From positions 1 to 64,000 of IMG/VR virus record IMGVR_UViG_3300017598_001140: a stretch of DNA of 64,000 nt; one strand, given 5' to 3'. Each line of letters opens with the position of its first letter. Position 1 is the first letter of the stretch. Of this stretch, positions 1-64,000 are shown one piece after another. The notes beneath the pieces are model-generated. The model searched no databases. It was not told the origin of the DNA and saw only the letters and a list, made by a program, of their open reading frames with translations. The stretch is from a virus. Made by a program: the position numbers and the translations under genes.

Positions 1-13
1 GAGGACGAGTAAA

Positions 14-367
14 ATGAATTCAGCTCAAATAATAGCAACGCAGCTCGGCGGAACCGGCAGGCTAAGCATGATGATAGGTGCAAAAAATTTCGCGCACGAC
101 AACGACGGCCGGACGCTTCTTTTCAGCTTTCCGAACCGGCAGCGAAGCAAGCCCAATTGCATCAAGGTGACGCACAACGGCAAAGACCTTTACGATGTGG
201 AATTTGGCAGGCGAGGAACAAGGAAGCACAAAGAGCTTGGCGAGTTTGGAGTCAGAGAAGACACGTACAAAATTGTCGGCGAGTATTCGGATATTTTCGC
301 GGACATGTTGATGGATATTTTCGAGAAAGAAACGGAGCTGTATTTGACGATTTCCCCCAGGCGTTAA
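14..367 (+). CDS. Small phage protein of unknown function
   Basis: A 117-residue protein starting 4 bases after a GAGGACGAG ribosome-binding stretch at the left edge. It resembles a widespread family of small phage and plasmid proteins whose members share an N-terminal AKNF-type segment (here GAKNFAHD, residues 22-29), an IKVT strand and a YDVEF motif (residues 60-64), but I know of no assigned function. There are no cysteines, membrane segments or catalytic motifs. It is first in a run of small early-type genes. Gene reality is likely; function unknown. Confidence 0.75.
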   Translation: MNSAQIIATQLGGTGRLSMMIGAKNFAHDNDGRTLLFSFPNRQRSKPNCIKVTHNGKDLYDVEFGRRGTRKHKELGEFGVREDTYKIVGEYSDIFADMLMDIFEKETELYLTISPRR

Positions 368-388
368 AATTTTCTTTTCTTCTCCGTG

Positions 389-406
389 CCCCCTTGAAAA
401 AGGGGG
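389..406 (+). other. Stable GAAA-tetraloop hairpin between two genes
   Basis: Seven perfectly paired bases (CCCCCTT / AAGGGGG) enclose a GAAA loop, in the gap between the first and second genes. No T-run follows on either strand, so it is not a canonical intrinsic terminator. It may protect or mark an mRNA 3' end, or reduce read-through. Confidence 0.6.
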
Positions 407-439
407 TATCAAGAAGAGCAGAAAAAAAGGAGTATGGTT

Positions 440-772
440 ATGAAATGTGTGGGAGAGATCACAACGCACGGCGAGACGATTTTGGTTAAAAAAATGAGTG
501 GCCGCCAAATGTGCTCATACGGTCAATACAGCCTTGTAAACGAGAAGGCTACCGGCGCCACGGCTCAAGAGAGAAGAGCTTACCACGGGGCTATCATGCG
601 CGTTCTTGCGAGAAAATGCTTTGGCTCTGTCGTTTTAGAGAAAAGCAGCGGCCTGGAGACTCCAAACGAGGAGCTTGATAAATGGGGTTTCTGCAAGGAG
701 AGCCGTGGCTACGTTAATTCAATAGGCGAAGTAAATTGTGTGGTTGTGGATCACTATCGGATCATGCAGTAG
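440..772 (+). CDS. Hypothetical protein
   Basis: A 110-residue protein. The ATG at 440 is preferred over the in-frame ATG at 434 because GGAG at 429-432 is 7 bases from 440 but only 1 base from 434. It begins MKCVGEITTHGE and ends with VVVDHYRIMQ. Five cysteines are scattered and make no clear zinc knuckle. No family recognised. It belongs to the left-end small-gene cluster. Confidence 0.65.
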   Translation: MKCVGEITTHGETILVKKMSGRQMCSYGQYSLVNEKATGATAQERRAYHGAIMRVLARKCFGSVVLEKSSGLETPNEELDKWGFCKESRGYVNSIGEVNCVVVDHYRIMQ

Positions 773-796
773 CGGCCGGAGAAAAGAGGTGGAAAA

Positions 797-1078
797 ATGA
801 GAGAGCAAAAAGTCAACAAAGTCCGGAGCGCGATGGATGCGGACGTGTGGTTTCTTAGCCAGATGGCGTTACTTGTCGGCCAAGCAGAGATCGAAGTCGA
901 GATTGGAAGCAACGTGGCTTTAAGAAAAAAATTCGACAAGGTTGAACAGATGGCCTGGAATTTGCGCGAAGCGTACGCGCTCAAAGAGGACGGAGCCCCG
1001 CTTTCCAAGGTGCTGCGAAAATTGATAAATATTCAGATATTGCATGCGGAAATAGCGAGAGCCTTCGGAGTGAATTAA
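797..1078 (+). CDS. Hypothetical helical protein
   Basis: A 93-residue, mostly helical, charged protein with a good ribosome site (AGAGGTGG) before ATG 797. The sequence from about residue 14 on (DADVWFLSQMALLVGQAE) suggests amphipathic helices. No family recognised. One base separates its stop from the next start, so the two are likely co-translated. Confidence 0.65.
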   Translation: MREQKVNKVRSAMDADVWFLSQMALLVGQAEIEVEIGSNVALRKKFDKVEQMAWNLREAYALKEDGAPLSKVLRKLINIQILHAEIARAFGVN

Positions 1079-1079
1079 A

Positions 1080-1454
1080 ATGGCAAAGAATTTTGAAAAT
1101 CTTGAAGGCTTGCGGGATTGGTTGAAAAATCCTGCCGCTGTGAAAAAAGAAAAAGAAAACAGCGGCGGCTATTTCGCGAGAGCTTTTTCTGTCTTCGTTG
1201 AAGAGTGGCCTGCAAACGGAAGGGCTCAAGCAGCCCTAGTTATAAGGCTCAGGGGATTGGGCGGATACGAAAAAGCTTCCGGCGGATTCTTGACGCCTCC
1301 ATTGGGAAAAATAGTAAAGCTGATGCAAACTCCAAAAGTCGATTTGCCTGTATTGGTTTATGGCGGATTGGTGAAACTAGCGGCGGACGCTTATGTTTCT
1401 GAATTGGTTGAAGCAGGGTGTGAAGCGTACGCCATTCTTGAAGAAGAAGAGTAG
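1080..1454 (+). CDS. Unknown protein with N-terminal LRDWL peptide motif
   Basis: A 124-residue protein directly after the preceding stop. Residues 5-15 (FENLEGLRDWL) match a short peptide that recurs in the proteins at 5829, 6226 and 10725 (see findings). The remainder contains hydrophobic helices (VLVYGGLVKLAADAYVSELV) and an acidic end EEEE. No enzyme motif is visible. The start is fixed by the tight spacing; ribosome binding is probably shared with the upstream gene. Function unknown. Confidence 0.65.
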   Translation: MAKNFENLEGLRDWLKNPAAVKKEKENSGGYFARAFSVFVEEWPANGRAQAALVIRLRGLGGYEKASGGFLTPPLGKIVKLMQTPKVDLPVLVYGGLVKLAADAYVSELVEAGCEAYAILEEEE

Positions 1455-1474
1455 CAAAAAACGGAGGTCGGCCG

Positions 1475-1741
1475 GTGTCAAGTTTCGAGAAATGCGGAGT
1501 CTGTGGTTTGAGATACGATGGCTTTAAAACCGGGCTTACTTTTGGCGATGTCTATTCGATGTTTTGGAGCAACGAAAACGACAACAGAACTTTTGTGAAT
1601 AAAAGCCGGAACGTGATTCTTGGAAAGTGGAGTCAAATAAAAAGAGAAATGTGGGAAGAGCATGTCGAATACTGCGAGAGATGCGAAGCGGAATTTGGCG
1701 GCGCTGATATTGTGGAACACGTTGAACGGATAGAGTATTGA
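1475..1741 (+). CDS. Small zinc-ribbon-like protein
   Basis: An 88-residue protein starting at GTG 1475, chosen because GGAGG at 1463-1467 is 7 bases upstream. Two CxxC pairs (CGVC at residues 7-10 and CERC near residue 68) could form a zinc ribbon. No further family assignment is possible. It sits between two other unknown small genes, and the next start is 13 bases after its stop. Confidence 0.65.
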   Translation: MSSFEKCGVCGLRYDGFKTGLTFGDVYSMFWSNENDNRTFVNKSRNVILGKWSQIKREMWEEHVEYCERCEAEFGGADIVEHVERIEY

Positions 1742-1753
1742 AAGGTGGAAAAA

Positions 1754-2188
1754 ATGAGTAGCAATCCAGAAAACAAATTGGTCGGTCAGGCGCTTCGCGA
1801 ATTCGTGACGGCGGGGAAAGCTTTCTTCACTATTCAGAACCCAGAAACGGGGAGCCGTTTTACTTTCAAGATGACGCAGGCAAAAAACAAAAACGGCCCG
1901 TCTCCTCTATGGTTTGTGAGCGTGTTGACCGGGCCTGATAATTACATGAATTATTCGTACATTGGATTTGTTCGGGATTGGATTTTTGTGTACGGCGGAG
2001 AGAAAGCGAAGCTCGGCAGAGAATCGAAAAGTGTAAAGGCGTTTGGCTGGCTGTGGAGGCATCTGGAAAATCCAGCGCCAGCAGTCGTGTGGCATGAAAA
2101 GAAGTGCTGTCGATGCGGTCGCAAACTGACAACGCCGGAGTCGATTGGAAGAGGGATTGGACCGGAGTGCATGAAGGTGGCGTCATGA
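1754..2188 (+). CDS. DUF6011-like zinc-binding protein
   Basis: A 144-residue protein. ATG 1754 is chosen over an in-frame GTG at 1745 because AAAGGTGG at 1741-1748 is a proper ribosome site for it. The C-terminus carries CCRCGRKLTTPESIGRGIGPEC, the typical ending of DUF6011 proteins, a small cysteine-rich domain common in phages and mobile elements. The N-terminal part (KAFFTIQNPETGSRFTFKM, FVYGGEKAKLG) is β-rich. The function of the family is not established. It overlaps the next gene by ATGA. Confidence 0.75.
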   Translation: MSSNPENKLVGQALREFVTAGKAFFTIQNPETGSRFTFKMTQAKNKNGPSPLWFVSVLTGPDNYMNYSYIGFVRDWIFVYGGEKAKLGRESKSVKAFGWLWRHLENPAPAVVWHEKKCCRCGRKLTTPESIGRGIGPECMKVAS

Positions 2189-2547
2189 AAGAGCTAGGCA
2201 AATGTTACGAAATGTCGGGAAAAGTTTTCATGGATCATAGCATGGGTTTTGGTTCGCCGCTCAGAGACGTGCTATCACAGGGTTTCCAGGTTGTATTGGT
2301 GCACGGATTGCCAACGCTTCAAGTGGAGCCGTTTATTAAGTACGGCCACGCATGGCTGGAAATTGGCGAGTCGCTCGTGTACGACGCCGAGAGGGATTTG
2401 GTTATTTTGAAGCATCTGTTTTATGAAGGCGGAGAAATCGATCCGGAGGAGTGCTTTCGGTACGATTTTGAAACTTTTAGGAAGCGGTTGAACAGGTTCA
2501 AACATTGGGGGCCGTGGGACGGCCCAGAAGGCTGTGGGCCAGTGTGA
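2185..2547 (+). CDS. Conserved phage protein with YGHAW and HWGPWD motifs
   Basis: A 120-residue protein. The ATG at 2185 overlaps the upstream stop (ATGA) and has AAGGTGG just upstream, so the longer GTG-initiated frame at 2104 is rejected. It has the pattern I associate with a recurrent but uncharacterised phage family: GKCYEMSGK near the start, VLVHG, KYGHAWLE in the middle, and HWGPWD near the end. Biochemical role unknown. It is the last gene before a promoter-containing gap. Confidence 0.7.
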   Translation: MKELGKCYEMSGKVFMDHSMGFGSPLRDVLSQGFQVVLVHGLPTLQVEPFIKYGHAWLEIGESLVYDAERDLVILKHLFYEGGEIDPEECFRYDFETFRKRLNRFKHWGPWDGPEGCGPV

Positions 2548-2576
2548 AAAAAAGAGAAAATGGATGTCGTATTTTC

Positions 2577-2605
2577 TTGATTTCTGAACTCTAAAATGTG
2601 ATAAT
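2577..2605 (+). promoter_or_regulatory. Predicted sigma70-type promoter with extended -10
   Basis: TTGATT at 2577-2582 and GATAAT at 2600-2605 are separated by 17 bases, and a TGT triplet just before the -10 (2597-2599) gives the extended -10 signature. The predicted start of transcription is near 2612, leaving a 5' UTR of about 110 bases ahead of the radical SAM gene. Inference from base pattern only. Confidence 0.6.
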
Positions 2606-2666
2606 TAAATTGAAGAAAGGGAGAACGGCCAAACAAAAAAATCAACTAGACGAGAGACAACCTAGA

Positions 2667-2699
2667 CATGAAAGGCGAGCAGAGTTTTTGCCTTTCATG
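2667..2699 (+). promoter_or_regulatory. 5'-UTR hairpin upstream of radical SAM gene
   Basis: Ten-base perfect inverted repeat: CATGAAAGGC at 2667-2676 and GCCTTTCATG at 2690-2699, with a 13-base loop. It lies between the predicted promoter and the GAGAGGA ribosome site at 2704-2710, ending 23 bases before the start codon. It is not followed by a T-run, so RNA stability, translational control or an operator are more likely than termination. Confidence 0.55.
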
Positions 2700-2722
2700 A
2701 AGAGAGAGGAAGAGAGAAAATC

Positions 2723-3469
2723 ATGGACGTAATTTACACACCAAAAGGAAGAGCATTGGAGTACGCCGATCACGCATTGAACTTGTTTGAAGGATGCGAG
2801 CACGGCTGCACGTATTGTTACGCACCGTCAGCGATGCGTAGAGACAGAACCGAATACCACGCGACGGCGAAACCGAGGAAAGATATTTTGAAGAGATTGA
2901 AGAGGGATGTTGATAAATTCAAAGAACAAGATCTGTTTAGCAAAGCAGAGAAAAAACCGGAGTCGGTTTTGCTCAGCTTCTCGTCTGATCCGTATCAACC
3001 AATTGAAGAAAAAGTTTGTGTCACTAGGAAGGCAATTGAGCTTTTGCACAGCGTCGGAATAAACGTGCAGATTCTAACCAAAGGCGGGCCGCGAGCCGAG
3101 AGAGATTTTGACCTGTTGAAGTCGTCGGATTTTTTTGCAACGACGATGACATTTTTGGACGAGGACGATTCGATTGAGTGGGAGCCGAAAGCAGCAACCC
3201 CGGCGGAGAGAATTGCAACGATAAGAAAAGCGAAAAAGATTGGAATTCAAACGTGGGTCAGTCTTGAGCCGGTGATAAGCGTCGAGCAGACATTGGCCAT
3301 AATTGACGAGACGCATGAAGAGGTCGATTTGTTCAAGGTCGGAACTCTAAACCACCACGCGCTTTCCAAGACTATCGATTGGAAAAAATTTCGTCGCGAT
3401 GTAGAAGCAAAGCTCAAGTCGTATGGAAAAAATTACTACTTGAAGAAAGATTTGAGGGCGCATGGCTGA
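2723..3469 (+). CDS. Radical SAM protein, SPL/SplB-like
   Basis: A 248-residue protein with the radical SAM cluster-binding motif C25-x3-C29-x2-C32 in GCEHGCTYCYA, which should hold a [4Fe-4S] cluster and cleave S-adenosylmethionine to a 5'-deoxyadenosyl radical. The context (LLSFSSDPYQP, VQILTKGG, TWVSLEPV) is that of the spore-photoproduct-lyase-like group (COG1533) rather than of biotin or lipoate synthases. It is shorter than true SplB. The substrate is unknown; DNA or nucleotide is plausible from the family. It overlaps the ParB-like gene by 8 bases, so the two are co-expressed. Confidence 0.85.
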   Translation: MDVIYTPKGRALEYADHALNLFEGCEHGCTYCYAPSAMRRDRTEYHATAKPRKDILKRLKRDVDKFKEQDLFSKAEKKPESVLLSFSSDPYQPIEEKVCVTRKAIELLHSVGINVQILTKGGPRAERDFDLLKSSDFFATTMTFLDEDDSIEWEPKAATPAERIATIRKAKKIGIQTWVSLEPVISVEQTLAIIDETHEEVDLFKVGTLNHHALSKTIDWKKFRRDVEAKLKSYGKNYYLKKDLRAHG

Positions 3470-4085
3470 TGTAAAAATTGTTAGCGGTATCGAGGTCCAT
3501 TGCTCGTATGACAAAATTGTTCCTGTCAAGAAATTGAGGCCGCGAAAAAAGAACCCGAACAAGCATCCGGAAGAGCAGATTCTTTTGTATGGGAAAGTGT
3601 TGAAAGGGAACGGCTGGCGGCGACCGATAACGGTCAGCAATTTGTCGGGGTTTATAACCAGAGGCCACGGCGCTCGATTGGCTGCGATTGAACTAGGTTT
3701 GAAATCGGTGCCGGTTGATTATCAAGATTACGAATCCGAGGACGCGGAGTGGGCGGATATTTTGGCGGACAATGAGCTGGCGCGAAAAGCGAAAATGGAC
3801 ATGCCAATGGTCGCAGATATTCTCAGCGATTTTGAAGGCGATTTCGACAAAGAATTGACCGGCTACATGGAGGCGGAAATTGATTCATTGGTTGAAGGGG
3901 TATTGGACGGCGTTGAGCATCTTGATTTGGAAGAGGAATTGATTGATTTGAATATGGAGGAAGTAGTGAGGGAGCCGATCTGGGTCGTTGTCCGAACAAC
4001 GGCTGGAAATAAGGACGCGCTTGAAGAGGTTTTTTCTGTTTTGAAAAACAACAAAAAAATAAAGATTGAGAAGAGCTATGATTGA
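3462..4085 (+). CDS. ParB/Srx-fold domain protein
   Basis: A 207-residue protein whose N-terminal half has the ParB/sulfiredoxin-fold pattern: RKKNPNKHPEEQI, then RRPITV, then ITRGHGARLAAIELG with the GHGAR box at residues 68-72, then VPVDY and ILADNELARKA. In phages this domain is often fused to or beside DNA methyltransferases, and in plasmids it binds CTP. No helix-turn-helix follows, so it is not a canonical partition protein. The C-terminal part is acidic, then ends in a small α/β segment (EPIWVVVRTTAG). It overlaps both neighbours. Exact activity unknown. Confidence 0.8.
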   Translation: MADVKIVSGIEVHCSYDKIVPVKKLRPRKKNPNKHPEEQILLYGKVLKGNGWRRPITVSNLSGFITRGHGARLAAIELGLKSVPVDYQDYESEDAEWADILADNELARKAKMDMPMVADILSDFEGDFDKELTGYMEAEIDSLVEGVLDGVEHLDLEEELIDLNMEEVVREPIWVVVRTTAGNKDALEEVFSVLKNNKKIKIEKSYD

Positions 4086-4725
4086 AATCCAAACGGATAA
4101 CAGCGCGGCCGGTTTCAAGTCGGATTTGAGAAAAAAATACACAACAGAAAAAAGCAGAGTGCTGGATTTGTTTTGTGGCTCCGGTGCCATGTACAAGCTC
4201 GCGTATGAAGGGCGAGTAAAAAAATATCACGGCGTCGACAAAGAGAAGATTCACGATGAAAAAATTTGCACGCTAACAGACAACACAAGCTTTGTAAAAA
4301 GCAGAGACATAAGCGGCTACAACGTTTTTGATTTGGACGCCTACGGCGACCCTTGGAAGCTTCTATATCTGATTTTGCAAAAGGCTCCGGATAGGCCGTT
4401 GGTGATTTTTTTAACGGACGGAAACAGAAAGCGGTTTGTGAGGTATCAGGCATTGACGAGAGTTCTGAGAGCCAGTGAAAATATAAAAGTCGGAATGGAG
4501 ATTCCGAACCTTGCAAATTTTTATGAAGAAATTGTGTCAACTTATCTCTTGAAAATAACGGAGTTGACCGGGCGCAAAATCAAGTTGGCCCGGTACGCAT
4601 TGAAAGCAAAATTGAGCGGCGACGAGTCGGGGAATAATCGAGCCGATACAGTCGCTTATTGGGTCGTAAAAATTAAACGAAAAAAGGAGAAAGCAAATGT
4701 CAGAAGAAGAAAAGAAAAATCGTAA
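4078..4725 (+). CDS. Putative SAM-dependent methyltransferase fold protein
   Basis: ATG 4078 overlaps the upstream stop and is preferred to an in-frame TTG at 4066. The 215-residue protein has a glycine-rich SAM-binding motif I (DLFCGSG, residues 30-36), an acidic residue ending the second strand (YHGVD, D54), and a DLDAYGDPW segment (residues 85-93). This recalls the DxDPY/F-G loop of N2-guanine methyltransferases but has Ala in place of Pro. A target on DNA or RNA is possible but not shown. The operon with radical SAM and ParB-like genes suggests a joint modification function (inference). Confidence 0.65.
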   Translation: MIEIQTDNSAAGFKSDLRKKYTTEKSRVLDLFCGSGAMYKLAYEGRVKKYHGVDKEKIHDEKICTLTDNTSFVKSRDISGYNVFDLDAYGDPWKLLYLILQKAPDRPLVIFLTDGNRKRFVRYQALTRVLRASENIKVGMEIPNLANFYEEIVSTYLLKITELTGRKIKLARYALKAKLSGDESGNNRADTVAYWVVKIKRKKEKANVRRRKEKS

Positions 4726-4930
4726 GTCGAAGAAGGCGGCGGTTAAGGCAAAGTTGGAGGCGCTCGAAGCAGAAATTTTGGAGTTGAAAAAGAGCAAGGA
4801 TGCTTTGATCAATTCTCTCACGGCATCAGAGCAGGCGAGCCAAGTATTTATTCGGGAATTGAAGGAACACTGGAGATCGCAGATTCGCTTGAAATGGTCT
4901 TGGATTTTCCCGACGATCAAAAAACTGTGA
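4697..4930 (+). CDS. Short coiled-coil protein
   Basis: A 77-residue, highly charged protein with a strong site (AAAAAAGGAGAAAGCAA before ATG 4697). Residues 10-45 (KSKKAAVKAKLEALEAEILELKKSKD) form a clear heptad coiled coil. It overlaps the end of the methyltransferase-like gene by 29 bases and overlaps the next frame by 37 bases. Function unknown. The final 20 residues might be out of the natural frame (see findings). Confidence 0.6.
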   Translation: MSEEEKKNRKSKKAAVKAKLEALEAEILELKKSKDALINSLTASEQASQVFIRELKEHWRSQIRLKWSWIFPTIKKL

Positions 4931-5139
4931 TCCGGCTCGCGGTGTGCGCGCTTCGTGGTCGAAGCATTGCTTCGTTTTTGTCGGATTACAAGCAGCAGGC
5001 GGACGACTCCGAAGACGGCGGGTACACGGGAGAGAAAGTGAAGAAAACACCTGCTAAACCTAACAAGTCGAACGGCGCAAAAAAAGCCAAGTCAACCGGC
5101 GGAAACAGCAAGGGTAAAACACTGGCCGCGCCTGCTTGA
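4894..5139 (+). CDS. Small basic-tailed protein, start uncertain
   Basis: This 81-residue frame starts inside the preceding gene. No good ribosome site precedes ATG 4894, and sensible coding (GIEGTLEIADSLE) continues upstream in the same frame, so either a non-ATG start or a frameshift from the previous frame is possible. The N-terminal 35 residues look folded; the rest (KKTPAKPNKSNGAKKAKST) is a Lys/Pro/Gly-rich disordered tail. Function unknown. Confidence 0.5.
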   Translation: MVLDFPDDQKTVIRLAVCALRGRSIASFLSDYKQQADDSEDGGYTGEKVKKTPAKPNKSNGAKKAKSTGGNSKGKTLAAPA

Positions 5140-5237
5140 ACCAATCCCTTTTTTCTTTCCAAAAAAATATTTTCAAGAGTCGTAAAAATCAACTGCTAGA
5201 TTGCTAATCCAATCATATAAGGCAAGGAGGTGCGAAA

Positions 5238-5588
5238 GTGGAGGAGAAAATTTTCAAGTGCAAGCAGTGCGGAAAATGCTGTCAGGCTTTTGAGGTCGGC
5301 GCGGTCGGCGAAGATTGGGCGGAGAAGATTGGATTCGAGCACATGTATGTGGACGTGGTTGACGATTTTTATATAAAAAGAGTCAGGCGCGATTGGGCTT
5401 TTTCGTGGGCTGTCGATGGGGTGTGTAAATTCTTAACGGAAGAATTGAAATGCTCAATCCACGACAGGAGGCCGCTCGTGTGTAATTGGTGGGAATGTCG
5501 CGGCACAAAAAAGAGCCGCTTGAACAAGGCGATCAAAGAGCTGAAAGTGAAAAGCGAAAATGAGCAAGAGCAAAAAAAATCTGCTTAA
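5238..5588 (+). CDS. YkgJ-family cysteine-cluster protein
   Basis: GTG start at 5238 directly after a near-perfect AAGGAGGTG site. The 116-residue protein begins with CKQCGKCC (C8, C11, C14, C15) and continues with VCKFL, CSIHDRRPLVC and WECRG, the pattern of the YkgJ / UPF0153 zinc- or iron-chelating family. Such proteins often accompany modification and metal-handling genes, but no reaction is established. It overlaps the next gene by 29 bases. The upstream gap (5140-5237) has A/T tracts but no convincing promoter. Confidence 0.8.
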   Translation: MEEKIFKCKQCGKCCQAFEVGAVGEDWAEKIGFEHMYVDVVDDFYIKRVRRDWAFSWAVDGVCKFLTEELKCSIHDRRPLVCNWWECRGTKKSRLNKAIKELKVKSENEQEQKKSA

Positions 5589-5823
5589 TGTTTTGGAGCA
5601 GGAGTGCGAAAGAGTGGAGGCGATTTCAAAGTACCTTTTGAAAAAAAAGAACGGGCCGCAAAATCCTATTGTTGGGATGCAAGTCACAATGGCGTCGAAT
5701 TGTTTGCGGGTGGCTTGCTACGCTGCCGGGAAAGAGCAAGGCGACGGAATCGACAAAGGCGCATTGGCTAAGCAGTTTGTCGATTTTCTAGGCGACCAAG
5801 AGCAGATAGCCGGGAAGGTATGA
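5560..5823 (+). CDS. Hypothetical helical protein
   Basis: An 87-residue protein that starts inside the end of the YkgJ-like gene, without a strong ribosome site (weak AAGCGAAA), so translation is probably coupled. It is helical, with a basic N-terminal third (LLKKKNGPQNP) and an acidic C-terminus (FVDFLGDQEQIAG). No family recognised. Confidence 0.6.
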   Translation: MSKSKKNLLNVLEQECERVEAISKYLLKKKNGPQNPIVGMQVTMASNCLRVACYAAGKEQGDGIDKGALAKQFVDFLGDQEQIAGKV

Positions 5824-5828
5824 AAAAA

Positions 5829-6107
5829 ATGGAAGCGACAACTTTTGAAAGTGTGGAGGCGCTGAGAAATTTTTTTAGAAGCGGGTGTCCCGTGCCGGAG
5901 CGAAAACCGGCGAAGGTTGAACCGGTAGATCCGTCGTTGCTAGAGGCGATGAGAGAGGTCACTTCCGAAGAGGTTGTACAGGCGGAAAGGTCGGCCGGTT
6001 TAAAAGTGCCTTGGTACATGCCGACGACAAAAGATTGGGATAGGGTTGAAAGCTTGTCAAAAAAGAAAAACATGATCACGGCGACAAGGGCGCATCTTGA
6101 AGCATAA
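5829..6107 (+). CDS. Unknown protein with N-terminal LRNFF peptide motif
   Basis: A 92-residue protein. ATG 5829 is 10 bases from GGGAAGG (5812-5818), whereas the in-frame ATG at 5820 touches that site; 5820 remains possible because it overlaps the upstream stop. It starts METTF-like (MEATTFESVEALRNFFRSG), a copy of the recurring FxSxExLRxWL peptide, followed by GCP just as in the gene at 6226. The rest is polar and probably largely unstructured up to PWYMPTTKDWDRVESL. Function unknown. Confidence 0.6.
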   Translation: MEATTFESVEALRNFFRSGCPVPERKPAKVEPVDPSLLEAMREVTSEEVVQAERSAGLKVPWYMPTTKDWDRVESLSKKKNMITATRAHLEA

Positions 6108-6166
6108 AAGATCCACGCAAGGCGGCTCGGCGTGGGTGGGCTGCTGAGAAAAAAGATCGGCCGATT

Positions 6167-6229
6167 ATGGCGAAAATATTTTTCGATAGGTATCACGAAT
6201 TGATGAAGGCTCCGTGCTGGAAAAAATGA
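6167..6229 (+). CDS. Possible 20-residue microprotein
   Basis: A short frame encodes MAKIFFDRYHELMKAPCWKK and ends in TGA at 6227-6229, overlapping ATG 6226 of the next gene in the ATGA arrangement typical of this genome. It has only a weak ribosome site (GATCGG). It may be a leader peptide that couples translation, or chance. The 106-base gap that contains it also has a 6-base inverted repeat, CCACGC (6113-6118) / GCGTGG (6130-6135). Confidence 0.25.
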   Translation: MAKIFFDRYHELMKAPCWKK

Positions 6230-6678
6230 ACGAGCCGAAAACATTTGGGAGCATCGGCGAGCTTCGCGATTGGATTCGTGGAGGCTGTCCAATGGGCGTG
6301 GTAGTCGGTGAGGTTGAAGCGCCAAAAACAAAAAAGAAAAAATTTGTCGAGCGTCGTTCTCTCGAAGTTTCTTTCGATCCGCGAGTCGCAGGAAAAAAGC
6401 CGGAGGCGCGAAGATTGAAGCCGGAGTTTAGCGCGGTGGAAAGGGACAGGCTGCGCGTGGTCGTTTCGGACGTGGTTGAAGAGGTTGTGGTGGTCGGCGA
6501 TCTCGTTGCGAAAGTGACGGCGGCTATTTCCACGGAAATGGCAATGTGGCCGGTGCTCAGGTTGAACGAAATTTTTTGTGTCGATGTCGAAAAGGTTCCG
6601 GTGAGAGTGGCTATCCGTGCCGATGAAGAAAAGCACGGAATCGAGCTGTCTTTTTTTGTTCAAAAGTCTGCAAAGTAA
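6226..6678 (+). CDS. Unknown protein with N-terminal LRDWI peptide motif
   Basis: A 150-residue protein; an alternative GTG start at 6214 would add four residues (GAAGG at 6205-6209 would serve it). Residues 7-17 (FGSIGELRDWI) are another copy of the recurring peptide, followed by RGGCP as in the gene just upstream. A basic linker (KTKKKKFVERRS) leads to a helical/β segment. No enzymatic motif seen. The two neighbouring motif proteins are probably paralogous at least in their N-termini. Confidence 0.65.
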   Translation: MNEPKTFGSIGELRDWIRGGCPMGVVVGEVEAPKTKKKKFVERRSLEVSFDPRVAGKKPEARRLKPEFSAVERDRLRVVVSDVVEEVVVVGDLVAKVTAAISTEMAMWPVLRLNEIFCVDVEKVPVRVAIRADEEKHGIELSFFVQKSAK

Positions 6679-6728
6679 ATCTGAAAAATGCAAGATAATT
6701 TGACTTTTTCGGAGGAAGATTTATCTTT

Positions 6729-7085
6729 ATGGAAAGAGGCAGTCGCTTGAAGGCGAAAGGGAAACAGGAATTGCAGTCGAAAAACGAAACACCAGAAGCA
6801 GCCAGAAATAGTTTCGGGCTTGTTTTGTCTGGATTCGATAAAGGTGCCACAAGGCAACACAAAGTCGTTATGGATCAGCTAACCCTACATATCGTAAATC
6901 TGGCCCAAGAGGAACACGGGCGCTTTCACGGCGTTCTCAGGGGTAAGATCCGGTTTGTTTTCCCTAGCAAAGAGCATGCGATCCGTTTTATGCAGGCTGT
7001 GCACGATGATTTCCCGTCTGTGAACCTACAAGCTTGCAGCGAATGGAAACGAGTAGACGTTCAGAACATGACCGCCGCCGCCTGA
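6729..7085 (+). CDS. Hypothetical protein with atypical codon use
   Basis: A 118-residue protein; GGAGG at 6711-6715 is 13 bases from the ATG, further than usual. Leucine is often written CTA or CTG here (for example in the segment MDQLTLHIVNLAQ), whereas neighbours strongly prefer TTG and CTT, suggesting a separate origin. The C-terminal half (GVLRGKIRFVFPSKEHAIRFM) looks like a small α/β fold. No family recognised. Confidence 0.6.
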   Translation: MERGSRLKAKGKQELQSKNETPEAARNSFGLVLSGFDKGATRQHKVVMDQLTLHIVNLAQEEHGRFHGVLRGKIRFVFPSKEHAIRFMQAVHDDFPSVNLQACSEWKRVDVQNMTAAA

Positions 7086-7092
7086 TTTTTTT

Positions 7093-7114
7093 CGCTTCAA
7101 GTAGCGTTTTTTTT
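7093..7114 (+). terminator. Weak intrinsic terminator candidate
   Basis: A 4-bp stem CGCT (7093-7096) / AGCG (7103-7106) is followed by eight T residues (7107-7114), right after the 6729 gene. The stem is short, so termination would be weak. Confidence 0.4.
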
Positions 7115-7128
7115 CTTTTCATTTTTTT

Positions 7129-7156
7129 TCACCACGGCGGCTCCAAAACTGGTCAG
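7129..7156 (+). repeat. 28-nt leader repeat, copy 1 (upstream of clamp gene)
   Basis: A 28-base element beginning TCACCACGGCGGCT, matching 18667-18694 at 24 of 28 positions without gaps. It ends 18 bases before the clamp start codon. A shared promoter, operator or RNA leader is likely; which one cannot be told. Confidence 0.6.
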
Positions 7157-7174
7157 AAGTTTTGAGGTGAAAAA

Positions 7175-8362
7175 ATGAAAATAAACAGGAAAGCATTACA
7201 GGCCGCTTTGGCTGAATTCTCAAAAATCGCGGACAAAAAACAACCGGACAAAATGTTCAGAAGTGTTCGCTTCAACTCGACAAAAAAGGGGACGTGTCAT
7301 TTGGCGGCGTGCTCTGAAAATGTTTTTGCGAAAAACGTTCTCAAGTGCTCGGAGGTTGGTGAGGACGAGAGGCCGGTTGAAGATGTGTGGTTTGATGTTT
7401 TGTTGCTGAAAGCTTTGGCGTCTGGGCGGTGTGAAAAAGATGAGTCGGTCGAAATTTATTCGGATGGGACTTTGGGCGCGGCCAAGGTTGTTTGTGATGG
7501 AATCGAAGCGAGTTTGAAAGTGGTTGATTCGTCGGAGTTTCTTTTTGATGCTCCAAGAGGCTGGCGCGAATTTATAGAGCTGGATGCAAAAGCTCTTTCC
7601 GGTGCGCTGGAGTATGTTTTGCCGGTTGTTGATTTTAAAGAAAAGCGAAAAAATATTGCTGGTGTTTTTTTTGATTCGGTTGAAAGCTCTGTTGTTGCTA
7701 CCGATGGGCATTCTTTGCACGTTGCAAAGTTTGAGTTTCGCGGAGACGAAGTTGAATCGTTTTCGGTCGTAAGCGGAGTCGAATCGGTTGCGAGGGTTTC
7801 GAAGAAAATTTCAAAAAATTCTGTCTGTAAATTTGCGCTTGCAAAGGGCGAGAATCCTGAGTGGGTTAATTTTCGTTTTGTCGATGTTGACGCGGTGAGT
7901 ATTTGGGAGGTTGCGGTTCGTACAAACGAAGAAGAGTATCCGCCCTATGAAGAGCTGGTTCCGAAAAAAAACCCTGTCATGTTTTTTGATTCGAGGGAAC
8001 TTGAAAAACGCTTAAAGCATATCGCCAAAATCAAGGCGGAAACAATTGACATTTTTATTGGTGAGAAAAGAGCTACGTTTCGAACTTTGTTTTCTGAAGT
8101 TGGCGATTTAGTTTTGGACGTTCCTTTTTCTTCAAGCGAGTGTGAAGAAGGCCAGGAATGTCGTTCGCAACTCGATCCGAAATTGCTTGAACTTTCTGTG
8201 GCGAATACAGGTGGCGAAGTAGATGTGTCTTTTTCGCTTAGCAGTGAAGATCCGAACGCTGCGCTTCGTGTCGACGTTGGCGAAAAATTTGTGGCCGTCG
8301 TTGCTCCTGTGAAGTACCTTGAGCTTGACGACGAAGACGACGAAGACGACGTAGAGGAGTAG
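7175..8362 (+). CDS. dnaN: DNA polymerase sliding clamp (β-clamp-like)
   Basis: A 395-residue protein close to the usual length of the bacterial β clamp (about 370). The clamp signature of the second domain is clear: KALSGALEYVLPVVDFKEKR followed by VVATDGHSLHVAKF (TDG at residues 176-178). The third domain ends near VAVVAPVKYLELDD, equivalent to the VMPMRL end of cellular clamps, then adds an acidic DDEDDEDDVEE tail. It would form a ring on DNA and tether the replicative polymerase. GAGGTG lies 7 bases before ATG 7175. The nearest replication genes are 51 kb away in this window, so it may be regulated separately. Confidence 0.85.
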   Translation: MKINRKALQAALAEFSKIADKKQPDKMFRSVRFNSTKKGTCHLAACSENVFAKNVLKCSEVGEDERPVEDVWFDVLLLKALASGRCEKDESVEIYSDGTLGAAKVVCDGIEASLKVVDSSEFLFDAPRGWREFIELDAKALSGALEYVLPVVDFKEKRKNIAGVFFDSVESSVVATDGHSLHVAKFEFRGDEVESFSVVSGVESVARVSKKISKNSVCKFALAKGENPEWVNFRFVDVDAVSIWEVAVRTNEEEYPPYEELVPKKNPVMFFDSRELEKRLKHIAKIKAETIDIFIGEKRATFRTLFSEVGDLVLDVPFSSSECEEGQECRSQLDPKLLELSVANTGGEVDVSFSLSSEDPNAALRVDVGEKFVAVVAPVKYLELDDEDDEDDVEE

Positions 8363-8414
8363 AACCCCGTTTTCGAAAAATTTTGTTTTGTAACTTTTTT
8401 GAATTAGAATCGTG

Positions 8415-8442
8415 TTCGTGATTTTTTTATTGGTGGTATAAT
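8415..8442 (+). promoter_or_regulatory. Predicted extended -10 promoter ahead of packaging/late genes
   Basis: Perfect TATAAT at 8437-8442 preceded by TGG (8434-8436), the extended -10 signature. A weak -35, TTCGTG at 8415-8420, lies 16 bases upstream. It lies in the 124-base gap after the clamp gene and about 45 bases before ATG 8487, so it could drive the whole late operon. Confidence 0.65.
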
Positions 8443-8486
8443 GTAGGGGCGTTCGCAAATAAAGAAGCTGATTGGAAGTCGAATAA

Positions 8487-9158
8487 ATGAAATTAACAAA
8501 AGCGCAATTGAAGGAAGCTGCGGCGACTATTTACAACAAGTTGTCTGACGGTTTGACGGACAAAGAAGTCATTGAAGATATGGGGTTGGCTGTCGACGAA
8601 TACATGGTGTTGAAAGAGGCGATGTTAGACCAGAAAGCGGATGAGGTTAGGTCGCGCCCCCATGAGCATATTTATATCGAGTACATGATAGCGCAAACCG
8701 GAAACGTTCGTGACCTTACGGACATGATCGATTCGCTTCACAAAAAAAAGCAGTACTCTGCATTGGTTAGCGCAGTGCGAGCCCGGTCTGATATTTTGGA
8801 CAGATTGGTGGAGAAGGGCCAGGAGTTTGGTCTTATACACAAAACGCCTGAGAGGAAAGAGATAGTTGCAGGTGTAATGATTGCCGAGCTTTCAAATACA
8901 GAATTGAAAAAATTGATTCTTGGAGAGCTTGGAATGTTGAACGATTTGAGAAAGCAGTTTGGCGAGAAAAATTTTGCAGAGGTCAAAGAAGAAAACGACA
9001 TACATTACGGGAGGGCTTTGCCTCCGAAACCGGAGAGCGAAGAAGGTGCCAAAGTGCTTGGCAAAAACGAGGTGCCGAAACACAACAAAGCAAACGCAAG
9101 CAAAGTAAGAAAGGGGCGTCGTGTTCTAAGAAAACCGGCACCGATAAACGTGGAGTAA
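8487..9158 (+). CDS. Putative terminase small subunit / HTH protein
   Basis: A 223-residue protein with GGAAG before ATG 8487. The N-terminal region (YNKLSDGLTDKEVIEDMGLAVDEYMVLKEAML) reads as a helix-turn-helix of the type found in small terminases, followed by a helical core (RARSDILDRLVEKGQEFGLI) and a basic disordered tail (KANASKVRKGRRVLRKP). It is the first gene after the predicted late promoter, five kilobases before TerL. The role is inferred from the fold-like pattern and position; a general DNA-binding regulator is the alternative. Confidence 0.45.
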   Translation: MKLTKAQLKEAAATIYNKLSDGLTDKEVIEDMGLAVDEYMVLKEAMLDQKADEVRSRPHEHIYIEYMIAQTGNVRDLTDMIDSLHKKKQYSALVSAVRARSDILDRLVEKGQEFGLIHKTPERKEIVAGVMIAELSNTELKKLILGELGMLNDLRKQFGEKNFAEVKEENDIHYGRALPPKPESEEGAKVLGKNEVPKHNKANASKVRKGRRVLRKPAPINVE

Positions 9159-9751
9159 TGAAAAAACCAAAAAAGTATTTTATTGTTTATTTAATCTGTT
9201 TGCCGAAAGACATTATCACTTGGTTGGCGGTTTTGTTTATTTGGATTTTCTGGGGGACCAAGCTGCATTGGCTGGATGGATTGTGGTGCGAATTAAAACC
9301 TCATTCTTGGCCAGCTAGAACGTGGTATCGGATCAAGGTTGGAGGCAAGCACATGAGGCGACCCGTCAGCGTCCAAGCGGAACGCGGCGAGTGGTTTACG
9401 TGGGGAGGTACAACGTTGGGCCACGGCGGTTTTTACGGGCCAGGCAGTTCCGGCGGCAAGGGTATCGATACAGAGATCGAGTTCCACGAACATGTGCATG
9501 TTGAACAGTTTGTGGCGGCGATGATAATGTCATTGGTTCAGGCGTTGATCTCGTTGTTGTTTGTCGGCTTGTCTGGCGATTGGACGACGGGCGTTCAATT
9601 GGCGCTTGTTCTTTGGGTCATTGGTGGTTTTCTTTTTGCGGCGGCTGGTTGGCTAACAGCTTGGCTGAGAGGCGAAGATCCGTACAGGGGAAGTTTTCAC
9701 GAAGAGGCGGCGTATTCTCTAACCAGAGAAGAAGTGGAGCGAAGAAGATGA
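9158..9751 (+). CDS. Membrane protein with HExxH zincin-like motif
   Basis: A 197-residue protein overlapping the upstream stop (TAATG). Three hydrophobic segments are visible: about residues 10-33 (IVYLICLPKDIITWLAVLFIW), 118-138 and 145-168. Between the first two lies a soluble part ending in H110-E111-H112-V113-H114, an HExxH motif typical of zinc metallopeptidases, with a later FHEEAAY segment (around residue 180) as possible third ligand. It resembles uncharacterised phage proteins with HEHVHVEQ sequences. Catalysis is not proven. Likely sits in the inner membrane. Confidence 0.65.
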   Translation: MKKPKKYFIVYLICLPKDIITWLAVLFIWIFWGTKLHWLDGLWCELKPHSWPARTWYRIKVGGKHMRRPVSVQAERGEWFTWGGTTLGHGGFYGPGSSGGKGIDTEIEFHEHVHVEQFVAAMIMSLVQALISLLFVGLSGDWTTGVQLALVLWVIGGFLFAAAGWLTAWLRGEDPYRGSFHEEAAYSLTREEVERRR

Positions 9752-10728
9752 AGCGTATAACTTTTAAAAAATTTGCAGGTGTTCGGAAAAGAGGAACCGT
9801 GGCGATAGAACCGCCGAAAACGCTATTGCATATTGACCGCGCAGTTTGGTTAACCTGCCTCGTGGAGAGCGGCGGAAAATTCGGGTGCGTGATCAATTTT
9901 GACGGAACCGGAATGACGGCAAGTATTGGACAGTCGATTGCTGTTTTTCCAAGGGCGCTTGGAGACGACACAAAGAAAAACGACCAAGGGCCACTGTGGA
10001 AGGTTTTGCACAGGATAAATTCTTTGCCCGGAGAGCTTGAAGCGATGGAAGAATTGAAAGAGGCTTTGCGAGGTGAAGGTTGGTTTGTTTCTAATGATGG
10101 AAAATGTCGTTACATAGAAACCGGGAAGCTGGTTTCTGGTCGAAAAATAAGAGAAGAATTTTCTGGAGATGTAAACGGTCTTATGCCAATCAAAGGACCG
10201 GGAAAGCGTAGAACGGAAACGTGGGTTAGATTGTTTCATAACCTTTTTGCGTGTCCATGTACTTTTGAGCTTCAACTTGCTTTAGAAAAAGAGCACTTTG
10301 TGAAACGTGCAACCAGAATAAAATTGCGATTTTGTAAAAACGAATTATTGCAAAAAGAGACAATGCAAAAAGCGATTTACGATCCGGTTCATATCAGCGC
10401 GATCACAGTTGATCAAATGGGTTTGGAAATGGATCTCGCAATGTCGATGTACTGGAGTCATTCTGTGAACGCACCGTCCTTTGCTTTGAAGAAATTTTGT
10501 AGGCAGGTTTTGGACAAACCGCAATACGGACGCTCAGAAACAACCAACGGCGAAGCGGCGTTGGCAAAGCACATAATCAAGAAGCTTGGCAACACAACTT
10601 TTGGCCGTTGGGATGATGACATAAAGCACGGGCGCTATCAGAGGACTAGGGCGCACGCGATGAAACTTTGGCCAAGAGAATTGTTTGTTGGTTCGAGCGC
10701 AATCATGCCGATTAATTTGATTGGATGA
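9748..10728 (+). CDS. Conserved phage protein with VESGGKFG motif
   Basis: ATG 9748, overlapping the upstream gene by ATGA with GGAG at 9737-9740, gives 326 residues; the longer frame from 9580 is spurious overlap. Near residues 33-55 is WLTCLVESGGKFGCVINFDG, where ESGG recalls the catalytic-glutamate region of lytic transglycosylase-like folds, and GTGMTASIGQ could be the GLxQ-like part. The rest is helical without recognisable domains. A virion-associated muralytic role is possible but weakly supported; I have seen similar proteins annotated only as hypothetical. Confidence 0.6.
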   Translation: MKRITFKKFAGVRKRGTVAIEPPKTLLHIDRAVWLTCLVESGGKFGCVINFDGTGMTASIGQSIAVFPRALGDDTKKNDQGPLWKVLHRINSLPGELEAMEELKEALRGEGWFVSNDGKCRYIETGKLVSGRKIREEFSGDVNGLMPIKGPGKRRTETWVRLFHNLFACPCTFELQLALEKEHFVKRATRIKLRFCKNELLQKETMQKAIYDPVHISAITVDQMGLEMDLAMSMYWSHSVNAPSFALKKFCRQVLDKPQYGRSETTNGEAALAKHIIKKLGNTTFGRWDDDIKHGRYQRTRAHAMKLWPRELFVGSSAIMPINLIG

Positions 10729-11561
10729 AGGGCGTATCGAAAGAGAAACCGGTGAAGAAAAAAACGGTGAAAAGCAAGTTAAGAGAAAAGATGTCGGCTG
10801 GATGGATGACAGTGCCTTCTGGGGCTGAAATCGTGCCGCCAGATCATCCTATGTGTCGGTCAATTGTAGAGCTGATTGGTGACGATTTGCCGGTGGTCAA
10901 CGACGGAGCAATGGTTGGTCGTTTTGTTCGAGAGGAGCCAAAAACTTACAGGGTGGATCTTCGCGTGTCTGACAATGTTGTTTTTGATATAGAGAGGAAT
11001 GGTAGAGGTGCTGTCGAGCATTTTTTAAAAGAGGAAATGATTAAGCGTGGTTTTGATTTTTCTGCTGGCGCACGTTACCCGATACAAAGAGATAGGGACA
11101 TAACAACTGGAGAAACGATTTTCGTTCAGCAGATCACGGAAGAGCATTATGAAAAATTCGAGGCTGAAAGAGATCCGCCGCCATTGGCTCCGCCACCTGG
11201 ATGGGAACCAGGAGAAGACAGGGTTTTTCCAAAGAGTTTTTTTAACGGCGTTGAAGCGAATAAAGAAACCGGCAAAATAATGGGGGAAGAAGTCGTGAAG
11301 GCTTCGGAAAAATTCAGAGCTGACATAGAAAAAGATATGAGAGATGCGATTATGATCGGGGTCGAAGCTCTTTCGAAACATAGGCACCCGACTGCTAAAG
11401 GACCGGCGGCGCCACCGAACAAACCAGTGGAGCCGCCGGAGGGTCCAAAAAAAGTTTTCAAAAAACCGTCAGGTTTGAATTTAAAAGACGAGCCAGAGGG
11501 GCCAAGAAGTTTTGGCTCGCTTGAAGAGCTTCGGGATTGGTTGAGAGAAAAAAACCAGTAA
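10725..11561 (+). CDS. Unknown protein with C-terminal LRDWL peptide motif
   Basis: A 278-residue protein starting at an ATGA overlap. After a basic N-terminus (KPVKKKTVKSKLREK) comes a mixed domain, then a Pro-rich stretch (PPPLAPPPGWEPG, KGPAAPPNKPVEPPEGP), and the final residues 263-273 are FGSLEELRDWL, the recurring peptide seen at the N-terminus of three early genes. Here it is displayed at the end of a flexible tail, consistent with a docking peptide. Function unknown. Confidence 0.65.
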   Translation: MKGVSKEKPVKKKTVKSKLREKMSAGWMTVPSGAEIVPPDHPMCRSIVELIGDDLPVVNDGAMVGRFVREEPKTYRVDLRVSDNVVFDIERNGRGAVEHFLKEEMIKRGFDFSAGARYPIQRDRDITTGETIFVQQITEEHYEKFEAERDPPPLAPPPGWEPGEDRVFPKSFFNGVEANKETGKIMGEEVVKASEKFRADIEKDMRDAIMIGVEALSKHRHPTAKGPAAPPNKPVEPPEGPKKVFKKPSGLNLKDEPEGPRSFGSLEELRDWLREKNQ

Positions 11562-11611
11562 ATTAGGTCTGATAAATTTTCCAAAGTAAAATGCCCGAAA
11601 AGGAGGAACGT

Positions 11612-12331
11612 ATGGAAACGCTATTTCATCGTTTGTGTGCAAGTGTCGTTGTGTTGTTGCTCGTGACAACCGCGCCAAGTTTCGCGCAAACAAAAAGTGA
11701 TTTGAAAAACGAATTGGCTGCCGGGTTCGTGCGAGCGATTAAAGCAGAGTCGGTAACGTGGTACGAATGCGGTGAGAAAACTCCAAAAGAAAAATGGGAC
11801 CAAAGAGCTTTCGAGCTGGTTGAAGCGATATTGGATGCGCTTGCCGAGTTCGATGTGAAAATAAACCCGTGGGGCGTGCTTGGAACTGTGTTCAATGAGA
11901 GCCGTGGAAACCGCTGTGCAATCGGTCCTAATCCGCGCAAAGTTGCGCACGCACGAAACCTCGTGAATCGCAGTGATTGGCGTCTATGGACGGAACACGA
12001 CGTTTTAAAAGTAGTCAAGAGCCCCGATTGGAATGATAGGCCAGCAGACTTGGGTTTAGGTCAGGTTGTGTGGAGAAGATTTGCCAGGATAGAGGAAGAC
12101 GGAAAAGTCAGGATTCCAACGGTCGAAGAAATGTTGTCGTTGAAGGACGGTGCTCGCATTGTAGCTTACGCCATGAAACAGCGCATGAAGTATAAGCATA
12201 ATAGAAGGTGGCGGAATTTGCCGTGGTATTTTTGGCCGGGTGTGAAAGCGAATTTTTCTTACGGCAGAAAGGTCGCTTATACTGTGAAAAAAATGGGCGG
12301 GCCTTATAGGTCGCTACTTAGTTACAAGTAG
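11612..12331 (+). CDS. Secreted lytic transglycosylase-like muralytic protein
   Basis: ATG 11612 follows AAGGAGGAACGT, better than the ATG at 11591. The 239-residue protein has a classic signal peptide (LCASVVVLLLVTTAPSFA, predicted cut after A25). The mature part holds VFNESRGNRC with E96 as candidate catalytic acid, and DLGLGQVVWRRF, the GLxQ-type element of SLT/goose-lysozyme-like folds. It would cleave peptidoglycan in the periplasm, as endolysin or during release. It is far from the membrane lysis genes at 58 kb. Confidence 0.65.
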   Translation: METLFHRLCASVVVLLLVTTAPSFAQTKSDLKNELAAGFVRAIKAESVTWYECGEKTPKEKWDQRAFELVEAILDALAEFDVKINPWGVLGTVFNESRGNRCAIGPNPRKVAHARNLVNRSDWRLWTEHDVLKVVKSPDWNDRPADLGLGQVVWRRFARIEEDGKVRIPTVEEMLSLKDGARIVAYAMKQRMKYKHNRRWRNLPWYFWPGVKANFSYGRKVAYTVKKMGGPYRSLLSYK

Positions 12332-12417
12332 ATTGGGCAAATTCAAGAAACTTGCAAAACTGGGGGCGTGTGTTACCTTTTTATTTTGAACCGTCAACTC
12401 CAGAGCAAAAAGCTCAG

Positions 12418-12430
12418 GCCAAACGTTATA
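12418..12430 (+). repeat. GCCAAACGTTATA element, copy 1
   Basis: The 13-base string GCCAAACGTTATA occurs here, 48 bases before the small structural gene at 12479, and again at 20522-20534 before the major capsid gene. The surrounding 147-base gap (12332-12478) holds no convincing gene; a TTG-initiated frame through it has no ribosome site. Confidence 0.5.
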
Positions 12431-12478
12431 GACAGGCGGCTGGCTGTCAAGAGTTGATTCACTACAAGGAGGTGAAAA

Positions 12479-12784
12479 ATGTCTTCAGGTGTTGCAAGAG
12501 TAATGGTTGGAAAAGTAACTGGCACGGGTTCTGCAATTAGCGTCCGCACGATTGGTTTCAGGCCAAAGTATGTGAAGCTGATGAATGTAACCGGATTGGT
12601 GGTTGCCGAGTGGACCAAGGAAATGGCAGACGCTTCGGCTTTGAAGCAGTTGAACCACGACACGGCCCAGCTTGCGTTGATCACAAGCGACGGAGTTACT
12701 CCACTTTCGGACGGGTTTACCATTGGTGCAGACAGTGACATCAATGCGTCGGCCGAGGTGATTCATTACGTTGCTCACGAGTAA
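12479..12784 (+). CDS. Small β-rich structural protein (decoration-type)
   Basis: A 101-residue protein with an ideal AAGGAGGTGAAAA site. It matches a common phage structural pattern: IGFRPKYVKLMNVTG, VAEWTKEMADASALK, ITSDGVTPLSDGFTIGADSDINASAEVIHYVA. Proteins of this type are small β-sandwich virion components, but whether they decorate heads or tails is not settled. The strong ribosome site fits high expression. Confidence 0.65.
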   Translation: MSSGVARVMVGKVTGTGSAISVRTIGFRPKYVKLMNVTGLVVAEWTKEMADASALKQLNHDTAQLALITSDGVTPLSDGFTIGADSDINASAEVIHYVAHE

Positions 12785-12835
12785 TCGGTAAGCGGCGCGG
12801 ATTGAATGTGAAAATCACTTTTTTCGCAACCGATT

Positions 12836-12885
12836 GGCGGGGAGTGGCTTTATTACATCGTGGGGTCGCTTCCCGCCATTTTTTT
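12836..12885 (+). terminator. Rho-independent terminator
   Basis: GGCGGGGAG (12836-12844) pairs with CTTCCCGCC (12869-12877) with one G-T wobble, and is followed by seven T residues (12879-12885). It lies between two structural genes and ends only 12 bases before the next start codon. Confidence 0.8.
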
Positions 12886-12897
12886 ACGAGGTAAATT

Positions 12898-13266
12898 ATG
12901 GAAATAACATCTTCAATAAAAAGAGCGCCGGAGTACATGCTGCATAGAGATGCGGGTGCTACAGACGGCGCTAGCGCGATAACAACAAAAGCTTGGGGCG
13001 TTAACACTTCCGGGTACGAGTCCGCTCATGTTCAGGTGGTGCCAGCAGCCGGTGTGAATCCTGGCGTTGCTGTTCAATGGTGGTGTGCCAATGCCGGAGT
13101 CGCTGGCGAATTCATTGGTGAGAATTCGGCTCTTGCAAAAACCGGTCTTGGAAACGGCATTGCTTACGAGTTTACGGTGCCGTGCAAGGGCCGCGTGATG
13201 TTCATCAAGGTTGATGCAGCAACAAAAGTTTACGTTTCAGGATTCGGAAAACGACATCCGGAATAG
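12898..13266 (+). CDS. Small structural-type protein
   Basis: A 122-residue β-rich protein (YESAHVQVVPAAGVNPGVAVQWW, GRVMFIKVDAATKVYVSGFGK) with AGGTAAATT before the ATG. It resembles the neighbouring small virion-type protein in style but not in clear sequence. It is preceded immediately by a terminator, so its mRNA depends on read-through or a promoter in the hairpin region. Function inferred from position and composition only. Confidence 0.55.
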   Translation: MEITSSIKRAPEYMLHRDAGATDGASAITTKAWGVNTSGYESAHVQVVPAAGVNPGVAVQWWCANAGVAGEFIGENSALAKTGLGNGIAYEFTVPCKGRVMFIKVDAATKVYVSGFGKRHPE

Positions 13267-13275
13267 GCGGGCGTT

Positions 13276-14751
13276 ATGGGCAACAAGCCTGCTGTGGTTC
13301 CTATTCTTAAAAACGATTCCAAGAAGTTCAAGACGGCTGAACGTTCCGAGCTTGTAGGGTATTTAGATCACTACAAGGCGATGAACAACGAGTGGCTGCG
13401 TCGTCAGATATTGGTCAACAATAGAATTGATATTTTGGCTGTTTGTGTATTGGGCTACCACATGGAGCCAATGCATTCGCTGATGATGCGTTTTCAGTTT
13501 TTGCATCCGGACAGTTTGCAGCTTGCTTTTCGAGGCGCCGGTAAGTCGACGACGTGCACGATTGCAAAAGGTGTTCATTATCTCTTGAAAGATCCGAATT
13601 TTAGAATTTTGATTGCTTCTAAATCTATTGGAAACGCTCAAGGGTTTTTGAAAGAGATAAAAGGTCATTTCGAATCGAACGAAAAGTTGGCCGAAGTTTT
13701 TGGTTTGTATTACGACCCTAGAAAAGTAAACAAGTGGAACGACACAGAGATTGAAGTTTTGCCCAGAACGTCAAGAGCCAAAGAGGCTTCTGTGACTTGC
13801 GTTTCGGTTGAAGGAACGATTGTCAGCAAGCACTATGATGCGATAATTTCGGACGACCTTATCGACGAGGACAATTCCAGAACTCAGCACATGAGAGACA
13901 AGGTGCGGACGTGGTACTACCAGACGCTTGAACCGACATTGGAACCGCCAGACGATAAAGTCCCGCACAGAGGCGAACATCATAGGCTTGGAACTCGGTA
14001 TCATTACGCGGATTTGTACGGTCATTTGATCGAGAACGAAATGGCTGAGCATCACAATGTTATTCCGGCATTGAAAAGTGATCGGAGCCCTTGGCCCGAC
14101 AAGTATCCGCCGGAGTGGTTTGACGAAAAAAAGAAAAAGTCCGGAACGATAATTTTCAACGCTCAATACCAGTGCGACACAGAGGCAATGAAGGGCGAGA
14201 TTTTTCAGTACGATGATTGCCAGAAAATTAATTCGTCTGAGGTGCCAGATCAATTGAGGATTTTTATGGGTGTTGACTTGGCTATAAGTCAGGAGCAAAA
14301 AGCAGATCATTTTGCGATAGCAGTTATAGGAGTAGACACCAGCAAAAGGTATTACGTTCTTGATTGGTACGACGGACAGCTTAGGTTTGGCGACCAGACA
14401 AAAAAAATAGTTCAATTTTACAATAGGTGGGAGCCGATTCGTTGCTGCATAGAAACGAACGGCTATCAAAAGGCGCAGTACCAGAACTTGAAGGACGGCG
14501 ACAAAGATATTCGGCTCACTCCAAAGAACCAAGACAAAGACAAGATCGCGAGGGCTTGGAAGTTGTCTTCTATTTTTGAAGACAAACGCTTTTTTTTCAA
14601 GAAGATTGGTGGAGTTGAATTGGTTATTGAACAGCTTGTTCTTTTTCCTAGTTATCGTTACAAAGATTTTTTCGACGCTCTTGATCTTGCCGTTATGTCT
14701 AGCAGGTTGAGAAAGAGAAGAAGAAGGCGTAATGAGCCTGGGATAATATAA
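13276..14751 (+). CDS. terL: Terminase large subunit
   Basis: A 491-residue DNA-packaging motor. Walker A is RGAGKST (residues 86-92), Walker B is the hydrophobic strand AIISDD (D193/D194), and the RNase-H-like nuclease domain starts with FMGVDLAIS (D334), with the late acidic site in FFDALDLAVM near the C-terminus. It translocates DNA into the prohead and cuts the concatemer. The ribosome site is weak (GGCGGG). The portal gene follows after 10 bases, the usual order. Confidence 0.95.
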   Translation: MGNKPAVVPILKNDSKKFKTAERSELVGYLDHYKAMNNEWLRRQILVNNRIDILAVCVLGYHMEPMHSLMMRFQFLHPDSLQLAFRGAGKSTTCTIAKGVHYLLKDPNFRILIASKSIGNAQGFLKEIKGHFESNEKLAEVFGLYYDPRKVNKWNDTEIEVLPRTSRAKEASVTCVSVEGTIVSKHYDAIISDDLIDEDNSRTQHMRDKVRTWYYQTLEPTLEPPDDKVPHRGEHHRLGTRYHYADLYGHLIENEMAEHHNVIPALKSDRSPWPDKYPPEWFDEKKKKSGTIIFNAQYQCDTEAMKGEIFQYDDCQKINSSEVPDQLRIFMGVDLAISQEQKADHFAIAVIGVDTSKRYYVLDWYDGQLRFGDQTKKIVQFYNRWEPIRCCIETNGYQKAQYQNLKDGDKDIRLTPKNQDKDKIARAWKLSSIFEDKRFFFKKIGGVELVIEQLVLFPSYRYKDFFDALDLAVMSSRLRKRRRRRNEPGII

Positions 14752-14761
14752 GGAGATTGGC

Positions 14762-16576
14762 ATGAACGAAATGACAAGAAGAGCGGTGGCCGTAGTGAAT
14801 ACCGGAGATAAAAAAACAGGCAGTGCGCTTCGAGAAATTCACGCAAAAATTATAGAAGTTAGTAAGCGCGCTGAAGACGTGCCAAGCGGCGAAGGAAAGT
14901 CGCACAGCTTGCCGGAAGATCCGTTCACAGAGTTAACAAAAAGCGGGATGGTTTTGCAGCCTCCGTTTGATCTGTTAACGCTGTCGATGCTTCCCGAAAA
15001 TAACACGGAAATGACGCAGTGTATCGATGCTATGGTGACGAACATCAGCGGCTTTGGTCACAGGTACGTTCCGAGGTTGAAAAAAGAAAGCATGGAGGGA
15101 TTGCAGGGGAGCATGAAGGCCAGTGTGAATTTGGAAAAAGTTAGGCTTGAAAATTTTTTCATGTATTGCACTCGCGAATCGTTCACGCGGTTTCGGTCAA
15201 AACAAGATCGAGATTTGGAAGCGACTGGAAACTGTTTTTTGGAGGTGGTGAGGGGTGCGAAGGGCAACATTCAAGGGTTTACTCACTTGCCAAGCTACCA
15301 AATGAGGCTCGCAAAAGTGGAAGACGAGCAGAATTATGTCGATAGGAAAATACTTGAGCTTCAAGAGGATTGGAGCATCGAGGTAAAGACGGTAAAAGAG
15401 TGGCGTAGATTTAGAAAATTTGTGCAGTCAAGAAGGTCAAGGGGTCGCGCTGTCGAGTCTGTGACGGGCAGCGAAAAAGTTCGGTGGTTCAAGCAGTTTG
15501 GTGATCCGAAAAATTACCGCAACGACACAGGGGAAGAGGCGGAGGAAGGTACGCCGGTCGACAAGCTTGCCAACGAAGTGATTCATAGGCGGATTTATTC
15601 TGGCCGTTCACCGTATGGCTTACCGCGTTACATTGGAAATTTGCTTTCGATTTTTGGTGATAGGGCGGCGGAAGAAATTAATTTCATAACTTTTAAAAAC
15701 AACAATATTCCTTCAATGGTGATAACCGTCAGCAACGGGCAATTGACCGATCCGACCATCGACCGCATAAAGGAGTTTGTAGAATCTCAAATTCAGGGCT
15801 CTGATAACTACAGCAAATTTTTGATATTGGAAGCCGAGGGAGTTGAAGAGGGCGAAGACGGTTCGCAAGTGAAAGTTGAAGTGAAGCCATTGGTGTCGGA
15901 GCAGCACAAAGACGCATTGTTTCAACAGTACTCAAAAAACAATCAGGACAAGATACGGCGCCTGTGGAGGTTGCCGCCGATTTTCGTGGGTCGTTCAGAC
16001 GACTATACCAGGGCTACAGCGGAGAGCAGTAGGCGATTGGCGGACGAGCAAATTTTTTCTCCTGAAAGAGATGAGTTTGACGCATTGATGAACAGGGTAA
16101 TTTTTCCGGAGATGGGAATTCTTTACCACAAGTTCAAGTCGAATAGCCCTAACACAACAGACAACACGCAATTGGTGAAAATTTTGGCGAGCGCTGAGAA
16201 GACAGGCGGCATGAACCCGAAGATTGGCCGCATGATTTTGGAAGATGTCTTGAACGCCGAGTTACCGGGGTTTCCGGATGATTTCGATCCGGATGTACCG
16301 TTCAGTTTGACGATGGCCGAAGCTGTGAAAAACGAGGCAGACCCAACGGAGCCGGGGCAACAGGTCACGGCATTGAAAAATTTTGGCACTGCGTTTGGTA
16401 TTGGAGAGGACGAAGAGGAATTAGTTGAAGCGGAGTGCACGGAGTGCGGCAACGAGGAGTTTGTTTTGAAGTCGGACAGCACTGGAGATCCTGTTGTCGA
16501 CCATTTGGTTGCATTGAAAAAGAACGTTGAAAAAAAGTGGAGAACGGCCGTGCTTGAGAACAGCGAAGAAGACTAA
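14762..16576 (+). CDS. Portal protein (PBSX/SPP1-type)
   Basis: A 604-residue protein after an AAGGAG site, directly following TerL. Portal-type features are visible: LLTLSMLPENNTEMTQCIDAMVTNI near the N-terminus, ATGNCFLEVVR, a VIHRRIYSGRSPYGLPRY segment and KIRRLWRLPPIFVGRSDDYTRATAESSRRLADEQIF near the C-terminal third, as in PBSX XkdE-like portals. It forms the dodecameric ring for DNA passage. Near the end it adds CTECGNEEF, half of a zinc ribbon, then a helical tail. Confidence 0.9.
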   Translation: MNEMTRRAVAVVNTGDKKTGSALREIHAKIIEVSKRAEDVPSGEGKSHSLPEDPFTELTKSGMVLQPPFDLLTLSMLPENNTEMTQCIDAMVTNISGFGHRYVPRLKKESMEGLQGSMKASVNLEKVRLENFFMYCTRESFTRFRSKQDRDLEATGNCFLEVVRGAKGNIQGFTHLPSYQMRLAKVEDEQNYVDRKILELQEDWSIEVKTVKEWRRFRKFVQSRRSRGRAVESVTGSEKVRWFKQFGDPKNYRNDTGEEAEEGTPVDKLANEVIHRRIYSGRSPYGLPRYIGNLLSIFGDRAAEEINFITFKNNNIPSMVITVSNGQLTDPTIDRIKEFVESQIQGSDNYSKFLILEAEGVEEGEDGSQVKVEVKPLVSEQHKDALFQQYSKNNQDKIRRLWRLPPIFVGRSDDYTRATAESSRRLADEQIFSPERDEFDALMNRVIFPEMGILYHKFKSNSPNTTDNTQLVKILASAEKTGGMNPKIGRMILEDVLNAELPGFPDDFDPDVPFSLTMAEAVKNEADPTEPGQQVTALKNFGTAFGIGEDEEELVEAECTECGNEEFVLKSDSTGDPVVDHLVALKKNVEKKWRTAVLENSEED

Positions 16577-16578
16577 AA

Positions 16579-18663
16579 ATGTGCTTAGACACCATTCATC
16601 TTGGCAGGGTCGCGGCTGACGCTCTATTGGCCAAGGCTCTAATGATTTCCGAAGTCGCCCAGATGTCTCGCGCCGAAGTTCGCATGCGAGAGTTTTTGAT
16701 TGGCTCTTGGAACAAGCGAAAAGCCAAGGCCGAAAAACGCGCTGTTGAATTGGCGGAGAAGCTAAAAAGTCCAAGCGAAATAACAAAAGAGATCGATAAA
16801 ATAATGGAGGGGTGGGCTGGCGAAGCTTCAGTGGTGGTTGAAGACGAGATGGATTTGATTTTTCGTCTTGGATTGAACATTGGTTACAAAAAAGCAACGC
16901 GGCAAACGAAAGCTGATTTGAATTATGTTTTGCCGAAAACAAACGACGTTGATGTGGAGAAAGCGGGTAAGAAAAAAGTTGCTGAGATTTTACCAAGCTT
17001 CACAATCGCGGACGAAAGAGCTATTGATGCTCTAAAAAAACACCAAGTGTTTTGGATTGGTGAGCATTACAAAAAAAACGTTTCAAAAACAATAGGGAAA
17101 AGAGTCAAGCAAACGATGCTCGAAGCTGGCGAGAGTCCGCTTAAAGCCGGAAAGCTTATGCGCGTGAAGGTTAGAGATGCGCTTACTCACGTAAAGGTTC
17201 CCGGCGGTTTTAATGGAACTAATTTGCAATATTTTGAAGGCGTGAGCGCGAACGCTGCGACAGTTGCAAGGGTCAACGGCCAGTTGAGATCCTTTGCTTC
17301 TATTGGAATTAGAAGCTATAGGATTTCTGCCGTTAATGACAGGAGAACTTGTGACCGCTGTTCGCATATGGACGGGAAGGTTTTTCAAACGTCGCAAGGG
17401 CTTTCGCAAATGAGTTCTGTATTGGATGCGAAAACGCCAAACGCGGTGAAAGCCGCGCATCCGTGGCCCAACTCTAAAGAGCTGAAAGCTATCTCCTCAA
17501 AGGCCGGGCCGCAATCAGGTAAAGCAGGCGTTGCAGATGCAAAGGCGTTGTCGTCTGCCGGATTGGCCATGCCGCCGTATCATTTTAAGTGTCGGTGCAC
17601 TGTCGATATATCGGACGATATTAGGTCGTACGATCAGCTTTTGCCGATGTCGGTTCCTGCGCCTAAGAAACCTCCGTCAGCGGCGTTCAAACCGAAGCCG
17701 AAACCGAAGCCGAAAAAGAAGCCATTGGTGCCAGAAAAAATAAGTGCTTCGGAGCTTGCAAAAGAGAAGCAGAGAATCAGCGATTTAGAAAGCGCGAAGT
17801 ATGTTGAAAGCCATGCTTTGGGCGTGGGAGTGAATGACGCTCACCTTGTGACTTTTAAAGCAAAAACAGGAGAAGAAATAAAAGGCATTTACAAGTCGGC
17901 TGCTTCTGAATACGAAAATATCAGGCCCGGATTGAAAACGGGTACTTATTACAAGCGCGAGGTGGCTTTGTACGAATTGGATAAAGCGCTAGGAGGAGCG
18001 AAGGTTGTTCCGCCAACGGTCGTTCGAGATATAAAAAAATTAGGAGGGAAAGGCAGTCTTCAATTTTTTGAAAAAGATGCCAAAATGATAGACCATTTTG
18101 GAGAAGATGACGTGGCTGCTTTTCTTAAAGCGAAAGGCGCAGCAGATCCGACTTTGAGAAAAACTTTTTTGCTCGATATTATCAGTGGCAATGACGACAG
18201 GCATAGCCAGAACATAATGTTTAAAATGATAAAGGGCGGTAAAGGAACAAAGCGGATTGGAAAAGCGGTTGCGATTGATAATGGTTTGACGTTTCCGAGA
18301 GGTCATCCGATTCGCTTTATGTTTCCGGGCGATGTGTATGTTTCGACCGGAGATTACACAACTAAATTATTGGCATTGGATAAAATCAGCCACGCACAAG
18401 TGAAGAAATTGGACTTGAAAAAAGTGGCTGCGATGCTGAAGAAAAACGGGGTTGAACGTCATCCGATTAAGCAAGCTCTTGTACGCATAAGGGCTTTGCA
18501 AAAAGATCCAAAAGCAATCGCCAATATAAAAACGCAATACCACTTAGAACCCGATCAAAAAGTGGAGATGTTTTTTGAAAAGAGTGTCGATACTCCGTAC
18601 CGGCTTGTTGGGAATAAAGACCATGATAAAATTTTGAAAATTGTAGCGGAAATTTTTGATTAA
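16579..18663 (+). CDS. MuF-type head protein fused to a C-terminal kinase-like domain
   Basis: A 694-residue protein just after the portal. Residues 1-345 are a MuF/SPP1-gp7-type head morphogenesis domain: RRTCDRCSHMDGKVF (C258, C261) and PPYHFKCRCTV (C338, C340) are its usual marks. A KPKPKPKPKKKP linker (about 370-381) leads to residues 400-694, which look like an atypical protein/lipid kinase (PI3/4-kinase, FAM20 or HipA-like fold): candidate lysine K439, E461, catalytic loop SGNDDRHSQN (D540, N545) and metal-binding AIDNG (D567). MuF proteins carry variable C-terminal effector domains in other phages. A packaged kinase injected with DNA is the attractive inference. No kinase activity is proven. 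Confidence 0.8.
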   Translation: MCLDTIHLGRVAADALLAKALMISEVAQMSRAEVRMREFLIGSWNKRKAKAEKRAVELAEKLKSPSEITKEIDKIMEGWAGEASVVVEDEMDLIFRLGLNIGYKKATRQTKADLNYVLPKTNDVDVEKAGKKKVAEILPSFTIADERAIDALKKHQVFWIGEHYKKNVSKTIGKRVKQTMLEAGESPLKAGKLMRVKVRDALTHVKVPGGFNGTNLQYFEGVSANAATVARVNGQLRSFASIGIRSYRISAVNDRRTCDRCSHMDGKVFQTSQGLSQMSSVLDAKTPNAVKAAHPWPNSKELKAISSKAGPQSGKAGVADAKALSSAGLAMPPYHFKCRCTVDISDDIRSYDQLLPMSVPAPKKPPSAAFKPKPKPKPKKKPLVPEKISASELAKEKQRISDLESAKYVESHALGVGVNDAHLVTFKAKTGEEIKGIYKSAASEYENIRPGLKTGTYYKREVALYELDKALGGAKVVPPTVVRDIKKLGGKGSLQFFEKDAKMIDHFGEDDVAAFLKAKGAADPTLRKTFLLDIISGNDDRHSQNIMFKMIKGGKGTKRIGKAVAIDNGLTFPRGHPIRFMFPGDVYVSTGDYTTKLLALDKISHAQVKKLDLKKVAAMLKKNGVERHPIKQALVRIRALQKDPKAIANIKTQYHLEPDQKVEMFFEKSVDTPYRLVGNKDHDKILKIVAEIFD

Positions 18664-18666
18664 AAA

Positions 18667-18694
18667 TCACCACGTCGGCTGCAAATCTAGTCAG
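18667..18694 (+). repeat. 28-nt leader repeat, copy 2 (after MuF-kinase gene)
   Basis: Matches 7129-7156 at 24 of 28 positions, without gaps. It begins 4 bases after the MuF-kinase stop and ends 7 bases before ATG 18702, overlapping the likely ribosome site of that gene (CAGG). Confidence 0.6.
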
Positions 18695-18701
18695 GTTTAA
18701 T

Positions 18702-18998
18702 ATGGACATAAAAATAGTAAAATACGATTCGGAAACCGAAGAGCTAAAATTGCTGGCGGTATTTCGTTTGCGGAAGAAAAAAGTCAAAGCAGAATGGTAC
18801 GGGAAAAGCGATTCCCTGAAGCACAACATAGAGAGGAACGGGGTGGCGACAGGCAACGGTCTTTTCTTCATGAAAGACGGAAAAGATTTCATGGACAATT
18901 TGCTTTTTGCGTACGCGCAAAGCAGTTTTGTATCTGCTGTTGAAATAAAAAAAGACCACAAGCCGAAATTGAAAACCAAATCCAAAAAAGACGATTGA
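18702..18998 (+). CDS. Small unknown protein following MuF-kinase
   Basis: A 98-residue protein beginning MDIKIVKYDSETEELKLLA and ending in a lysine-rich tail (KKDHKPKLKTKSKKDD). It has its own 28-nt leader element, unlike other genes of the head operon. No fold recognised. Because it directly follows an effector-like MuF fusion, a cognate partner or immunity role is possible, but that is only positional inference. Confidence 0.6.
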   Translation: MDIKIVKYDSETEELKLLAVFRLRKKKVKAEWYGKSDSLKHNIERNGVATGNGLFFMKDGKDFMDNLLFAYAQSSFVSAVEIKKDHKPKLKTKSKKDD

Positions 18999-19160
18999 CG
19001 AGGCTCGGCGCTCGTATGTGGCTTTCATTGGTTGCTATTTTCATAGCTTCTGAATTATCCTAGTATAAAAAAAATCCAGTATAACTTACGTTTTATTTTG
19101 CTTTTTTCACGTTTCGCGTTAGGCTTGCGTTGATACGGCATTGGAAGCGTGGAGATTATT
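18999..19160. other. Non-coding AT-rich gap
   Basis: About 160 bases between the 18702 gene and the protease gene, one of the longest gaps here. It holds two TATAA strings (TATAAA at 19064, TATAAC at 19080), of which the first has only a poor -35 (TTCATA, 18-base spacing), and a 5-bp inverted repeat ACGAG/CTCGT near 19000. A promoter for the capsid genes is possible but unproven. No tRNA or terminator was seen. Confidence 0.4.
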
Positions 19161-19583
19161 TTGGAAACAGAAATTTGTGGGCAAAAAGAAGAATTCAGTA
19201 TCTTTGTTCCCATAGCAAAAGCAAACAAAGAAGAGCACACCGTGACAGGCGTTGTGCTTCAACCAGAAGTAACAGACGCTCAGGGCGATATTATGTCGGC
19301 CAATGTCATCAAACAGGCCGCGCACGATTTTCTCTCAAAGTACAATAAAAAAACAGAGCTTGGCTTCATGCACAAAAGTTTTAAGCGGCGTTTCGAGCTG
19401 CTTGAATCTTACGTTGCGCCAATGGATTTTGTTTTGAAAAGTGCTGTCATAAAAGCGGGTTCATGGATTGTGACCGTCAGGGTAAAAGAGACGAAAGTTT
19501 GGAAGATGATCAAGGACGGAAACATAACGGGGTTTTCGATTGGTGGGAAAGCAAAAGTTGTCATGGTGGAAGCTAATGACTAA
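19161..19583 (+). CDS. Prohead protease, XkdF-like
   Basis: TTG 19161 is favoured because TGGAG (19150-19154) is 6 bases upstream; an in-frame GTG at 19149 is the alternative. The roughly 140-residue protein carries the PBSX XkdF (peptidase S78-like) pattern: TGVVLQPEVTDAQGDIMSANVIKQAAHDFL, then GFMHK, a VAPMDF segment, and GSWIVTVRVKETKVWKMIKDGNITGFSIGGKA. The histidine of GFMHK and a serine in GFSIGG are the likely catalytic parts. It would mature the prohead. The scaffold-like gene follows and overlaps. Confidence 0.75.
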   Translation: METEICGQKEEFSIFVPIAKANKEEHTVTGVVLQPEVTDAQGDIMSANVIKQAAHDFLSKYNKKTELGFMHKSFKRRFELLESYVAPMDFVLKSAVIKAGSWIVTVRVKETKVWKMIKDGNITGFSIGGKAKVVMVEAND

Positions 19584-20496
19584 TAAAACTAAAAGGCGTT
19601 TTGTGGCGCTTGCAGTCGACGAACTTTCGCTGGTGGATACGCCAGCTAACGAAAAAGAATTTGCCGTTGTCAAGCGGCTACAAACGGAGGAAGAAATGGC
19701 AATCGAAAAAGATACCAAAGTAGAGAAAGGCTCTGCCGAGGAAACCGACGAAAAAAGCATTGAGAAAAAAGCCGTTGGCGACGGTGTTGAGAAGGTAGAA
19801 ACAGAGGTTCCGGATACCAACGACGAAGCTGTCGAAAAAGCGATGGGGAAAGTCGTCGAAATGGTTGAAGGGATTGTCAAAAAATCCGAGAAAAAGAAGG
19901 AAGAAAAAGCCGAGGACGAGGACGAAGCCGAAGCCGAAGAAGAAGGCGGCGGAAAGAAGAAAGCGAAAGCGGAAAAGAAAGCGACTCCGCGAGAAGTTTT
20001 TGAAGAGCAGATGAAGAAAAACGGCGTGAAAGATGACGCGCTGAAAACTGCGCTTGAAGCCTTCGACGATTCGGCTGGCGTGGAGAAATCCGAAAAGCCC
20101 GAAGAAGAGGTTGAAAAGAGGAAGGACGACGAGGTTCTTGAGGCGCTTGAAGCTTCCATTGGAAAAGCCAAGAGATTCACGCCCGGCCGCATGGACACTT
20201 TGAAAAACGCCATTGGAACTTTGCAAAAACTTCTCGGCGAATTGACGCCTGCGGAAAAAGCAGTGGAAGAGGCCACAGAGGGAGCGCTTGAAGGCGGTTT
20301 AGGCTCGGCGGTTGCGAAGGCTCTCAAAGAATTCAACGTCAAACTCGACGGCGTGGTAGAGACTCAGAAAAATGTCGGCGAGAGAGTCAAGGAAATAGAA
20401 GAGGCGAGGAATCCGTCAGCGTCATTGGAAGAGGATGGCGAAACAGATACGGACGTGGTTGAAACAGAAAAAAGTCTTTGGAAGGGTGTTATCTAA
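19576..20496 (+). CDS. XkdF-like C-terminal half / scaffold protein
   Basis: ATG 19576 with GGTGGA upstream overlaps the protease stop; the frame from 19540 is longer but lacks a site. The 306-residue protein starts RRFVALAVDELSLVDTPANEKEFAVVKR, which in XkdF-type proteins continues the protease, followed by a long acidic/lysine-rich, coiled-coil region (EKKEEKAEDEDEAEAEEEGG) typical of capsid scaffolds. It probably assembles the prohead and is degraded by its upstream neighbour. Protease and scaffold here are separate genes rather than a fusion. Confidence 0.75.
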   Translation: MTNKTKRRFVALAVDELSLVDTPANEKEFAVVKRLQTEEEMAIEKDTKVEKGSAEETDEKSIEKKAVGDGVEKVETEVPDTNDEAVEKAMGKVVEMVEGIVKKSEKKKEEKAEDEDEAEAEEEGGGKKKAKAEKKATPREVFEEQMKKNGVKDDALKTALEAFDDSAGVEKSEKPEEEVEKRKDDEVLEALEASIGKAKRFTPGRMDTLKNAIGTLQKLLGELTPAEKAVEEATEGALEGGLGSAVAKALKEFNVKLDGVVETQKNVGERVKEIEEARNPSASLEEDGETDTDVVETEKSLWKGVI

Positions 20497-20521
20497 AAAA
20501 GGCCGCAAAAACAGGCCATAA

Positions 20522-20534
20522 GCCAAACGTTATA
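20522..20534 (+). repeat. GCCAAACGTTATA element, copy 2
   Basis: Identical 13-base string to 12418-12430, here ending 12 bases before the major capsid start and flowing into the AGGAGG ribosome site. Confidence 0.5.
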
Positions 20535-20546
20535 CAGGAGGAAGAA

Positions 20547-21749
20547 ATGGCTCAGATACCAAACGAAGAATTGGTCCAGAAAGCGGTCATCACAGCAGAT
20601 GCATTGGCCGCAAGTGGAAAGCTAAACACTGCGCAATCAGACAAGTTTATCGATTATGTAGTCGATGAAAGTGTTCTGAAAAACAACGCGCGAGTGGTTC
20701 GCTTCAGGAATGAAGATCTCGACATCGATAAAATCGGGATTGGAACCAGGGCAGCCGTGCCGAAATCCGAAGCAGTTGATCCGGGTGTGCGTCGCGGAGT
20801 CAACACTTCAAAGATCACGCTGACACCAAAAGAGATCATGGTGCCGTTCGAGATTGGTGACACTTTCCGCGAAGTCAATCTCGAAGGTGAGAGCGTGGAA
20901 GATCACATCATCCAGATGTTCGCCAAGCAGCTTTCAAACGACCTCGAAGATCTCTATATCAACGGCAACCTATTGGGGCCGGGCGTATTGGAGTCCGAGC
21001 TTCTCGACGGCGGTTCAAGCTCTCTGTATGTCAAGGATTCTTACTTGGCATTGCAGGACGGTTGGAACCAAGCGGCTGAGAGCGGAAACGTGGTTGATGC
21101 GGAAGGCGCGAACATTGGTCTGAGCGTTTTCAATAAAGGCTTGCTTGCAATGCCTACCAAGTTTCGCAGGAATCGCGGAGCGCTCCGGTTTTTCACAAGT
21201 CCCGACCTTGCACAGATGTACATGGAGAAGCTGAGCACTCGTGCAACAGGTGCCGGTGACGAGGCTGCGCGTGGTCGTGGTCTGATGCCTTTCGGCGTGC
21301 CAATCACAGAGGTTCCGCTTCTGCAATATCTGCCGCCGGTTACAGAGCATGTGGTTCTCGACGACGTGACTCCTGTTTCATTGCTCAACAAGAATGTTTC
21401 CAATGTCGTTGTGACTCCGATCACATTGGGTGGCGCGCCAACCGCTGCTTATCCAAACGGCGGATCGGGTGGTTATATTCTCGACGCAGCCAACGGAACG
21501 CTTCTGTCCTACGATAGTGGCTCCGGTCTTGACACCGAAACCGTGAAGGTCACGTACTCGGCGAGTCCGCAAATTCTTTTGACCCATATGAACAACTTCA
21601 TCATTGGGATTGGAAGAGACATCCGGATCGAAAAAGACAGAGACATCTTCAAGGGCGTGAATCAGTATGCGATCACGGCGAAAGTGTCTGTCAATTTTGA
21701 AGAAGACAGCGCGATTGTCAAAATTCGCAATGTCGGAACTGGCGTCTGA
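20547..21749 (+). CDS. Major capsid protein (HK97 fold)
   Basis: ATG 20547 follows an AGGAGGAAG site, so 23 residues of the longer frame are excluded. The 400-residue protein sits directly after protease and scaffold, the canonical order, and has features of HK97-type capsids: N-terminal arm, VVRFRNEDLDIDKIGIGTR, PFEIGDTFREVNLEGESVEDHIIQMFAKQLSNDLEDLYING (the spine helix), and a conserved end FIIGIGRDIRIEKDRDIFKG. A domain inserted near residues 275-340 (PVTEHVVLDDVTPVSLL to TVKVTYSASP) looks like an added β-domain. Confidence 0.9.
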   Translation: MAQIPNEELVQKAVITADALAASGKLNTAQSDKFIDYVVDESVLKNNARVVRFRNEDLDIDKIGIGTRAAVPKSEAVDPGVRRGVNTSKITLTPKEIMVPFEIGDTFREVNLEGESVEDHIIQMFAKQLSNDLEDLYINGNLLGPGVLESELLDGGSSSLYVKDSYLALQDGWNQAAESGNVVDAEGANIGLSVFNKGLLAMPTKFRRNRGALRFFTSPDLAQMYMEKLSTRATGAGDEAARGRGLMPFGVPITEVPLLQYLPPVTEHVVLDDVTPVSLLNKNVSNVVVTPITLGGAPTAAYPNGGSGGYILDAANGTLLSYDSGSGLDTETVKVTYSASPQILLTHMNNFIIGIGRDIRIEKDRDIFKGVNQYAITAKVSVNFEEDSAIVKIRNVGTGV

Positions 21750-21824
21750 TAAAAGCGTGTTGACCGGCTGATCGTGAGCATTGGCCGGTCGGTGTGCGCA
21801 GCCATTGCTTGGAGGTACTCAAAG

Positions 21825-22217
21825 ATGGCAAAAGCAGAAATAAAATTGATGAAGGGTCGGTCTTTGACCGTTCGAGGCAGGAAGCTACTTCCCGGCTACC
21901 CTCAAACAATAACAGACGCCGCAGATATTCAATATTTCAAAGGTGTGAGCACTGTTCAAGTTACTGTATTGGAAGACAGCCCAAAGAAAGTCAGTGCGCC
22001 TGCGCCAGAGATTGAAAAGAAAGCGTCTGTTGAACCCAAACAAGAACCTAAAAACATGGAACCCGCAAAAAAGAGATTCAGTGAAGGGACGTTGAAAGAC
22101 ATGAACAAAACTGATTTGATTTCTGTGGCGACCGGAATGGGTCTTTACGTGGATAAAAGTGATAAGAAAAAAGTAATTATCACGGAGATCCTAGAGGCTC
22201 AGGACGCGGAGGAATGA
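21825..22217 (+). CDS. Head-region protein with Rho-N/LEM-like C-terminus
   Basis: ATG 21825, 9 bases after GGAGG (21811-21815), gives 130 residues. The C-terminal segment LKDMNKTDLISVATGMGLYVDKSDKKKVIITEILEAQ reads as a small Rho-N / HeH-type helix-extension-helix, a motif common at the ends of phage head-associated proteins. The N-terminal half is a short β-domain (LMKGRSLTVRGRKLLPGYPQTI), with a Pro/Lys-rich linker between. It is probably a minor head or head-tail protein by position. Confidence 0.6.
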   Translation: MAKAEIKLMKGRSLTVRGRKLLPGYPQTITDAADIQYFKGVSTVQVTVLEDSPKKVSAPAPEIEKKASVEPKQEPKNMEPAKKRFSEGTLKDMNKTDLISVATGMGLYVDKSDKKKVIITEILEAQDAEE

Positions 22218-22218
22218 C

Positions 22219-22584
22219 ATGCCGATAGTTCAGATGCCAAGAGGTGTGTCGCCTGTTCAAGTTGAGTTTGTTTTCAAGGGTAAAGACGCTGCCAAAGAAG
22301 AAGCTTCTTTCGAGCGCTCCGTGAAAGGAGCGATACATTTTAGGCCCGGTTGCACAAAGGTAATCACAAACGACGAGCTTGCTTATATCGAGAAGAATAA
22401 GAAAAAGCTTGCTGTTAAATTGCATGTAGTGCCGGGGACAAAAAATGTGTCGGTTAAAAAGGCCGAAAAAAAGGTCGAAGAAAAACCGGAAAAAGAAGAG
22501 CGGGAAACAGCGCGATCCGAGAAGCCAACAACAGGCGACAAAGGCGATAGGAATAAGAAGGGTAAGAAGTCGTCAGGCGGATAA
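22219..22584 (+). CDS. Hypothetical head-region protein
   Basis: A 121-residue protein starting two bases after the upstream stop, with GGAGG-like GCGGAGG before it. The first 75 residues (PVQVEFVFKGKDAAKEEASFERSVKGAIHFRPGCTKVITNDELAYIEKN) look folded; the rest is a lysine- and glutamate-rich tail ending in GKKSSGG. No family recognised. Co-expressed with capsid genes. Confidence 0.6.
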   Translation: MPIVQMPRGVSPVQVEFVFKGKDAAKEEASFERSVKGAIHFRPGCTKVITNDELAYIEKNKKKLAVKLHVVPGTKNVSVKKAEKKVEEKPEKEERETARSEKPTTGDKGDRNKKGKKSSGG

Positions 22585-22636
22585 AACGCATGGCAGATAA
22601 ATCCTTGCTAGGCTCTTAGCTCTATGAGGTAACGCC

Positions 22637-23092
22637 ATGATTAAACTTCACACCAACGACGGTCAAACAAATCGAATTGACCTCGGAGACGAACAGCAAG
22701 CTAGAGAATGGTTGAAACGCTTGAAAGATGCAGCTTTCCAGAAGACGATCACAGGTGTCTCTGTGCTGCAAAAATGCGGTGGCCATTTTCGTTGTCCGGC
22801 TTGTAGTCGATCATCAAAATTAATTTGCTCGCATTGCGGCTCTTCGGCTAACCAAGTGGAGTGCGGAACGGGCGTTCAATTTTCGCTGTCCAGACCTATT
22901 GGAATGGATGGTGTTTTCTATCTTGTCGAGAATATCGAGCCGGATAAAAAAACCAAAACAAAAGGCGGAGAAAAAGTTACTTGTTTTGCTGGCGAAAACA
23001 GGTTGACTTTAATGGTTCATCGGTGTCAATCGGCTGCGAAAATTTCTTTGTCGAAAACAGGGAAGCAAAGGTTTAATCCCAACGAGGTTTAA
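22637..23092 (+). CDS. Zinc-ribbon protein, head region
   Basis: A 151-residue protein after TGAGGTAACGCC. Cysteines at CPAC and CSHC, about 15 residues apart, form a zinc-ribbon pair. An N-terminal QAREWLKRL segment resembles, weakly, the LRDWL peptide of other genes here but the flanks differ. The C-terminal half is β-rich (RLTLMVHRCQSAAKISLSK). Function unknown. Confidence 0.6.
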   Translation: MIKLHTNDGQTNRIDLGDEQQAREWLKRLKDAAFQKTITGVSVLQKCGGHFRCPACSRSSKLICSHCGSSANQVECGTGVQFSLSRPIGMDGVFYLVENIEPDKKTKTKGGEKVTCFAGENRLTLMVHRCQSAAKISLSKTGKQRFNPNEV

Positions 23093-23440
23093 ATGGCGCG
23101 GAGTCTTCAAAAATTAAAGCAGATTGATACGCCGTTAGGGTACGACGATCAGAGGACCGGAGCCGAAGTTTCAAACACAGAAACAACGGCCGACGATTTG
23201 GAAAAAGTTTTCCACGGCATGCTGAGCCAGTTGAAGCGAATTATTCACGGTGAAGACGCCGGGAATTGGTTCGATAATATCAACTCTGTTTTTGGTGAAG
23301 ACGTTTCTTTAAAAGCTCTGTTGGCAAAGATTGGAACCGGCGGTGGTGGTGGTATTGATGAAGATAAAATCTTGGTAGAGCGAACAACAGGATTGGTTAT
23401 GATTCTCCGCGCTACCGGAAATGTATTGGTGAGAAGATGA
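23093..23440 (+). CDS. Small protein preceding the giant fibre gene
   Basis: A 115-residue protein that starts at the base after the preceding stop and overlaps the giant fibre start by four bases (ATGA), so it is likely translationally coupled to it. Helical in its first half (DDLEKVFHGMLSQLKRIIHG), with a GGGGG hinge near residue 83 and a β-strand end. It may be an adaptor or anchor for the fibre, by context only. Confidence 0.55.
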   Translation: MARSLQKLKQIDTPLGYDDQRTGAEVSNTETTADDLEKVFHGMLSQLKRIIHGEDAGNWFDNINSVFGEDVSLKALLAKIGTGGGGGIDEDKILVERTTGLVMILRATGNVLVRR

Positions 23441-26400
23441 GCTATCATGATGAGGTGCCTTTAGGGTCTGTTCATCAGCCGTGCAATTGGGAATACGCAG
23501 ACGCGGCCGCAAGAACCGGCGCGAGCGGCTTTGTGTCTGGCGACATTGGAAAGTTCGCCCGGCAATTGGATGACAATTCTGTTTGGATGCTAACTGCTGT
23601 TACTCCTACTTGGGGACAAATAAACGCCGATAATGCGCCACACGCAAGCGACCACGAAAATGGCGGTGCAGATGAAATAAATGTAGCGGGTTTAAGCGGA
23701 GTCTTGGCGGACGATCAAAATCCTGCGGCTCATGCATCGGATCACGAAAACGGAGGTGGCGACGAAGTGAGCGTGGCCGGGCTTTCAGGATTGCTTGCAG
23801 ACGACCAAAATCCAACAAGCCACGGAGCTGCGGCGCATAGCGGAAGCATTGGTTCTCATTCGCAAATAACATCGGTGGGTGAAGATGATCACCACGCTAA
23901 AACCCACGCCACGACTCACGAAAATGGCGGAGCGGACGAAATAAGCGTAGCAGGTTTAAGTGGACTTTTAGCAGACGATCAAAATCCAGCAAGCCACGCA
24001 AGCGAACACGAAAACGGCGGAGTCGATGAGATAAGTGTGGCAGGTTTAAGCGGAGAGCTTGCGGACGACCAACCACCGAAAGATCATGGCGCTGCGGAGC
24101 ATAGTGGGAGCATTGGAACGCACTCTCAAATAACATCGGTGGGTGAAGACGATCACCACGCTAAAACACACGCCACCACTCACCAAAACGGTGGTGCTGA
24201 TGAAATTAATGTGGCTGGTTTAAGCGGTGAATTAGCAGACGATCAAAATCCTGTGGCTCATGCATCGGAGCACGAGGACGGCGGCGCGGATGAAGTCAAC
24301 GTGGCAGGTTTAAGTGGAGAACTTGCGGACGATCAGCCACCAAAAGACCACGGCGCAGCCGCGCACAGCGGAAGCATAGGGACACATTCTCAGATAACAT
24401 CGGTCGGAGAAGACGATCACCATGCTAAAACCCACGCCACGACTCACCAAAATGGCGGAGCAGATGAGATAAGCGTAGCAGGTTTAAGCGGAGAACTTGC
24501 GGACGACCAACCGCCAAAAAATCACGCATCGGATCACTCTGACGGCGGCGGCGATGAAATCACAGTCGAAGATTTAGCCACCAGTGGAGGCTCAGGAACT
24601 GTCCCGATTTCGCAAGGGGATGGAAGCCTTGCGATGGGAGCGCCGACGCCTACAAGCCACGCTACGACCCACCAAAACGGTGGAGCTGACGAAATAAGTG
24701 TAGCTGGATTGAGCGGAGTTTTAGCAGACGATCAAAATCCAACAGCGCACGCATCGGAACACGAAAACGGTGGTGTTGATGAGATGAGCGTGGCCGGTTT
24801 AAGTGGAGAATTGGCAGACGATCAACCGCCGAAAAGCCACGGAGCTGCGGAGCATAGCGGAAGCATTGGAACGCACTCTCAAATAACATCGGTGGGAGCG
24901 GACGACCACCACAACCAATCGCATGGAGCAAGCGATCACAGTGGCGACATTGGTGCGGCGTCTCAAGTGACAAATGATTCGAGCGTTTCTGGCGCGAAAG
25001 TAAAAGAAGCACTTGAAACATTGGAGACGACAATCACGGCATTGGAAAACGGAAGGATACACCGCGACCCAGTTATCAATATAGTGGATTGCACGCAAGC
25101 GCCGCCGTCAGAAGTTTCTGGCGATAGGTTTATCATAGACAACACCATTGGAACGGTCCATGCGGATTACGACGGTGCCAGCAAAAATGACATAGTAGAC
25201 TTCAACGGCTCCACATGGGATGCATTTAGCCCGGTAGAAGGCTGGCTTGCTTATGTAGATTCGCAAAATCAAGATGCGTTGTTTATCGATGATGGAACAC
25301 CGCAATGGCAATTGAGGCCGGTTGCGGTTACTGACCACGCCGATTTGTCTAACGTAACGTCAGACCAGCACCACGCTAAAGACCACGCCGCCACTCACCA
25401 AAACGGCGGAGCAGATGAAATAAGTGTGGCTGGTTTAAGCGGACTTTTAGCAGACGATCAAAATCCGGTTTCCCATGCGAGTGAGCACGAAAACGGAGGC
25501 GGAGACGAGATCAGTGTGGCGGGGTTGAACGGGCTATTGGCGGACGACCAGAACCCAACAAGCCACGGCGCTGCCGCCCATAGTGGTTCTATTGGAACGC
25601 ACTCTCAAATAACAAGCGTCGGTGAAGATGACCATCACGCTAAAACCCACGCTACCACTCACCAAAACGGTGGAGCAGACGAAATTAGTGTAGCCGGATT
25701 GAGCGGAGAATTGGCGGATGATCAACCGCCGAAAAACCACGCGGCGGATCATTCCGATGGCGGTGGCGATGAAGTAACGGTCGAAGATTTAGCCACTAGC
25801 GGAGGGTCTGGAACCGTCCCGGTTTCACAAGGAGACGGAAGCTTGTCGATGGGAGCGCCTGCGCCTGCAACCCACGCCACGACTCACGAAAACGGTGGAG
25901 CGGATGAAGTTAGTGTAGCTGGATTGAGCGGACTTTTAGCAGACGATCAAAATCCAACGGCTCATGCGAGCGAACACGAAAACGGCGGAGTCGATGAGGT
26001 TAGCGTGGCTGGCCTAAGCGGAGAATTGGCGGACGATCAACCGCCTAAAGCACATGGTGCCGCCGCTCACAGTGGGAGTATTGGAACCCACTCTCAAATA
26101 ACATCGGTTGGTGAAGACGATCACCACGCTAAAACCCACGCTACCACTCATGAAAACGGTGGCGGCGACGAAATAAGTGTAGCAGGTTTAAGCGGCTTGT
26201 TGGCGGACGATCAAAACCCAACAGCTCACGCATCGGATCACCAAAGCGGCGGCGGTGATTCAATTAAATTGGATGACCTCGCAACACCGGACGACAATAC
26301 TGATTTGGACGCTACCACTGGGTTACATGGATTGCTTCCGAAACTCGGCGGAGGTACAACAAATTTTTTGAGAGCGGACGGAACGTGGTCGGCTCCGGGC

Positions 26401-29400
26401 GGTGCTCCTAGCGCGCACGCTTCAAGCCACGAGAACGGCGGCGGCGATGAGATAAGTGTAGCTGGTTTAAGTGGGGAATTGGCGGACGACCAGCCGCCGA
26501 AAAGTCACGGAGCTGCTGCGCACAGTGGGAGCATTGGAACGCACTCTCAAATAACATCGGTTGGAGAAGACGATCACCACGCTAAAACCCACGCCACCAC
26601 TCACCAAAACGGTGGTGCTGACGAAATAAGTGTGGCTGGTTTAAGCGGACTTTTAGCAGACGATCAAAATCCGACAAGTCACGCCTCGGAGCACGAAAAC
26701 ACAGGCGGTGACGAAATAAGTGTGGCCGGTTTAAGCGGACTTTTAGCAGACGATCAAAATCCGGTTTCTCATGCATCGGATCACCAAAGCGGCGGTGGTG
26801 ATTCAATCAAATTAGACGACCTCGCAACTCCAGACGACAACACCGATCTCGACGCTACCACTGGGTTACACGGTTTGCTGCCGAAGCTCGGCGGAGGTAC
26901 AACAAATTTTTTGAGAGCGGACGGAACGTGGAGCGCGCCGCCTACTCTTGGAGGTCACGCATCGGATCACGAAAACGGTGGAGCTGACGAAATAAGTGTG
27001 GCTGGTTTAAGCGGATTATTAGCAGACGATCAGAACCCGACAGCGCACGCATCGGAGCACGAAAACGCTGGAGTTGATGAGATAAGTGTAGCTGGTTTAA
27101 GTGGGGAATTGGCAGACGATCAACCGCCGAAATCACATGGAGCAGCAGCGCACAGCGGGAGCATTGGAACGCACTCTCAAATAACAAGTGTCGGCGAAGA
27201 TGATCACCACGCTAAAACCCACGCCACGACTCACCAAAACGGTGGAGCGGATGAGATAAGTGTAGCAGGTTTAAGCGGACTATTGGCGGACGATCAAAAT
27301 CCAGCAAGCCATGCATCGGATCACGAGAACGGCGGCGGAGACGAAATAAGCGTGGCTGGTTTAAGCGGAGAGCTGGCAGACGACCAGCCACCAAAGGCGC
27401 ATGCGTCGGCTCACTCTGACGGCGGTGGTGACGAAATCACGGTCGAAAATTTAGCCACCAGTGGAGGGTCTGGAACCGTCCCGGTTTCGCAAGGCGACGG
27501 AAGTTTGGCAATGGGAGCACCAGCGCCAGCGACACACGCCACAGCTCACGAAAACGGCGGTGGTGACGAAATAAGTGTAGCAGGTTTAAGTGGATTGTTA
27601 GCAGACGATCAAAATCCAACGGCTCATGCATCGGAGCACGAAAACGGTGGAGCCGACGAGATAAGTGTAGCGGGATTGAGTGGAGAATTGGCGGACGACC
27701 AGCCGCCGAAATCGCATGGGGCGGCGGCACATAGCGGGAGCATTGGAACGCACTCTCAAATAACATCTCTCGGAGTCGACGACCACCACGCGCAATTGCA
27801 CGCCGCTGCGCATCAAAACGGCGGCGGAGACGAAATAAGCGTGGCTGGTTTAAGCGGATTATTGGCGGACGATCAAAATCCAACAAGTCACGCATCGGAT
27901 CACCAAAGCGGTGGTGGCGATTCAATTAAATTGGACGACCTCGCAACACCAGACGACAACACGGATCTCGACGCTACCACTGGGTTACACGGTTTGCTTC
28001 CGAAGCTTGGTGGAGGCACGACAAATTTTTTAAGAGCAGACGGAACGTGGGCCGCGCCGGGTGGCGGAGGTTCTCATGCTTCAACCCACGAGAACGGCGG
28101 CGGAGACGAAATAAGTGTGGCTGGTTTAAGTGGTTTGCTTGCTGACGATCAAAATCCTACCGCCCATTCGAGCGACCATGAAGACGGTGGGGCTGACGAA
28201 ATTAATGTGGCAGGTTTAAGCGGAGAGCTTGCGGACGATCAGCCCCCTAAAGACCATGCAGCAAACCATACGGATGGAACGGACGATGTTCAAGACGGCA
28301 CAAATTCGCAAAAGGGTTTGGTAACTGCCGCTCAAATAACTTTGTTGGAAAGGTTGGAAACGTATCAAGCCGACGTGAACAAAACGGGGTTTTTAAATTA
28401 TACAGATTCCGTGCGCAGTTTTGTGAATGGAAGCATGACTTTTTCAATTCAACCGGCGGTGACTAGTTACGAATATTATATTGATGGGGTTAAGTACACA
28501 AAGACCGGAACGGATAATGTTGTCATTGATGACACTGAAGGATTGCATTACATTTATTTTGATGGGGCCACGTTAAAAAAGACAACAACTTTTAGCGTTG
28601 ATTTAGTCAAGATTTACGCCTTTGTTGCGGTCATTTATTGGGACGCAACAAATAACGTACAAATTTATTTTGGTGACGAACGCCATACTCCAATCATGGA
28701 TTGGAAAACGCATATGCGTTTGCACTTTGTTGTTGGTGGTTCAATTTCTGAAGGTGGTGGGTTGGGTGGTATTTTAGCCAACGACAGTGGGGGCGATGAT
28801 GAAGACGCAGAATTTTCGATTGAAGCTACAGAATTTTGGGATGAAGATATAAATATTTCCCACGGTGCAAAAAGTTCAACGGCGAATATTGGAGTGTATT
28901 CCAGAAGTGGCGTTGATGCATCGAAAATATGGCGTGTGGATGAAACGGCCAGCTTTGGCGTTATCACTACCGGGACAGGCCGCGCTGCTTGGAATGAATT
29001 AACTGGTGGAAGTTGGCAACAAACAGAAGTTTCTAATAATGATTTTGTTTTAGCACATGTTTTTACCTATAACGACCCGGACAGAAAGTTTGGAGTTTTT
29101 CAAGGTCAAAACACATATCCAACGGCTAGCCAAGCACGCGCGGCGGCTGAAGATTTAACAGAAATCAATGCGCTTATCACAGAGGGGTTGCCATTACCTG
29201 AATGGAAGTTTTTAGGGACGTTAATTTATCAGACTTCCAATGGTTATGGTAATGCCGTTAAATCAAGGATTCGCTCAACGTCCGATGGCGGTGATTATGT
29301 TGATTTGAGAGGCGCTTTGATTTCAAGAACCGGCACAGGCGTTGCCGGGACATTGGACATCGTAAATCTAACCACGTCAGAACTGGGAACGGCTTATTGG

Positions 29401-30744
29401 TTGGCACCGGACGGAACCGGCGCAACCGAATGGGTTTCAAGCTTGCACGCTACCGCTCACCAAAATGGTGGAGCTGATGAAATAAGTGTGGCGGGTTTAA
29501 GCGGAGAACTTGCAGACAACCAGCCGCCAAAAACTCACGCTTCAAGTCACGAAAATACTGGTGGTGACGAGATAAGTGTGGCTGGATTGTCTGGTTTACT
29601 CGCAGACGATCAGAATCCAGTTTCTCATGCTTCAGATCATCAAAGTGGCGGCGGGGATGCGATCAAGCTAGATGACCTCGCCACACCAGACGACAATACA
29701 GATTTGGATGCTACAGTTTCGCTACATGGCCTGTTGCCGAAGTTAGGCGGCGGAACCACAAATTTTCTAAGAGCTGATGGAAGTTGGGCGGCCCCCAGTG
29801 GCGGCGGTTCTCACGCCAGTACGCACGAAAATGGCGGTGGTGACGAAATCAGTGTGGCTGGTTTGTCAGGTTTACTCGCTGACGATCAAAACCCTACTAC
29901 CCACGCAACAGATCATCAAAGTGGCGGTGGTGATTCAATCAAATTAGATGACCTTGCGGCCCCGGATGACAACACAGATCTGGACGCTTCAACCAGCTTA
30001 CATGGTCTGTTACCTAAACTCGGTGGAGGCACAACTAATTTTCTGAGAGCAGATGGTAGTTGGGCAGCTCCAAGTGGCGGCGGTTCTCATGCTTCAACCC
30101 ACGAAAATGGAGGCGGGGACGAAATCAGTGTGGCTGGTTTAAGTGGTGAATTGGCCGATGATCAACCGCCTAAAGATCACGCCTCGGCGCATCAAAGCGG
30201 CGGTGGAGATGCAATTAAACTAGACGATCTTTCTGCCCCGGATGACAACACTGATTTGAACGCTACAGTTTCGGCGCATGGTCTATTGGCGAAACTTGGC
30301 GGCGGGACTACAAATTTTTTAAGAGCAGACGGAACGTGGGCCGCGCCTGGCAGTGGACCTCCGACAATTATTCAAGGTTCGGAAGCGGCATTAGATACTT
30401 CGACAAGTGAAGAACCAACTTGGGAAAATGTGTATAGGTTTTCCCCTACATTGGAGATAGCAAAATATATATTATGGTTTAGCGGCGAGTACTCGGCGGA
30501 ATCGTCAACTGCATGGGGCGCAGCGCGTTTTCAAATTCAAAGTGATTCAAATGTACTTCAGCGGTTGGCGCACGAAATCGAGTCTGTTGCTAATGATGAA
30601 TGGTTCGCTTTGAGCGGGGTTTATTTTTTTAATAACGGATCTGCCAGGACGGTCAATTTTGATTTCGATCTTATGTCGGAAAATGCGTCAGATGAAGTGT
30701 ACCTTAAAAATAAAAATGTCGTTTTGATAAAGGTGGTGGAGTAA
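23437..30744 (+). CDS. Giant histidine-rich repeat fibre protein
   Basis: A 2435-residue protein, far longer than other genes here. About 31 copies of a roughly 25-residue unit of type HASDHENGGxDEIxVAGLSGxLADDQ dominate it, alternating with SIGTHSQITSVGEDDHHAKTHATTH and with DNTDLDATxGLHGLLPKLGGGTTNFLRADGTW modules. Non-repeat parts are a DUF2793-like domain (about residues 541-632), a middle block (about 1632-2002) and a C-terminal β-domain (about 2308-2435) that may be the tip. The HxxxH pattern resembles metal-binding fibre shafts. It lies between capsid and connector genes, so a head fibre or a long tail fibre are both possible. Confidence 0.85.
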   Translation: MSYHDEVPLGSVHQPCNWEYADAAARTGASGFVSGDIGKFARQLDDNSVWMLTAVTPTWGQINADNAPHASDHENGGADEINVAGLSGVLADDQNPAAHASDHENGGGDEVSVAGLSGLLADDQNPTSHGAAAHSGSIGSHSQITSVGEDDHHAKTHATTHENGGADEISVAGLSGLLADDQNPASHASEHENGGVDEISVAGLSGELADDQPPKDHGAAEHSGSIGTHSQITSVGEDDHHAKTHATTHQNGGADEINVAGLSGELADDQNPVAHASEHEDGGADEVNVAGLSGELADDQPPKDHGAAAHSGSIGTHSQITSVGEDDHHAKTHATTHQNGGADEISVAGLSGELADDQPPKNHASDHSDGGGDEITVEDLATSGGSGTVPISQGDGSLAMGAPTPTSHATTHQNGGADEISVAGLSGVLADDQNPTAHASEHENGGVDEMSVAGLSGELADDQPPKSHGAAEHSGSIGTHSQITSVGADDHHNQSHGASDHSGDIGAASQVTNDSSVSGAKVKEALETLETTITALENGRIHRDPVINIVDCTQAPPSEVSGDRFIIDNTIGTVHADYDGASKNDIVDFNGSTWDAFSPVEGWLAYVDSQNQDALFIDDGTPQWQLRPVAVTDHADLSNVTSDQHHAKDHAATHQNGGADEISVAGLSGLLADDQNPVSHASEHENGGGDEISVAGLNGLLADDQNPTSHGAAAHSGSIGTHSQITSVGEDDHHAKTHATTHQNGGADEISVAGLSGELADDQPPKNHAADHSDGGGDEVTVEDLATSGGSGTVPVSQGDGSLSMGAPAPATHATTHENGGADEVSVAGLSGLLADDQNPTAHASEHENGGVDEVSVAGLSGELADDQPPKAHGAAAHSGSIGTHSQITSVGEDDHHAKTHATTHENGGGDEISVAGLSGLLADDQNPTAHASDHQSGGGDSIKLDDLATPDDNTDLDATTGLHGLLPKLGGGTTNFLRADGTWSAPGGAPSAHASSHENGGGDEISVAGLSGELADDQPPKSHGAAAHSGSIGTHSQITSVGEDDHHAKTHATTHQNGGADEISVAGLSGLLADDQNPTSHASEHENTGGDEISVAGLSGLLADDQNPVSHASDHQSGGGDSIKLDDLATPDDNTDLDATTGLHGLLPKLGGGTTNFLRADGTWSAPPTLGGHASDHENGGADEISVAGLSGLLADDQNPTAHASEHENAGVDEISVAGLSGELADDQPPKSHGAAAHSGSIGTHSQITSVGEDDHHAKTHATTHQNGGADEISVAGLSGLLADDQNPASHASDHENGGGDEISVAGLSGELADDQPPKAHASAHSDGGGDEITVENLATSGGSGTVPVSQGDGSLAMGAPAPATHATAHENGGGDEISVAGLSGLLADDQNPTAHASEHENGGADEISVAGLSGELADDQPPKSHGAAAHSGSIGTHSQITSLGVDDHHAQLHAAAHQNGGGDEISVAGLSGLLADDQNPTSHASDHQSGGGDSIKLDDLATPDDNTDLDATTGLHGLLPKLGGGTTNFLRADGTWAAPGGGGSHASTHENGGGDEISVAGLSGLLADDQNPTAHSSDHEDGGADEINVAGLSGELADDQPPKDHAANHTDGTDDVQDGTNSQKGLVTAAQITLLERLETYQADVNKTGFLNYTDSVRSFVNGSMTFSIQPAVTSYEYYIDGVKYTKTGTDNVVIDDTEGLHYIYFDGATLKKTTTFSVDLVKIYAFVAVIYWDATNNVQIYFGDERHTPIMDWKTHMRLHFVVGGSISEGGGLGGILANDSGGDDEDAEFSIEATEFWDEDINISHGAKSSTANIGVYSRSGVDASKIWRVDETASFGVITTGTGRAAWNELTGGSWQQTEVSNNDFVLAHVFTYNDPDRKFGVFQGQNTYPTASQARAAAEDLTEINALITEGLPLPEWKFLGTLIYQTSNGYGNAVKSRIRSTSDGGDYVDLRGALISRTGTGVAGTLDIVNLTTSELGTAYWLAPDGTGATEWVSSLHATAHQNGGADEISVAGLSGELADNQPPKTHASSHENTGGDEISVAGLSGLLADDQNPVSHASDHQSGGGDAIKLDDLATPDDNTDLDATVSLHGLLPKLGGGTTNFLRADGSWAAPSGGGSHASTHENGGGDEISVAGLSGLLADDQNPTTHATDHQSGGGDSIKLDDLAAPDDNTDLDASTSLHGLLPKLGGGTTNFLRADGSWAAPSGGGSHASTHENGGGDEISVAGLSGELADDQPPKDHASAHQSGGGDAIKLDDLSAPDDNTDLNATVSAHGLLAKLGGGTTNFLRADGTWAAPGSGPPTIIQGSEAALDTSTSEEPTWENVYRFSPTLEIAKYILWFSGEYSAESSTAWGAARFQIQSDSNVLQRLAHEIESVANDEWFALSGVYFFNNGSARTVNFDFDLMSENASDEVYLKNKNVVLIKVVE
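23640..28260 (+). repeat. Main block of coding repeats in the fibre gene
   Basis: Most of the roughly 75-base protein-level repeats lie here, interrupted at about 25057-25330; a shorter block recurs at 29450-30350. Copies are near-identical in protein but differ at many synonymous positions. Confidence 0.85.
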
Positions 30745-31304
30745 TGACCGGGCTTTACGAATATAAACCAGCAGACTATGGCAACCAAGAAATGCATCCT
30801 GCAATGGTTCGGGCGCAAATAAAAGCCAGCAAGATTCTAACAGAAGTAAAAAGCGTAAAGTGCAAGGAAGGCGTTCACATTATTGTCAAAACAGCAGATG
30901 AATTGAGCGCCGGGGACGAAACAATTTTGGATGAAATAATAGCGGCGTATGACGATGAAGATTATCAAAAATATTTCGTTGCAAAATTGATAAATAATGA
31001 GGAACTTCCATCGGATTATTTGGAAAAGCGCCTAACCGTTTCAAGCACAGCCAGCGGCCTTGTTATCACAACGACAATTGACGAATTGGACGTGGACGAC
31101 GAAACAACCGTTGAAGCCGATTCTAGTTTGGAAAAATCTGTTTTGATTTCTCTGTGCTATAATGGTGTGGACGGTTTTTACATTGCAGCGTTTGAAAAGA
31201 CAGACGGGCTTTATTCGCTTGAAGACGAGGAAGATAATTTGGCGCAAGATATTAGCGAGTGGACCGTTGAAGCAAACGGCGACACGTTGAGCGAGGTGGA
31301 ATAA
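30744..31304 (+). CDS. Acidic protein downstream of fibre
   Basis: A 186-residue, strongly acidic protein starting in a TAATG overlap with the fibre stop. It begins YEYKPADYGNQEMHPAMVRAQIKASKIL and ends in EDEEDNLAQDISEWTVEANGDTLSEVE. No cysteine motif or membrane segment. Coupled translation and position suggest a fibre-associated or chaperone role, but no family is recognised. Confidence 0.6.
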   Translation: MTGLYEYKPADYGNQEMHPAMVRAQIKASKILTEVKSVKCKEGVHIIVKTADELSAGDETILDEIIAAYDDEDYQKYFVAKLINNEELPSDYLEKRLTVSSTASGLVITTTIDELDVDDETTVEADSSLEKSVLISLCYNGVDGFYIAAFEKTDGLYSLEDEEDNLAQDISEWTVEANGDTLSEVE

Positions 31305-31471
31305 TGGCAACGGTAAAAATACAAAACGAAGACAAAATCAAAGCCGTCAAAGCTCAAGCGGCGGCGGCAAAGAATGTTCCTCAAATGCGCGAGGCGATAG
31401 CTACTTTGATACAGGCCAACGAGGAGTTGGTGAAGAGGATTGAAAAACTAGAAAAACGAATTGGTCGTTAA
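31304..31471 (+). CDS. 55-residue coiled-coil protein
   Basis: A complete short gene: ATG overlaps the stop of the gene above (TAATG) and TAA is at 31469-31471. The product is alanine- and lysine-rich, and its C-terminal half (AIATLIQANEELVKRIEKLEKRIG) is a leucine-zipper-like coiled coil. Function unknown. Confidence 0.6.
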   Translation: MATVKIQNEDKIKAVKAQAAAAKNVPQMREAIATLIQANEELVKRIEKLEKRIGR

Positions 31472-31494
31472 GCTTGATATAGGAAGCATGAAGG

Positions 31495-32043
31495 ATGCCA
31501 CCAAAAACAGATTCATCGCCACCAAAAGAAGTGTATCGATTGAAAGAAGTGCTGCGTGCAAAAGAAGAAGCGGCGCTCGAAAAAAGATTTTTTGATATAG
31601 AAAAAAATTTAAAGGAGGTACGCGAAATGGCAGAAGAACCGCACGGCTGTATTAGAGACGAAACTTTTCAGTTGATAAAGGACACTTTTGCCAGCGGCTC
31701 GGTTGAATTCGATACTATACACGCCAAATTGGACAAGGCGAGCAAGGTGAAATTTTGGTCTGTCGTGAGCGTATTGGCTGGCATTGTATTGGCCGCCCTT
31801 GCTGCGGTTTACACATACGCAAGAAACGAAACCAATTGGGAGCACACAACGGAGAGAGTTCAGAAAGTAGAAACTGCCACAGAGAACATTGATAAAAATG
31901 TGAACGGAATAACCGTGTCGTTTAAATTAATGGAACAATCGACAACGGCGATGAAAGAGAAGCTCGAAAGTGTTTCGCCTAAAAAGATAGAAGACGCTGT
32001 TTCTAAGGGAATAAAAAAAGCGTCAAGAAATAGAGGAAGGTAG
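31495..32043 (+). CDS. Membrane protein with one central TM and coiled coils
   Basis: A 182-residue protein with an N-terminal charged helix (KEVLRAKEEAALEKRFFDIEKNLKEVREMA), one strong transmembrane helix near residues 87-110 (FWSVVSVLAGIVLAALAAVY), and a C-terminal coiled coil with a basic end. It resembles XhlA-like or tail-associated membrane proteins in layout but not clearly in sequence. GGAAG lies about 9 bases before ATG 31495. Possibly lysis- or infection-related. Confidence 0.6.
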   Translation: MPPKTDSSPPKEVYRLKEVLRAKEEAALEKRFFDIEKNLKEVREMAEEPHGCIRDETFQLIKDTFASGSVEFDTIHAKLDKASKVKFWSVVSVLAGIVLAALAAVYTYARNETNWEHTTERVQKVETATENIDKNVNGITVSFKLMEQSTTAMKEKLESVSPKKIEDAVSKGIKKASRNRGR

Positions 32044-32047
32044 AACT

Positions 32048-32350
32048 TTGGCTCTGTACAGTTCAGTGATAAAAAAAGTGAGCGGCGACGTTGACGGCGT
32101 GAATAAAATTTTCACTACTGATTCGGTTTTTGTTGCGGGAACTTTTAGACTGATAGTGAACGGTCAGGTTTACGAATCTGATGAGGACGAATACGGGTGG
32201 GTTGAAGTGGATTCCGAAACGATTGAAACAAACGAAGCTCCGCTGGCCGGAGACATAGTTCAGGCTTTTTATCAGGACGGCAGCGAATCGGCGAGCAGCG
32301 TGATTGGTGTCGTTGGAAGCCCGTTCGATCCGTCCGGAGCTTTACCGTAA
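32048..32350 (+). CDS. Small β-rich structural-type protein
   Basis: TTG start at 32048, supported by AGAGGAAGG (32032-32040), 7 bases upstream. The 100-residue protein shows the pattern DGVNKIFTTDSVFVAGTFRLIVNGQVYESD, GWVEVDSETIE, PLAGDIVQAFYQ, seen in small fibre- or tail-associated phage proteins. No firm function. Confidence 0.6.
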   Translation: MALYSSVIKKVSGDVDGVNKIFTTDSVFVAGTFRLIVNGQVYESDEDEYGWVEVDSETIETNEAPLAGDIVQAFYQDGSESASSVIGVVGSPFDPSGALP

Positions 32351-32387
32351 AAATAAAGGCTGAAAGCCGATAGAAAGAGAGAAGACA

Positions 32388-32798
32388 ATGGCCAAAATGA
32401 TTGTAGCAGTTCACAAAGCAAGTATCACGATGTTGAAGGGCGAGACATTGGACCAATTTACCAACGCGATTGGTGATGCTGGCCGCGAACATGTTTTTAA
32501 GAAGCTGAATTTGTCGCGAGACAGCGGCAGCGCTTGGATGGCCGAAACGTTCGGAGACAGCGTGGTTTTCAGAGCTTATAAAAAAGAAGGTCCGGCTTCG
32601 TACCACGCCTTCACTTATAAGCGTGATGAGAAAGGCGTGTTTGCTTTTGGCGACTTGGTAGAGGTCCAGAGGATGACTGTTTTCGAGCCGAAAGAAAGCT
32701 TGTCTGTGACCAAGGCAAAAGACGTGAACGAATTGTGCTTCAAGAAGTTCGGTGATTGGATTCAAATTTCAAAAAGTTTTTGGAACGGAGTGGTGTGA
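32388..32798 (+). CDS. Hypothetical protein in connector region
   Basis: A 136-residue protein starting MAKMIVAVHKASITMLKGETLDQF after a short gap containing AAAGGCTGAAAGCC and a weak GAGAGAAG site. It contains a SWAM-type segment (SGSAWMAETFGDSVVF). No family recognised. Its stop lies one base before the adaptor gene start, so they are co-translated. Confidence 0.55.
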   Translation: MAKMIVAVHKASITMLKGETLDQFTNAIGDAGREHVFKKLNLSRDSGSAWMAETFGDSVVFRAYKKEGPASYHAFTYKRDEKGVFAFGDLVEVQRMTVFEPKESLSVTKAKDVNELCFKKFGDWIQISKSFWNGVV

Positions 32799-32799
32799 A

Positions 32800-33909
32800 A
32801 TGCCCGCGCTATCGAGAGGACAGGAAAACACGGAATCGATTGTCAATTGGTTCATAACGGTTAACGGTGTTTCGACGGATGCGTACGAGGTTGGTTTTCG
32901 GATTTTCGATATTGTCGGTGGAGTGCCAGGAACACAAATTTACCCCGTCACGCCAGGGGAATACGAGGACGTTACCAATGCGCCTGGTAAATTTGCGGTC
33001 GGTGCATACTACGCTTACAACAACGGAGACGGAAACGGTTGGACGCCGGAGCTGACGGCGCAGATTGGAACGCATCGAATTGAGTGGCGTTGGAAAATAA
33101 GCAGCGGGGCGCCATACCAAGCAGGTCAAGAAGATTTTGAGGTATTGGTTCAGTCCGGAGGTTCAAGCGTTGACACTTACATAACCGTTCAGGAAGTAAA
33201 AAACGCTGGTATTCCAGACGAAGGAAGCGGAGGGCCAACGGATCTTGAAATTTTGGCGCAGATTGAAGTGTGGCAGGCTTTTTTGGATAGGGCGTGTCGC
33301 CAGTGGTTCAATCCGAGGTCGGCTACTTTTAGCGTGGACGGCAACGATTCAAACTTCATGCCTTTTGGAGTGCCGATCATTTCGATAGAATATGTCAGGT
33401 TGAACGGTGCCGAAACGAATTTGAGCACGGATTTCTACAGGGTGTATTCTGCGAGACAATTGCCGGACGACAGAAGGAATCCGCGAATCAAATTGATTGA
33501 GCACCAGCACGACAGAAGGCGCGATATTTTTTCGATGACATATGACGGCAGGTTGGTGTTTAGAAGAGGGGTTCAAAACCAAGAGATCAAGGGCGTGTTT
33601 GGTTTCACTGAGTTGGACGGAAGCGTTCCGAAGCTCATCAAAAGAGCTTTGTTGAAGCTGGTCGTCGAAAAGCTTACCACGCCTATAGTTCCTGGCTCCG
33701 GTGGGTCTGGGATGCCGTCGCCGCCGCCGCTTGTGTCGGCTGTCATTGAAGAGTGGACGGACGGACACAAAAAGAAGTACGGCCAAATGACCACGCCGAA
33801 TAAATCTGGTATTAGCGGGATAACGGCGGATCAAGAAGTTCTGGACATCATAAAACTTTACAAAGCGCCGATTGGAATCGCAACCCCGGCGCATCCGAGT
33901 ATAGGATAA
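32800..33909 (+). CDS. Head-tail connector/adaptor with N-terminal extra domain
   Basis: ATG 32800 lies 9 bases after GGAG. The 369-residue protein begins with an Ig-like/β domain (to about residue 125: RGQENTESIVNWFITVNGV to RIEWRWKISSG), then an adaptor-type helical domain: YITVQEVKNAGIPD, AQIEVWQAFLDRACRQWFNPRSATFSVDGN and FGVPIISIEYVRLNG. Such sequences are typical of the head-completion ring (HK97 gp6 / SPP1 gp15-like). The N-terminal domain is an addition, perhaps exposed on the neck. Confidence 0.7.
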   Translation: MPALSRGQENTESIVNWFITVNGVSTDAYEVGFRIFDIVGGVPGTQIYPVTPGEYEDVTNAPGKFAVGAYYAYNNGDGNGWTPELTAQIGTHRIEWRWKISSGAPYQAGQEDFEVLVQSGGSSVDTYITVQEVKNAGIPDEGSGGPTDLEILAQIEVWQAFLDRACRQWFNPRSATFSVDGNDSNFMPFGVPIISIEYVRLNGAETNLSTDFYRVYSARQLPDDRRNPRIKLIEHQHDRRRDIFSMTYDGRLVFRRGVQNQEIKGVFGFTELDGSVPKLIKRALLKLVVEKLTTPIVPGSGGSGMPSPPPLVSAVIEEWTDGHKKKYGQMTTPNKSGISGITADQEVLDIIKLYKAPIGIATPAHPSIG

Positions 33910-34319
33910 TGCCAGTACCTAATCTTTTACATCCAGTACCGATACAGGTTCAGCAATTGGACACGTCGGAGACGTACCAAGACGACGACTACAGAGAGCC
34001 CGTCCAGCAGGCCGCTCACGGGGAAACAAAAACGGTCCAAGGGCAAGTCCTCTGGTCGATGAAAGAGGCGCTGTCGGTTCGCTTGGGTGGCGTGGAGATG
34101 CAGGCGACCGGATACGTTCTGTTTAGGTATGTTGATTTGAGCGATCAAAGCATTGTATTGGCCGTGAACGACAGGCTTATAAAATTAGGCACGCTTGAAG
34201 TGGATGTGTACGTGATAAAGCTGCAACCTATGGGCCATTACTCAGATGTAGGAGGTCCGACATTGGTTAGGGCGTATTTCGCTGATAGAGAACCAGCCCG
34301 GCAAAGATTGGATCTTTAA
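33909..34319 (+). CDS. Head-tail stopper-type neck protein
   Basis: A 136-residue β-rich protein beginning in a TAATG overlap. GETKTVQGQVLWSMKEALSVRLGGVEMQATGYVLFRYVDL fits the small β-barrel stopper/completion proteins that follow the adaptor in connector modules. Function is inferred from order between adaptor and tail-completion genes. Confidence 0.6.
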   Translation: MPVPNLLHPVPIQVQQLDTSETYQDDDYREPVQQAAHGETKTVQGQVLWSMKEALSVRLGGVEMQATGYVLFRYVDLSDQSIVLAVNDRLIKLGTLEVDVYVIKLQPMGHYSDVGGPTLVRAYFADREPARQRLDL

Positions 34320-34963
34320 TGGCCGCGACGTTCAAAATAAAAGGCATGAAGGCGCTTCAATTTGCAACAAGTCCGGCGAAGATGACTCCGCTTGTAAAAA
34401 AGCATATCGAGAGAGCGAATCAGCTAAACGGAACGATTGCAGTTTCTGAAATACGCAGGGGAATAAACGCGGGCGGTTTTGAGAAAAACAAACCTTTGAC
34501 TGTGGCGATAAAAAAAGATGACAAGCCTCTTATTGGAAGGACTCAAGGGGGTGCCGGAGGTCAATTGTTTCAAGCGGTGACTTGGAAGCAGCTCAACAGG
34601 TCTACGATTTTTGTTGGTGTTCTGAAAGTCAGCAGGTTTTACAACATTGCATATTTTTTGCATGAAGGCGGTCAGATTGGTGTCACCGAAAGAATGAGGG
34701 CTTTGTTTTTTTACTTGTGGCTTGCGAGCATTGGTTCTTTGGAACCTAGCAAGTTGACGGGGCGCGCAAAAGCTTTGTGGAAAATGATGCCCGGAGATTG
34801 GAAGCCGTTGAAGCCCGGAACGAAAGCGATCACTGTTCCGAAAAGACCTTTTATCAGCAGGGTTTTTGGTTCGCGTACTTTTGTTGCTGGTGTTAAAAAA
34901 AATTGGGAGTTAGCTTTGGCCGCCGCTATTAAAGAAGGCAGCAAAAAAGGTGGCAAATCATGA
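34319..34963 (+). CDS. Tail completion / virion morphogenesis protein
   Basis: A 214-residue basic protein (TAATG overlap with the preceding gene). VKKHIERANQLNGTIAVSEIRRGI, KPLIGRTQGGAGGQLFQAV, a hydrophobic YNIAYFLHEGGQIGVTERMRALFFYL and RPFISRVF match the pattern of phage virion morphogenesis (gpG/HK97-gp10-like) proteins that complete the tail end. It overlaps the next gene by ATGA. Confidence 0.7.
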   Translation: MAATFKIKGMKALQFATSPAKMTPLVKKHIERANQLNGTIAVSEIRRGINAGGFEKNKPLTVAIKKDDKPLIGRTQGGAGGQLFQAVTWKQLNRSTIFVGVLKVSRFYNIAYFLHEGGQIGVTERMRALFFYLWLASIGSLEPSKLTGRAKALWKMMPGDWKPLKPGTKAITVPKRPFISRVFGSRTFVAGVKKNWELALAAAIKEGSKKGGKS

Positions 34964-36204
34964 GAGTCAAAAGGCTGATAAAAAAGTTTGTGTTTATCGA
35001 AACCAACAGGCAGAGAATCACATTGGACAACGACGTTCGCTTGAACCCGACCGAAAACAGAGTGCAATTGAAATTGCAAAGCGGAGTTTATCCGGCGTCT
35101 GGAATTGTTAAAACGTGGGTGTCAAATCCTAGCTCGGTGAAACAGTGGGTTGGTTTCGAGGCGGTAGCGATACACCAGGAAGATTTTCTTGGCGCGGAAA
35201 TCACAAGTTTATCTTTTCGATTGGGGGACGGGGCGAACGAGTATTGGTGGAACGGAGCGACGTGGGAAATAAACGTTGTTGATTGGAATACAGAAGCAGA
35301 GATTTCGATGAACATAGGTACGTTTCCGGTAGCGGAAAAAAGTATCCAAGTCGTGACAAGATTGGAGACGACCGACGAAACAAAAACGCCGGAACTTTTA
35401 GAGGTTAAAATTCTTTTCGCTTCGGATATTGAGTTTCAAGAAGATTTGGTTGTCAGGTCTTTAATTCCCTTGCTCAGAGAGCAGATAAGACCAATAAGTG
35501 AATACCCGGCGAAGCTATTGGTGGAAACCGACACGGTTGATATGACCGATCCAGATGTGTCTGCTGATTTCCCATTGAAAACGCCTTACAATTTGGTTGG
35601 TGTCGATAGCGTTTTCAATCATACGGATGACCCGAAACATTTAGTCGATTTGCTTTCTTCCTTTGTTCCTTCAACTCGTGTTATCACTTTGTCTTCGGCC
35701 GTTGCTGTAGACAAGGTTTTGTGGATTAGATTTTTGTGGGAGCCAGAGGTGGCTTTATCCACTGGTCAGGAATACGACGAAGTTGAAAAAGTGCCTATGC
35801 TCCTATTGGCCGACGTGGACGGAACAAACGAGATGACATCGGCCACTTCTGATTCCGTAAAGAACAAAGCGGCTGGAACTGCGGTCAAGATTGGCTCTCC
35901 GAGACAGCGTGATTTAAACATCACATTGAGATTGCTAACGAACAAGCAAGCCGATTTGCAAAAGTTCGCAGATCAAGTGAGAGATTTTTTCGATAACAAT
36001 CCGCAAATTATTTCGGTCGGGCTTGATGAAAAGTACGGCTTTTTACAGGTTTCTGATTTCAATGGAAGCACAACTATAAACCAAAAAGAAATTTTTGGAG
36101 GAATGTTTGGCTGTAGAATACTTTCGGCGTTATTCTATACGAAGCCGGAACAAGATGTGTATCTTGTTCAAAATTTAGGATTGCAACTGAGCAAGCAAAC
36201 ATAG
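34960..36204 (+). CDS. Structural protein before sheath (neck or tail terminator region)
   Basis: A 414-residue β-rich protein. Its N-terminal third (SVKQWVGFEAVAIHQEDFLGAEITSLSFRLGDGANEYWWNGATWEI) recalls jelly-roll decoration modules, and its C-terminal part (PRQRDLNITLRLLTNKQADLQKFADQVRDFFDN) is helical. Position between tail completion and sheath suggests a tail terminator or neck-collar component. I have no specific family name. Confidence 0.6.
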   Translation: MRVKRLIKKFVFIETNRQRITLDNDVRLNPTENRVQLKLQSGVYPASGIVKTWVSNPSSVKQWVGFEAVAIHQEDFLGAEITSLSFRLGDGANEYWWNGATWEINVVDWNTEAEISMNIGTFPVAEKSIQVVTRLETTDETKTPELLEVKILFASDIEFQEDLVVRSLIPLLREQIRPISEYPAKLLVETDTVDMTDPDVSADFPLKTPYNLVGVDSVFNHTDDPKHLVDLLSSFVPSTRVITLSSAVAVDKVLWIRFLWEPEVALSTGQEYDEVEKVPMLLLADVDGTNEMTSATSDSVKNKAAGTAVKIGSPRQRDLNITLRLLTNKQADLQKFADQVRDFFDNNPQIISVGLDEKYGFLQVSDFNGSTTINQKEIFGGMFGCRILSALFYTKPEQDVYLVQNLGLQLSKQT

Positions 36205-36213
36205 GAGGATAAA

Positions 36214-38523
36214 ATGGTTCAAAGAAGATACGGCCCGGTAAGAGGCGCAGGCGTTGGCGTAATTGAAGAAGACGGCGGAAAATCAATTGAGCCCGGCGCG
36301 CTTGGTTGGGCCTGCTACGCTGGTGTTCTGGAAAGAGGGCCAGAAGGCGAAATGATAGAGGCTCAAAACTCGAAAGCTTACGCAGCAAAATGCGGTGGCA
36401 TAATCGACGATTCTCTTTTGCCGGATTGTTGTTTGGATTATTACAAATTGGCGAACGGTGCTGGAGGACTTTTGCTTCGTCGTATTTTGGATGGCAACCA
36501 AGCTCCGGGCTCAAAAACCGTTTACGGTCGATATGGCGATCTTCTTACTCCTATGGGCACTATATCTGCTCACAACGGCGGTCGGTGGAGCGGCAAAAAA
36601 GACAAAACTATTAACGCCGCGACTGGCAAAACGGACACCACGATCACAACCGGCGTCGCCACTTGGAAAACAGATCAATGGAAAGGTGCCACGATCACGC
36701 ATCCAGAGATCACGAATAAGACTTACACGGTGGTTGGTAACACCGATGCCGGGATCATTACTCTTGAAGCTGACTCCACATACTTGGCGGATTGGACGGC
36801 TGCGTCTGCTACGCATGAATATTTTTACATGTCGCTTGAAAACGAAACGAAGTCTTTGTCGTATCTGATTGGAGACGGAGAGGAAAAACCGGACACAGAA
36901 TTTTCTCTTTCGTTTTTCATTGACGGAGCGTTTTGGAAAAAATATCCAAACCTGTCAACCAATCCAACAGACGCACGGTATTGGATCAACATCATAAACA
37001 ACGACACTTCAAATTTCGTTGTCACGGTGGCGGATCTTTGGACCGGTGGACACACGGCGGCGGTTAGACCGGCGAACCATTACGGTAAGATCGCCACGGT
37101 CACAGCTACAGTGCTTACCGCTGTGATTAACGACTTCACGATCAACTCGCCAGTTGGCGCAGGAAATCCGACTTTTGCATTGGGGACCACAGACGATCTG
37201 CAAATTGCGCAGAAACTAACAATCACTATGGTTGATCCAACTACCGGCAACGTAGTGAGTGACAAATTCGGCGCGCTTGGTTTGATGACGTTGGGAAGCG
37301 AGTTCAACCCTCCGGCAAACACTGGTGGAACAACTAATGTGAACAAGTGGGTTCCTCCTTTCACAGTGACCGCCGGGGTTACTCCGCTTGTGGCTCTTGA
37401 TACATTGGTCATAAACTACAAGCCGCTTGTAGCCGATTCGCTTATTGGTGGACGGGTTTATCCGGATAAGCCAAACGCTAAAAGAACGTTTTTCAGAATC
37501 GTTGACAACGACCACAAAACGATCACGGCGGCTGACGGCTCCGACATGACTGTGGACGGCGCGACGGACGATTATTTTCTGGTTGAAGCGCCATTGGAAC
37601 TCGAAGGCGGCAGAGATGGGATCGCGGATCTGGTGGACGCCGATTACAACCAGCAGGCGTGGGACACTGGAACGAGTGTTTTCAATCGCGTTATCAATCG
37701 AAACATGGGCTTGTTGAAGTGCGCAACCCCCGGAGTCACTTCGACCTCCGTTCAAAAAGCCGGTGTCGCTTATGCAGATGCAAAAAACCACCAATACAGG
37801 TACGAAGCACCAGCCAACGTGCTAACAGAATCGGCGGCGATTGAACTTGTGAACGATACGCTTGGACGTTCTGATTTTGCCGTGATTTCTTTTCCGAGTT
37901 ATTCGTACGTGACAGACCCAAACGATACCGGCGAGGGCCGATTGAAATTGGTTTCGAGTACAGGAATGATTCACGGTGCAGAAGCAGCGGTGGCAAAGGC
38001 TTATGGCGGATACCACAAAGCAGAGGCAGGAATCGACGTAAAGCTTCCGGCGATTTTGAAACTGCCGTCCGGCGAAACTGTTTTCGACGAAGAGCAATTG
38101 AACCCGGTTGGAATCGGTGTGATAAAGAAAATCAAGGGCAATTTTGTTCTTTGGGGAGATCGCATGTTGCACCTTGATCCGAATTGGAAGTGGAAGCACC
38201 AGCGAGAGCAAATGAGCTATTACGAGCATGTGCTTCAAGAAAATTTCGATTGGATCGTTTATGCAATTAACGACGCGATTGAAAGGCCGAAAGCAATCAC
38301 GGCGCTGTTGGGTTTCTTTTTACCGGAATGGGCCGAGAAACGAGCCATTAGAGGAACCACGCTTCAAGATGCGGTGATAATCAAAATCGATTCCGAGAAC
38401 AACACCGATGCAACGATGGCGGCCGGTGACATGTGGGCTGAAATAAAACCACGGCTTGCTGATACCGTGGAGCGGTTCATAATGAAGATTGGAAAACAAG
38501 GAATTTTTGAATCTGTAGGATAG
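36214..38523 (+). CDS. Tail sheath protein
   Basis: A 769-residue protein after an AGGAGGATAAA site. Sheath signatures: N-terminal EPGALGWACYAGVLERGPEG, YYKLANGAGGLLLRRI, ARYWINIINNDTSNFVV in the middle, and the conserved C-terminal domain RAIRGTTLQDAVIIKIDSENNTD to VERFIMKIGKQGIFE. It is longer than most sheaths, with an insertion around residues 120-230 (TINAATGKTDTTITTGVATW) probably exposed outside. It polymerises around the tube and contracts at infection. Confidence 0.9.
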   Translation: MVQRRYGPVRGAGVGVIEEDGGKSIEPGALGWACYAGVLERGPEGEMIEAQNSKAYAAKCGGIIDDSLLPDCCLDYYKLANGAGGLLLRRILDGNQAPGSKTVYGRYGDLLTPMGTISAHNGGRWSGKKDKTINAATGKTDTTITTGVATWKTDQWKGATITHPEITNKTYTVVGNTDAGIITLEADSTYLADWTAASATHEYFYMSLENETKSLSYLIGDGEEKPDTEFSLSFFIDGAFWKKYPNLSTNPTDARYWINIINNDTSNFVVTVADLWTGGHTAAVRPANHYGKIATVTATVLTAVINDFTINSPVGAGNPTFALGTTDDLQIAQKLTITMVDPTTGNVVSDKFGALGLMTLGSEFNPPANTGGTTNVNKWVPPFTVTAGVTPLVALDTLVINYKPLVADSLIGGRVYPDKPNAKRTFFRIVDNDHKTITAADGSDMTVDGATDDYFLVEAPLELEGGRDGIADLVDADYNQQAWDTGTSVFNRVINRNMGLLKCATPGVTSTSVQKAGVAYADAKNHQYRYEAPANVLTESAAIELVNDTLGRSDFAVISFPSYSYVTDPNDTGEGRLKLVSSTGMIHGAEAAVAKAYGGYHKAEAGIDVKLPAILKLPSGETVFDEEQLNPVGIGVIKKIKGNFVLWGDRMLHLDPNWKWKHQREQMSYYEHVLQENFDWIVYAINDAIERPKAITALLGFFLPEWAEKRAIRGTTLQDAVIIKIDSENNTDATMAAGDMWAEIKPRLADTVERFIMKIGKQGIFESVG

Positions 38524-38541
38524 GTTCTAAACGTTTGAAAA

Positions 38542-38550
38542 AACACGGTT
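38542..38550 (+). repeat. AACACGGTT leader element, copy 1
   Basis: The string AACACGGTT, here 29 bases before ATG 38580 and part of a small hairpin ACGGTTGAAGCCGT. Also at 39590-39598 and 57670-57678. Confidence 0.45.
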
Positions 38551-38579
38551 GAAGCCGTTAAAAAAAGAAAGGTAAGAAA

Positions 38580-39092
38580 ATGACTGATATTGCACAACTA
38601 ACTTCTGATGAACTGTCAGGAATAGGGATTGGACCGGAGCACGGTGCGGCGATGGCTCGCATTAATTCCGTGATTGCAAGATTGGCCGATGGGACTCTGA
38701 AATTGGTCAACGTAGTGCTTACAGCGGTTGGCGGCGCGGGTGGTGCAACTGCTGGCACAATCAGCGCTCAAGTAAACGACTTGGACGGAAACCCAGTCAC
38801 CAGAGCTGTGACTTTGCGGCTTGATATTTCCGACACAGAAGGAGCCGGTCAAATAGACCCGGCAACGACCTGTCAGTTTGGTTCCGCAACTGTCGGAACA
38901 TTGAACGCTGGCAGCGGTGGGCCTGCTGCGTCAGTCACAACCAATGCGGCCGGTCTTTATGAAGGTGCGCTTGCGAATTCGGCGGACGAAACAAACTATT
39001 TCAGCGCGTCGTCTCCGGACGGTGGTGCAGCACTTGCGAATAGCTGTGCTGTAGTTGGATGCGCTACTGCAAGCGCCGCTTGGGCTGCATAA
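38580..39092 (+). CDS. Ig-like domain structural protein
   Basis: A 170-residue, Ala/Gly/Thr-rich protein between sheath and tube. After a helical start (SGIGIGPEHGAAMARINSVIARLADG) it contains an Ig-like pattern: GTISAQVNDLDGNPVTRAVTLRLDISDTEGAG and TTNAAGLYEGALANS, as in invasin/Big-type domains. It might decorate the sheath or tube. Ribosome site AAAGGTAAG before ATG 38580. Confidence 0.6.
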   Translation: MTDIAQLTSDELSGIGIGPEHGAAMARINSVIARLADGTLKLVNVVLTAVGGAGGATAGTISAQVNDLDGNPVTRAVTLRLDISDTEGAGQIDPATTCQFGSATVGTLNAGSGGPAASVTTNAAGLYEGALANSADETNYFSASSPDGGAALANSCAVVGCATASAAWAA

Positions 39093-39106
39093 CAAATAAA
39101 GTCAAG

Positions 39107-39122
39107 GCCAAAAAAATTTGGC
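39107..39122 (+). promoter_or_regulatory. Short hairpin upstream of tail tube gene
   Basis: GCCAAA (39107-39112) and TTTGGC (39117-39122) pair around an AAAA loop, ending 20 bases before the tube start and just upstream of its TTGCTTGGAGGTA ribosome region. No T-run follows. Confidence 0.4.
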
Positions 39123-39142
39123 ACTTTGCTTGGAGGTAAAAA

Positions 39143-39580
39143 ATGAAAGGTGTTATCCAACCAGATCACATCCCGACCAACAATTATGAGTTGTTGATTC
39201 TGACTTTGCCGAAAATTACCGCTGTAACGATGAGCGGCATTGAAGACGAGTTGGAAACAACAGAGCTGCCTGATAGGACGGTGGCTTCTGGCGGGAATCG
39301 TAAAGCGACGGAAGTTACCCTTGGCGTTCCTATGCACCACTTGGTTGAGCAGGCTGCATTGGAAGTGTGGTTCACAGAAGCACAGGGACCGGTTTCGCCG
39401 AGTTACAAAAAAGCAGGCACATTGCTTTACACTTCTGCAAGCGGCGAAGTTGTTCGCTCGTATACTGTTATTGGAGTGTTTCCAAAGAAACGATCTTTGC
39501 CAGAGGGCGAGATGAAAAACGAAGGAGAGCAAGCGAACGTCGAATGGGTATTTTCCATTGACGATCTGCTTCCTATCTAA
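39143..39580 (+). CDS. Tail tube protein
   Basis: A 145-residue protein after a GGAGG site. PDHIPTNNYELLILTLPKITAVTMSGIEDELETTELPDRTVASGGNRKATEVTLGVPMHH is the pattern of small myophage tube proteins (P2 FII / T4 gp19-like fold). It lies between sheath and tail chaperones, the standard order. It stacks as hexamers to make the DNA conduit. Confidence 0.85.
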   Translation: MKGVIQPDHIPTNNYELLILTLPKITAVTMSGIEDELETTELPDRTVASGGNRKATEVTLGVPMHHLVEQAALEVWFTEAQGPVSPSYKKAGTLLYTSASGEVVRSYTVIGVFPKKRSLPEGEMKNEGEQANVEWVFSIDDLLPI

Positions 39581-39589
39581 ATCAAAACC

Positions 39590-39598
39590 AACACGGTT
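39590..39598 (+). repeat. AACACGGTT leader element, copy 2
   Basis: Second copy of AACACGGTT, 38 bases before the GTG start of the tail chaperone gene. Confidence 0.45.
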
Positions 39599-39636
39599 GG
39601 GCTTAACATTAGCTCATTGCAAAATGGAGGTGAACC

Positions 39637-40482
39637 GTGAACGATTCAAAAAAAAATAGTGTCGAAGAAAGTCTCGTGAAGACCACAACGCTTGGTGAAT
39701 TGGGTTTCAATTTGCCGCTTGGAATACCTGACGGTGGCGGAGGGCTTGTGAGGAGCTTTGCGCTTCGCCCTTGGCGTTTCAAGGAAGAGAAAGAACTTGC
39801 CGAATTGATAGAGCAAAATCCGGACGCTACGCTGGCTCAATATGTTAGCATGGTCGTGGCGACGTTGTGCTCTTCGATTGGGCCGCATGATTTTTCTCAA
39901 ATGAAGTGGGAAGAGAAATTGATAGTGATTGGTCAAATGTGGATGGGAGATGTTTTTTTCATCTATATTACTTTGAGAAAAGAGGCCATTGGAAACGTCA
40001 TTTCATTGGCTCCTAAATGTCCCGGATGCGGAAGAAATTTCAATTTCGATGGACATCTTGATTCGATCAATGTTTTGACCACCGAAAGCGTTTCAAATGC
40101 TCAGTGGGAATACAAGCTGAACACTCCAATTGAAATGAGAGGCAAAACCGTTGGTTCGTTCACGCTTGGACCGCCTCGGTGGAACACGCTTGAAATGATG
40201 ACGGATGACAATTCAGTTTTAAACGTCGGCGCAAAGCTAGATATGATTCGTGGTTCTATTCATGCGGTTGATTCATTTGACCAGCAAATTGTCGTTATAG
40301 AAAGCGACCTCGACGAGCTGACAAAAAAGGACATGGAAACAATTTCGGCGGAGATAGACGAAAAGGTCGTTGGCCCGGATATGTTTGTCGAAACTAAGTG
40401 CCCGAACATAAGGTGCAGAAACGAAATTAAACAGTTGATAGATTGGAGGTATCAACATTTTTTCGGCGTTTCTTCCCGTTAA
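39637..40482 (+). CDS. Tail assembly chaperone / gp26-like, zero-frame product
   Basis: GTG start after GGAGGTG. The 281-residue protein has FALRPWRFKEEKELAELIEQNP and a central CPGCGRNF with a later CPNIRC, probably one zinc site. It resembles T4 gp26-type baseplate/chaperone proteins. It lies between the tube and the tape measure where tail chaperones sit. Its last codons cross a T_TTT_TTC slippery site, allowing a longer -1 product. It should guide tape-measure and tube assembly. Confidence 0.75.
   Translation: MNDSKKNSVEESLVKTTTLGELGFNLPLGIPDGGGGLVRSFALRPWRFKEEKELAELIEQNPDATLAQYVSMVVATLCSSIGPHDFSQMKWEEKLIVIGQMWMGDVFFIYITLRKEAIGNVISLAPKCPGCGRNFNFDGHLDSINVLTTESVSNAQWEYKLNTPIEMRGKTVGSFTLGPPRWNTLEMMTDDNSVLNVGAKLDMIRGSIHAVDSFDQQIVVIESDLDELTKKDMETISAEIDEKVVGPDMFVETKCPNIRCRNEIKQLIDWRYQHFFGVSSR
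40458..40464 (+). promoter_or_regulatory. -1 ribosomal frameshift slippery site
   Basis: Heptamer T TTT TTC in the correct phase (zero-frame codons CAT TTT TTC), 16 bases upstream of the zero-frame stop at 40480-40482. A -1 slip continues in the frame that ends at 40646. Confidence 0.75.
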
Positions 40483-40646
40483 CTGATTTAGACGACTTAC
40501 GGGAACAGATTTTTGCTCTTACTTATTGCGTTGCGGGTATGAATTACAACGAGGTTGTTTCTATGAATTCGCAAGATCGCTTGTGGTTTTTGAAGCGATT
40601 GGAAAAGCAAAAAGAAAAAGAGAAAAAAGAAATGGAGAACGCATAA
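40464..40646 (+). CDS. -1 frameshift extension of tail chaperone
   Basis: A 60-residue extension entered by slippage at 40458-40464; no ribosome site or ordinary start exists for it alone. It encodes RRFFPLTDLDDLREQIFALTYC, YNEVVSMNSQDRLWFLKRLEKQ and a lysine/glutamate end. The fusion (about 336 residues with the upstream part) parallels the gpG/gpGT pair of other tailed phages, where both products are needed before the tape measure folds. Tape-measure ATG is 4 bases after its stop. Confidence 0.75.
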   Translation, partial: RRFFPLTDLDDLREQIFALTYCVAGMNYNEVVSMNSQDRLWFLKRLEKQKEKEKKEMENA

Positions 40647-40649
40647 CAA

Positions 40650-43223
40650 ATGGCTTTTGAACGCTTAGGTATTGGTGCGGTTTTAACTGTCGATGAGAAG
40701 CAATATACCGCTGGCATGGGGCGTGCGGAAACCGCAACGACCAAGTTCAATCAGAAGGTCAGCGTAGCTCCGACAAAAGTTCAGAGATTCGGCCGGGCAA
40801 TCACAGCAATGGCGGCGAAAGTTAAAGCCTCTGCTATGGCAATGGCGGGCGGTTTTAAAAGAATGGGGGCGGGGATACAGAGCCTCGCTTTTGCTGCTTT
40901 GCCAATGGGTGTCGGATTGGGTTTCGCTACCAATTCGGCGGCGTCTTTTCAGCACCAGATGAGCGCGGTCGGCGCTGTCTCAAGAGCTAACGCTCAAGAG
41001 ATGGCGATGCTTGGCACAGAAGCCGAGAGAATGGGCATCCTGAGTGCGTTCAGTGCAACTCAGTCCGCAGAAGGCATGGAGTTGATGGCCAGAGCGGGTG
41101 CCAAACCAAAACAAATTATAGCCGGGCTCAGTGGCGTTATGAACGCAGCGGCGGCCGATCAAATAGAGATGGCGACCGCTGCCGATGTAGTCGCTCAGTC
41201 GGTGAAAATAAACGAGCTTGGATGGGAGAGGGCTTCGCATGTCGCCGATACATTTGCATTGGCTTCGGCTTCGGCGAATACAGATATTGTTGCTTTAGGA
41301 GAGGCGATGAAAATGGGCGGCATGAAAGCCCATTCTATGGGTATGTCGTTTGACGAAATCACTGGAGTTTTGGCGAAATTTGCGGACGCTGGATTGAAAG
41401 GCACGATGGGCGGCACGGCATTGCAAAACATGCTTGTTAAATTGACAAGGCCAACCTCAAAATCAGCAAAGATGTTTGAAGAATTTGGTATCAAGTTGAC
41501 GGACGGCGCGGGCAAGATGAGAAAAGTTCCGGCTATTCTTGGCGACGTGAATTTGATGCTGTCGAAAATACCGGACGACGCGGAAAGAGCAGCGGCGGCG
41601 GCTGAAGTTTTCGGTATCAGAGGCGAGCGTGGATACAACGCTTTTGCTACGGCCGGAAAAGATTCGCTTGAAGAGTACATAAAAACATTGGAAGCGTCGA
41701 GCGACGTGACAGACAAAAACGGTAAAAAAATAGGAGCCGCTCAGCAAATGGCCGAGCGGCGATTGGACAACGTGAAGGGCCAACTTACTTTGTTGAAGTC
41801 GTCGTTCGAGGGATTGGCTATCAAAATGTTCGGGCCGCTTATGGAACCGTTTCAAGGGGTTATTGAAACGTTGAAAACCGGTTTGAATACTGTTCTGGAA
41901 GCGTACACGGATTTGTCAAAAGCGATGACATCGCAAGACATTGAAGCGGCCGAAAAAAAATACGGTAAAACCGCCGTGGCGATTGCGACCGGTTTGGGCC
42001 AAGCTGTCACTTGGTTGAAGGAAGCTTTTACCAGCGTGATTGACAAGGTAAGAGAGTTTTCCCAAATGTTCAAAGAGTCCGTTGGCGAAGACGGTTTAAC
42101 CAAGTTCGTCAAGATTGCAGTGATAGCCGGAGTGGTTGCTGGTGCGGTTGCTCCGTTGCTGATGAGCTTTATTATGCTCAAGTTTCTTATTGGTGGGATT
42201 GTTTCTCTTTTCGCTGGTGCCGGGACCGTTTTGGCTGCTGCTTTTTGGCCGGTCGTTCTTGTGCTCGGAGCTATTGGATTGGCTTATTCGTTTTTGAGAA
42301 AAGAAAACGAAACTTTATTGGAAACAGCGACCCGTGTTTTCGGCGGGATCAAAGCGTGGGTGGTGGACGTTTATCAAAATGCAGTTTTGCCATTCATTGA
42401 AGGCATAAGAAGTTTTTGGGTTCCTGTCATAGAAGATTTAGGCAGGTCTTGGAATTTTGTTATCACAAGCATCAAAACATTGTTTTCCGAATTGTTTGAA
42501 AGCTTCAGCTCGGTTGCTGGCGGAATTTCAGTTAATTGGAAAATGGTGGGCCAGATTTTCATGGCTGTGTTTTCGTCAATTTTGAAAATAGCAATGTTCG
42601 TTATCGAGGGGCTCGTGAGAGGTTTTAAAATCTTGATGTTCCCGATAAGAATAGTGCTTCAAGCTGTTAAAAATATCGCGACGGGATTCGCTGCGCTGTT
42701 CAGCGGAAATATATTGGAAGGGTTCAAGCGAATGGGGCTTGGTCTTCTTGACTTTGTGTTGTCTCCGCTCAGGTGGATTTTGAAAGGCGTCGGTGAATTG
42801 GCTGAATTTTTGGGGTTCGGCCAAGCAGCTAAAGACCTCGCGACTTTTGTGGAAAAAGGTTCAACTGCAATTCACTTTCCAGAGCCAACCGAAGCAGGGG
42901 TGAAAGTGGCTCCAAAAAAACCGACAGCGCCGGGGGCGGCTGGAACAACCGCCGCGAAAAAAGCGACTAGCGATGTGGCGAAAAAAGCAAAAGAAGGAAT
43001 GTCGAAAGACGATTTGAAAAACGCGGTTAAAGACGGCGTAAAAGAAGGCCAAGAAGACGGGCCGTGTGTCGAGGCAAACGTCAACACCGCTGTATCTATA
43101 GATGGAGAAGCGGTTGCGAAAGCAACTGGAAAAAGTCAGGCGAGAGTGAAGGAGCGAAGTGGCGGGAAAGTAACGCCTTGGCAGTACAGACAGATATTGG
43201 AAAACGGTTCAACAGGAGTGTGA
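40650..43223 (+). CDS. Tail tape measure protein
   Basis: An 857-residue protein in the canonical place. A TP901-type tape-measure domain is visible (ASFQHQMSAVGAVSRANAQEMAMLG to GMSFDEITGVLAKFADAGLKGTMGGTALQNMLVKL), followed by helical and hydrophobic segments near residues 490-560 and a Lys/Ala-rich C-terminal part. By the usual 0.15 nm per residue, it would set a tail of roughly 130 nm (inference). Confidence 0.9.
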   Translation: MAFERLGIGAVLTVDEKQYTAGMGRAETATTKFNQKVSVAPTKVQRFGRAITAMAAKVKASAMAMAGGFKRMGAGIQSLAFAALPMGVGLGFATNSAASFQHQMSAVGAVSRANAQEMAMLGTEAERMGILSAFSATQSAEGMELMARAGAKPKQIIAGLSGVMNAAAADQIEMATAADVVAQSVKINELGWERASHVADTFALASASANTDIVALGEAMKMGGMKAHSMGMSFDEITGVLAKFADAGLKGTMGGTALQNMLVKLTRPTSKSAKMFEEFGIKLTDGAGKMRKVPAILGDVNLMLSKIPDDAERAAAAAEVFGIRGERGYNAFATAGKDSLEEYIKTLEASSDVTDKNGKKIGAAQQMAERRLDNVKGQLTLLKSSFEGLAIKMFGPLMEPFQGVIETLKTGLNTVLEAYTDLSKAMTSQDIEAAEKKYGKTAVAIATGLGQAVTWLKEAFTSVIDKVREFSQMFKESVGEDGLTKFVKIAVIAGVVAGAVAPLLMSFIMLKFLIGGIVSLFAGAGTVLAAAFWPVVLVLGAIGLAYSFLRKENETLLETATRVFGGIKAWVVDVYQNAVLPFIEGIRSFWVPVIEDLGRSWNFVITSIKTLFSELFESFSSVAGGISVNWKMVGQIFMAVFSSILKIAMFVIEGLVRGFKILMFPIRIVLQAVKNIATGFAALFSGNILEGFKRMGLGLLDFVLSPLRWILKGVGELAEFLGFGQAAKDLATFVEKGSTAIHFPEPTEAGVKVAPKKPTAPGAAGTTAAKKATSDVAKKAKEGMSKDDLKNAVKDGVKEGQEDGPCVEANVNTAVSIDGEAVAKATGKSQARVKERSGGKVTPWQYRQILENGSTGV

Positions 43224-43227
43224 CGAA

Positions 43228-44004
43228 ATGGGATTATTTGCACAGCTTTCGCCGCTAGACAATTGGCTATTGGTTAGCTTAGATCAACCGACCCAAATGG
43301 TGATGGGTCAATTCCCCGTCGAAGTGAACGAAAATGTTTCGTCTGAATATGCACAATTCAAGGCGTTGAACAGGGAGAATCCGGTCATTCAGTTTTTGAG
43401 CGGGAACGCTGACACGCTAAGTTTTCAGGCCAGATTTTTTGCTCGTGATATGGTTTTCAGCGGAGTCAACGAAAGCATAACGCAATTAAAAAAATGGAGC
43501 GTGAGAGATAGCAAATTGCAACGGCCGCACATTTTGTCTTTTAGAGTCGGCGATGGCTATGTGTCCGTTGGTTCATGCGTGATCACTGGCTTGTCTCCAA
43601 TCGTTTGGAAAAAACCGACCATGCTTGGTGCCGTCAAAGACGCCACCGTGACAATAAACTTATTGAAGTACAAAGAATTTAGCATGGAGGATTCTGGTAG
43701 CTACGAAACCAGATACCACAGGACAAGGTTTCAAGATTATTACGAGTTCGTTTGTTGGAACGAATACGGGAACCCTAACTTCGGAGATGTCATAAGAAAA
43801 AGGCATCCGAAAAAGCCTATAACCAAACCGGGTGACGTTGTGAAATTGCCATCGGTTGAAGCGATACAAACGAAGCGATTGGAGCCGACAAGTTTGGTTT
43901 TAAAAACAGCGTACAAAAGGAAGGAAACGCCGCAGAGAACTGCAAGGATAAATATCTTTGACAGGAACAACAAAACTTATGTTTCACATGTGGCTGTTGA
44001 ATAA
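43228..44004 (+). CDS. LysM-like tail hub/tube-cap protein
   Basis: A 258-residue protein after AGGAG. The region from SFQARFFARDMVF to ATVTINLLKYKEFS is β-rich, as in tube-initiator proteins of the XkdP/gp53-like group. The later segment GDVIRKRHPKKPITKPGDVVKLPSVEAI resembles a LysM-like domain, though it is weakly conserved. It probably links tube and hub. It overlaps the next start (TAATG). Confidence 0.7.
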   Translation: MGLFAQLSPLDNWLLVSLDQPTQMVMGQFPVEVNENVSSEYAQFKALNRENPVIQFLSGNADTLSFQARFFARDMVFSGVNESITQLKKWSVRDSKLQRPHILSFRVGDGYVSVGSCVITGLSPIVWKKPTMLGAVKDATVTINLLKYKEFSMEDSGSYETRYHRTRFQDYYEFVCWNEYGNPNFGDVIRKRHPKKPITKPGDVVKLPSVEAIQTKRLEPTSLVLKTAYKRKETPQRTARINIFDRNNKTYVSHVAVE

Positions 44005-45161
44005 TGAGTTTATTGGACAAACCGGGAGATGCGACATTAGCTCCGAAGTTTTCTTTGAACGTTGGTCCCGGCGAAGGCGAACCGCTTAAATCGGGTATTG
44101 CTGAAATGATTGGAACGGCTAAATACGAGAGCTACGATGGAATGGCGGACATGATGCGCCTTCAAATGAAAAATCCCGGCGGCGAAATTTCAAACGCAAA
44201 AGTGTTTCAACCCGGCAACGAGGTTTCTCTTTATGGCGGGTACGGCAAAAGCAATCTTGGGTACATTGGAAGGACGATAATTGTCCGGCAAACACCGAAC
44301 TTCCCAGAGAACGGCGTGCCTACATTGGAAGTCATTGGATACACAAAAGATTCTAAGATGATGGACAACGAGCCTGAAGGCTCAACCGCTAGGACGTATG
44401 CGGTAACAGAATACAGCGGTGTTTTGGACATTGTTTGCGGAGCATACGGCTTCGAGCTTGACGCAGACCCGTACACTGTTGGAGGGCCAAAAGATCTGTT
44501 GCAAAAAGTGGGCGTTTCGGATTACGAATTTGTAAAAGGTTTGGCGAATATTACTGGATATATTTTCTGGGTTGATGCGGATGAAAAAGGCGTTTGGACT
44601 TTGCACTTTAAAGACCCGGAAAAAATGGTCGAGCAAGAAAAAAAGTACACGTTCAAATATAATTTCGGAGACGGCGGAACATTGTTGTCTTTCAAGCCAG
44701 AGGTTTTGATAAAAGGCGCGAAAACAAAAATCGTTGCAAAAACAATGGACCCGTTTACCGGAAAAGTTTTGGCGGCAGAAATCGAAGAGACAGACGCTAA
44801 AAAATCGCCGGAATTAGAGGCGACAGGAGATCAAGACGGGCCGGTTGAAAAAAGCTATCCGTCCGGAAGCGCGGTCAAATTATATTTGAACGATTTTGCT
44901 TTTGAAGTTGTATCGACAAAAGATTTCAAAACAGAAGTGGAATTGGCGCATTGGGCGAAGCAATGGTTTAAAAGGATGCGCGATAACTTCGTGCTTGCTC
45001 AGGGCAAGTTGGTTGGCGTCGAAAATATGCGAGCGAGACAAACGCACGCATTGGAAGGAACAAGCCCGGCTTATGACGGCGATTATTACTTCACGAAAAT
45101 AGAACATGTGTTTATTGAATCCGGATACACATTGACCTTCGGCGGAAGGAAAGTGGTTTAA
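44004..45161 (+). CDS. Baseplate hub protein (late control D / gp27-like)
   Basis: A 385-residue protein. FSLNVGPGEGEPLKSGIAEMIGTAKYESYDG, FQPGNEVSLYGGYG and the segment VLDIVCGAYGFELDADPY match late-control-D/XkdQ-like hub proteins, which form the trimeric hub under the tube. It precedes the spike gene and overlaps it by one base, which fits a stoichiometric complex. Confidence 0.8.
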   Translation: MSLLDKPGDATLAPKFSLNVGPGEGEPLKSGIAEMIGTAKYESYDGMADMMRLQMKNPGGEISNAKVFQPGNEVSLYGGYGKSNLGYIGRTIIVRQTPNFPENGVPTLEVIGYTKDSKMMDNEPEGSTARTYAVTEYSGVLDIVCGAYGFELDADPYTVGGPKDLLQKVGVSDYEFVKGLANITGYIFWVDADEKGVWTLHFKDPEKMVEQEKKYTFKYNFGDGGTLLSFKPEVLIKGAKTKIVAKTMDPFTGKVLAAEIEETDAKKSPELEATGDQDGPVEKSYPSGSAVKLYLNDFAFEVVSTKDFKTEVELAHWAKQWFKRMRDNFVLAQGKLVGVENMRARQTHALEGTSPAYDGDYYFTKIEHVFIESGYTLTFGGRKVV

Positions 45162-46021
45162 TGAAATTGGAAGTCCACGACGCGGTGGTTGCCGCCAATA
45201 ATGACGAAGAGAAAAAAGGCTTTATAAAAGTGACGTGTGTTGGTTTGTTAGGCGATGAAAAAACGGTCTTGCCGATGTGGATTCCGCCGCGTTTTGATTG
45301 GGGTTGGTTTTCTGTTCCGGACATTGGAGAAGTGGTTCAGATTGAAGTGAATGTCGATGAAGAAAAAGACGAATTTTTTGGGCAGTCGTCTATTGATAAT
45401 TTGAACCCGCATTACAGGGGGAAAAGAAGCTACACAACAGACGCCACGGAAGAGAACGTGGAGGTCAGAGAAATTCATGAAGATTTTGTCGGCGACACTT
45501 ATCCGAAAAGAAGAGGCTTTGCGACTCCGGAAGGTCACATAATTTATTTTGACGACACAGAAGGAAAAAAGAAAGTCCAAATCACTTGGAAAGACGGTGA
45601 AAAATTTCAATTTATTTCTTTTGAAAAAACTGGTGCGTTGATTTCAAATCAGAGCGGTTCCTTTATCCATCTGGATGCTGAAAATGAAGAAGTGAAAGTG
45701 ATCGATCAGCATGGGAATATTTACACTTCAAATAAAGATGGAATCAAGATGATGGACAAGTTCAGCAACATCATTGAAATGAAGGACGGCGCGGTTCAGA
45801 TAATTAGTCAAGCCGGAATAGTGGCCACGGGAACGGATTTCACGGCGGCGACAGGAACGGTGAATTTGGTCGACGGCGCGGATGATTTCGCGGTTAGAGG
45901 AGCGGACTTGATCGCATGGTTGGCAGCGCATACTCATCCTACTGGAATGGGGCCGAGTGGGCCGCCTGCAATACCACCGTTGCCCGTAGATTTTTTAAGT
46001 TCGGTGTGTAAATTAAAATGA
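45161..46021 (+). CDS. Baseplate spike protein (gpV/gp5/gp45-like)
   Basis: A 286-residue protein: an N-terminal OB-fold-like part (PMWIPPRFDWGWFSVPDIGEVVQIEVNVDEEKDEFFG), then β-helical repeats (QSGSFIHLDAENEEVKVIDQHGNIYTSNKDGIKMMDKFSNIIEMKDGAVQII), then VRGADLIAWLAAHTHPTGMGPSGPP, typical of Mu gp45/P2 gpV spikes. It pierces the outer membrane. The end overlaps the next gene by ATGA. Confidence 0.85.
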   Translation: MKLEVHDAVVAANNDEEKKGFIKVTCVGLLGDEKTVLPMWIPPRFDWGWFSVPDIGEVVQIEVNVDEEKDEFFGQSSIDNLNPHYRGKRSYTTDATEENVEVREIHEDFVGDTYPKRRGFATPEGHIIYFDDTEGKKKVQITWKDGEKFQFISFEKTGALISNQSGSFIHLDAENEEVKVIDQHGNIYTSNKDGIKMMDKFSNIIEMKDGAVQIISQAGIVATGTDFTAATGTVNLVDGADDFAVRGADLIAWLAAHTHPTGMGPSGPPAIPPLPVDFLSSVCKLK

Positions 46022-46344
46022 CGAAATGCAATTTCCCAACGTTGCCAGCTTTAGCGCTTCCAATACCGGTGCCCGGATTGCCTGTGGTGCCGTCTTTGCC
46101 AAGCTTGCCACAAATGCCAATGGGTTTACCAAAGGTTCCGACCTTGCCGACATTGGCGCTTCCAATACCAGTGCCCGGAGTGCCCGTCATTCCGTCTTTG
46201 CCGTCGTTGCCACAAATACCTACGGGCTTGCCTAAAACGCCGACACTGCCAGCCCTAGCGCTTCCTATACCGTTGCCCGGAGTACCAGTGATTCCGGCTT
46301 TGCCCGGCTTGCCGCAACTACCGGCTTGCCCATTGGATAATTGA
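46018..46344 (+). CDS. Polyproline three-repeat protein next to the spike
   Basis: A 108-residue protein made of six leading residues (MTKCNF) and three tandem 34-residue repeats (7-40, 41-74, 75-108), each rich in Pro and Leu (PTLPALALPIPVPGLP type), ending CPLDN. Two cysteines, C4 and one near the end, may staple the termini. Similar Pro-Leu-rich short proteins occur beside spike genes of other phages, with unknown role. An extended polyproline needle or tip component is possible. Confidence 0.7.
   Translation: MTKCNFPTLPALALPIPVPGLPVVPSLPSLPQMPMGLPKVPTLPTLALPIPVPGVPVIPSLPSLPQIPTGLPKTPTLPALALPIPLPGVPVIPALPGLPQLPACPLDN
46036..46341 (+). repeat. Three tandem 102-bp repeats coding 34-residue polyproline units
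   Basis: Units 46036-46137, 46138-46239 and 46240-46341 encode near-identical 34-residue blocks that fill the whole small gene except its first six codons. Confidence 0.85.
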
Positions 46345-46345
46345 C

Positions 46346-46837
46346 ATGGTGATGTTAGCAGCAACATTGGCGAGCGAGCTTGAAGATATGCCGCTAGAGG
46401 CAGAAGAAGAAGACGCGATAGACAATTTCGTGGCGGCGTGGGAAGCGTTTTTCATGGAGTCGTCAGTGGCAGGGCTTTCGCCTTTGGAAGCTGTGCTATT
46501 GGAACCGGCTTTATTGGCGATGAAAGACGAAATGGAAGGGCTTTCCGAAGACGGTGCCGAAGCATTGAAAAAAGGGATTGTTAAATTTTGGGACACGGTG
46601 ATTCTTACTGCTCCCTTGGTTTGGGTAACTGTGCCGCCTGTTTTGTCTGCTACCGGGCCGCTGTTATTAGATACGCTTCCAACAGAACTAGAAGCCGTGT
46701 TTCTTTCCAACACAGAAGGAAAGCTGGACAAAGGACCGGCGGCATTGGCTATTGCTGGCAAAATATATCCGTTGCAGCTTGGAGGATTGGCCACGATGAC
46801 GCCGCCGCCACCAGAAACGAAACTTCCGATTTTGTGA
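46346..46837 (+). CDS. Baseplate-region protein of unknown function
   Basis: A 163-residue protein; ATG 46346 and ATG 46352 are both possible, with weak ribosome sites. The N-terminal half is acidic and helical (ASELEDMPLEAEEEDAIDNFVAAWEAFF), the centre hydrophobic (VILTAPLVWVTVPPVLSATGPLLLDTLP). Uncharacterised proteins of similar layout lie next to spikes in other myophages. Not an obvious membrane protein. Confidence 0.6.
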   Translation: MVMLAATLASELEDMPLEAEEEDAIDNFVAAWEAFFMESSVAGLSPLEAVLLEPALLAMKDEMEGLSEDGAEALKKGIVKFWDTVILTAPLVWVTVPPVLSATGPLLLDTLPTELEAVFLSNTEGKLDKGPAALAIAGKIYPLQLGGLATMTPPPPETKLPIL

Positions 46838-46844
46838 GGTAAAA

Positions 46845-47225
46845 ATGCCAAAAGGATTAAAAGTACCAATGGAGGCAAACGCAAGTGGCGGAATGGCTAT
46901 GGTTGAAGGGGACGAAAACAACCACAAAATAATAAGCCTTGGATTGTCAGACACGGATAACCAAAACGCCTATCAACAGGACGAAGGCATTGGTCGAGAT
47001 ATGATTTTTGAGTTGAATGACGAGGTTCTCAGAGGTTTGCTTGGCGGAAGGGTTGATTTGTTGTTTCAAAGATTTGAATTGCAGAAACGTTTCAAGCTGC
47101 TTCCTGATACTGTACAATGGACCGACAAGCCAAAAGAACAGGAGCTAAAATTGGAGTTTCGTTATGTGGATTTGGAGTCAGAAGAAGAGAAATCGTATTC
47201 AAGAAATTTTAAGGCAGGAGAATAA
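46845..47225 (+). CDS. gp25-like baseplate wedge protein
   Basis: A 126-residue protein after GAGGTAAAA. GLSDTDNQNAYQQDEGIGRDMIFELNDEVLRGLLGGRVDLLFQRFELQKRFKLL and the end LEFRYVDLESEEE follow the pattern of T4 gp25 / P2 W-type wedge proteins, which start sheath assembly at the baseplate. The J-like gene follows after 3 bases. Confidence 0.75.
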   Translation: MPKGLKVPMEANASGGMAMVEGDENNHKIISLGLSDTDNQNAYQQDEGIGRDMIFELNDEVLRGLLGGRVDLLFQRFELQKRFKLLPDTVQWTDKPKEQELKLEFRYVDLESEEEKSYSRNFKAGE

Positions 47226-47228
47226 AAA

Positions 47229-49382
47229 ATGTCAGTCAATATAACGATTCCTCATTTTGATTTTTCTGCTTTTTATTACGGCGAAATATTGGAAGCGCTG
47301 TTGGAGTACAAAAGAAGGTATGTTCCAGAGCTTACCGATGAGTCGGAATTCGAGCCGTCTATACAATTCCTGAGAGCGTTTTCCCTTGTCGGCCACTTGA
47401 ACAATACGCTAGTGGATTTAGTCGCAAACAACAGCACTCTGCCGACCTCTGAAGTTCCTGAAGTAGTTAGGACAATGTTGCGGTTGATAGATTATGAAAT
47501 GCTACCTGCTTCGCCAGCTCAAGCAGATGTTGTTTATGAACTTTCAAAAGTGTTCGCGTCGTCTTTTGAATTGGTGTCGGAAAACGCACAAGTTGCGACG
47601 AAAAAACAAGGCGATGTTGAAGCGGTTCCGTTTGAAGCACTGGAAGCGCTGACCATAGAACCAACCGACGAGTTTAGCTACGTGCTCGGCGAAGAGGATT
47701 CTGTTTTCACGGACTACACAACAGAAGCAAACAATCAAATTTTAGGAAACGACTTTCAACCCGTTGTTACATTGGCCATGAAGGATGCGATTTATTTTGG
47801 CCACAAAAATATAATGTGGGATAAATTGGATTTTGTTTTCGATACCGCCGCGCAATTTGGAACCAAAAGAGTTTTGGAATTTTACGATGGCGATTGGAGC
47901 AAAGGCGCGCCGACTTCTGTTGCAACCGTGTCGTCCACATTGGAATTTGATTTGTCTAGTATTTTAGGCTCTGAAAACCGGCAAGGAACGCAAATAAAAG
48001 TTCTGTTGAACGCGAGCATAACTTCCGAAACCGTAGAGAGCACTTGGAACGGTTCTAAAAATATCGTAACGACTTCTTTTTTGGGTCAGGTTTCGCCGTC
48101 TGTTGACGCTGCCGATTACACTGTTGGTTCTGATTGGTCAGAAGTCACTGTAGATTCCGACGAGACTATTGGTTTAACAGTGGACGGAGAAATTGCCCTT
48201 ACACTACCGCAAACACTAACTCAAAATTGGATCGCGACAGAGATAGATACGAAAACAGCTTATTGGCTCAGGCTTAGAGTGATAGAAGGGACAGGGAGCG
48301 GCCCGGCGATAGAGTATGTCAGATTGGATACAGGAAAGCAGTATGCTCTTAGAACCGTGACGCAAGGAAAGGTAATAACCGACCCGGTTAGCTCTTCAAC
48401 CGGAGTCGCAGATCAGGTTCACGAATTGGCGCAAGAGAATTTTGTATGGGGGAGCGAAGAGATTGCGGTTGGTGGCGAAGATTGGTCGAGAGTATCTAAC
48501 TTTTTGAGTAGCGAACCGACTGCAAAACATTACGTCGTGAAACTGACCGACAACGATAAAGGAACGATTGTTTTTGGTTCCGGAGACAAAGGAAAAGTGC
48601 CACCGGCCGGAGCTGGTAATATTGCAAAATCTTATAGGTACGGCGCGAATTTTGACGGCAATGTCGGCGCGGAAACAATCGTTGTTGATAAGACCGGTTT
48701 GACGTTTGTTAACAAGGTCTGGAATCCGCGCCAAGCGGCGGGCTGGAGAGAGGCGCAAGGAGCATCGGAAGAAAGTCTCGAACAAACTAAATTGGAAGCG
48801 CCTGCGACGGTGAGAATAAAAACCGTTGCAGTTGGTCCGGATGACGTTGTTGATTTGACGATTGCCTATGTGGATGAAAACGGTTCAAGGCCGTTTGTTA
48901 GAGCGGCTGTTTTTGAAGAAGGGTTTGGCCCGAAAACGATGGAGCTTGTTGTGGTGGCCGCTGGTGGTGGATTGGCTGTTATTTCTCAGCTAACTGTATT
49001 GGATCAATATTTCAACGGCGACAAATACGCTTCGCCGCCAGTAGTCAAGCATTTGATAGCTAACCAAGAAGTGACCTCTGTTAATTACGCGCAAAAAGTG
49101 ATTGATGTCACCGCTACTGTTTACGGCAATACAACTATTGAAGCTGTTGAAACTCAATTGGCGAAATACATTCAACCCGAAGCGAAAAAACCTGACGGAA
49201 TTTCTTGGTTGTGGAGTATGGGTGGAGAGGTTCCTGTTGCGAAAATAAACAACATAATTTTTGAAACAGATGAGTCGATAACAGACGTTCAAATATCGGT
49301 TCCGGCGAGCGCGACGAATTTACAGACAAGAGAGCTGCCGGTGATAGGAACTATGGCGATAACCATTGTTTTGCCATCATAA
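47229..49382 (+). CDS. Baseplate J-like protein (gp6-type wedge)
   Basis: A 717-residue protein with AGGAGAATAAAAA before the start. The N-terminal part (ITIPHFDFSAFYYGEILEALLEYKRRYVPELTDESEFEPSIQFLRAFSLVGHLNNTLVDLV) is typical of large gp6/J-like wedge proteins, as are VVFELSK-like segments and the C-terminal DVTATVYGNTTIEAVETQLAKYI. It forms the baseplate ring that triggers contraction. Confidence 0.85.
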   Translation: MSVNITIPHFDFSAFYYGEILEALLEYKRRYVPELTDESEFEPSIQFLRAFSLVGHLNNTLVDLVANNSTLPTSEVPEVVRTMLRLIDYEMLPASPAQADVVYELSKVFASSFELVSENAQVATKKQGDVEAVPFEALEALTIEPTDEFSYVLGEEDSVFTDYTTEANNQILGNDFQPVVTLAMKDAIYFGHKNIMWDKLDFVFDTAAQFGTKRVLEFYDGDWSKGAPTSVATVSSTLEFDLSSILGSENRQGTQIKVLLNASITSETVESTWNGSKNIVTTSFLGQVSPSVDAADYTVGSDWSEVTVDSDETIGLTVDGEIALTLPQTLTQNWIATEIDTKTAYWLRLRVIEGTGSGPAIEYVRLDTGKQYALRTVTQGKVITDPVSSSTGVADQVHELAQENFVWGSEEIAVGGEDWSRVSNFLSSEPTAKHYVVKLTDNDKGTIVFGSGDKGKVPPAGAGNIAKSYRYGANFDGNVGAETIVVDKTGLTFVNKVWNPRQAAGWREAQGASEESLEQTKLEAPATVRIKTVAVGPDDVVDLTIAYVDENGSRPFVRAAVFEEGFGPKTMELVVVAAGGGLAVISQLTVLDQYFNGDKYASPPVVKHLIANQEVTSVNYAQKVIDVTATVYGNTTIEAVETQLAKYIQPEAKKPDGISWLWSMGGEVPVAKINNIIFETDESITDVQISVPASATNLQTRELPVIGTMAITIVLPS

Positions 49383-49394
49383 AAAGGAAGCAAA

Positions 49395-49811
49395 ATGAGT
49401 TTTTCAGATTGGACAGAAAACGAAGTTTTAAACGCTTTACTCGGTTCGTCTCAAGTGCTGTTGCCAAGCACAGTGCATATTGGATTGAGCACCACTTCAA
49501 TAGACGACGACGGAACCGGGTACACTGAGCCAGTAGGCGGAAGCTATGCAAGGGTTTCAGTGGCGAACACAAACGCAAGTTTCACCGTGTCTGTTGCGGG
49601 CCAAAAAACAAACGCAATTGACTTCGATTTTCCGCAAGCAAGTGGTGATTGGGGAGAGGTCGTGGAATGGTTTATTTGCGATGTCAGCTTGTCTCAAATT
49701 TATTTGAGTGGAATTCTTGACGATGGCGCAGGCTCGCCCGTTCCAAGAACCGTTTTGAACGGCGATGACTTCAAATTTTTAGCAGGTGATTTGAGAATTG
49801 TATTGGATTAA
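49395..49811 (+). CDS. Tail-tip structural protein
   Basis: A 138-residue protein with AAAAAGGAAGC before ATG. It matches a widespread pattern of phage tail-fibre-associated proteins: ENEVLNALLGSSQVLLPSTVHIGLSTTSI, TEPVGGSYARVSVANTN and W-containing GDWGEVVEWFICDV. It is a β-sandwich type; precise location in the virion unknown. Confidence 0.65.
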   Translation: MSFSDWTENEVLNALLGSSQVLLPSTVHIGLSTTSIDDDGTGYTEPVGGSYARVSVANTNASFTVSVAGQKTNAIDFDFPQASGDWGEVVEWFICDVSLSQIYLSGILDDGAGSPVPRTVLNGDDFKFLAGDLRIVLD

Positions 49812-49814
49812 AAA

Positions 49815-50486
49815 ATGACTGTTCACGAAGCAAAAGGATTGGCTTTATGTTCGGCGAGTGCCAACTTCAAAGCCACAATGGTATTGAACAATCAGGGCTT
49901 GTGTTCTGTCGTTGCAACTCCGCTCGGAAAATTTGTAAACCCAATACAAATCGTGAGCATTGAAGCTTATTCGCTAACAAAAGTAAGGGTGACTTTCGAT
50001 AGGCCGATGCTGAAAGATTCCAGATTGGTTGATGTTGATAATTATTTGTTAACTCCGTCTTCGTTAACCGCTGCGGTAGTTCTTTACAGCGAGATCAGAA
50101 CAGAGGGTGTTTCTTTTCCTAGCTACGTTGATATTGTATTGGATTCCGAAATGACAGACGGTGAATCGTACGACATAGAAATAGAAACAAGCAACGGGCC
50201 GGAAAGTCCGGACGGTATGCCGTTTTCTGTGGATACGAACAAAGGTTCGTTTTTAGGGCTTGGAGAACTGCCGCAAATACTGTCGGTTGAAGCGGTTGGA
50301 ATAAACAGAGTGGATGTGACTTTTACCGAAACGATGACGGACAACGAAGCGATAAGAAACGCGGCGAATTATTCGTTCAACAATGGCTTGTCTGTTTTAA
50401 GTGTTCTTTCCATGTCGGATGACGTGGTTAAATTGGCAACGTCAGACCAAGTGCCGGGAACACTTTACACGCTGACGATTGGTTGA
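49815..50486 (+). CDS. Two-domain Big/SbsA-Ig-like structural protein
   Basis: A 223-residue protein. Two repeats of a bacterial Ig-like (SbsA-type) module are visible: IVSIEAYSLTKVRVTFDRPMLKDSRLVDVDNYLL and ILSVEAVGINRVDVTFTETMTDNEAIRNAANYSF, each with the VxVTFxxxM hallmark. Such modules appear on phage tails where they bind carbohydrate or protein on the host surface (general knowledge). The start follows the preceding stop by 3 bases. Confidence 0.65.
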   Translation: MTVHEAKGLALCSASANFKATMVLNNQGLCSVVATPLGKFVNPIQIVSIEAYSLTKVRVTFDRPMLKDSRLVDVDNYLLTPSSLTAAVVLYSEIRTEGVSFPSYVDIVLDSEMTDGESYDIEIETSNGPESPDGMPFSVDTNKGSFLGLGELPQILSVEAVGINRVDVTFTETMTDNEAIRNAANYSFNNGLSVLSVLSMSDDVVKLATSDQVPGTLYTLTIG

Positions 50487-50501
50487 AAAAGGAGTGGCTC
50501 A

Positions 50502-52454
50502 ATGAGCGTACCAACAACGAATAGAAACTATCCATTTCCAGACGAATGGATGAATCCTTATTACGATGATTTTTGGGACATGTTTGAGGCGATTGATCAG
50601 GACGTTCAAGACGCTTGGGATTCTATTGCTGGTAACGCCACTATGGATGCTGCGTACGATAATTTTGGCGCGCTACCGGCTCTTGTAGAAATCGACGGCG
50701 CAGAAGGCCAAGGCGATCTTGTTTTTGAAGTAGCCGACACAGCTTCTTTTGTTGTTGATTTGGAAAATGTTCTTGGCGCAGATGTCGATGGATTTTTTAT
50801 TGAAAACAACACAGATTATTTTCGCTTTTATCAAGGTGGAACTGATTTTCTAAATATCAGCGCAATGATACACGACTACGATCTGCAAGGTTCTGGCTCG
50901 TGGGGAGTTGATGTCGCAGGCGATGTTTCTGTTAGTGCAGCAACCGCAATAGAAATGGGTTGCGATGATTACATGGAGCTGTATTCCGAACAAGATGTCA
51001 CAATAGAATGGGGTGATGCGAGCACTTGGACAGGGTTGGATGCTTCTTTAATAATTCAAACAGATACGTCAGGAAACATAGAACTTGTTGCTGCTCAAGA
51101 GTTAAATTTTACATGGGACGCGGATAGCGTTTGGAGCGGCAATGGCGCGAGCTTGGAAATAGAGACAGATATTTCTGGAGATATAGAGATTGGATCTGCG
51201 GAAACGTTGTCGCTTGATTGGTCGGCAACGAGTATCTGGACCGGCAATGATGCGGGTTTAACTATTCAAACGCTCACTGGCGGCGACATCGACGTGCTTT
51301 CCATATGGGATCTTACCTTACAAGCCACTGAAGATTTGAGCTTGGCTTCGGTAAATAGCTCAACAATTATTGAATCTGGCGACTACATGGAGCTTTTGGC
51401 CGATGATTATATTACTATAGATTCTAATGCCGGGGATATAGGTTTGGGCACTAATAGCGGTGATATTACTTTTGAGGCAAGTGGCGGCGGGATAGGTTTC
51501 GCCTGGGATGGTTGGAATGATGTAATTTTTGATCTGGTTAACTGCGACGACCCAGAAGGAGAAGGGCCAGGCTTGGCTACTTGGCGTGTTCAAAACGGTG
51601 CTGATTATTTAGAACTTTCGCGTCAAAACACAGACTTGTTGAATTTGGATGCCGAATTTTATGGGATAGACATAGATGCGTCAAGTTCGTTTTATCTTGA
51701 TGCGCCAGGAATATACCTGGATGGAAGTAACGCAATACATCTTGATGCTTGGGGCACAAGTGATTCGTGGTTTCGTGTTCGTGATGCTGATTTAGAAATA
51801 AGAGTAGTGACTGGCGGAGATCTTTGGGTTTCCGCTGATGCTGGCGATGTAACTATGCTCGGACAAGAAGTGTATTTTTACGATCAATGGCTGACAGTTT
51901 CAAACAAAATCACGTTGTCTGAAAGTGGCGAAACGGCATTGGACACAACGAGTCAATCTATTGTTGGTTCAACAAATGAATTGGTTGCGACTATTGGCGC
52001 TCTTACGTTTGACGATATGTACAACAACGATTCTGGCGAGCGCATTGTGATAGTGGATGATGGCGACATGATTTTCCGTATTGCTGATACTGAAATTTTT
52101 TCGCTTCAACCCTCGCTTGGATCGGACGATGACAATATTTCAATAACAGGTGTAAGCACTACTGGTTTGTCTGTGAGAATGGAGATAGCGGATCTGGACA
52201 TTGATATGTCTTCGACATTGGAATTGGACAGCGTTGGAAATTCCTATTTAGCGGTTGATAGCGGCGACCTTGATTTTTCAACAACTACAAGCGGCGATAT
52301 GAATCTGGCTTCTGTTGGCGACGTGACATTTGTTGATCAATGGCTGGTAGGAGTTGGCGCAATTAGTTTGTCCGAAAGTGGCGGAACAAAATTAGACACA
52401 ACGAGCCAATCTATAGTTGGTGCGATAAATGAAATTTTTGGCTTGTTACCATGA
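50502..52454 (+). CDS. Repetitive tail fibre/tip protein
   Basis: A 650-residue acidic protein with AAAGGAG before its start. It begins NYPFPDEWMNPYYDDFWDMFEAIDQDVQ, then has β-helix-like repeats around DxSGNIEL/ISGDIEI and DYMELL motifs, and two copies of a SESGxTxLDTTSQSIVGxxNE module, the second at the C-terminus ending IFGLLP. This is a typical phage fibre pattern. The QueC-like gene overlaps its stop by ATGA. Confidence 0.7.
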   Translation: MSVPTTNRNYPFPDEWMNPYYDDFWDMFEAIDQDVQDAWDSIAGNATMDAAYDNFGALPALVEIDGAEGQGDLVFEVADTASFVVDLENVLGADVDGFFIENNTDYFRFYQGGTDFLNISAMIHDYDLQGSGSWGVDVAGDVSVSAATAIEMGCDDYMELYSEQDVTIEWGDASTWTGLDASLIIQTDTSGNIELVAAQELNFTWDADSVWSGNGASLEIETDISGDIEIGSAETLSLDWSATSIWTGNDAGLTIQTLTGGDIDVLSIWDLTLQATEDLSLASVNSSTIIESGDYMELLADDYITIDSNAGDIGLGTNSGDITFEASGGGIGFAWDGWNDVIFDLVNCDDPEGEGPGLATWRVQNGADYLELSRQNTDLLNLDAEFYGIDIDASSSFYLDAPGIYLDGSNAIHLDAWGTSDSWFRVRDADLEIRVVTGGDLWVSADAGDVTMLGQEVYFYDQWLTVSNKITLSESGETALDTTSQSIVGSTNELVATIGALTFDDMYNNDSGERIVIVDDGDMIFRIADTEIFSLQPSLGSDDDNISITGVSTTGLSVRMEIADLDIDMSSTLELDSVGNSYLAVDSGDLDFSTTTSGDMNLASVGDVTFVDQWLVGVGAISLSESGGTKLDTTSQSIVGAINEIFGLLP

Positions 52455-53092
52455 TTGAAAAAAATTCAAAGGCAACTGTCCTTGTAATGCTTTCCGGTGG
52501 ATTGGATTCTACCGCAATGCTCTACAGGATGCTGTCTGAAACTCACAAGCATGAACGCTTGCATGTGTTGTTTCTCGAATTGGCTGGATGGGAAAGCGGT
52601 ACGAAAGGTGTGGCAGAGCGCCAAGCGGTTCAGAACATATTGAGTTATTTGCAACGCGATTTCAAATTCGACAAGAGTATAGATTTTCATTTTTATAATT
52701 CTTTTGCTTTAGATCAAATGCTTTATTACACGGCGGCAGCTCTTACTGCTAAGTCAATGAAGAATGTTCATAGCGTTGCAATTGGAAGAACCAAAGAGGA
52801 TGTGGGTTTTTTCAATAAAACTATTGAGAGAAGAAGTGTAATAGAAACCGCCGAAAATATATTTCACAATATTGTAAAAGGCAGCTCTGTTATGTCGTTT
52901 ACAAAAGGAAAAAAAGATCGAAATATTGAATTGATTTTTCCGGTTGAAGATTTCACAAAAAAAGAATTATTTTATTTATTGCCGCCGCCGTTGAAAAATT
53001 CTTTTTGTTCTTGTAGAAAACCGGACATTAATTTTCAACCGTGCGGCAAATGTAGTAAATGCAAAAGTATTGAAAAGCTAAAAAATAAATAG
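52451..53092 (+). CDS. queC: QueC-like 7-cyano-7-deazaguanine synthase family protein
   Basis: A 213-residue protein with the PP-loop SGGLDS (residues 15-20) and a C-terminal zinc-type cysteine set, FCSCRKPDINFQPCGKCSKC (C188, C198, C201, C204), as in QueC. QueC makes preQ0 from carboxy-deazaguanine using ATP and ammonia. In phages, preQ0 pathways serve 7-deazaguanine DNA modification. No DpdA-like transglycosylase or QueD/QueE partners are visible in this window. Its place inside the fibre region and ATGA overlap with a fibre gene are unusual. A divergent ExsB-type function cannot be excluded. Confidence 0.7.
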   Translation: MIEKNSKATVLVMLSGGLDSTAMLYRMLSETHKHERLHVLFLELAGWESGTKGVAERQAVQNILSYLQRDFKFDKSIDFHFYNSFALDQMLYYTAAALTAKSMKNVHSVAIGRTKEDVGFFNKTIERRSVIETAENIFHNIVKGSSVMSFTKGKKDRNIELIFPVEDFTKKELFYLLPPPLKNSFCSCRKPDINFQPCGKCSKCKSIEKLKNK

Positions 53093-53112
53093 CAAAAAAA
53101 AGGAGAAAGCTA

Positions 53113-53442
53113 ATGGCTACCGAAAAAACAGAAGAAAAGAAATCGCCTGAAGAAAGACGAGCCACAAGAGAAGAAAAAAAAGAAGCAAAAGTTAGAGCGC
53201 GTTTGCCAGAGGAATTGGTGGATAAAGACGTTGCGGCTTTAAAGGTCCAATTAAAAAAAGAGATTGGTGAATTTGAAGCTCTGAAAGAACAAATGGTGGA
53301 AAAGAAATCGAGAAGCAACGCGATAAGAGAGGCATTGGCGGTTATCGACGAACCGTGCGATCATGAGAACGTCACCAAACAAGGAAAGAAGCGCTACAAG
53401 TGCGATGATTGCGGAGAAGTAATGAAATTTTTTGGCGGCTGA
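53113..53442 (+). CDS. Coiled-coil protein with C-terminal zinc ribbon
   Basis: A 109-residue protein after AAAAGGAGAAAGC. The first 70 residues are lysine/glutamate-rich helices (EEKKEAKVRARLPEELV, KKEIGEFEALKEQMVEKKSR). The C-terminus has CDHENVTKQGKKRYKCDDCGEVMKFFGG, a ribbon with C82, H84 and a CxxC pair. Function unknown. It might be a regulator or an assembly factor. Confidence 0.6.
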   Translation: MATEKTEEKKSPEERRATREEKKEAKVRARLPEELVDKDVAALKVQLKKEIGEFEALKEQMVEKKSRSNAIREALAVIDEPCDHENVTKQGKKRYKCDDCGEVMKFFGG

Positions 53443-53503
53443 AAATTTCAATCGAGCATCAACCAAGGCGAAAGTTATTTGGCAAATGCAAGGAGAAAAA
53501 AAG

Positions 53504-54049
53504 ATGGAATTTGGAGTAACAAAAAACGGAATCAAAGAGATGCAAAAGGCCATTGCTTATATGAGCGCGTCGGGTAAGCCGGGGGTGGCTCGGCCTGTTG
53601 TTTCTCGAAGTTTTGCGAGAACGGTTTCCGAGAACGAAGACGCCATTGCGCCGAAAATAAAATCGATCAAGGCGGAGGAAGAAACGGAGACAAAATTTCT
53701 CGAATACAAGGACGAAATTAGCGAGCTGTCTTTGTCTCTGGCGGACGACGTGAACGGAAAGCGACCGCGCCCCGGAACCAAGCTCACGATCTCGAAAGAA
53801 AACCAAGCTGTTTTCGATCAGGGTATTTCGGAGCTAGGTGAAAAATACAAAAAGGCGATTGAAGCGCATAATGAGTGGATGCAAGAAGAAGTTTCTGTCA
53901 AATTGATGACGGTTGATTTCGATGACGTTCCGCAGCAAATTGAACCTTGGGTTTACAAGGCGTTGAAGGTCTTTTTTGTTTACGAAAAATCCAAGTCGAC
54001 AAAGCAGAAAACAAAAACGAAAAAAAAGAAAAAGAGAAGAGATAAATAA
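53504..54049 (+). CDS. Hypothetical protein in tail-tip region
   Basis: ATG 53504, 8 bases after AGGAG (53491-53495), gives 181 residues; the TTG at 53432 lacks a site. A DEISELSLSLADDVNGKRPRPGTKLTISKENQ segment and a strongly basic C-terminus (KSKSTKQKTKTKKKKKRRDK) stand out. No family recognised. It overlaps the tail protein I gene (TAATG). Confidence 0.6.
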   Translation: MEFGVTKNGIKEMQKAIAYMSASGKPGVARPVVSRSFARTVSENEDAIAPKIKSIKAEEETETKFLEYKDEISELSLSLADDVNGKRPRPGTKLTISKENQAVFDQGISELGEKYKKAIEAHNEWMQEEVSVKLMTVDFDDVPQQIEPWVYKALKVFFVYEKSKSTKQKTKTKKKKKRRDK

Positions 54050-55380
54050 TGGCGACAGGTTTTGGACAATACCCGTTTGGGCATATGCCGTTTGGTCATC
54101 CTTTTAGTGCTTCCAACATCATTGATCTAGCGTACAACCCGCTTGCCAGCCCGTCTACCGGCCAAATGATTGGTTACATCGAGACGGAAGCGGTGGACGA
54201 AACTTTTGGTCTTGAGATATATAAATTTATAATAAAAGAGATCAGAAACAAAGATGTTGAAAAAGGCTTGTTTCTGAAACGGTATTTGGAAGGCCCGCAA
54301 CAGGTTTGGAATTCGATTCAATTGAAGGCATTGGATTTGAAAACGTTGTGGGATGCGACAGCTATCCATGAAGATTGGTTGCCTTTTTTAAAGCCGATTG
54401 TAGGGTGGACCGCAAACCTAGACCACATAACCGATCAACTCGACACAGACCATCTCAGGAGGCTTGTGGCTTCGTCTGTGGCTCTTTGGAAAGCAAGGGG
54501 GAATGAAGACTCCACAATGGACCTGCTAACCCTTGCAACGGGCGTCAGGATGCGAATCTGGAATTGGTTTGATTTCAGGTGGCTTTCGGATGAAACGGTT
54601 TTAGGTGAAGAGCACGAAGGTTTTGACTCTTGGGTGATAGCATTGCCAGAGGGTGACGAAAAAGAAGAGTATTGGTCAAATCTCAGGATAGTTGACGACG
54701 GCGAATTGAACAGGAAATTGATTAGAGATATTGTGAGGTTGATGCGCGGTGTTAGCGAGCGGTATCAAATAACATACCTCGCTTTTCTGGACATGTTTGA
54801 AGTAGACGGCGACGACTCGCAATGGTACGACACGTATCAGGCCGCCACAACAGGGGCTCCGCTGTCCGTAAGCGATGGCGAAGCTTCATTGGTTGATGAC
54901 TCTGTGGCTGAAGCCGCAATAGTAAAAAGCGATGAAGCGCAAGGGTGGGACAATTACGTTTGTTATTGGAAGGTAAAAGTGAGCCAAGTCGGCGGTTCTG
55001 CTGGCGTTGCTTCTTTGCGGTTTTATTCCGATGATTTTGACAATGGATTTATTGTTGCATTGGATGTCCCGAACAATCGTTTTCGGTTGGGCGTTATTAC
55101 AGCGGGCACGCCAGTTTACACTTGGAACGCTTCAATCATTCCGGGTTTTGTTGCAGATCTATATTACGGTGTCAGAGTCGTTGCGACTACGATTCCGGCA
55201 ACTGGTCAGGTCAATATTATTTTGTATGTCGATAATGTCGAATTGATAAACGTCGATACAACGCCAGCGTTCAAGGGCGCTGTAGGATTTGGCCACGAAA
55301 TAGATCAAACGATAACAATAGGCGAGATCGAAGTAATGAGGTTGCCTGTTGCTGAAGATTTAATTGAAATAAACACCTAG
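54049..55380 (+). CDS. Tail protein I-like with C-terminal jelly-roll domain
   Basis: A 443-residue protein. Residues 45-240 have the P2 gpI pattern: IEIYKFII-type region, ALDLKTLWDATAIHEDWLPFLKPIVGWT, LRRLVASSVALWKARGNEDSTMDLLTLATGVRMRIWNW, linking baseplate and fibres. From about residue 265 (SQWYDTYQAATTGAPLSVSDGEASLVDDS to IGEIEVMRLP) it has a concanavalin/LamG-like β-sandwich, possibly for carbohydrate binding. The added domain is unusual for gpI. Confidence 0.75.
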   Translation: MATGFGQYPFGHMPFGHPFSASNIIDLAYNPLASPSTGQMIGYIETEAVDETFGLEIYKFIIKEIRNKDVEKGLFLKRYLEGPQQVWNSIQLKALDLKTLWDATAIHEDWLPFLKPIVGWTANLDHITDQLDTDHLRRLVASSVALWKARGNEDSTMDLLTLATGVRMRIWNWFDFRWLSDETVLGEEHEGFDSWVIALPEGDEKEEYWSNLRIVDDGELNRKLIRDIVRLMRGVSERYQITYLAFLDMFEVDGDDSQWYDTYQAATTGAPLSVSDGEASLVDDSVAEAAIVKSDEAQGWDNYVCYWKVKVSQVGGSAGVASLRFYSDDFDNGFIVALDVPNNRFRLGVITAGTPVYTWNASIIPGFVADLYYGVRVVATTIPATGQVNIILYVDNVELINVDTTPAFKGAVGFGHEIDQTITIGEIEVMRLPVAEDLIEINT

Positions 55381-55402
55381 CAAGTTTCATAGGAGAAAAA
55401 AA

Positions 55403-57652
55403 ATGGGAACCGGATTAACCAAATTAAATTTTTCAACAAGGCGCTTGCTTGGTAGGGAAGATTTTGAAACTCGTTTTTTTGGATATTTAAAAGAAATAAA
55501 CAAGAGAACAAATCAGGCGTTTGCCGTTGGCGATTTAGTGTTGAACGGTACATTGACGTTTGATGGCGATGGAAACGATAAATTTAAAATAGAAAAAAGC
55601 GTTGCGACCGCAAAGTGTGTTGATTCCAACGGAGAAACAATCGATCCGATTTTGAGCCCCGCTGCTGCGTATGTAGAGGGTGTTGATTTTCCAAATGCAA
55701 ACACTATTCCGTATTATGTTGGAATACAGCATGCAGATTTACCAAGTGCATTGACGATCAACCCTAGAACTGGCGAGCCAGAGTGGACAGAGCAAACGGA
55801 CACTATTGGCGTAACAGACGAGCCCGATTCTGTTGTGGATAACGGCAATGGCACTTTGACTGCGAACCTAGATGCCATCTGTGGTGGATTGGATTGCAGC
55901 GGAAGAACGGCGGTAATTTTCCAAAACGATTTAGCTAGTGGCGCTTTGAATCTTTCAATTGCATTGGAGACGCTGATTGTTTCGTGGAGTGGAAGTGCAA
56001 ACACAATAACAACCGCAGGAGCGCTCGGTCAGCCGGTTATCTCTACAACAGCAGCCGATTATACAATTATTTTGTTGGGGCCGATTGTAAGAGGAACTAC
56101 CACGATCAAAACGCAAGACGGCGTTGTGTATGTCGGCAAGATAACAGGCAATGGCCCCGCAGCAACCCCTATTGCATTCGACTACACAGATCAACAAAAC
56201 GCGAACAGTCTTGCGACTATTTTTTCAACTGGATTTAGCACGGATTTGTTTCCCGACACTGACAACATTTACGACATAGGCCAGCCAGGTTTGCGTTGGC
56301 GCAATATGTATATTGCAAATCTAAATTTAGGTGGTGATTTGCTACCAGCGTTGCACGACACATATCACATTGGCGCAAACGCTACTCGCTGGAAGGATGT
56401 ATTTATATCTGGAACATTGGATTTGGTTGGCAACGTAAAAGGTCATTTTTACCCAGTGAGTGACGCCACATATGACCTTGGTATCACAGGGACGAACCGA
56501 TGGAGAAGTATTTATGCGTATGGAGATTGTTTTTTGGGCGATTTGTATCCTACAGCTCATGGTAGTCGCGATTTAGGGTCAACCGGATTTAGATGGAGAA
56601 GTTTGTATTTGACAGGTGGAATAGCTAGTGGGGGCAGTTTGAATTGTGTTGGAGTTGAAGCTGCATACGCGACCATTGAAGGAGCGATTACTTCGACATT
56701 AGGAAACATATCAGCTAGCAGTGGTGACGTGTCGGCGTCGGGCAAATTGGCTGCGCCGAAAACATGGTTTGGTGGTTCTACCGATTTAATGATTGGAATA
56801 AACACGACAAATAATGATTACATTGGAGTTGATAACAGCGTCTTGCGATTGAACTTGTGTCGTGCGGCGGATTACAATGACGATTTTGAATCGTGGGTCG
56901 ATCACACTTCGGACGATCCGGAATTAGTTTTTTGGGCCGCCAACCCTGCGGCAGATGAATATATGTCGATTAGACAGACTGGTTCTAATTATGGCGAGAT
57001 CGTATCAAGGAGCGGGCCGGTAAGGTTTGCCCGAACAAATACAACCGGAACAAAAAGGCCGTCTTATTGGAGAGAACAAACAACAACGGCCAAGCAATTT
57101 TTGCAAAATCGTTGGACCGGCGGAGGCGCTTACGACGTAGAAGATGTCTATCCGTTAATTTACGCAAGGGGAGGAGACTCTGGCGTTGGCTGGGGGTGGG
57201 GTGCTCTTATAGATCAAGAAGAAAAGCATCTTACAGGGATGATGCATCTTGACGAAGAGTTTAATGATTACAGCGGCGAAGGAGGACTGTGGGTTGAAAT
57301 TCTTTTTGAGCCGCATGTGTACTCTTTAACCACAGATGACATGCGCCCTTATGTTTCAATTTCAGAAGGGCTTCAAGCAAACAATGACGAGGAGTTTACA
57401 TACGACCTTGCAACCAGCGCAGGCACTATCGAAGTCGGAACCAGCGGCCACAAAGTAATGTCGGTTGAAATAGACATATCGTATTTGAGCACAGTTTTTT
57501 CAGGGGACGACTGGTTCAGGTGGGAGGTCTATTTCGACAACTTAGGTGACAGCGGTTATGTCGATGAAGTAATTGTTTACGCCGTAATAGTAAAATACAG
57601 AACTTATCATCCAGCGCGTATTTTGCCGGTTTCTGTTGTCAATCAACTCTGA
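55403..57652 (+). CDS. Tail fibre protein with YDIG-RWR repeats
   Basis: A 749-residue protein after AGGAGAAAA. The N-terminal part (GTGLTKLNFSTRRLLGREDFETRFFGYLKEINKR) may attach to the baseplate. Several shaft repeats have the form LxPxxDxxYDIGxxGxRWRxxY (LFPDTDNIYDIGQPGLRWRNMY, LYPTAHGSRDLGSTGFRWRSLY), common in fibre shafts. The C-terminal 200 residues are a non-repetitive probable receptor-binding tip. It ends before a lysis-type cassette. Confidence 0.75.
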   Translation: MGTGLTKLNFSTRRLLGREDFETRFFGYLKEINKRTNQAFAVGDLVLNGTLTFDGDGNDKFKIEKSVATAKCVDSNGETIDPILSPAAAYVEGVDFPNANTIPYYVGIQHADLPSALTINPRTGEPEWTEQTDTIGVTDEPDSVVDNGNGTLTANLDAICGGLDCSGRTAVIFQNDLASGALNLSIALETLIVSWSGSANTITTAGALGQPVISTTAADYTIILLGPIVRGTTTIKTQDGVVYVGKITGNGPAATPIAFDYTDQQNANSLATIFSTGFSTDLFPDTDNIYDIGQPGLRWRNMYIANLNLGGDLLPALHDTYHIGANATRWKDVFISGTLDLVGNVKGHFYPVSDATYDLGITGTNRWRSIYAYGDCFLGDLYPTAHGSRDLGSTGFRWRSLYLTGGIASGGSLNCVGVEAAYATIEGAITSTLGNISASSGDVSASGKLAAPKTWFGGSTDLMIGINTTNNDYIGVDNSVLRLNLCRAADYNDDFESWVDHTSDDPELVFWAANPAADEYMSIRQTGSNYGEIVSRSGPVRFARTNTTGTKRPSYWREQTTTAKQFLQNRWTGGGAYDVEDVYPLIYARGGDSGVGWGWGALIDQEEKHLTGMMHLDEEFNDYSGEGGLWVEILFEPHVYSLTTDDMRPYVSISEGLQANNDEEFTYDLATSAGTIEVGTSGHKVMSVEIDISYLSTVFSGDDWFRWEVYFDNLGDSGYVDEVIVYAVIVKYRTYHPARILPVSVVNQL

Positions 57653-57669
57653 TTTTTGATTTAAAAACA

Positions 57670-57678
57670 AACACGGTT
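57670..57678 (+). repeat. AACACGGTT leader element, copy 3
   Basis: Third copy of AACACGGTT, 34 bases before ATG 57713. Confidence 0.45.
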
Positions 57679-57712
57679 TATTGCAAAAGCAAACAACCAA
57701 AGGAGAAAGAAA

Positions 57713-58090
57713 ATGTCCGACACGGAAAAAAGCGTTTCAACAGAAAAAAAAGAGCAGCTTCAGTTGCAGCCGCCTCGCCCCGGTTTCAAGGTGATGACCG
57801 ATCAAGATATAAACGAATACATGACAGGGTTAGGGCGCAGCGACGGCGGAAAATTCGAAGGCTCAGAGGCGACGGCTGAAGCAGAGCTTCGACTTGTAGC
57901 TGAAAAAAGAAATCAAATTTTTCAACAGATTCAAAATGTCGAAGTTCAATTGGAAAATATGAAAAAAGAAGCGGAGAGAGTTACTGGCGAAATGGATGCT
58001 TTCGGATTGATTTTACAACGCGCTGAAGACGAAAGGCGCTTCAATCGAATACAAGAAATAAAAATTACTAAAATAAAAAAAGAAGAATGA
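57713..58090 (+). CDS. Coiled-coil protein
   Basis: A 125-residue protein after AAAGGAGAAAG. The C-terminal two thirds (AEAELRLVAEKRNQIFQQIQNVEVQLENMKKEAERVTGEMDAF) form a long coiled coil. It starts the block of lysis-type genes. No family recognised. Confidence 0.6.
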   Translation: MSDTEKSVSTEKKEQLQLQPPRPGFKVMTDQDINEYMTGLGRSDGGKFEGSEATAEAELRLVAEKRNQIFQQIQNVEVQLENMKKEAERVTGEMDAFGLILQRAEDERRFNRIQEIKITKIKKEE

Positions 58091-58103
58091 TGGAGGGAAC
58101 AAG

Positions 58104-58487
58104 ATGGCGAAATTTCCAATCAAAGAAATTGAAATGAATGATAGAGCAAACATGGTCAAAATTTTCGAGAAGCATTTTTTGAAGTCAAAAAAGTTTCTTG
58201 CTTTTTTGCTGTTGCTGGCCTTGCTCAGTGCGTTTGTGATTTGTTTTTTGAAATGGCGTTTTGATTTCGGCTGGCCTGCGGCGTCTGTGATGATTGCGAT
58301 CATCTTTACAATGGGTTTTGTCACTCTGGCCTTCAACGGCAAGCAAGCCGCATTGGATCAATACACAAGGGGAATCGCGCTTACCGGAAAGATGCCCGGA
58401 GCCGTAGTAAAAGGTGTTCAGCAAGCAATTCAACCGCCGCCGAAAGACGCCAAACCATACAGCGATGAAGAAAGCGACGAATTGTGA
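58104..58487 (+). CDS. Candidate holin or two-TM membrane protein
   Basis: A 127-residue protein with GGAGGGAAC upstream. It has two hydrophobic helices, about residues 31-50 (FLAFLLLLALLSAFVICFLK) and 59-78 (SVMIAIIFTMGFVTLAFNG), with charged ends. The layout fits class II holins, and the next two genes look like spanins. Identification as holin is inference. Confidence 0.5.
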   Translation: MAKFPIKEIEMNDRANMVKIFEKHFLKSKKFLAFLLLLALLSAFVICFLKWRFDFGWPAASVMIAIIFTMGFVTLAFNGKQAALDQYTRGIALTGKMPGAVVKGVQQAIQPPPKDAKPYSDEESDEL

Positions 58488-58936
58488 TGAAGCCCGTTTC
58501 AAAAGTTTGGAATTGGTGGAAGAAGAAACCGGCTTTTTTAAAGTGGGTTCTTTTTCTTTTCATGGTCGTCGCGGTTGTTGGTTCTGTCGTGGTCGCATTT
58601 TGCCAAACGGCTTACAGAAAAGGAGCGTTCGGAGTTGACCCAGTTAAAACCGCAAAAGAAGAAGCGGAGAAATTTTTTGCTAGTGAATTCCAAGACGCAA
58701 AGGACGAAGACGAAAAACTTCTCGAAAAAATAGATGAAGAAAAAGATGTCAGAAAAGACTTGGATGAAAAGAGGGCGGTCGATGTTAAAGAAGCAGAAAG
58801 CAAACGCGATAAAATTAAAAACGCTGGTTCTTTTGATGACATTACTTCTGCCATTCATGGCGCTCAGTCAGACCCAGATGAAGACACTCGAAAAACCTCC
58901 GTCCCTCCGAAAGCCTCCGGTCGGCCAAAAGGTTGA
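58487..58936 (+). CDS. i-spanin-like (Rz-type) protein
   Basis: ATG 58487 in a TGATG overlap (GTG 58484 also possible), 149 residues. One N-terminal membrane helix near residues 17-38 (LKWVLFLFMVVAVVGSVVVAFC) is followed by a periplasmic coiled coil (KTAKEEAEKFFASEFQDAKDEDEKLLEKIDEEKDVRKDLDEKRAVDVKEAESKRDKI). This is the Rz layout. Its 3' end is overlapped out of frame by the next gene. Confidence 0.5.
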   Translation: MKPVSKVWNWWKKKPAFLKWVLFLFMVVAVVGSVVVAFCQTAYRKGAFGVDPVKTAKEEAEKFFASEFQDAKDEDEKLLEKIDEEKDVRKDLDEKRAVDVKEAESKRDKIKNAGSFDDITSAIHGAQSDPDEDTRKTSVPPKASGRPKG

Positions 58937-59300
58937 AAAAAGCAACCAAGAATATTGGTGCTATTCGTTCGGAGAATATCAGGAACTTGGCTTGGTATTG
59001 GTCGACTACGAAGACCTTTGGAAATACGCGCTTTTCATCGAAGAAAAAAACGCATCGTTGAAGAGAGATTTCGTGTCACAGCAGCAACGCGCTCAGAATT
59101 GGAGAGACGCCGCCGAGACGCAAAAAAAGCGCGGTGATTTTCTTGGAAAGATGTGGGACGAAGAGCACAAGTTTCGTTTGCAGCTCGAAGCGAAAAATAA
59201 GTGGCATTGGGTTCCGTGGGCGCTTGTAGTGGTCGAATCTGTAGTGTTTGCGGGCATAGGTGCCTACGCTTTTGCTACCGCTCCAGACCCGTCAAAATAA
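58782..59300 (+). CDS. Spanin-partner-like protein, nested start
   Basis: ATG 58782 is chosen because GAGGG (58771-58775) is 6 bases upstream; a longer frame starts at 58734. The 172-residue protein has a signal-type hydrophobic helix (residues 13-29, TLVLLMTLLLPFMALS) without lipobox cysteine, a middle coiled coil (LKRDFVSQQQRAQNWRDAAETQKKRGDF), and a C-terminal transmembrane helix (WVPWALVVVESVVFAGIGAYAFA). Its first 52 codons lie within the upstream gene, like nested Rz/Rz1 pairs, but the topology differs from a lipoprotein o-spanin. Confidence 0.5.
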   Translation: MLKKQKANAIKLKTLVLLMTLLLPFMALSQTQMKTLEKPPSLRKPPVGQKVEKSNQEYWCYSFGEYQELGLVLVDYEDLWKYALFIEEKNASLKRDFVSQQQRAQNWRDAAETQKKRGDFLGKMWDEEHKFRLQLEAKNKWHWVPWALVVVESVVFAGIGAYAFATAPDPSK

Positions 59301-59338
59301 AAATCACCTTCAGAATAGTTTTTCCAGTATTATAAAGC

Positions 59339-60799
59339 ATGGCTGTAAAAATTTTTATCGACAATCAATTTGTGCGAATAAGGAGCGCTACGCCTTCGGT
59401 TATTCGCAAGCTTGAGAAGGTTACGAGTTATTATGTTCAAGGCTATTTTTTTTCTCCGGCTTTCCGAAGCAAAAGGTGGGACGGGAAAGAGCACCTTCTA
59501 AAGTATTCTAAAACAAAGGGCTACAGAGCGCCGGTCGGTTTGCTTGTTGATATTTTGAAGGAGTTGAAGCGAATTGAGATTGGCTACAAGCTTGTGGACC
59601 AAAGGCGAAAGCCGAACAAATTTTTTAAGTTTGGTTGGAACGAAGATTTTGTTCTGAGAGATTATCAAAACGATTGCGTTGAAGTGATCTCAGGAAAGCC
59701 GCTGCCGGGCAGGGGAATAGTTCAAACGCCAATTAGATCCGGAAAGACTTTGATAGCTGCGGCGATAATCAAAAAGCTTGGTGTCTCTACTCTTTTCGTG
59801 GTGCCTTCCAGAATGTTGCTTTATCAGACGAAAGAAGTTTTTGAAAACGTGCTTTGTGAGAACGTTGGAATTATTGGCGACGGGCATTGGAACGTCAAAC
59901 CGATCACCGTGGCGACCGCTCAGAGCCTTCACAGAGCGCACGGAGGTTGGCGCAAGGGTAAGGACAAGAAAAGGTTCAAACTGCCCACAGAACCGCGTTT
60001 CAAGGCATTGGCCAAAGAGATAGACTTGGCTTTCTTCGATGAGGCGCATCATTTGACAGCAGACGGGTGGCACGAGGTCATGCAAAGCTTCAATTCTTTT
60101 TACAAGATTGGATTGAGCGCGACTGTTTTTTTGGAGCACGAGAAGCAGTGTGAAAAGGGTGTGATTTGGTTGAAGGCGTGTTGCGGCGATGTTCAGTTTT
60201 CCGTCACTCCTACGGAGCTGATTGAAAAGGGGTTTTTGATGAGGCCCAAAATACAGATTTACAAAGTGCTTGAACCGAGTCACGTTTTCGAGAGAAGGTG
60301 GAGCGCCGAGCTAAAAAATTTGTGCATTAATTGCAACCCCGTCAGGAACGCTTTGATCTGCGAGCTTGTCGAAAAACATGTGGGAAATAAAAAGAAGGTT
60401 TTGGTGATTTCAAATCGCTTGAACCAAATCGAAATATTGGACGAACTTTTTCACGATGCGGGCCTGATGTATGCGGTCATTGTTGGCAAAACTTCAACAG
60501 AGAAAAGGAAAGAAATTCTTTCGGATTACAAAGAAGGAATTTATGACGTTTTGTTAGGGACCGTTTTCGGAGAAGGTGTGGATCTGCCAAGCGTCGAGTG
60601 CGTGATAAACGCAGAAGGCGGAAAAGACGTGAAAGCAACGATCCAAAGAATGAGAAACTTGACGCCGAGTGAAGGAAAAAAAGAGGCGATTTATATCGAC
60701 TTTGCAGACTTGATGAATCCTTATTTTTCAGGTCACAGCTTGGAGCGTTTAAAAGTGTACAGAGCGGAAGAGGGCTTCGGGGTCAAGCTGCTCAATTAA
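59339..60799 (+). CDS. SF2 DNA helicase (UvsW/XPB-like)
   Basis: A 486-residue protein. Walker A is TPIRSGKT (residues 130-137), Walker B DEAH (234-237), motif III SAT (KIGLSATVF), with a preceding RDYQ-type Q region (RDYQNDC near 106-112). Motif VI is ATIQRMRNLTPSEGKK, where the second arginine of QxxGRxxR is missing. UvsW-like helicases act on branched DNA in replication and recombination. No clear ribosome site precedes ATG 59339. Confidence 0.85.
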   Translation: MAVKIFIDNQFVRIRSATPSVIRKLEKVTSYYVQGYFFSPAFRSKRWDGKEHLLKYSKTKGYRAPVGLLVDILKELKRIEIGYKLVDQRRKPNKFFKFGWNEDFVLRDYQNDCVEVISGKPLPGRGIVQTPIRSGKTLIAAAIIKKLGVSTLFVVPSRMLLYQTKEVFENVLCENVGIIGDGHWNVKPITVATAQSLHRAHGGWRKGKDKKRFKLPTEPRFKALAKEIDLAFFDEAHHLTADGWHEVMQSFNSFYKIGLSATVFLEHEKQCEKGVIWLKACCGDVQFSVTPTELIEKGFLMRPKIQIYKVLEPSHVFERRWSAELKNLCINCNPVRNALICELVEKHVGNKKKVLVISNRLNQIEILDELFHDAGLMYAVIVGKTSTEKRKEILSDYKEGIYDVLLGTVFGEGVDLPSVECVINAEGGKDVKATIQRMRNLTPSEGKKEAIYIDFADLMNPYFSGHSLERLKVYRAEEGFGVKLLN

Positions 60800-60810
60800 A
60801 AATTTTTTGG

Positions 60811-60830
60811 ACTTCTTTTTTTTAAGAAGT
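60811..60830 (+). other. AT-rich hairpin after helicase gene
   Basis: ACTTCTT (60811-60817) pairs with AAGAAGT (60824-60830) around six T. No downstream T-run, so terminator activity is doubtful. It lies in the 80-base gap before the replication-initiator-like gene. Confidence 0.35.
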
Positions 60831-60879
60831 TATTGTGGAACCGCCACGTTGAGATCGGCAATCTTTGAAAGGCACGAAA

Positions 60880-62301
60880 ATGGATGGACAAACGACGGCT
60901 ATTCAAGAGGCTTATGACGAGCTTTCACAGCGCGCTTTTGCTGTTTGGGTTCGGCTGATGATGTGCAGCGAGGAAGAGCTTTTGGGGCGCGAGTGTGTGG
61001 CTAAACTTCTTCGTTATTCAACGTCTCAATCAAATGCGATTTTGAAAGAATTGAAAAGGCAAAAATACATCCGGTTTGACCGCTCAGGAAACCCCGGAAC
61101 AAAAACCAGAATTATTGTGTTGAAGCGCGCTCTTATTTCCGGGCCTAATCACTTTGTTAAATTAACGAGCATTATTTCTCAATCTTTTGAAAAAGCTAGG
61201 GAGGCGGATCGTATTCTGTCCATGACTTGTTCGCCGTCTGTCGACAAAAGGGAAGAGCAAAAAAAGTCGATAGATATCGAAGAAAATTGTGGTGCTTCCG
61301 AACCTTTGAAAAAGAAAAAAAGAGGAAAGAAAAAAACAGATTCTTCTAAGTCGTCGGAATCGCAACGCAAACTTGATGAAAACGGTAAACCAAAGAAGAA
61401 GAAAAAATCCAAGAAAACGGCTGGCGATGACTTAAAAACAGTTCATGGATTGAAGGGTAAAAACATTCCAAAAAGTCGAAAGAAAGTGAAAATTTCTGGG
61501 GAACTTTCCGAACTTCCTAATACCAAAAAAAATAAGGGTGCTGTTTCTTCTATATCTAATAATATTAGTTCTATTGATCTGGGAAAGATCAAGAAGAAAG
61601 TAAGTAAAAGAAAGAACGAACAAAACAAGAAGCGTTTCCGTAGGAAACGTATGACAATAGAGCAATTGGATTGGAAACGAATAGAAAAATATAAGTCGGT
61701 TATTGACTTTGAGCCTTCAGAAAAACAAAGAAGAAAATTGATAAGGCTTCTCGACAAAGATGCGAAAAACAAAAAGAGAAAAGAGTTGAGTGAAAACCTT
61801 GGATGTGAATTCGCCGCGATATACATGCGTTACAGGAGATTGGTTCAGGAAGCGAGCGGATTGGCCAGAAGTTTTCGGGTTTACAAAGAAGAGCACAAGC
61901 ACGCTAGGAAAGCCGGAGAGTGGTGCATACGAAAAGAGATAACGCCGCTTGAATTGGTTCGCTATTGGCACGAGCATGTGAAAGATTTTGCAAACAGCAA
62001 GATGAAGGTTCCGCCGCTTGCTTTCTTGGCGTCTCCTGTGAACATTGACACGGCGATTTGTTGTCTTGGTGAACCGGCAAAAGAAGAAGGACAAAAGAAG
62101 CACGGCTTCAGCGATGTCGGAGAGCTTGAACGTGGTTTGAGAGCAGGATTGGAAGGGGCTGGTTTCTCAGTGAAGAAGTACGATGACCGGTTTCTGTTGA
62201 CCATTCAAAAAACAGCCGCCGCCGTGGCAAGTGGTTCTAACATCTATGTGTCGAGCGAGATGAAGCCATTGGTGGATTGGACTGTCAAAAATTTATATTG
62301 A
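60880..62301 (+). CDS. Winged-helix replication-initiator-like protein with lysine-rich linker
   Basis: ATG 60880, 7 bases after AAAGG, gives 473 residues; TTG 60865 is less likely. The N-terminus (AFAVWVRLMMCSEEELLGRECVAKLLRYSTSQSNAILKELKRQKYI) is a winged helix. Residues about 130-280 are an extremely lysine- and serine-rich linker (KKKKRGKKKTDSSKSSES). A C-terminal helical domain (ELVRYWHEHVKDFANSK) follows. The order before DnaC- and DnaB-like genes suggests origin binding and helicase recruitment, as for λ O or DnaD-like proteins. Inference. Confidence 0.6.
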   Translation: MDGQTTAIQEAYDELSQRAFAVWVRLMMCSEEELLGRECVAKLLRYSTSQSNAILKELKRQKYIRFDRSGNPGTKTRIIVLKRALISGPNHFVKLTSIISQSFEKAREADRILSMTCSPSVDKREEQKKSIDIEENCGASEPLKKKKRGKKKTDSSKSSESQRKLDENGKPKKKKKSKKTAGDDLKTVHGLKGKNIPKSRKKVKISGELSELPNTKKNKGAVSSISNNISSIDLGKIKKKVSKRKNEQNKKRFRRKRMTIEQLDWKRIEKYKSVIDFEPSEKQRRKLIRLLDKDAKNKKRKELSENLGCEFAAIYMRYRRLVQEASGLARSFRVYKEEHKHARKAGEWCIRKEITPLELVRYWHEHVKDFANSKMKVPPLAFLASPVNIDTAICCLGEPAKEEGQKKHGFSDVGELERGLRAGLEGAGFSVKKYDDRFLLTIQKTAAAVASGSNIYVSSEMKPLVDWTVKNLY

Positions 62302-62314
62302 AAGTTGGCGTGAC

Positions 62315-63034
62315 ATGAAGACAAAAATCGAGGTTGAAGCGTATTCGGAAACGTTGCGGCATTTTGTTTTGGCGAAGTGTAAAAAGTGCAGGGGATTGGA
62401 TGTGAATTGTGATTGCAGAGAAAAATATTATTTCAACGTGGCGGCTTATGAAGCCTGCGTGCCGAAAGATTTTTGGAGTGTCGCTTCAAGCGATGTCAGC
62501 CACAACAAAGAAGTTTTTAACGGCGTGATTGAAAAATATGTTTCCGGATTGGATAAAGCGCTGAGACACGGGTATGGATTGGTTTTACTCGGCGACAACG
62601 GGGTGGGCAAAACATTTTTTATCAGCTACGTGCTAACAAAAGCAATCAGGTTAAGAAGGACGGTTTATTATACGACCTTGCCACAGCTTGAGCATGACAT
62701 GATGGCAGGGATGGACGACAAGGAAGCGAAGAGAAGATTGGATTGGCTTTTGACTTCTGATTTTTTAGCGATAGACGAGATGGGAAAAGAGAAGAGAAAA
62801 ACAAAAAACGGTTCCTTGTTTGTCAACGTTCAAATGGAGCGGATTTTGAAACAGCGGTACGACGATAGCATGCCTGTTTTATTAGCCACAAACATGGACC
62901 ACGGAGCGCTTGCTGGTTCATACGGTTCAACGGTCATGTCGATTATTGATGGGAAGTACCAAACCGTAGCAATGGAACCCGGCGATTGTCGAAAAAAAAT
63001 GGCTGAAAAAATGACAAAGGATATGAAGTATTGA
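62315..63034 (+). CDS. DnaC-like AAA+ helicase loader
   Basis: A 239-residue protein. An N-terminal cysteine cluster (C22, C25, C32, C34) resembles a zinc site. The AAA+ domain has Walker A GDNGVGKT (residues 93-100), Walker B FLAIDE (D154/E155), and a sensor-like VLLATNMD. This matches DnaC/DnaI-type loaders that place the replicative helicase on DNA. The downstream partial gene is probably that helicase. Confidence 0.85.
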   Translation: MKTKIEVEAYSETLRHFVLAKCKKCRGLDVNCDCREKYYFNVAAYEACVPKDFWSVASSDVSHNKEVFNGVIEKYVSGLDKALRHGYGLVLLGDNGVGKTFFISYVLTKAIRLRRTVYYTTLPQLEHDMMAGMDDKEAKRRLDWLLTSDFLAIDEMGKEKRKTKNGSLFVNVQMERILKQRYDDSMPVLLATNMDHGALAGSYGSTVMSIIDGKYQTVAMEPGDCRKKMAEKMTKDMKY

Positions 63035-63036
63035 AA

Positions 63037-63048
63037 GGGGGGGGGGGG
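63037..63048 (+). repeat. G12 homopolymer tract
   Basis: Twelve consecutive G directly after the helicase-loader stop and 6 bases before ATG 63055, at the place where a ribosome site would be. I noticed no other G run of similar length in the window. Confidence 0.85.
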
Positions 63049-63054
63049 AAGTCG

Positions 63055-63609
63055 ATGGACTTTGAAAGAACTTTGTTCAACAGAAAATACGAACTATTGG
63101 TTAAAGAAATGCTGCGTCTGAAAAGATTAATTATCAAAAGCACAAAAGAGGTAAATCGACTTTTAGAAACAAGCAAAAAGGAGAGAGCAATGAGAGAGCA
63201 GTATAAACCAGATAAGCCCGGCCATTACTGGTATCTACCGGTCGGTGGAAACGTCGACGACGATTGGATCGTTTTGAAAGTGATTCAGTTCGAGGAAAGA
63301 GAAATGTGGACTTCAGTTGAAGGGTACGGCAAAAAAGTTTCCGGGCTAGAGGGTCGTTGGCTGGAAGGTTCATTGGAAGATTCGAGGGGGCTACATTATT
63401 TTTACCAAACGTTGAAGATGTCTGATGAAAGCCCTGCGGAATTGGAAGCGAATGTCGAGCAGCTTTTCGAGGATATGGGTGGTGAATTCAAAGGCAAAGA
63501 ATTGAACGATTGGTTCAACAAACACACAAACGCCACCGGGTCGGGGCCGGTAAAGCCTCCGCCGTCTTTGGTGTCTGTTGATTCTAAAAATGTGAAGCTA
63601 GGCAAGTAG
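63055..63609 (+). CDS. Unknown replication-region protein with two possible starts
   Basis: From ATG 63055 the product has 184 residues; an internal ATG at 63190 (139 residues) has a much better ribosome site (AAGGAG at 63178-63183). An in-frame TTG at 63031 also exists. The first 45 residues are a charged coiled coil (RKYELLVKEMLRLKRLIIKS); the rest has HYWYLPVGGNVDDDWIVLKVIQFEEREMW and an end with ELNDWFNKH. Family unknown. Located between loader and helicase. Confidence 0.6.
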   Translation: MDFERTLFNRKYELLVKEMLRLKRLIIKSTKEVNRLLETSKKERAMREQYKPDKPGHYWYLPVGGNVDDDWIVLKVIQFEEREMWTSVEGYGKKVSGLEGRWLEGSLEDSRGLHYFYQTLKMSDESPAELEANVEQLFEDMGGEFKGKELNDWFNKHTNATGSGPVKPPPSLVSVDSKNVKLGK

Positions 63610-63619
63610 AAAGAAGCCC

Positions 63620-64000
63620 ATGAAATTTGACCGCGAATTTGAAGAAGAAATTTTGGCGAAAGCTTTGGCGGATACGAGCTATTTGAAATTGGCTTCGAGA
63701 ATCCTAGAATCGCATCATCTCAGCACAAAACAGCACTCGTGGGTTTGGGATACGGCGAGCGGTATTTGGCGCAAGTACAGGGAACGAGCAACGCCGCGTT
63801 TAATGCTTGCTAGGATACGCTCAGACTTTCCGAAAGACGAAGATAGAGAACCGTATGTGAGATTGGTTCAGAAGCTCTACAGGCGTTCTCCCGGCGCTGC
63901 TATGGCTACGCTTGATGAGCTTAGCGAATTTGTGAGGACGACGGACGCTCAAATCGTAATGGAGGCGGCAGCAGACAAACTCGAAAGAGGCAAGGTCGAC
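63620..64000 (+). CDS. Replicative DNA helicase, N-terminal part (cut by window edge)
   Basis: 127 codons remain open to the last base: MKFDREFEEEILAKALADTSYLKLASRILESHHLSTKQHSWVW at the start and LDELSEFVRTTDAQIVMEAAADKLERG at the end. The beginning resembles the N-terminal helical domain of DnaB-family or RecA-like phage helicases, and the loader gene is close upstream. The motor domain lies beyond the window, so the assignment is inferred. Confidence 0.6.
   Translation, partial: MKFDREFEEEILAKALADTSYLKLASRILESHHLSTKQHSWVWDTASGIWRKYRERATPRLMLARIRSDFPKDEDREPYVRLVQKLYRRSPGAAMATLDELSEFVRTTDAQIVMEAAADKLERGKVD

Follow-up and report, generated by a model that had tools for sequence, protein, structure and literature searches.

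Our analysis identifies a short peptide that recurs at the N- or C-terminal extreme of otherwise unrelated proteins in a phage genome and in its relatives. The peptide is a short linear motif of protein termini that is found throughout this phage lineage, and its role as a tag is well supported. With a probability of roughly 0.55, the peptide may be a client tag read by the phage's own MoxR-type AAA+/VWA machine, a reader that we infer from the co-occurrence of genes.

Four copies lie in the window (the whole 64,000-nucleotide stretch that was analysed), all in frame on the plus strand and in plausible genes, as the preliminary description had it. Copy 1, FENLEGLRDWL (1092-1124), occupies residues 5-15 of a 124 amino acid protein (gene 1080-1454). 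Copy 2, FESVEALRNFF (5844-5876), is at the N-terminus of a 92 or 95 amino acid protein (gene 5829-6107, or starting at ATG 5820), and copy 3, FGSIGELRDWI (6244-6276), is at the N-terminus of a 150 amino acid protein (ATG 6226, or GTG 6214, to 6678). Copy 4, FGSLEELRDWL (11511-11543), is C-terminal: in the product of gene 10725-11561 it follows a Pro-rich linker and, with only REKNQ after it, ends five residues ahead of the stop. The extension that had been pointed out after the two middle copies (RSGCP and RGGCP) is real, and a search within the phage proteome aligns the two N-termini over 21 residues (E=0.003). Past these residues the same search finds no similarity, in agreement with the claim that the remaining parts of the two proteins are dissimilar. 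None of the four bearers has a Pfam or PHROG match meeting a cut-off; for the first three no family was found and no homologues were detected. Viral contigs searched directly with bearer gene 4, the clamp-like protein and the motif alignment gave no relatives, and a short-peptide tblastn against phage records matched nothing.

A six-frame BLOSUM scan gives the four copies scores of 32-44, with the next best peptide at 22. For an unbiased recurrence test we used every 11-mer of the phage proteome, with 40 shuffles as the null. The motif ranks first among all 11-mers, with a top-three score of 124 compared to 98±3.4 (maximum 107) in the shuffles. The same test revealed a fifth copy beyond the window, M-PTLEEMRQWMRG (record 72807-72845), which starts the protein of gene 72807-73889, just before dnaE (record 73899-77699). 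We conclude that the four peptides are genuine and did not arise by chance; the weight of this conclusion rests on recurrence, terminal positions and conservation in relatives. A lone pair of such 11-mers is unremarkable for a proteome of this size. The strongest recurrences in control phages are QERLKEL in T5 and CANCHR in FelixO1, which we take to be pieces of paralogous domains.

Extending the motif search to the rest of the genome and to related phages, as had been proposed, adds the copy before dnaE and many copies in relatives, where many small proteins, unrelated to one another, carry the peptide right at their N- or C-terminal end (at least four terminal copies in some genomes). With a leave-one-out profile (threshold 12 bits or more) in 14 genomes, we obtain 40 N-terminal and 9 C-terminal matches, a few of them by chance; the rates per 100,000 sequence windows are 15.6 N-terminal, 7.2 C-terminal and 1.65 internal. 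The motif thus recurs in non-homologous proteins above chance. C-terminal copies, at the stop or a few residues off, are found in genomes G000, G012, G018, G022 and G025. We scanned open frames, since greedy gene calling lost real short genes. Relative G021 is empty with the general profile and has two copies of its own tag variant, and L006/G003 has a single weak near-C-terminal candidate, FASLSEIAEFLRSKKEE. Terminase relatives appeared motif-free, partly because their contigs are short and lack the early region.

Homologues of the bearers also keep the motif, and keep it outside folded domains, wherever the comparison could be run; the lack of conservation in relatives that had been named as refuting was not seen there. 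In the family of the protein encoded upstream of dnaE (the ExoX family), it is kept in 11 of 11 aligned relatives (weaker in one) and is followed by a variable linker and then a separate domain; the tag is predicted to be helical at positions 4-11 (pLDDT ~94 over residues 1-20). The G012 homologue of bearer gene 4 (39% identity; 86601-86966, minus strand) has the tag as its C-terminal end, FDTVEEMREWLKSRQT. Gene 4 is missing in relative L003/L005, where the conserved flanking genes are ~155 bp apart. Within a genome, tags on non-homologous proteins are more alike than between genomes (0 of 5000 permutations, P<1/5000), also when the comparison is restricted to the ExoX protein versus the other bearers (P 0.001). 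A docking peptide recognized by one common partner, moved between genes by recombination, had been proposed. Conservation before a variable linker and covariation on unrelated proteins within genomes support the docking peptide. The second part is not supported: codons of different families encode the conserved positions (Ser AGT/AGC/TCG; Arg CGG/AGA/CGC/CGA; Leu TTG/CTG/CTT), and conservation is therefore of the peptide and not of a DNA block.

What might the partner be? The record contains a CobS/CbbQ-like AAA+ ATPase gene (66477-67691) that matches AAA_5 (PF07728) and CbbQ_C, has sequence matches to the structures of Midasin, CobS, CbbQ and NorQ, and encodes an N-terminal Ros/MucR-type zinc finger. 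The CobT-like VWA protein (67789-69867) has profile matches to CobT and NorD, fold matches to NorD/MDN1-MIDAS, the MIDAS sequence DxSxS and a HExxH metallopeptidase-like region, in which all 11 relatives that were aligned keep DHExxH unchanged. An AAA_5/CbbQ-type ATPase gene thus adjoins a MIDAS VWA gene (66477 and 67789 of the record), the arrangement of MoxR AAA+/VWA pairs. Among 87 phage genes, only these two are present in all 11 tagged relatives and in neither of the two untagged relatives with large contigs (G006 and G013), which are possibly sisters (tree support 0.44), so that the correlated loss of tag, AAA+ and VWA may be one event. The AAA+, VWA and ExoX-tag genes lie close together, and a joint loss is possible. 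When the presence of the ATPase alone was used to predict tags in held-out relatives, G022 (together with G014, its shorter twin) and G025 proved to carry them, both at N-termini and at exact C-termini. This co-occurrence, with the tag only in relatives carrying the machine, suggests that the partner is the AAA+/VWA pair; the evidence points to the pair over the clamp, RNA polymerase or host proteases that had been named as candidates. Cobalt chelation by an aerobic cobaltochelatase (CobNST) is less likely: CobN (PF02514) was not found in 10 phages, including this one, while control genomes matched, although a CobN supplied by the host is conceivable. PADLOC gave no informative match.

In the mechanism that we propose, the tag would be a short amphipathic helix on the N- or C-terminal extreme of many unrelated small proteins, usually joined by a linker, with a consensus of about [F/M]-x-[ST/K]-[LIV]-[ED]-[ED]-[LIM]-R-x-[W/R/K]-[L/F/A]-[RKQ]. 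The machine would consist of the CobS/CbbQ-like ATPase with its N-terminal zinc finger and the CobT-like protein with its HExxH region and MIDAS VWA domain. The tag might recruit its bearers either by way of the zinc finger or by placing its own conserved acidic residues at the metal site of the VWA domain, and the recruited clients might then be remodelled, assembled or unfolded, and possibly cleaved. A precedent is the MIDAS of the NorD VWA domain, for which binding to an acidic client residue has been proposed (PMC9976466).

Cultured phages of Rhizobium, Pseudomonas and Stenotrophomonas that have the AAA+/VWA pair beside dnaE carry a different C-terminal tag, FGxW/F: NPNFGRF-stop in RHEph10 and RHph_N1_10, DFGGWA-stop in nickie and NYGxW-stop in ANB28. 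Tags of this type are found on 7-13 proteins per phage, compared to ~0.5-0.9 expected. The FGxW tags are unlike LEELRxW, and for a single reader its site must have changed greatly. The pair is present with no visible tag in SSU5 (zinc-finger AAA+), cyanophage S-SM1, ICP2 and Listeria P70, and a scan of these four for any recurrent terminal peptide gave none much above shuffles; having the pair does not by itself entail a visible tag. In P70, two near-identical protein starts were rejected as a multi-protein tag. A zinc finger as the tag reader would fit the present lineage, nickie, ANB28 and, in degenerate form, RHEph10; it remains a lead, since SSU5 carries the zinc finger without a tag. HExxH is present in RHEph10, SSU5, S-SM1 and ICP2, but nickie and ANB28 have lost it, and proteolysis is therefore probably not the conserved function. 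We tentatively put forward, with some doubt, a wider proposal: tailed phages with a zinc-finger CobS/CobT-like AAA+/VWA machine might label many of their own accessory proteins with a private address code, in the form of a terminal peptide that the machine reads. The code would differ by group (an LEELRxW/R helix in the present lineage; FGxW or FGRF at the C-terminus in the Rhizobium, Pseudomonas and Stenotrophomonas phages) and would change jointly on all clients of one genome.

A real docking tag might have another reader, such as the replisome (DnaE, helicase, primase, clamp), a phage sigma-like factor or a host factor, with tagged proteins brought to where replication or transcription takes place. 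The gene of the tagged family with the strongest conservation lies directly ahead of dnaE, and in other phages cobT-cobS adjoins dnaE or, in a cyanophage, clamp and clamp-loader genes. However, DnaE, helicase and primase are also present in the untagged G006 and G013, as is a sigma-like gene in G013, and a host factor would leave the joint absence of AAA+/VWA and tags unexplained; we consider another reader unlikely. Somewhat less probable still is a stronger form of the client-tag explanation, in which the tag is a degron: the AAA+ ring would unfold tagged proteins for cleavage by the zincin-like region of its VWA partner, as a phage AAA+ protease. Terminal position is typical of known AAA+ unfoldase tags (ClpX/ssrA), and the invariance of DHExxH in the 11 relatives and the presence of HExxH in the four other phages named above would fit, but nickie and ANB28 have many terminal tags without HExxH. 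NorQD, moreover, is proposed to twist its VWA partner and not to thread a client (PMC13036017). Self-binding of the tag, whereby bearers co-assemble with no separate reader needed, is compatible with the amphipathic pattern, the predicted helix and the within-genome concordance; it gives no account of the presence/absence match with AAA+/VWA or of the ATPase-based predictions, and we regard it as improbable. Coincidence is the least credible reading and is already largely refuted: helical starts like MKLEELR are frequent, some MKLxxLR starts appear generic and by our own estimate single 11-mer pairs are expected, but the shuffle test, the terminal profile enrichment, the concordance, the exact C-terminal copies and the conservation through 11 relatives are all contrary, and control phages of 50-174 kb give only 0-2 terminal profile matches.

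Like the MoxR AAA+/VWA pairs NorQ-NorD, CbbQ-CbbO, RavA-ViaA, CobS-CobT and Midasin, the putative machine combines an ATPase with a VWA partner; the phage ATPase differs in its Ros/MucR-type zinc finger, and a phage CobN was not found in the search described above. To our knowledge, none of these pairs relies on many clients sharing a family of short terminal tags. A gene pair of this kind is known in phages as viral cobST and as the MoxR-vWA-metallopeptidase pair of group 2.2 jumbo phages, in which an AAA+ protein accompanies a VWA protein whose N-terminal part is a metallopeptidase region (Iyer et al. 2021; PMC7824862). It is often annotated as cobalamin or porphyrin biosynthesis, and virion assembly or cobalamin synthesis has been proposed (Iyer et al. 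2021, PMC7824862; Liu et al. 2021, PMC8651126). The passages on the pair in these papers describe no client or tag and do not show the cobalamin label to be right; here a candidate client set is identified. CobS/CobT-like genes occur in hundreds of phage genomes, and a true address code would give this widespread "cobalamin" pair a real role. If confirmed, the tag would mark a system for handling proteins that the phage itself encodes and that addresses many unrelated proteins by a code of its own; phage proteins with no other recognizable feature could then be assigned to one process by the tag alone. For a cobST-like pair, a readable terminal tag lists the clients and makes a binding test simple. 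Tag peptides of interest are FGSLEELRDWLREKNQ and MPTLEEMRQWMRGKKIDGFP, and the cultured RHEph10 and nickie allow testing now.

Short terminal signals are familiar from other systems. ClpX/ClpXP tags (ssrA, lambda O, MuA) lie at either terminus and are read by an AAA+ machine, and the N-terminal zinc-binding domain of ClpX helps substrate selection. The present tag is likewise short and terminal. ClpX, however, belongs to an unrelated ATPase family, and the present tags, whose recognition is putative, are encoded in the genome as part of many phage proteins and differ between phage lineages. The capsid-targeting sequence of T4 is an N-terminal peptide common to otherwise different phage proteins; it is N-terminal only and is cleaved by the prohead protease. 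A tag of this type was rejected, given the C-terminal copies in the five genomes listed above: the present tag is also found exactly at C-termini, and its bearers are among early and accessory genes.

The FxSxEELRDWL-like peptide is a terminal tag carried by many unrelated proteins and varying in concert within genomes. The preliminary description had placed it in four proteins of the window, and all four copies are confirmed: FENLEGLRDWL (1092-1124, in gene 1080-1454), FESVEALRNFF (5844-5876, in gene 5829-6107), FGSIGELRDWI (6244-6276, in gene 6226-6678) and FGSLEELRDWL (11511-11543, in gene 10725-11561). In six-frame scoring these peptides reach 32-44, the next best 22. The full record is 79,530 bases long, of which the window is the first 64,000. 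When each 11-mer of its predicted proteome was given a score from its closest counterparts in three other genes, the top place went to FGSLEELRDWL (124 versus 98±3.4, maximum 107, in 40 residue shuffles). The same test yielded a fifth copy, MPTLEEMRQWMRG, the first residues of the protein at 72807-73889, which is encoded just before dnaE. Four copies are N-terminal (at most approximately 20 residues from the start); the remaining copy is five residues short of a stop. Codon families differ at the conserved Ser, Leu and Arg positions, so conservation is at the level of the peptide rather than of a DNA element. For the first three bearers no homologues were detected; gene 10725-11561 retains its C-terminal copy in a 39% homologue and is wholly missing in a closer relative, where its neighbours are approximately 155 bp apart.

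With the DnaE of our phage we retrieved 80 loci, in many of which the gene directly 5' of dnaE begins with the tag (e.g., MPTLDELRRWARGETVEGLPP, VPSIEEMRKWLQGHDVDGLPE, MPTLEEMQRWLRGEDVEGFPE); after it come a variable linker and, at the C-terminus, an ExoX-like domain. Across 11 aligned sequences of this protein M1 and E6 never vary, and R8, W10, G13 and P20 hardly do. The tag is probably helical: a predicted model places a helix at residues 4-11, with pLDDT approximately 94 over residues 1-20 (the mean is only 58), and confidence drops after residue 20, beyond which lies the ExoX-like domain. The dnaE match is approximately 0.8-1 kb longer in several relatives (loci L022-L026, L032, L035) than in our phage, which suggests an insertion such as an intein.

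We examined the large contigs of approximately 15 phages with such dnaE loci. Genes for terminase, portal, capsid, sheath and replication are common to them and our phage, with which they form one lineage in the tree. Profile scans, which used open reading frames rather than curated genes on IMG/VR contigs that may be fragments, found the tag on further small proteins, in most cases N-terminal (MPSLEALRDWFRG, MKLEELRQRLRE, MNLDDLRKKARG) or at the C-terminal end (FDTVEEMREWLKSRQT, TLEQLRDRWRQ, SLDALRRRFLS). With leave-one-out profiles (the genome under test excluded from training; cut-off 12 bits), 13 of 14 lineage genomes, namely the ATPase carriers discussed below and G008, whose contig stops before the ATPase region, had matches of at least 12 bits: 40 N-terminal and nine C-terminal in total, a few of them chance matches, such as one within our DnaB-like gene. 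Per 100,000 windows scored, the rate was 15.6 at N-termini, 7.2 at C-termini and 1.65 internally. The fourteenth genome, G021, carries a tag variant peculiar to it, in two copies. Two more distant DnaE-bearing contigs (L041:133, L081:488) have tag-like MAEKLEEIRKWAKG and MGESIDSLRAWAKD approximately 20-30 residues before the stop, and G003, a contig without the early region, encodes a protein ending in FASLSEIAEFLRSKKEE (L006:4238-4291).

Tags of non-homologous proteins score 25.1 within a genome versus 17.5 between genomes (BLOSUM units), a likeness reached in 0 of 5000 label permutations, with the provisos that copies were gathered by profile and that a few of the small genes may be unrecognised paralogues. 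The same within-genome likeness was seen in a smaller set of copies. Comparing only the ExoX protein with all other bearers gives P=0.001. Genome-specific variants include RxW (our phage and G012), LRxRF (G025) and LRxKARxG (G023).

Which gene product might read the tag? We compared all 87 genes of our phage with 11 tagged and two untagged relatives with large contigs, and two genes fit tag presence and absence perfectly. The first (66477-67691 of the record) encodes a MoxR AAA+ ATPase (AAA_5 and CbbQ_C) with sequence matches to Midasin, CobS, CbbQ and NorQ; its N-terminal Ros/MucR-type zinc finger scores above the Pfam cut-off in G021 and more weakly in our phage. The second (67789-69867 of the record) encodes a CobT-like VWA protein. 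Its N-terminal region carries DHExxH, unchanged in all 11 sequences aligned; an acidic linker then leads to a MIDAS VWA domain that is closest in structure to NorD and the MDN1 MIDAS domain. As a test set we picked G022 and G025 for having the ATPase, together with G014, which is a shorter twin of G022 and has a contig starting within the VWA gene; all three proved to be tagged. In the ATPase-minus relatives G006 and G013 no tags were found. These two are near our phage in the tree and possibly sisters (support 0.44), so the absence of ATPase and tag may be a single loss. We infer that the AAA+/VWA complex is a candidate reader of the tag.

The cobT-cobS pair adjoins dnaE in Rhizobium RHEph10, Pseudomonas nickie, Stenotrophomonas ANB28 and Salmonella SSU5, and clamp genes in cyanophage S-SM1. 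The LEELRxW tag is absent from these cultured phages. When protein ends were searched without bias, another tag emerged in four cultured phages that have cobST beside dnaE: NPNFGRF or similar in RHEph10 (JX483881) and RHph_N1_10 (MN988505), DFGGWA in nickie (MG018927) and NYGxW in ANB28 (PQ434692). This tag, in general form [FYI]-G-x-[WF](A/S), closes 7-13 unrelated proteins per phage. Counts of C-termini that end in [FYI]Gx[WF], or in this motif plus a single residue, are 13 in ANB28, nine in nickie, seven in RHEph10 and eight in RHph_N1_10 (expected 0.5-0.9); 17 other genomes gave one each in SPO1 and G022 and none in the other 15. No tag is visible in SSU5, whose ATPase has the zinc finger, or in S-SM1, ICP2 and P70, whose ATPases lack it; the pair is therefore no guarantee of a visible tag.

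Liu et al. (2021; PMC8651126) call the phage pair cobST and suggest cobalamin synthesis with host CobN, and Iyer et al. (2021; PMC7824862) report a MoxR-vWA-metallopeptidase pair of jumbo phages, for which they suggest a role in virion assembly. A search of ten of the phages studied here for CobN found none. The gene pair is thus already known, and no description of such terminal tags was found in the open-access literature searched; we therefore class the system as a chaperone pair of the AAA+/VWA type whose candidate client set is defined by the tags. NorQD offers a comparison: its VWA metal site is believed to hold an acidic residue of the client (PMC9976466), and hydrolysis of ATP has been proposed to twist its VWA partner (PMC13036017). 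The phage complex would read the tag, whose acidic residues could occupy the VWA metal site as the client residue of NorQD does; alternatively, the zinc finger could bind the tag helix. Proteolysis of tagged clients is possible where HExxH is kept. It cannot be the rule, since this motif is lost in nickie and ANB28 (DSEISKV and DREVSTL, respectively), and their metallopeptidase-like region is, judging from sequence, probably inactive.

Other peptides also recur. Another recurrent C-terminal peptide is K-S-[FL]-W-x-G-V-[LI], which ends the protein encoded ahead of the major capsid gene and, in G012, a second protein as well (EKSLWKGVI at the C-terminus of window 19540-20496; G012 63520 and 53693, minus strand; G013 51723, minus strand; G016). 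The spike-like protein has a short stretch resembling DLIAWLAAHTHPTGMGPSGPP that is seen again in two further proteins (window 45161-46021, 63031-63609 and 10725-11561). The proteins at 64945-65214 and 70913-71746 of the record (L002) have K-x-x-x-I-[IL]-KPG-[EQ]-F-[FL]-LVS in common. The 2435 amino acid long protein at window 23437-30744 is built of many repeats of approximately HASDHENGGADEISVAGLSG, and G006, G013 and G019 have matches to it.
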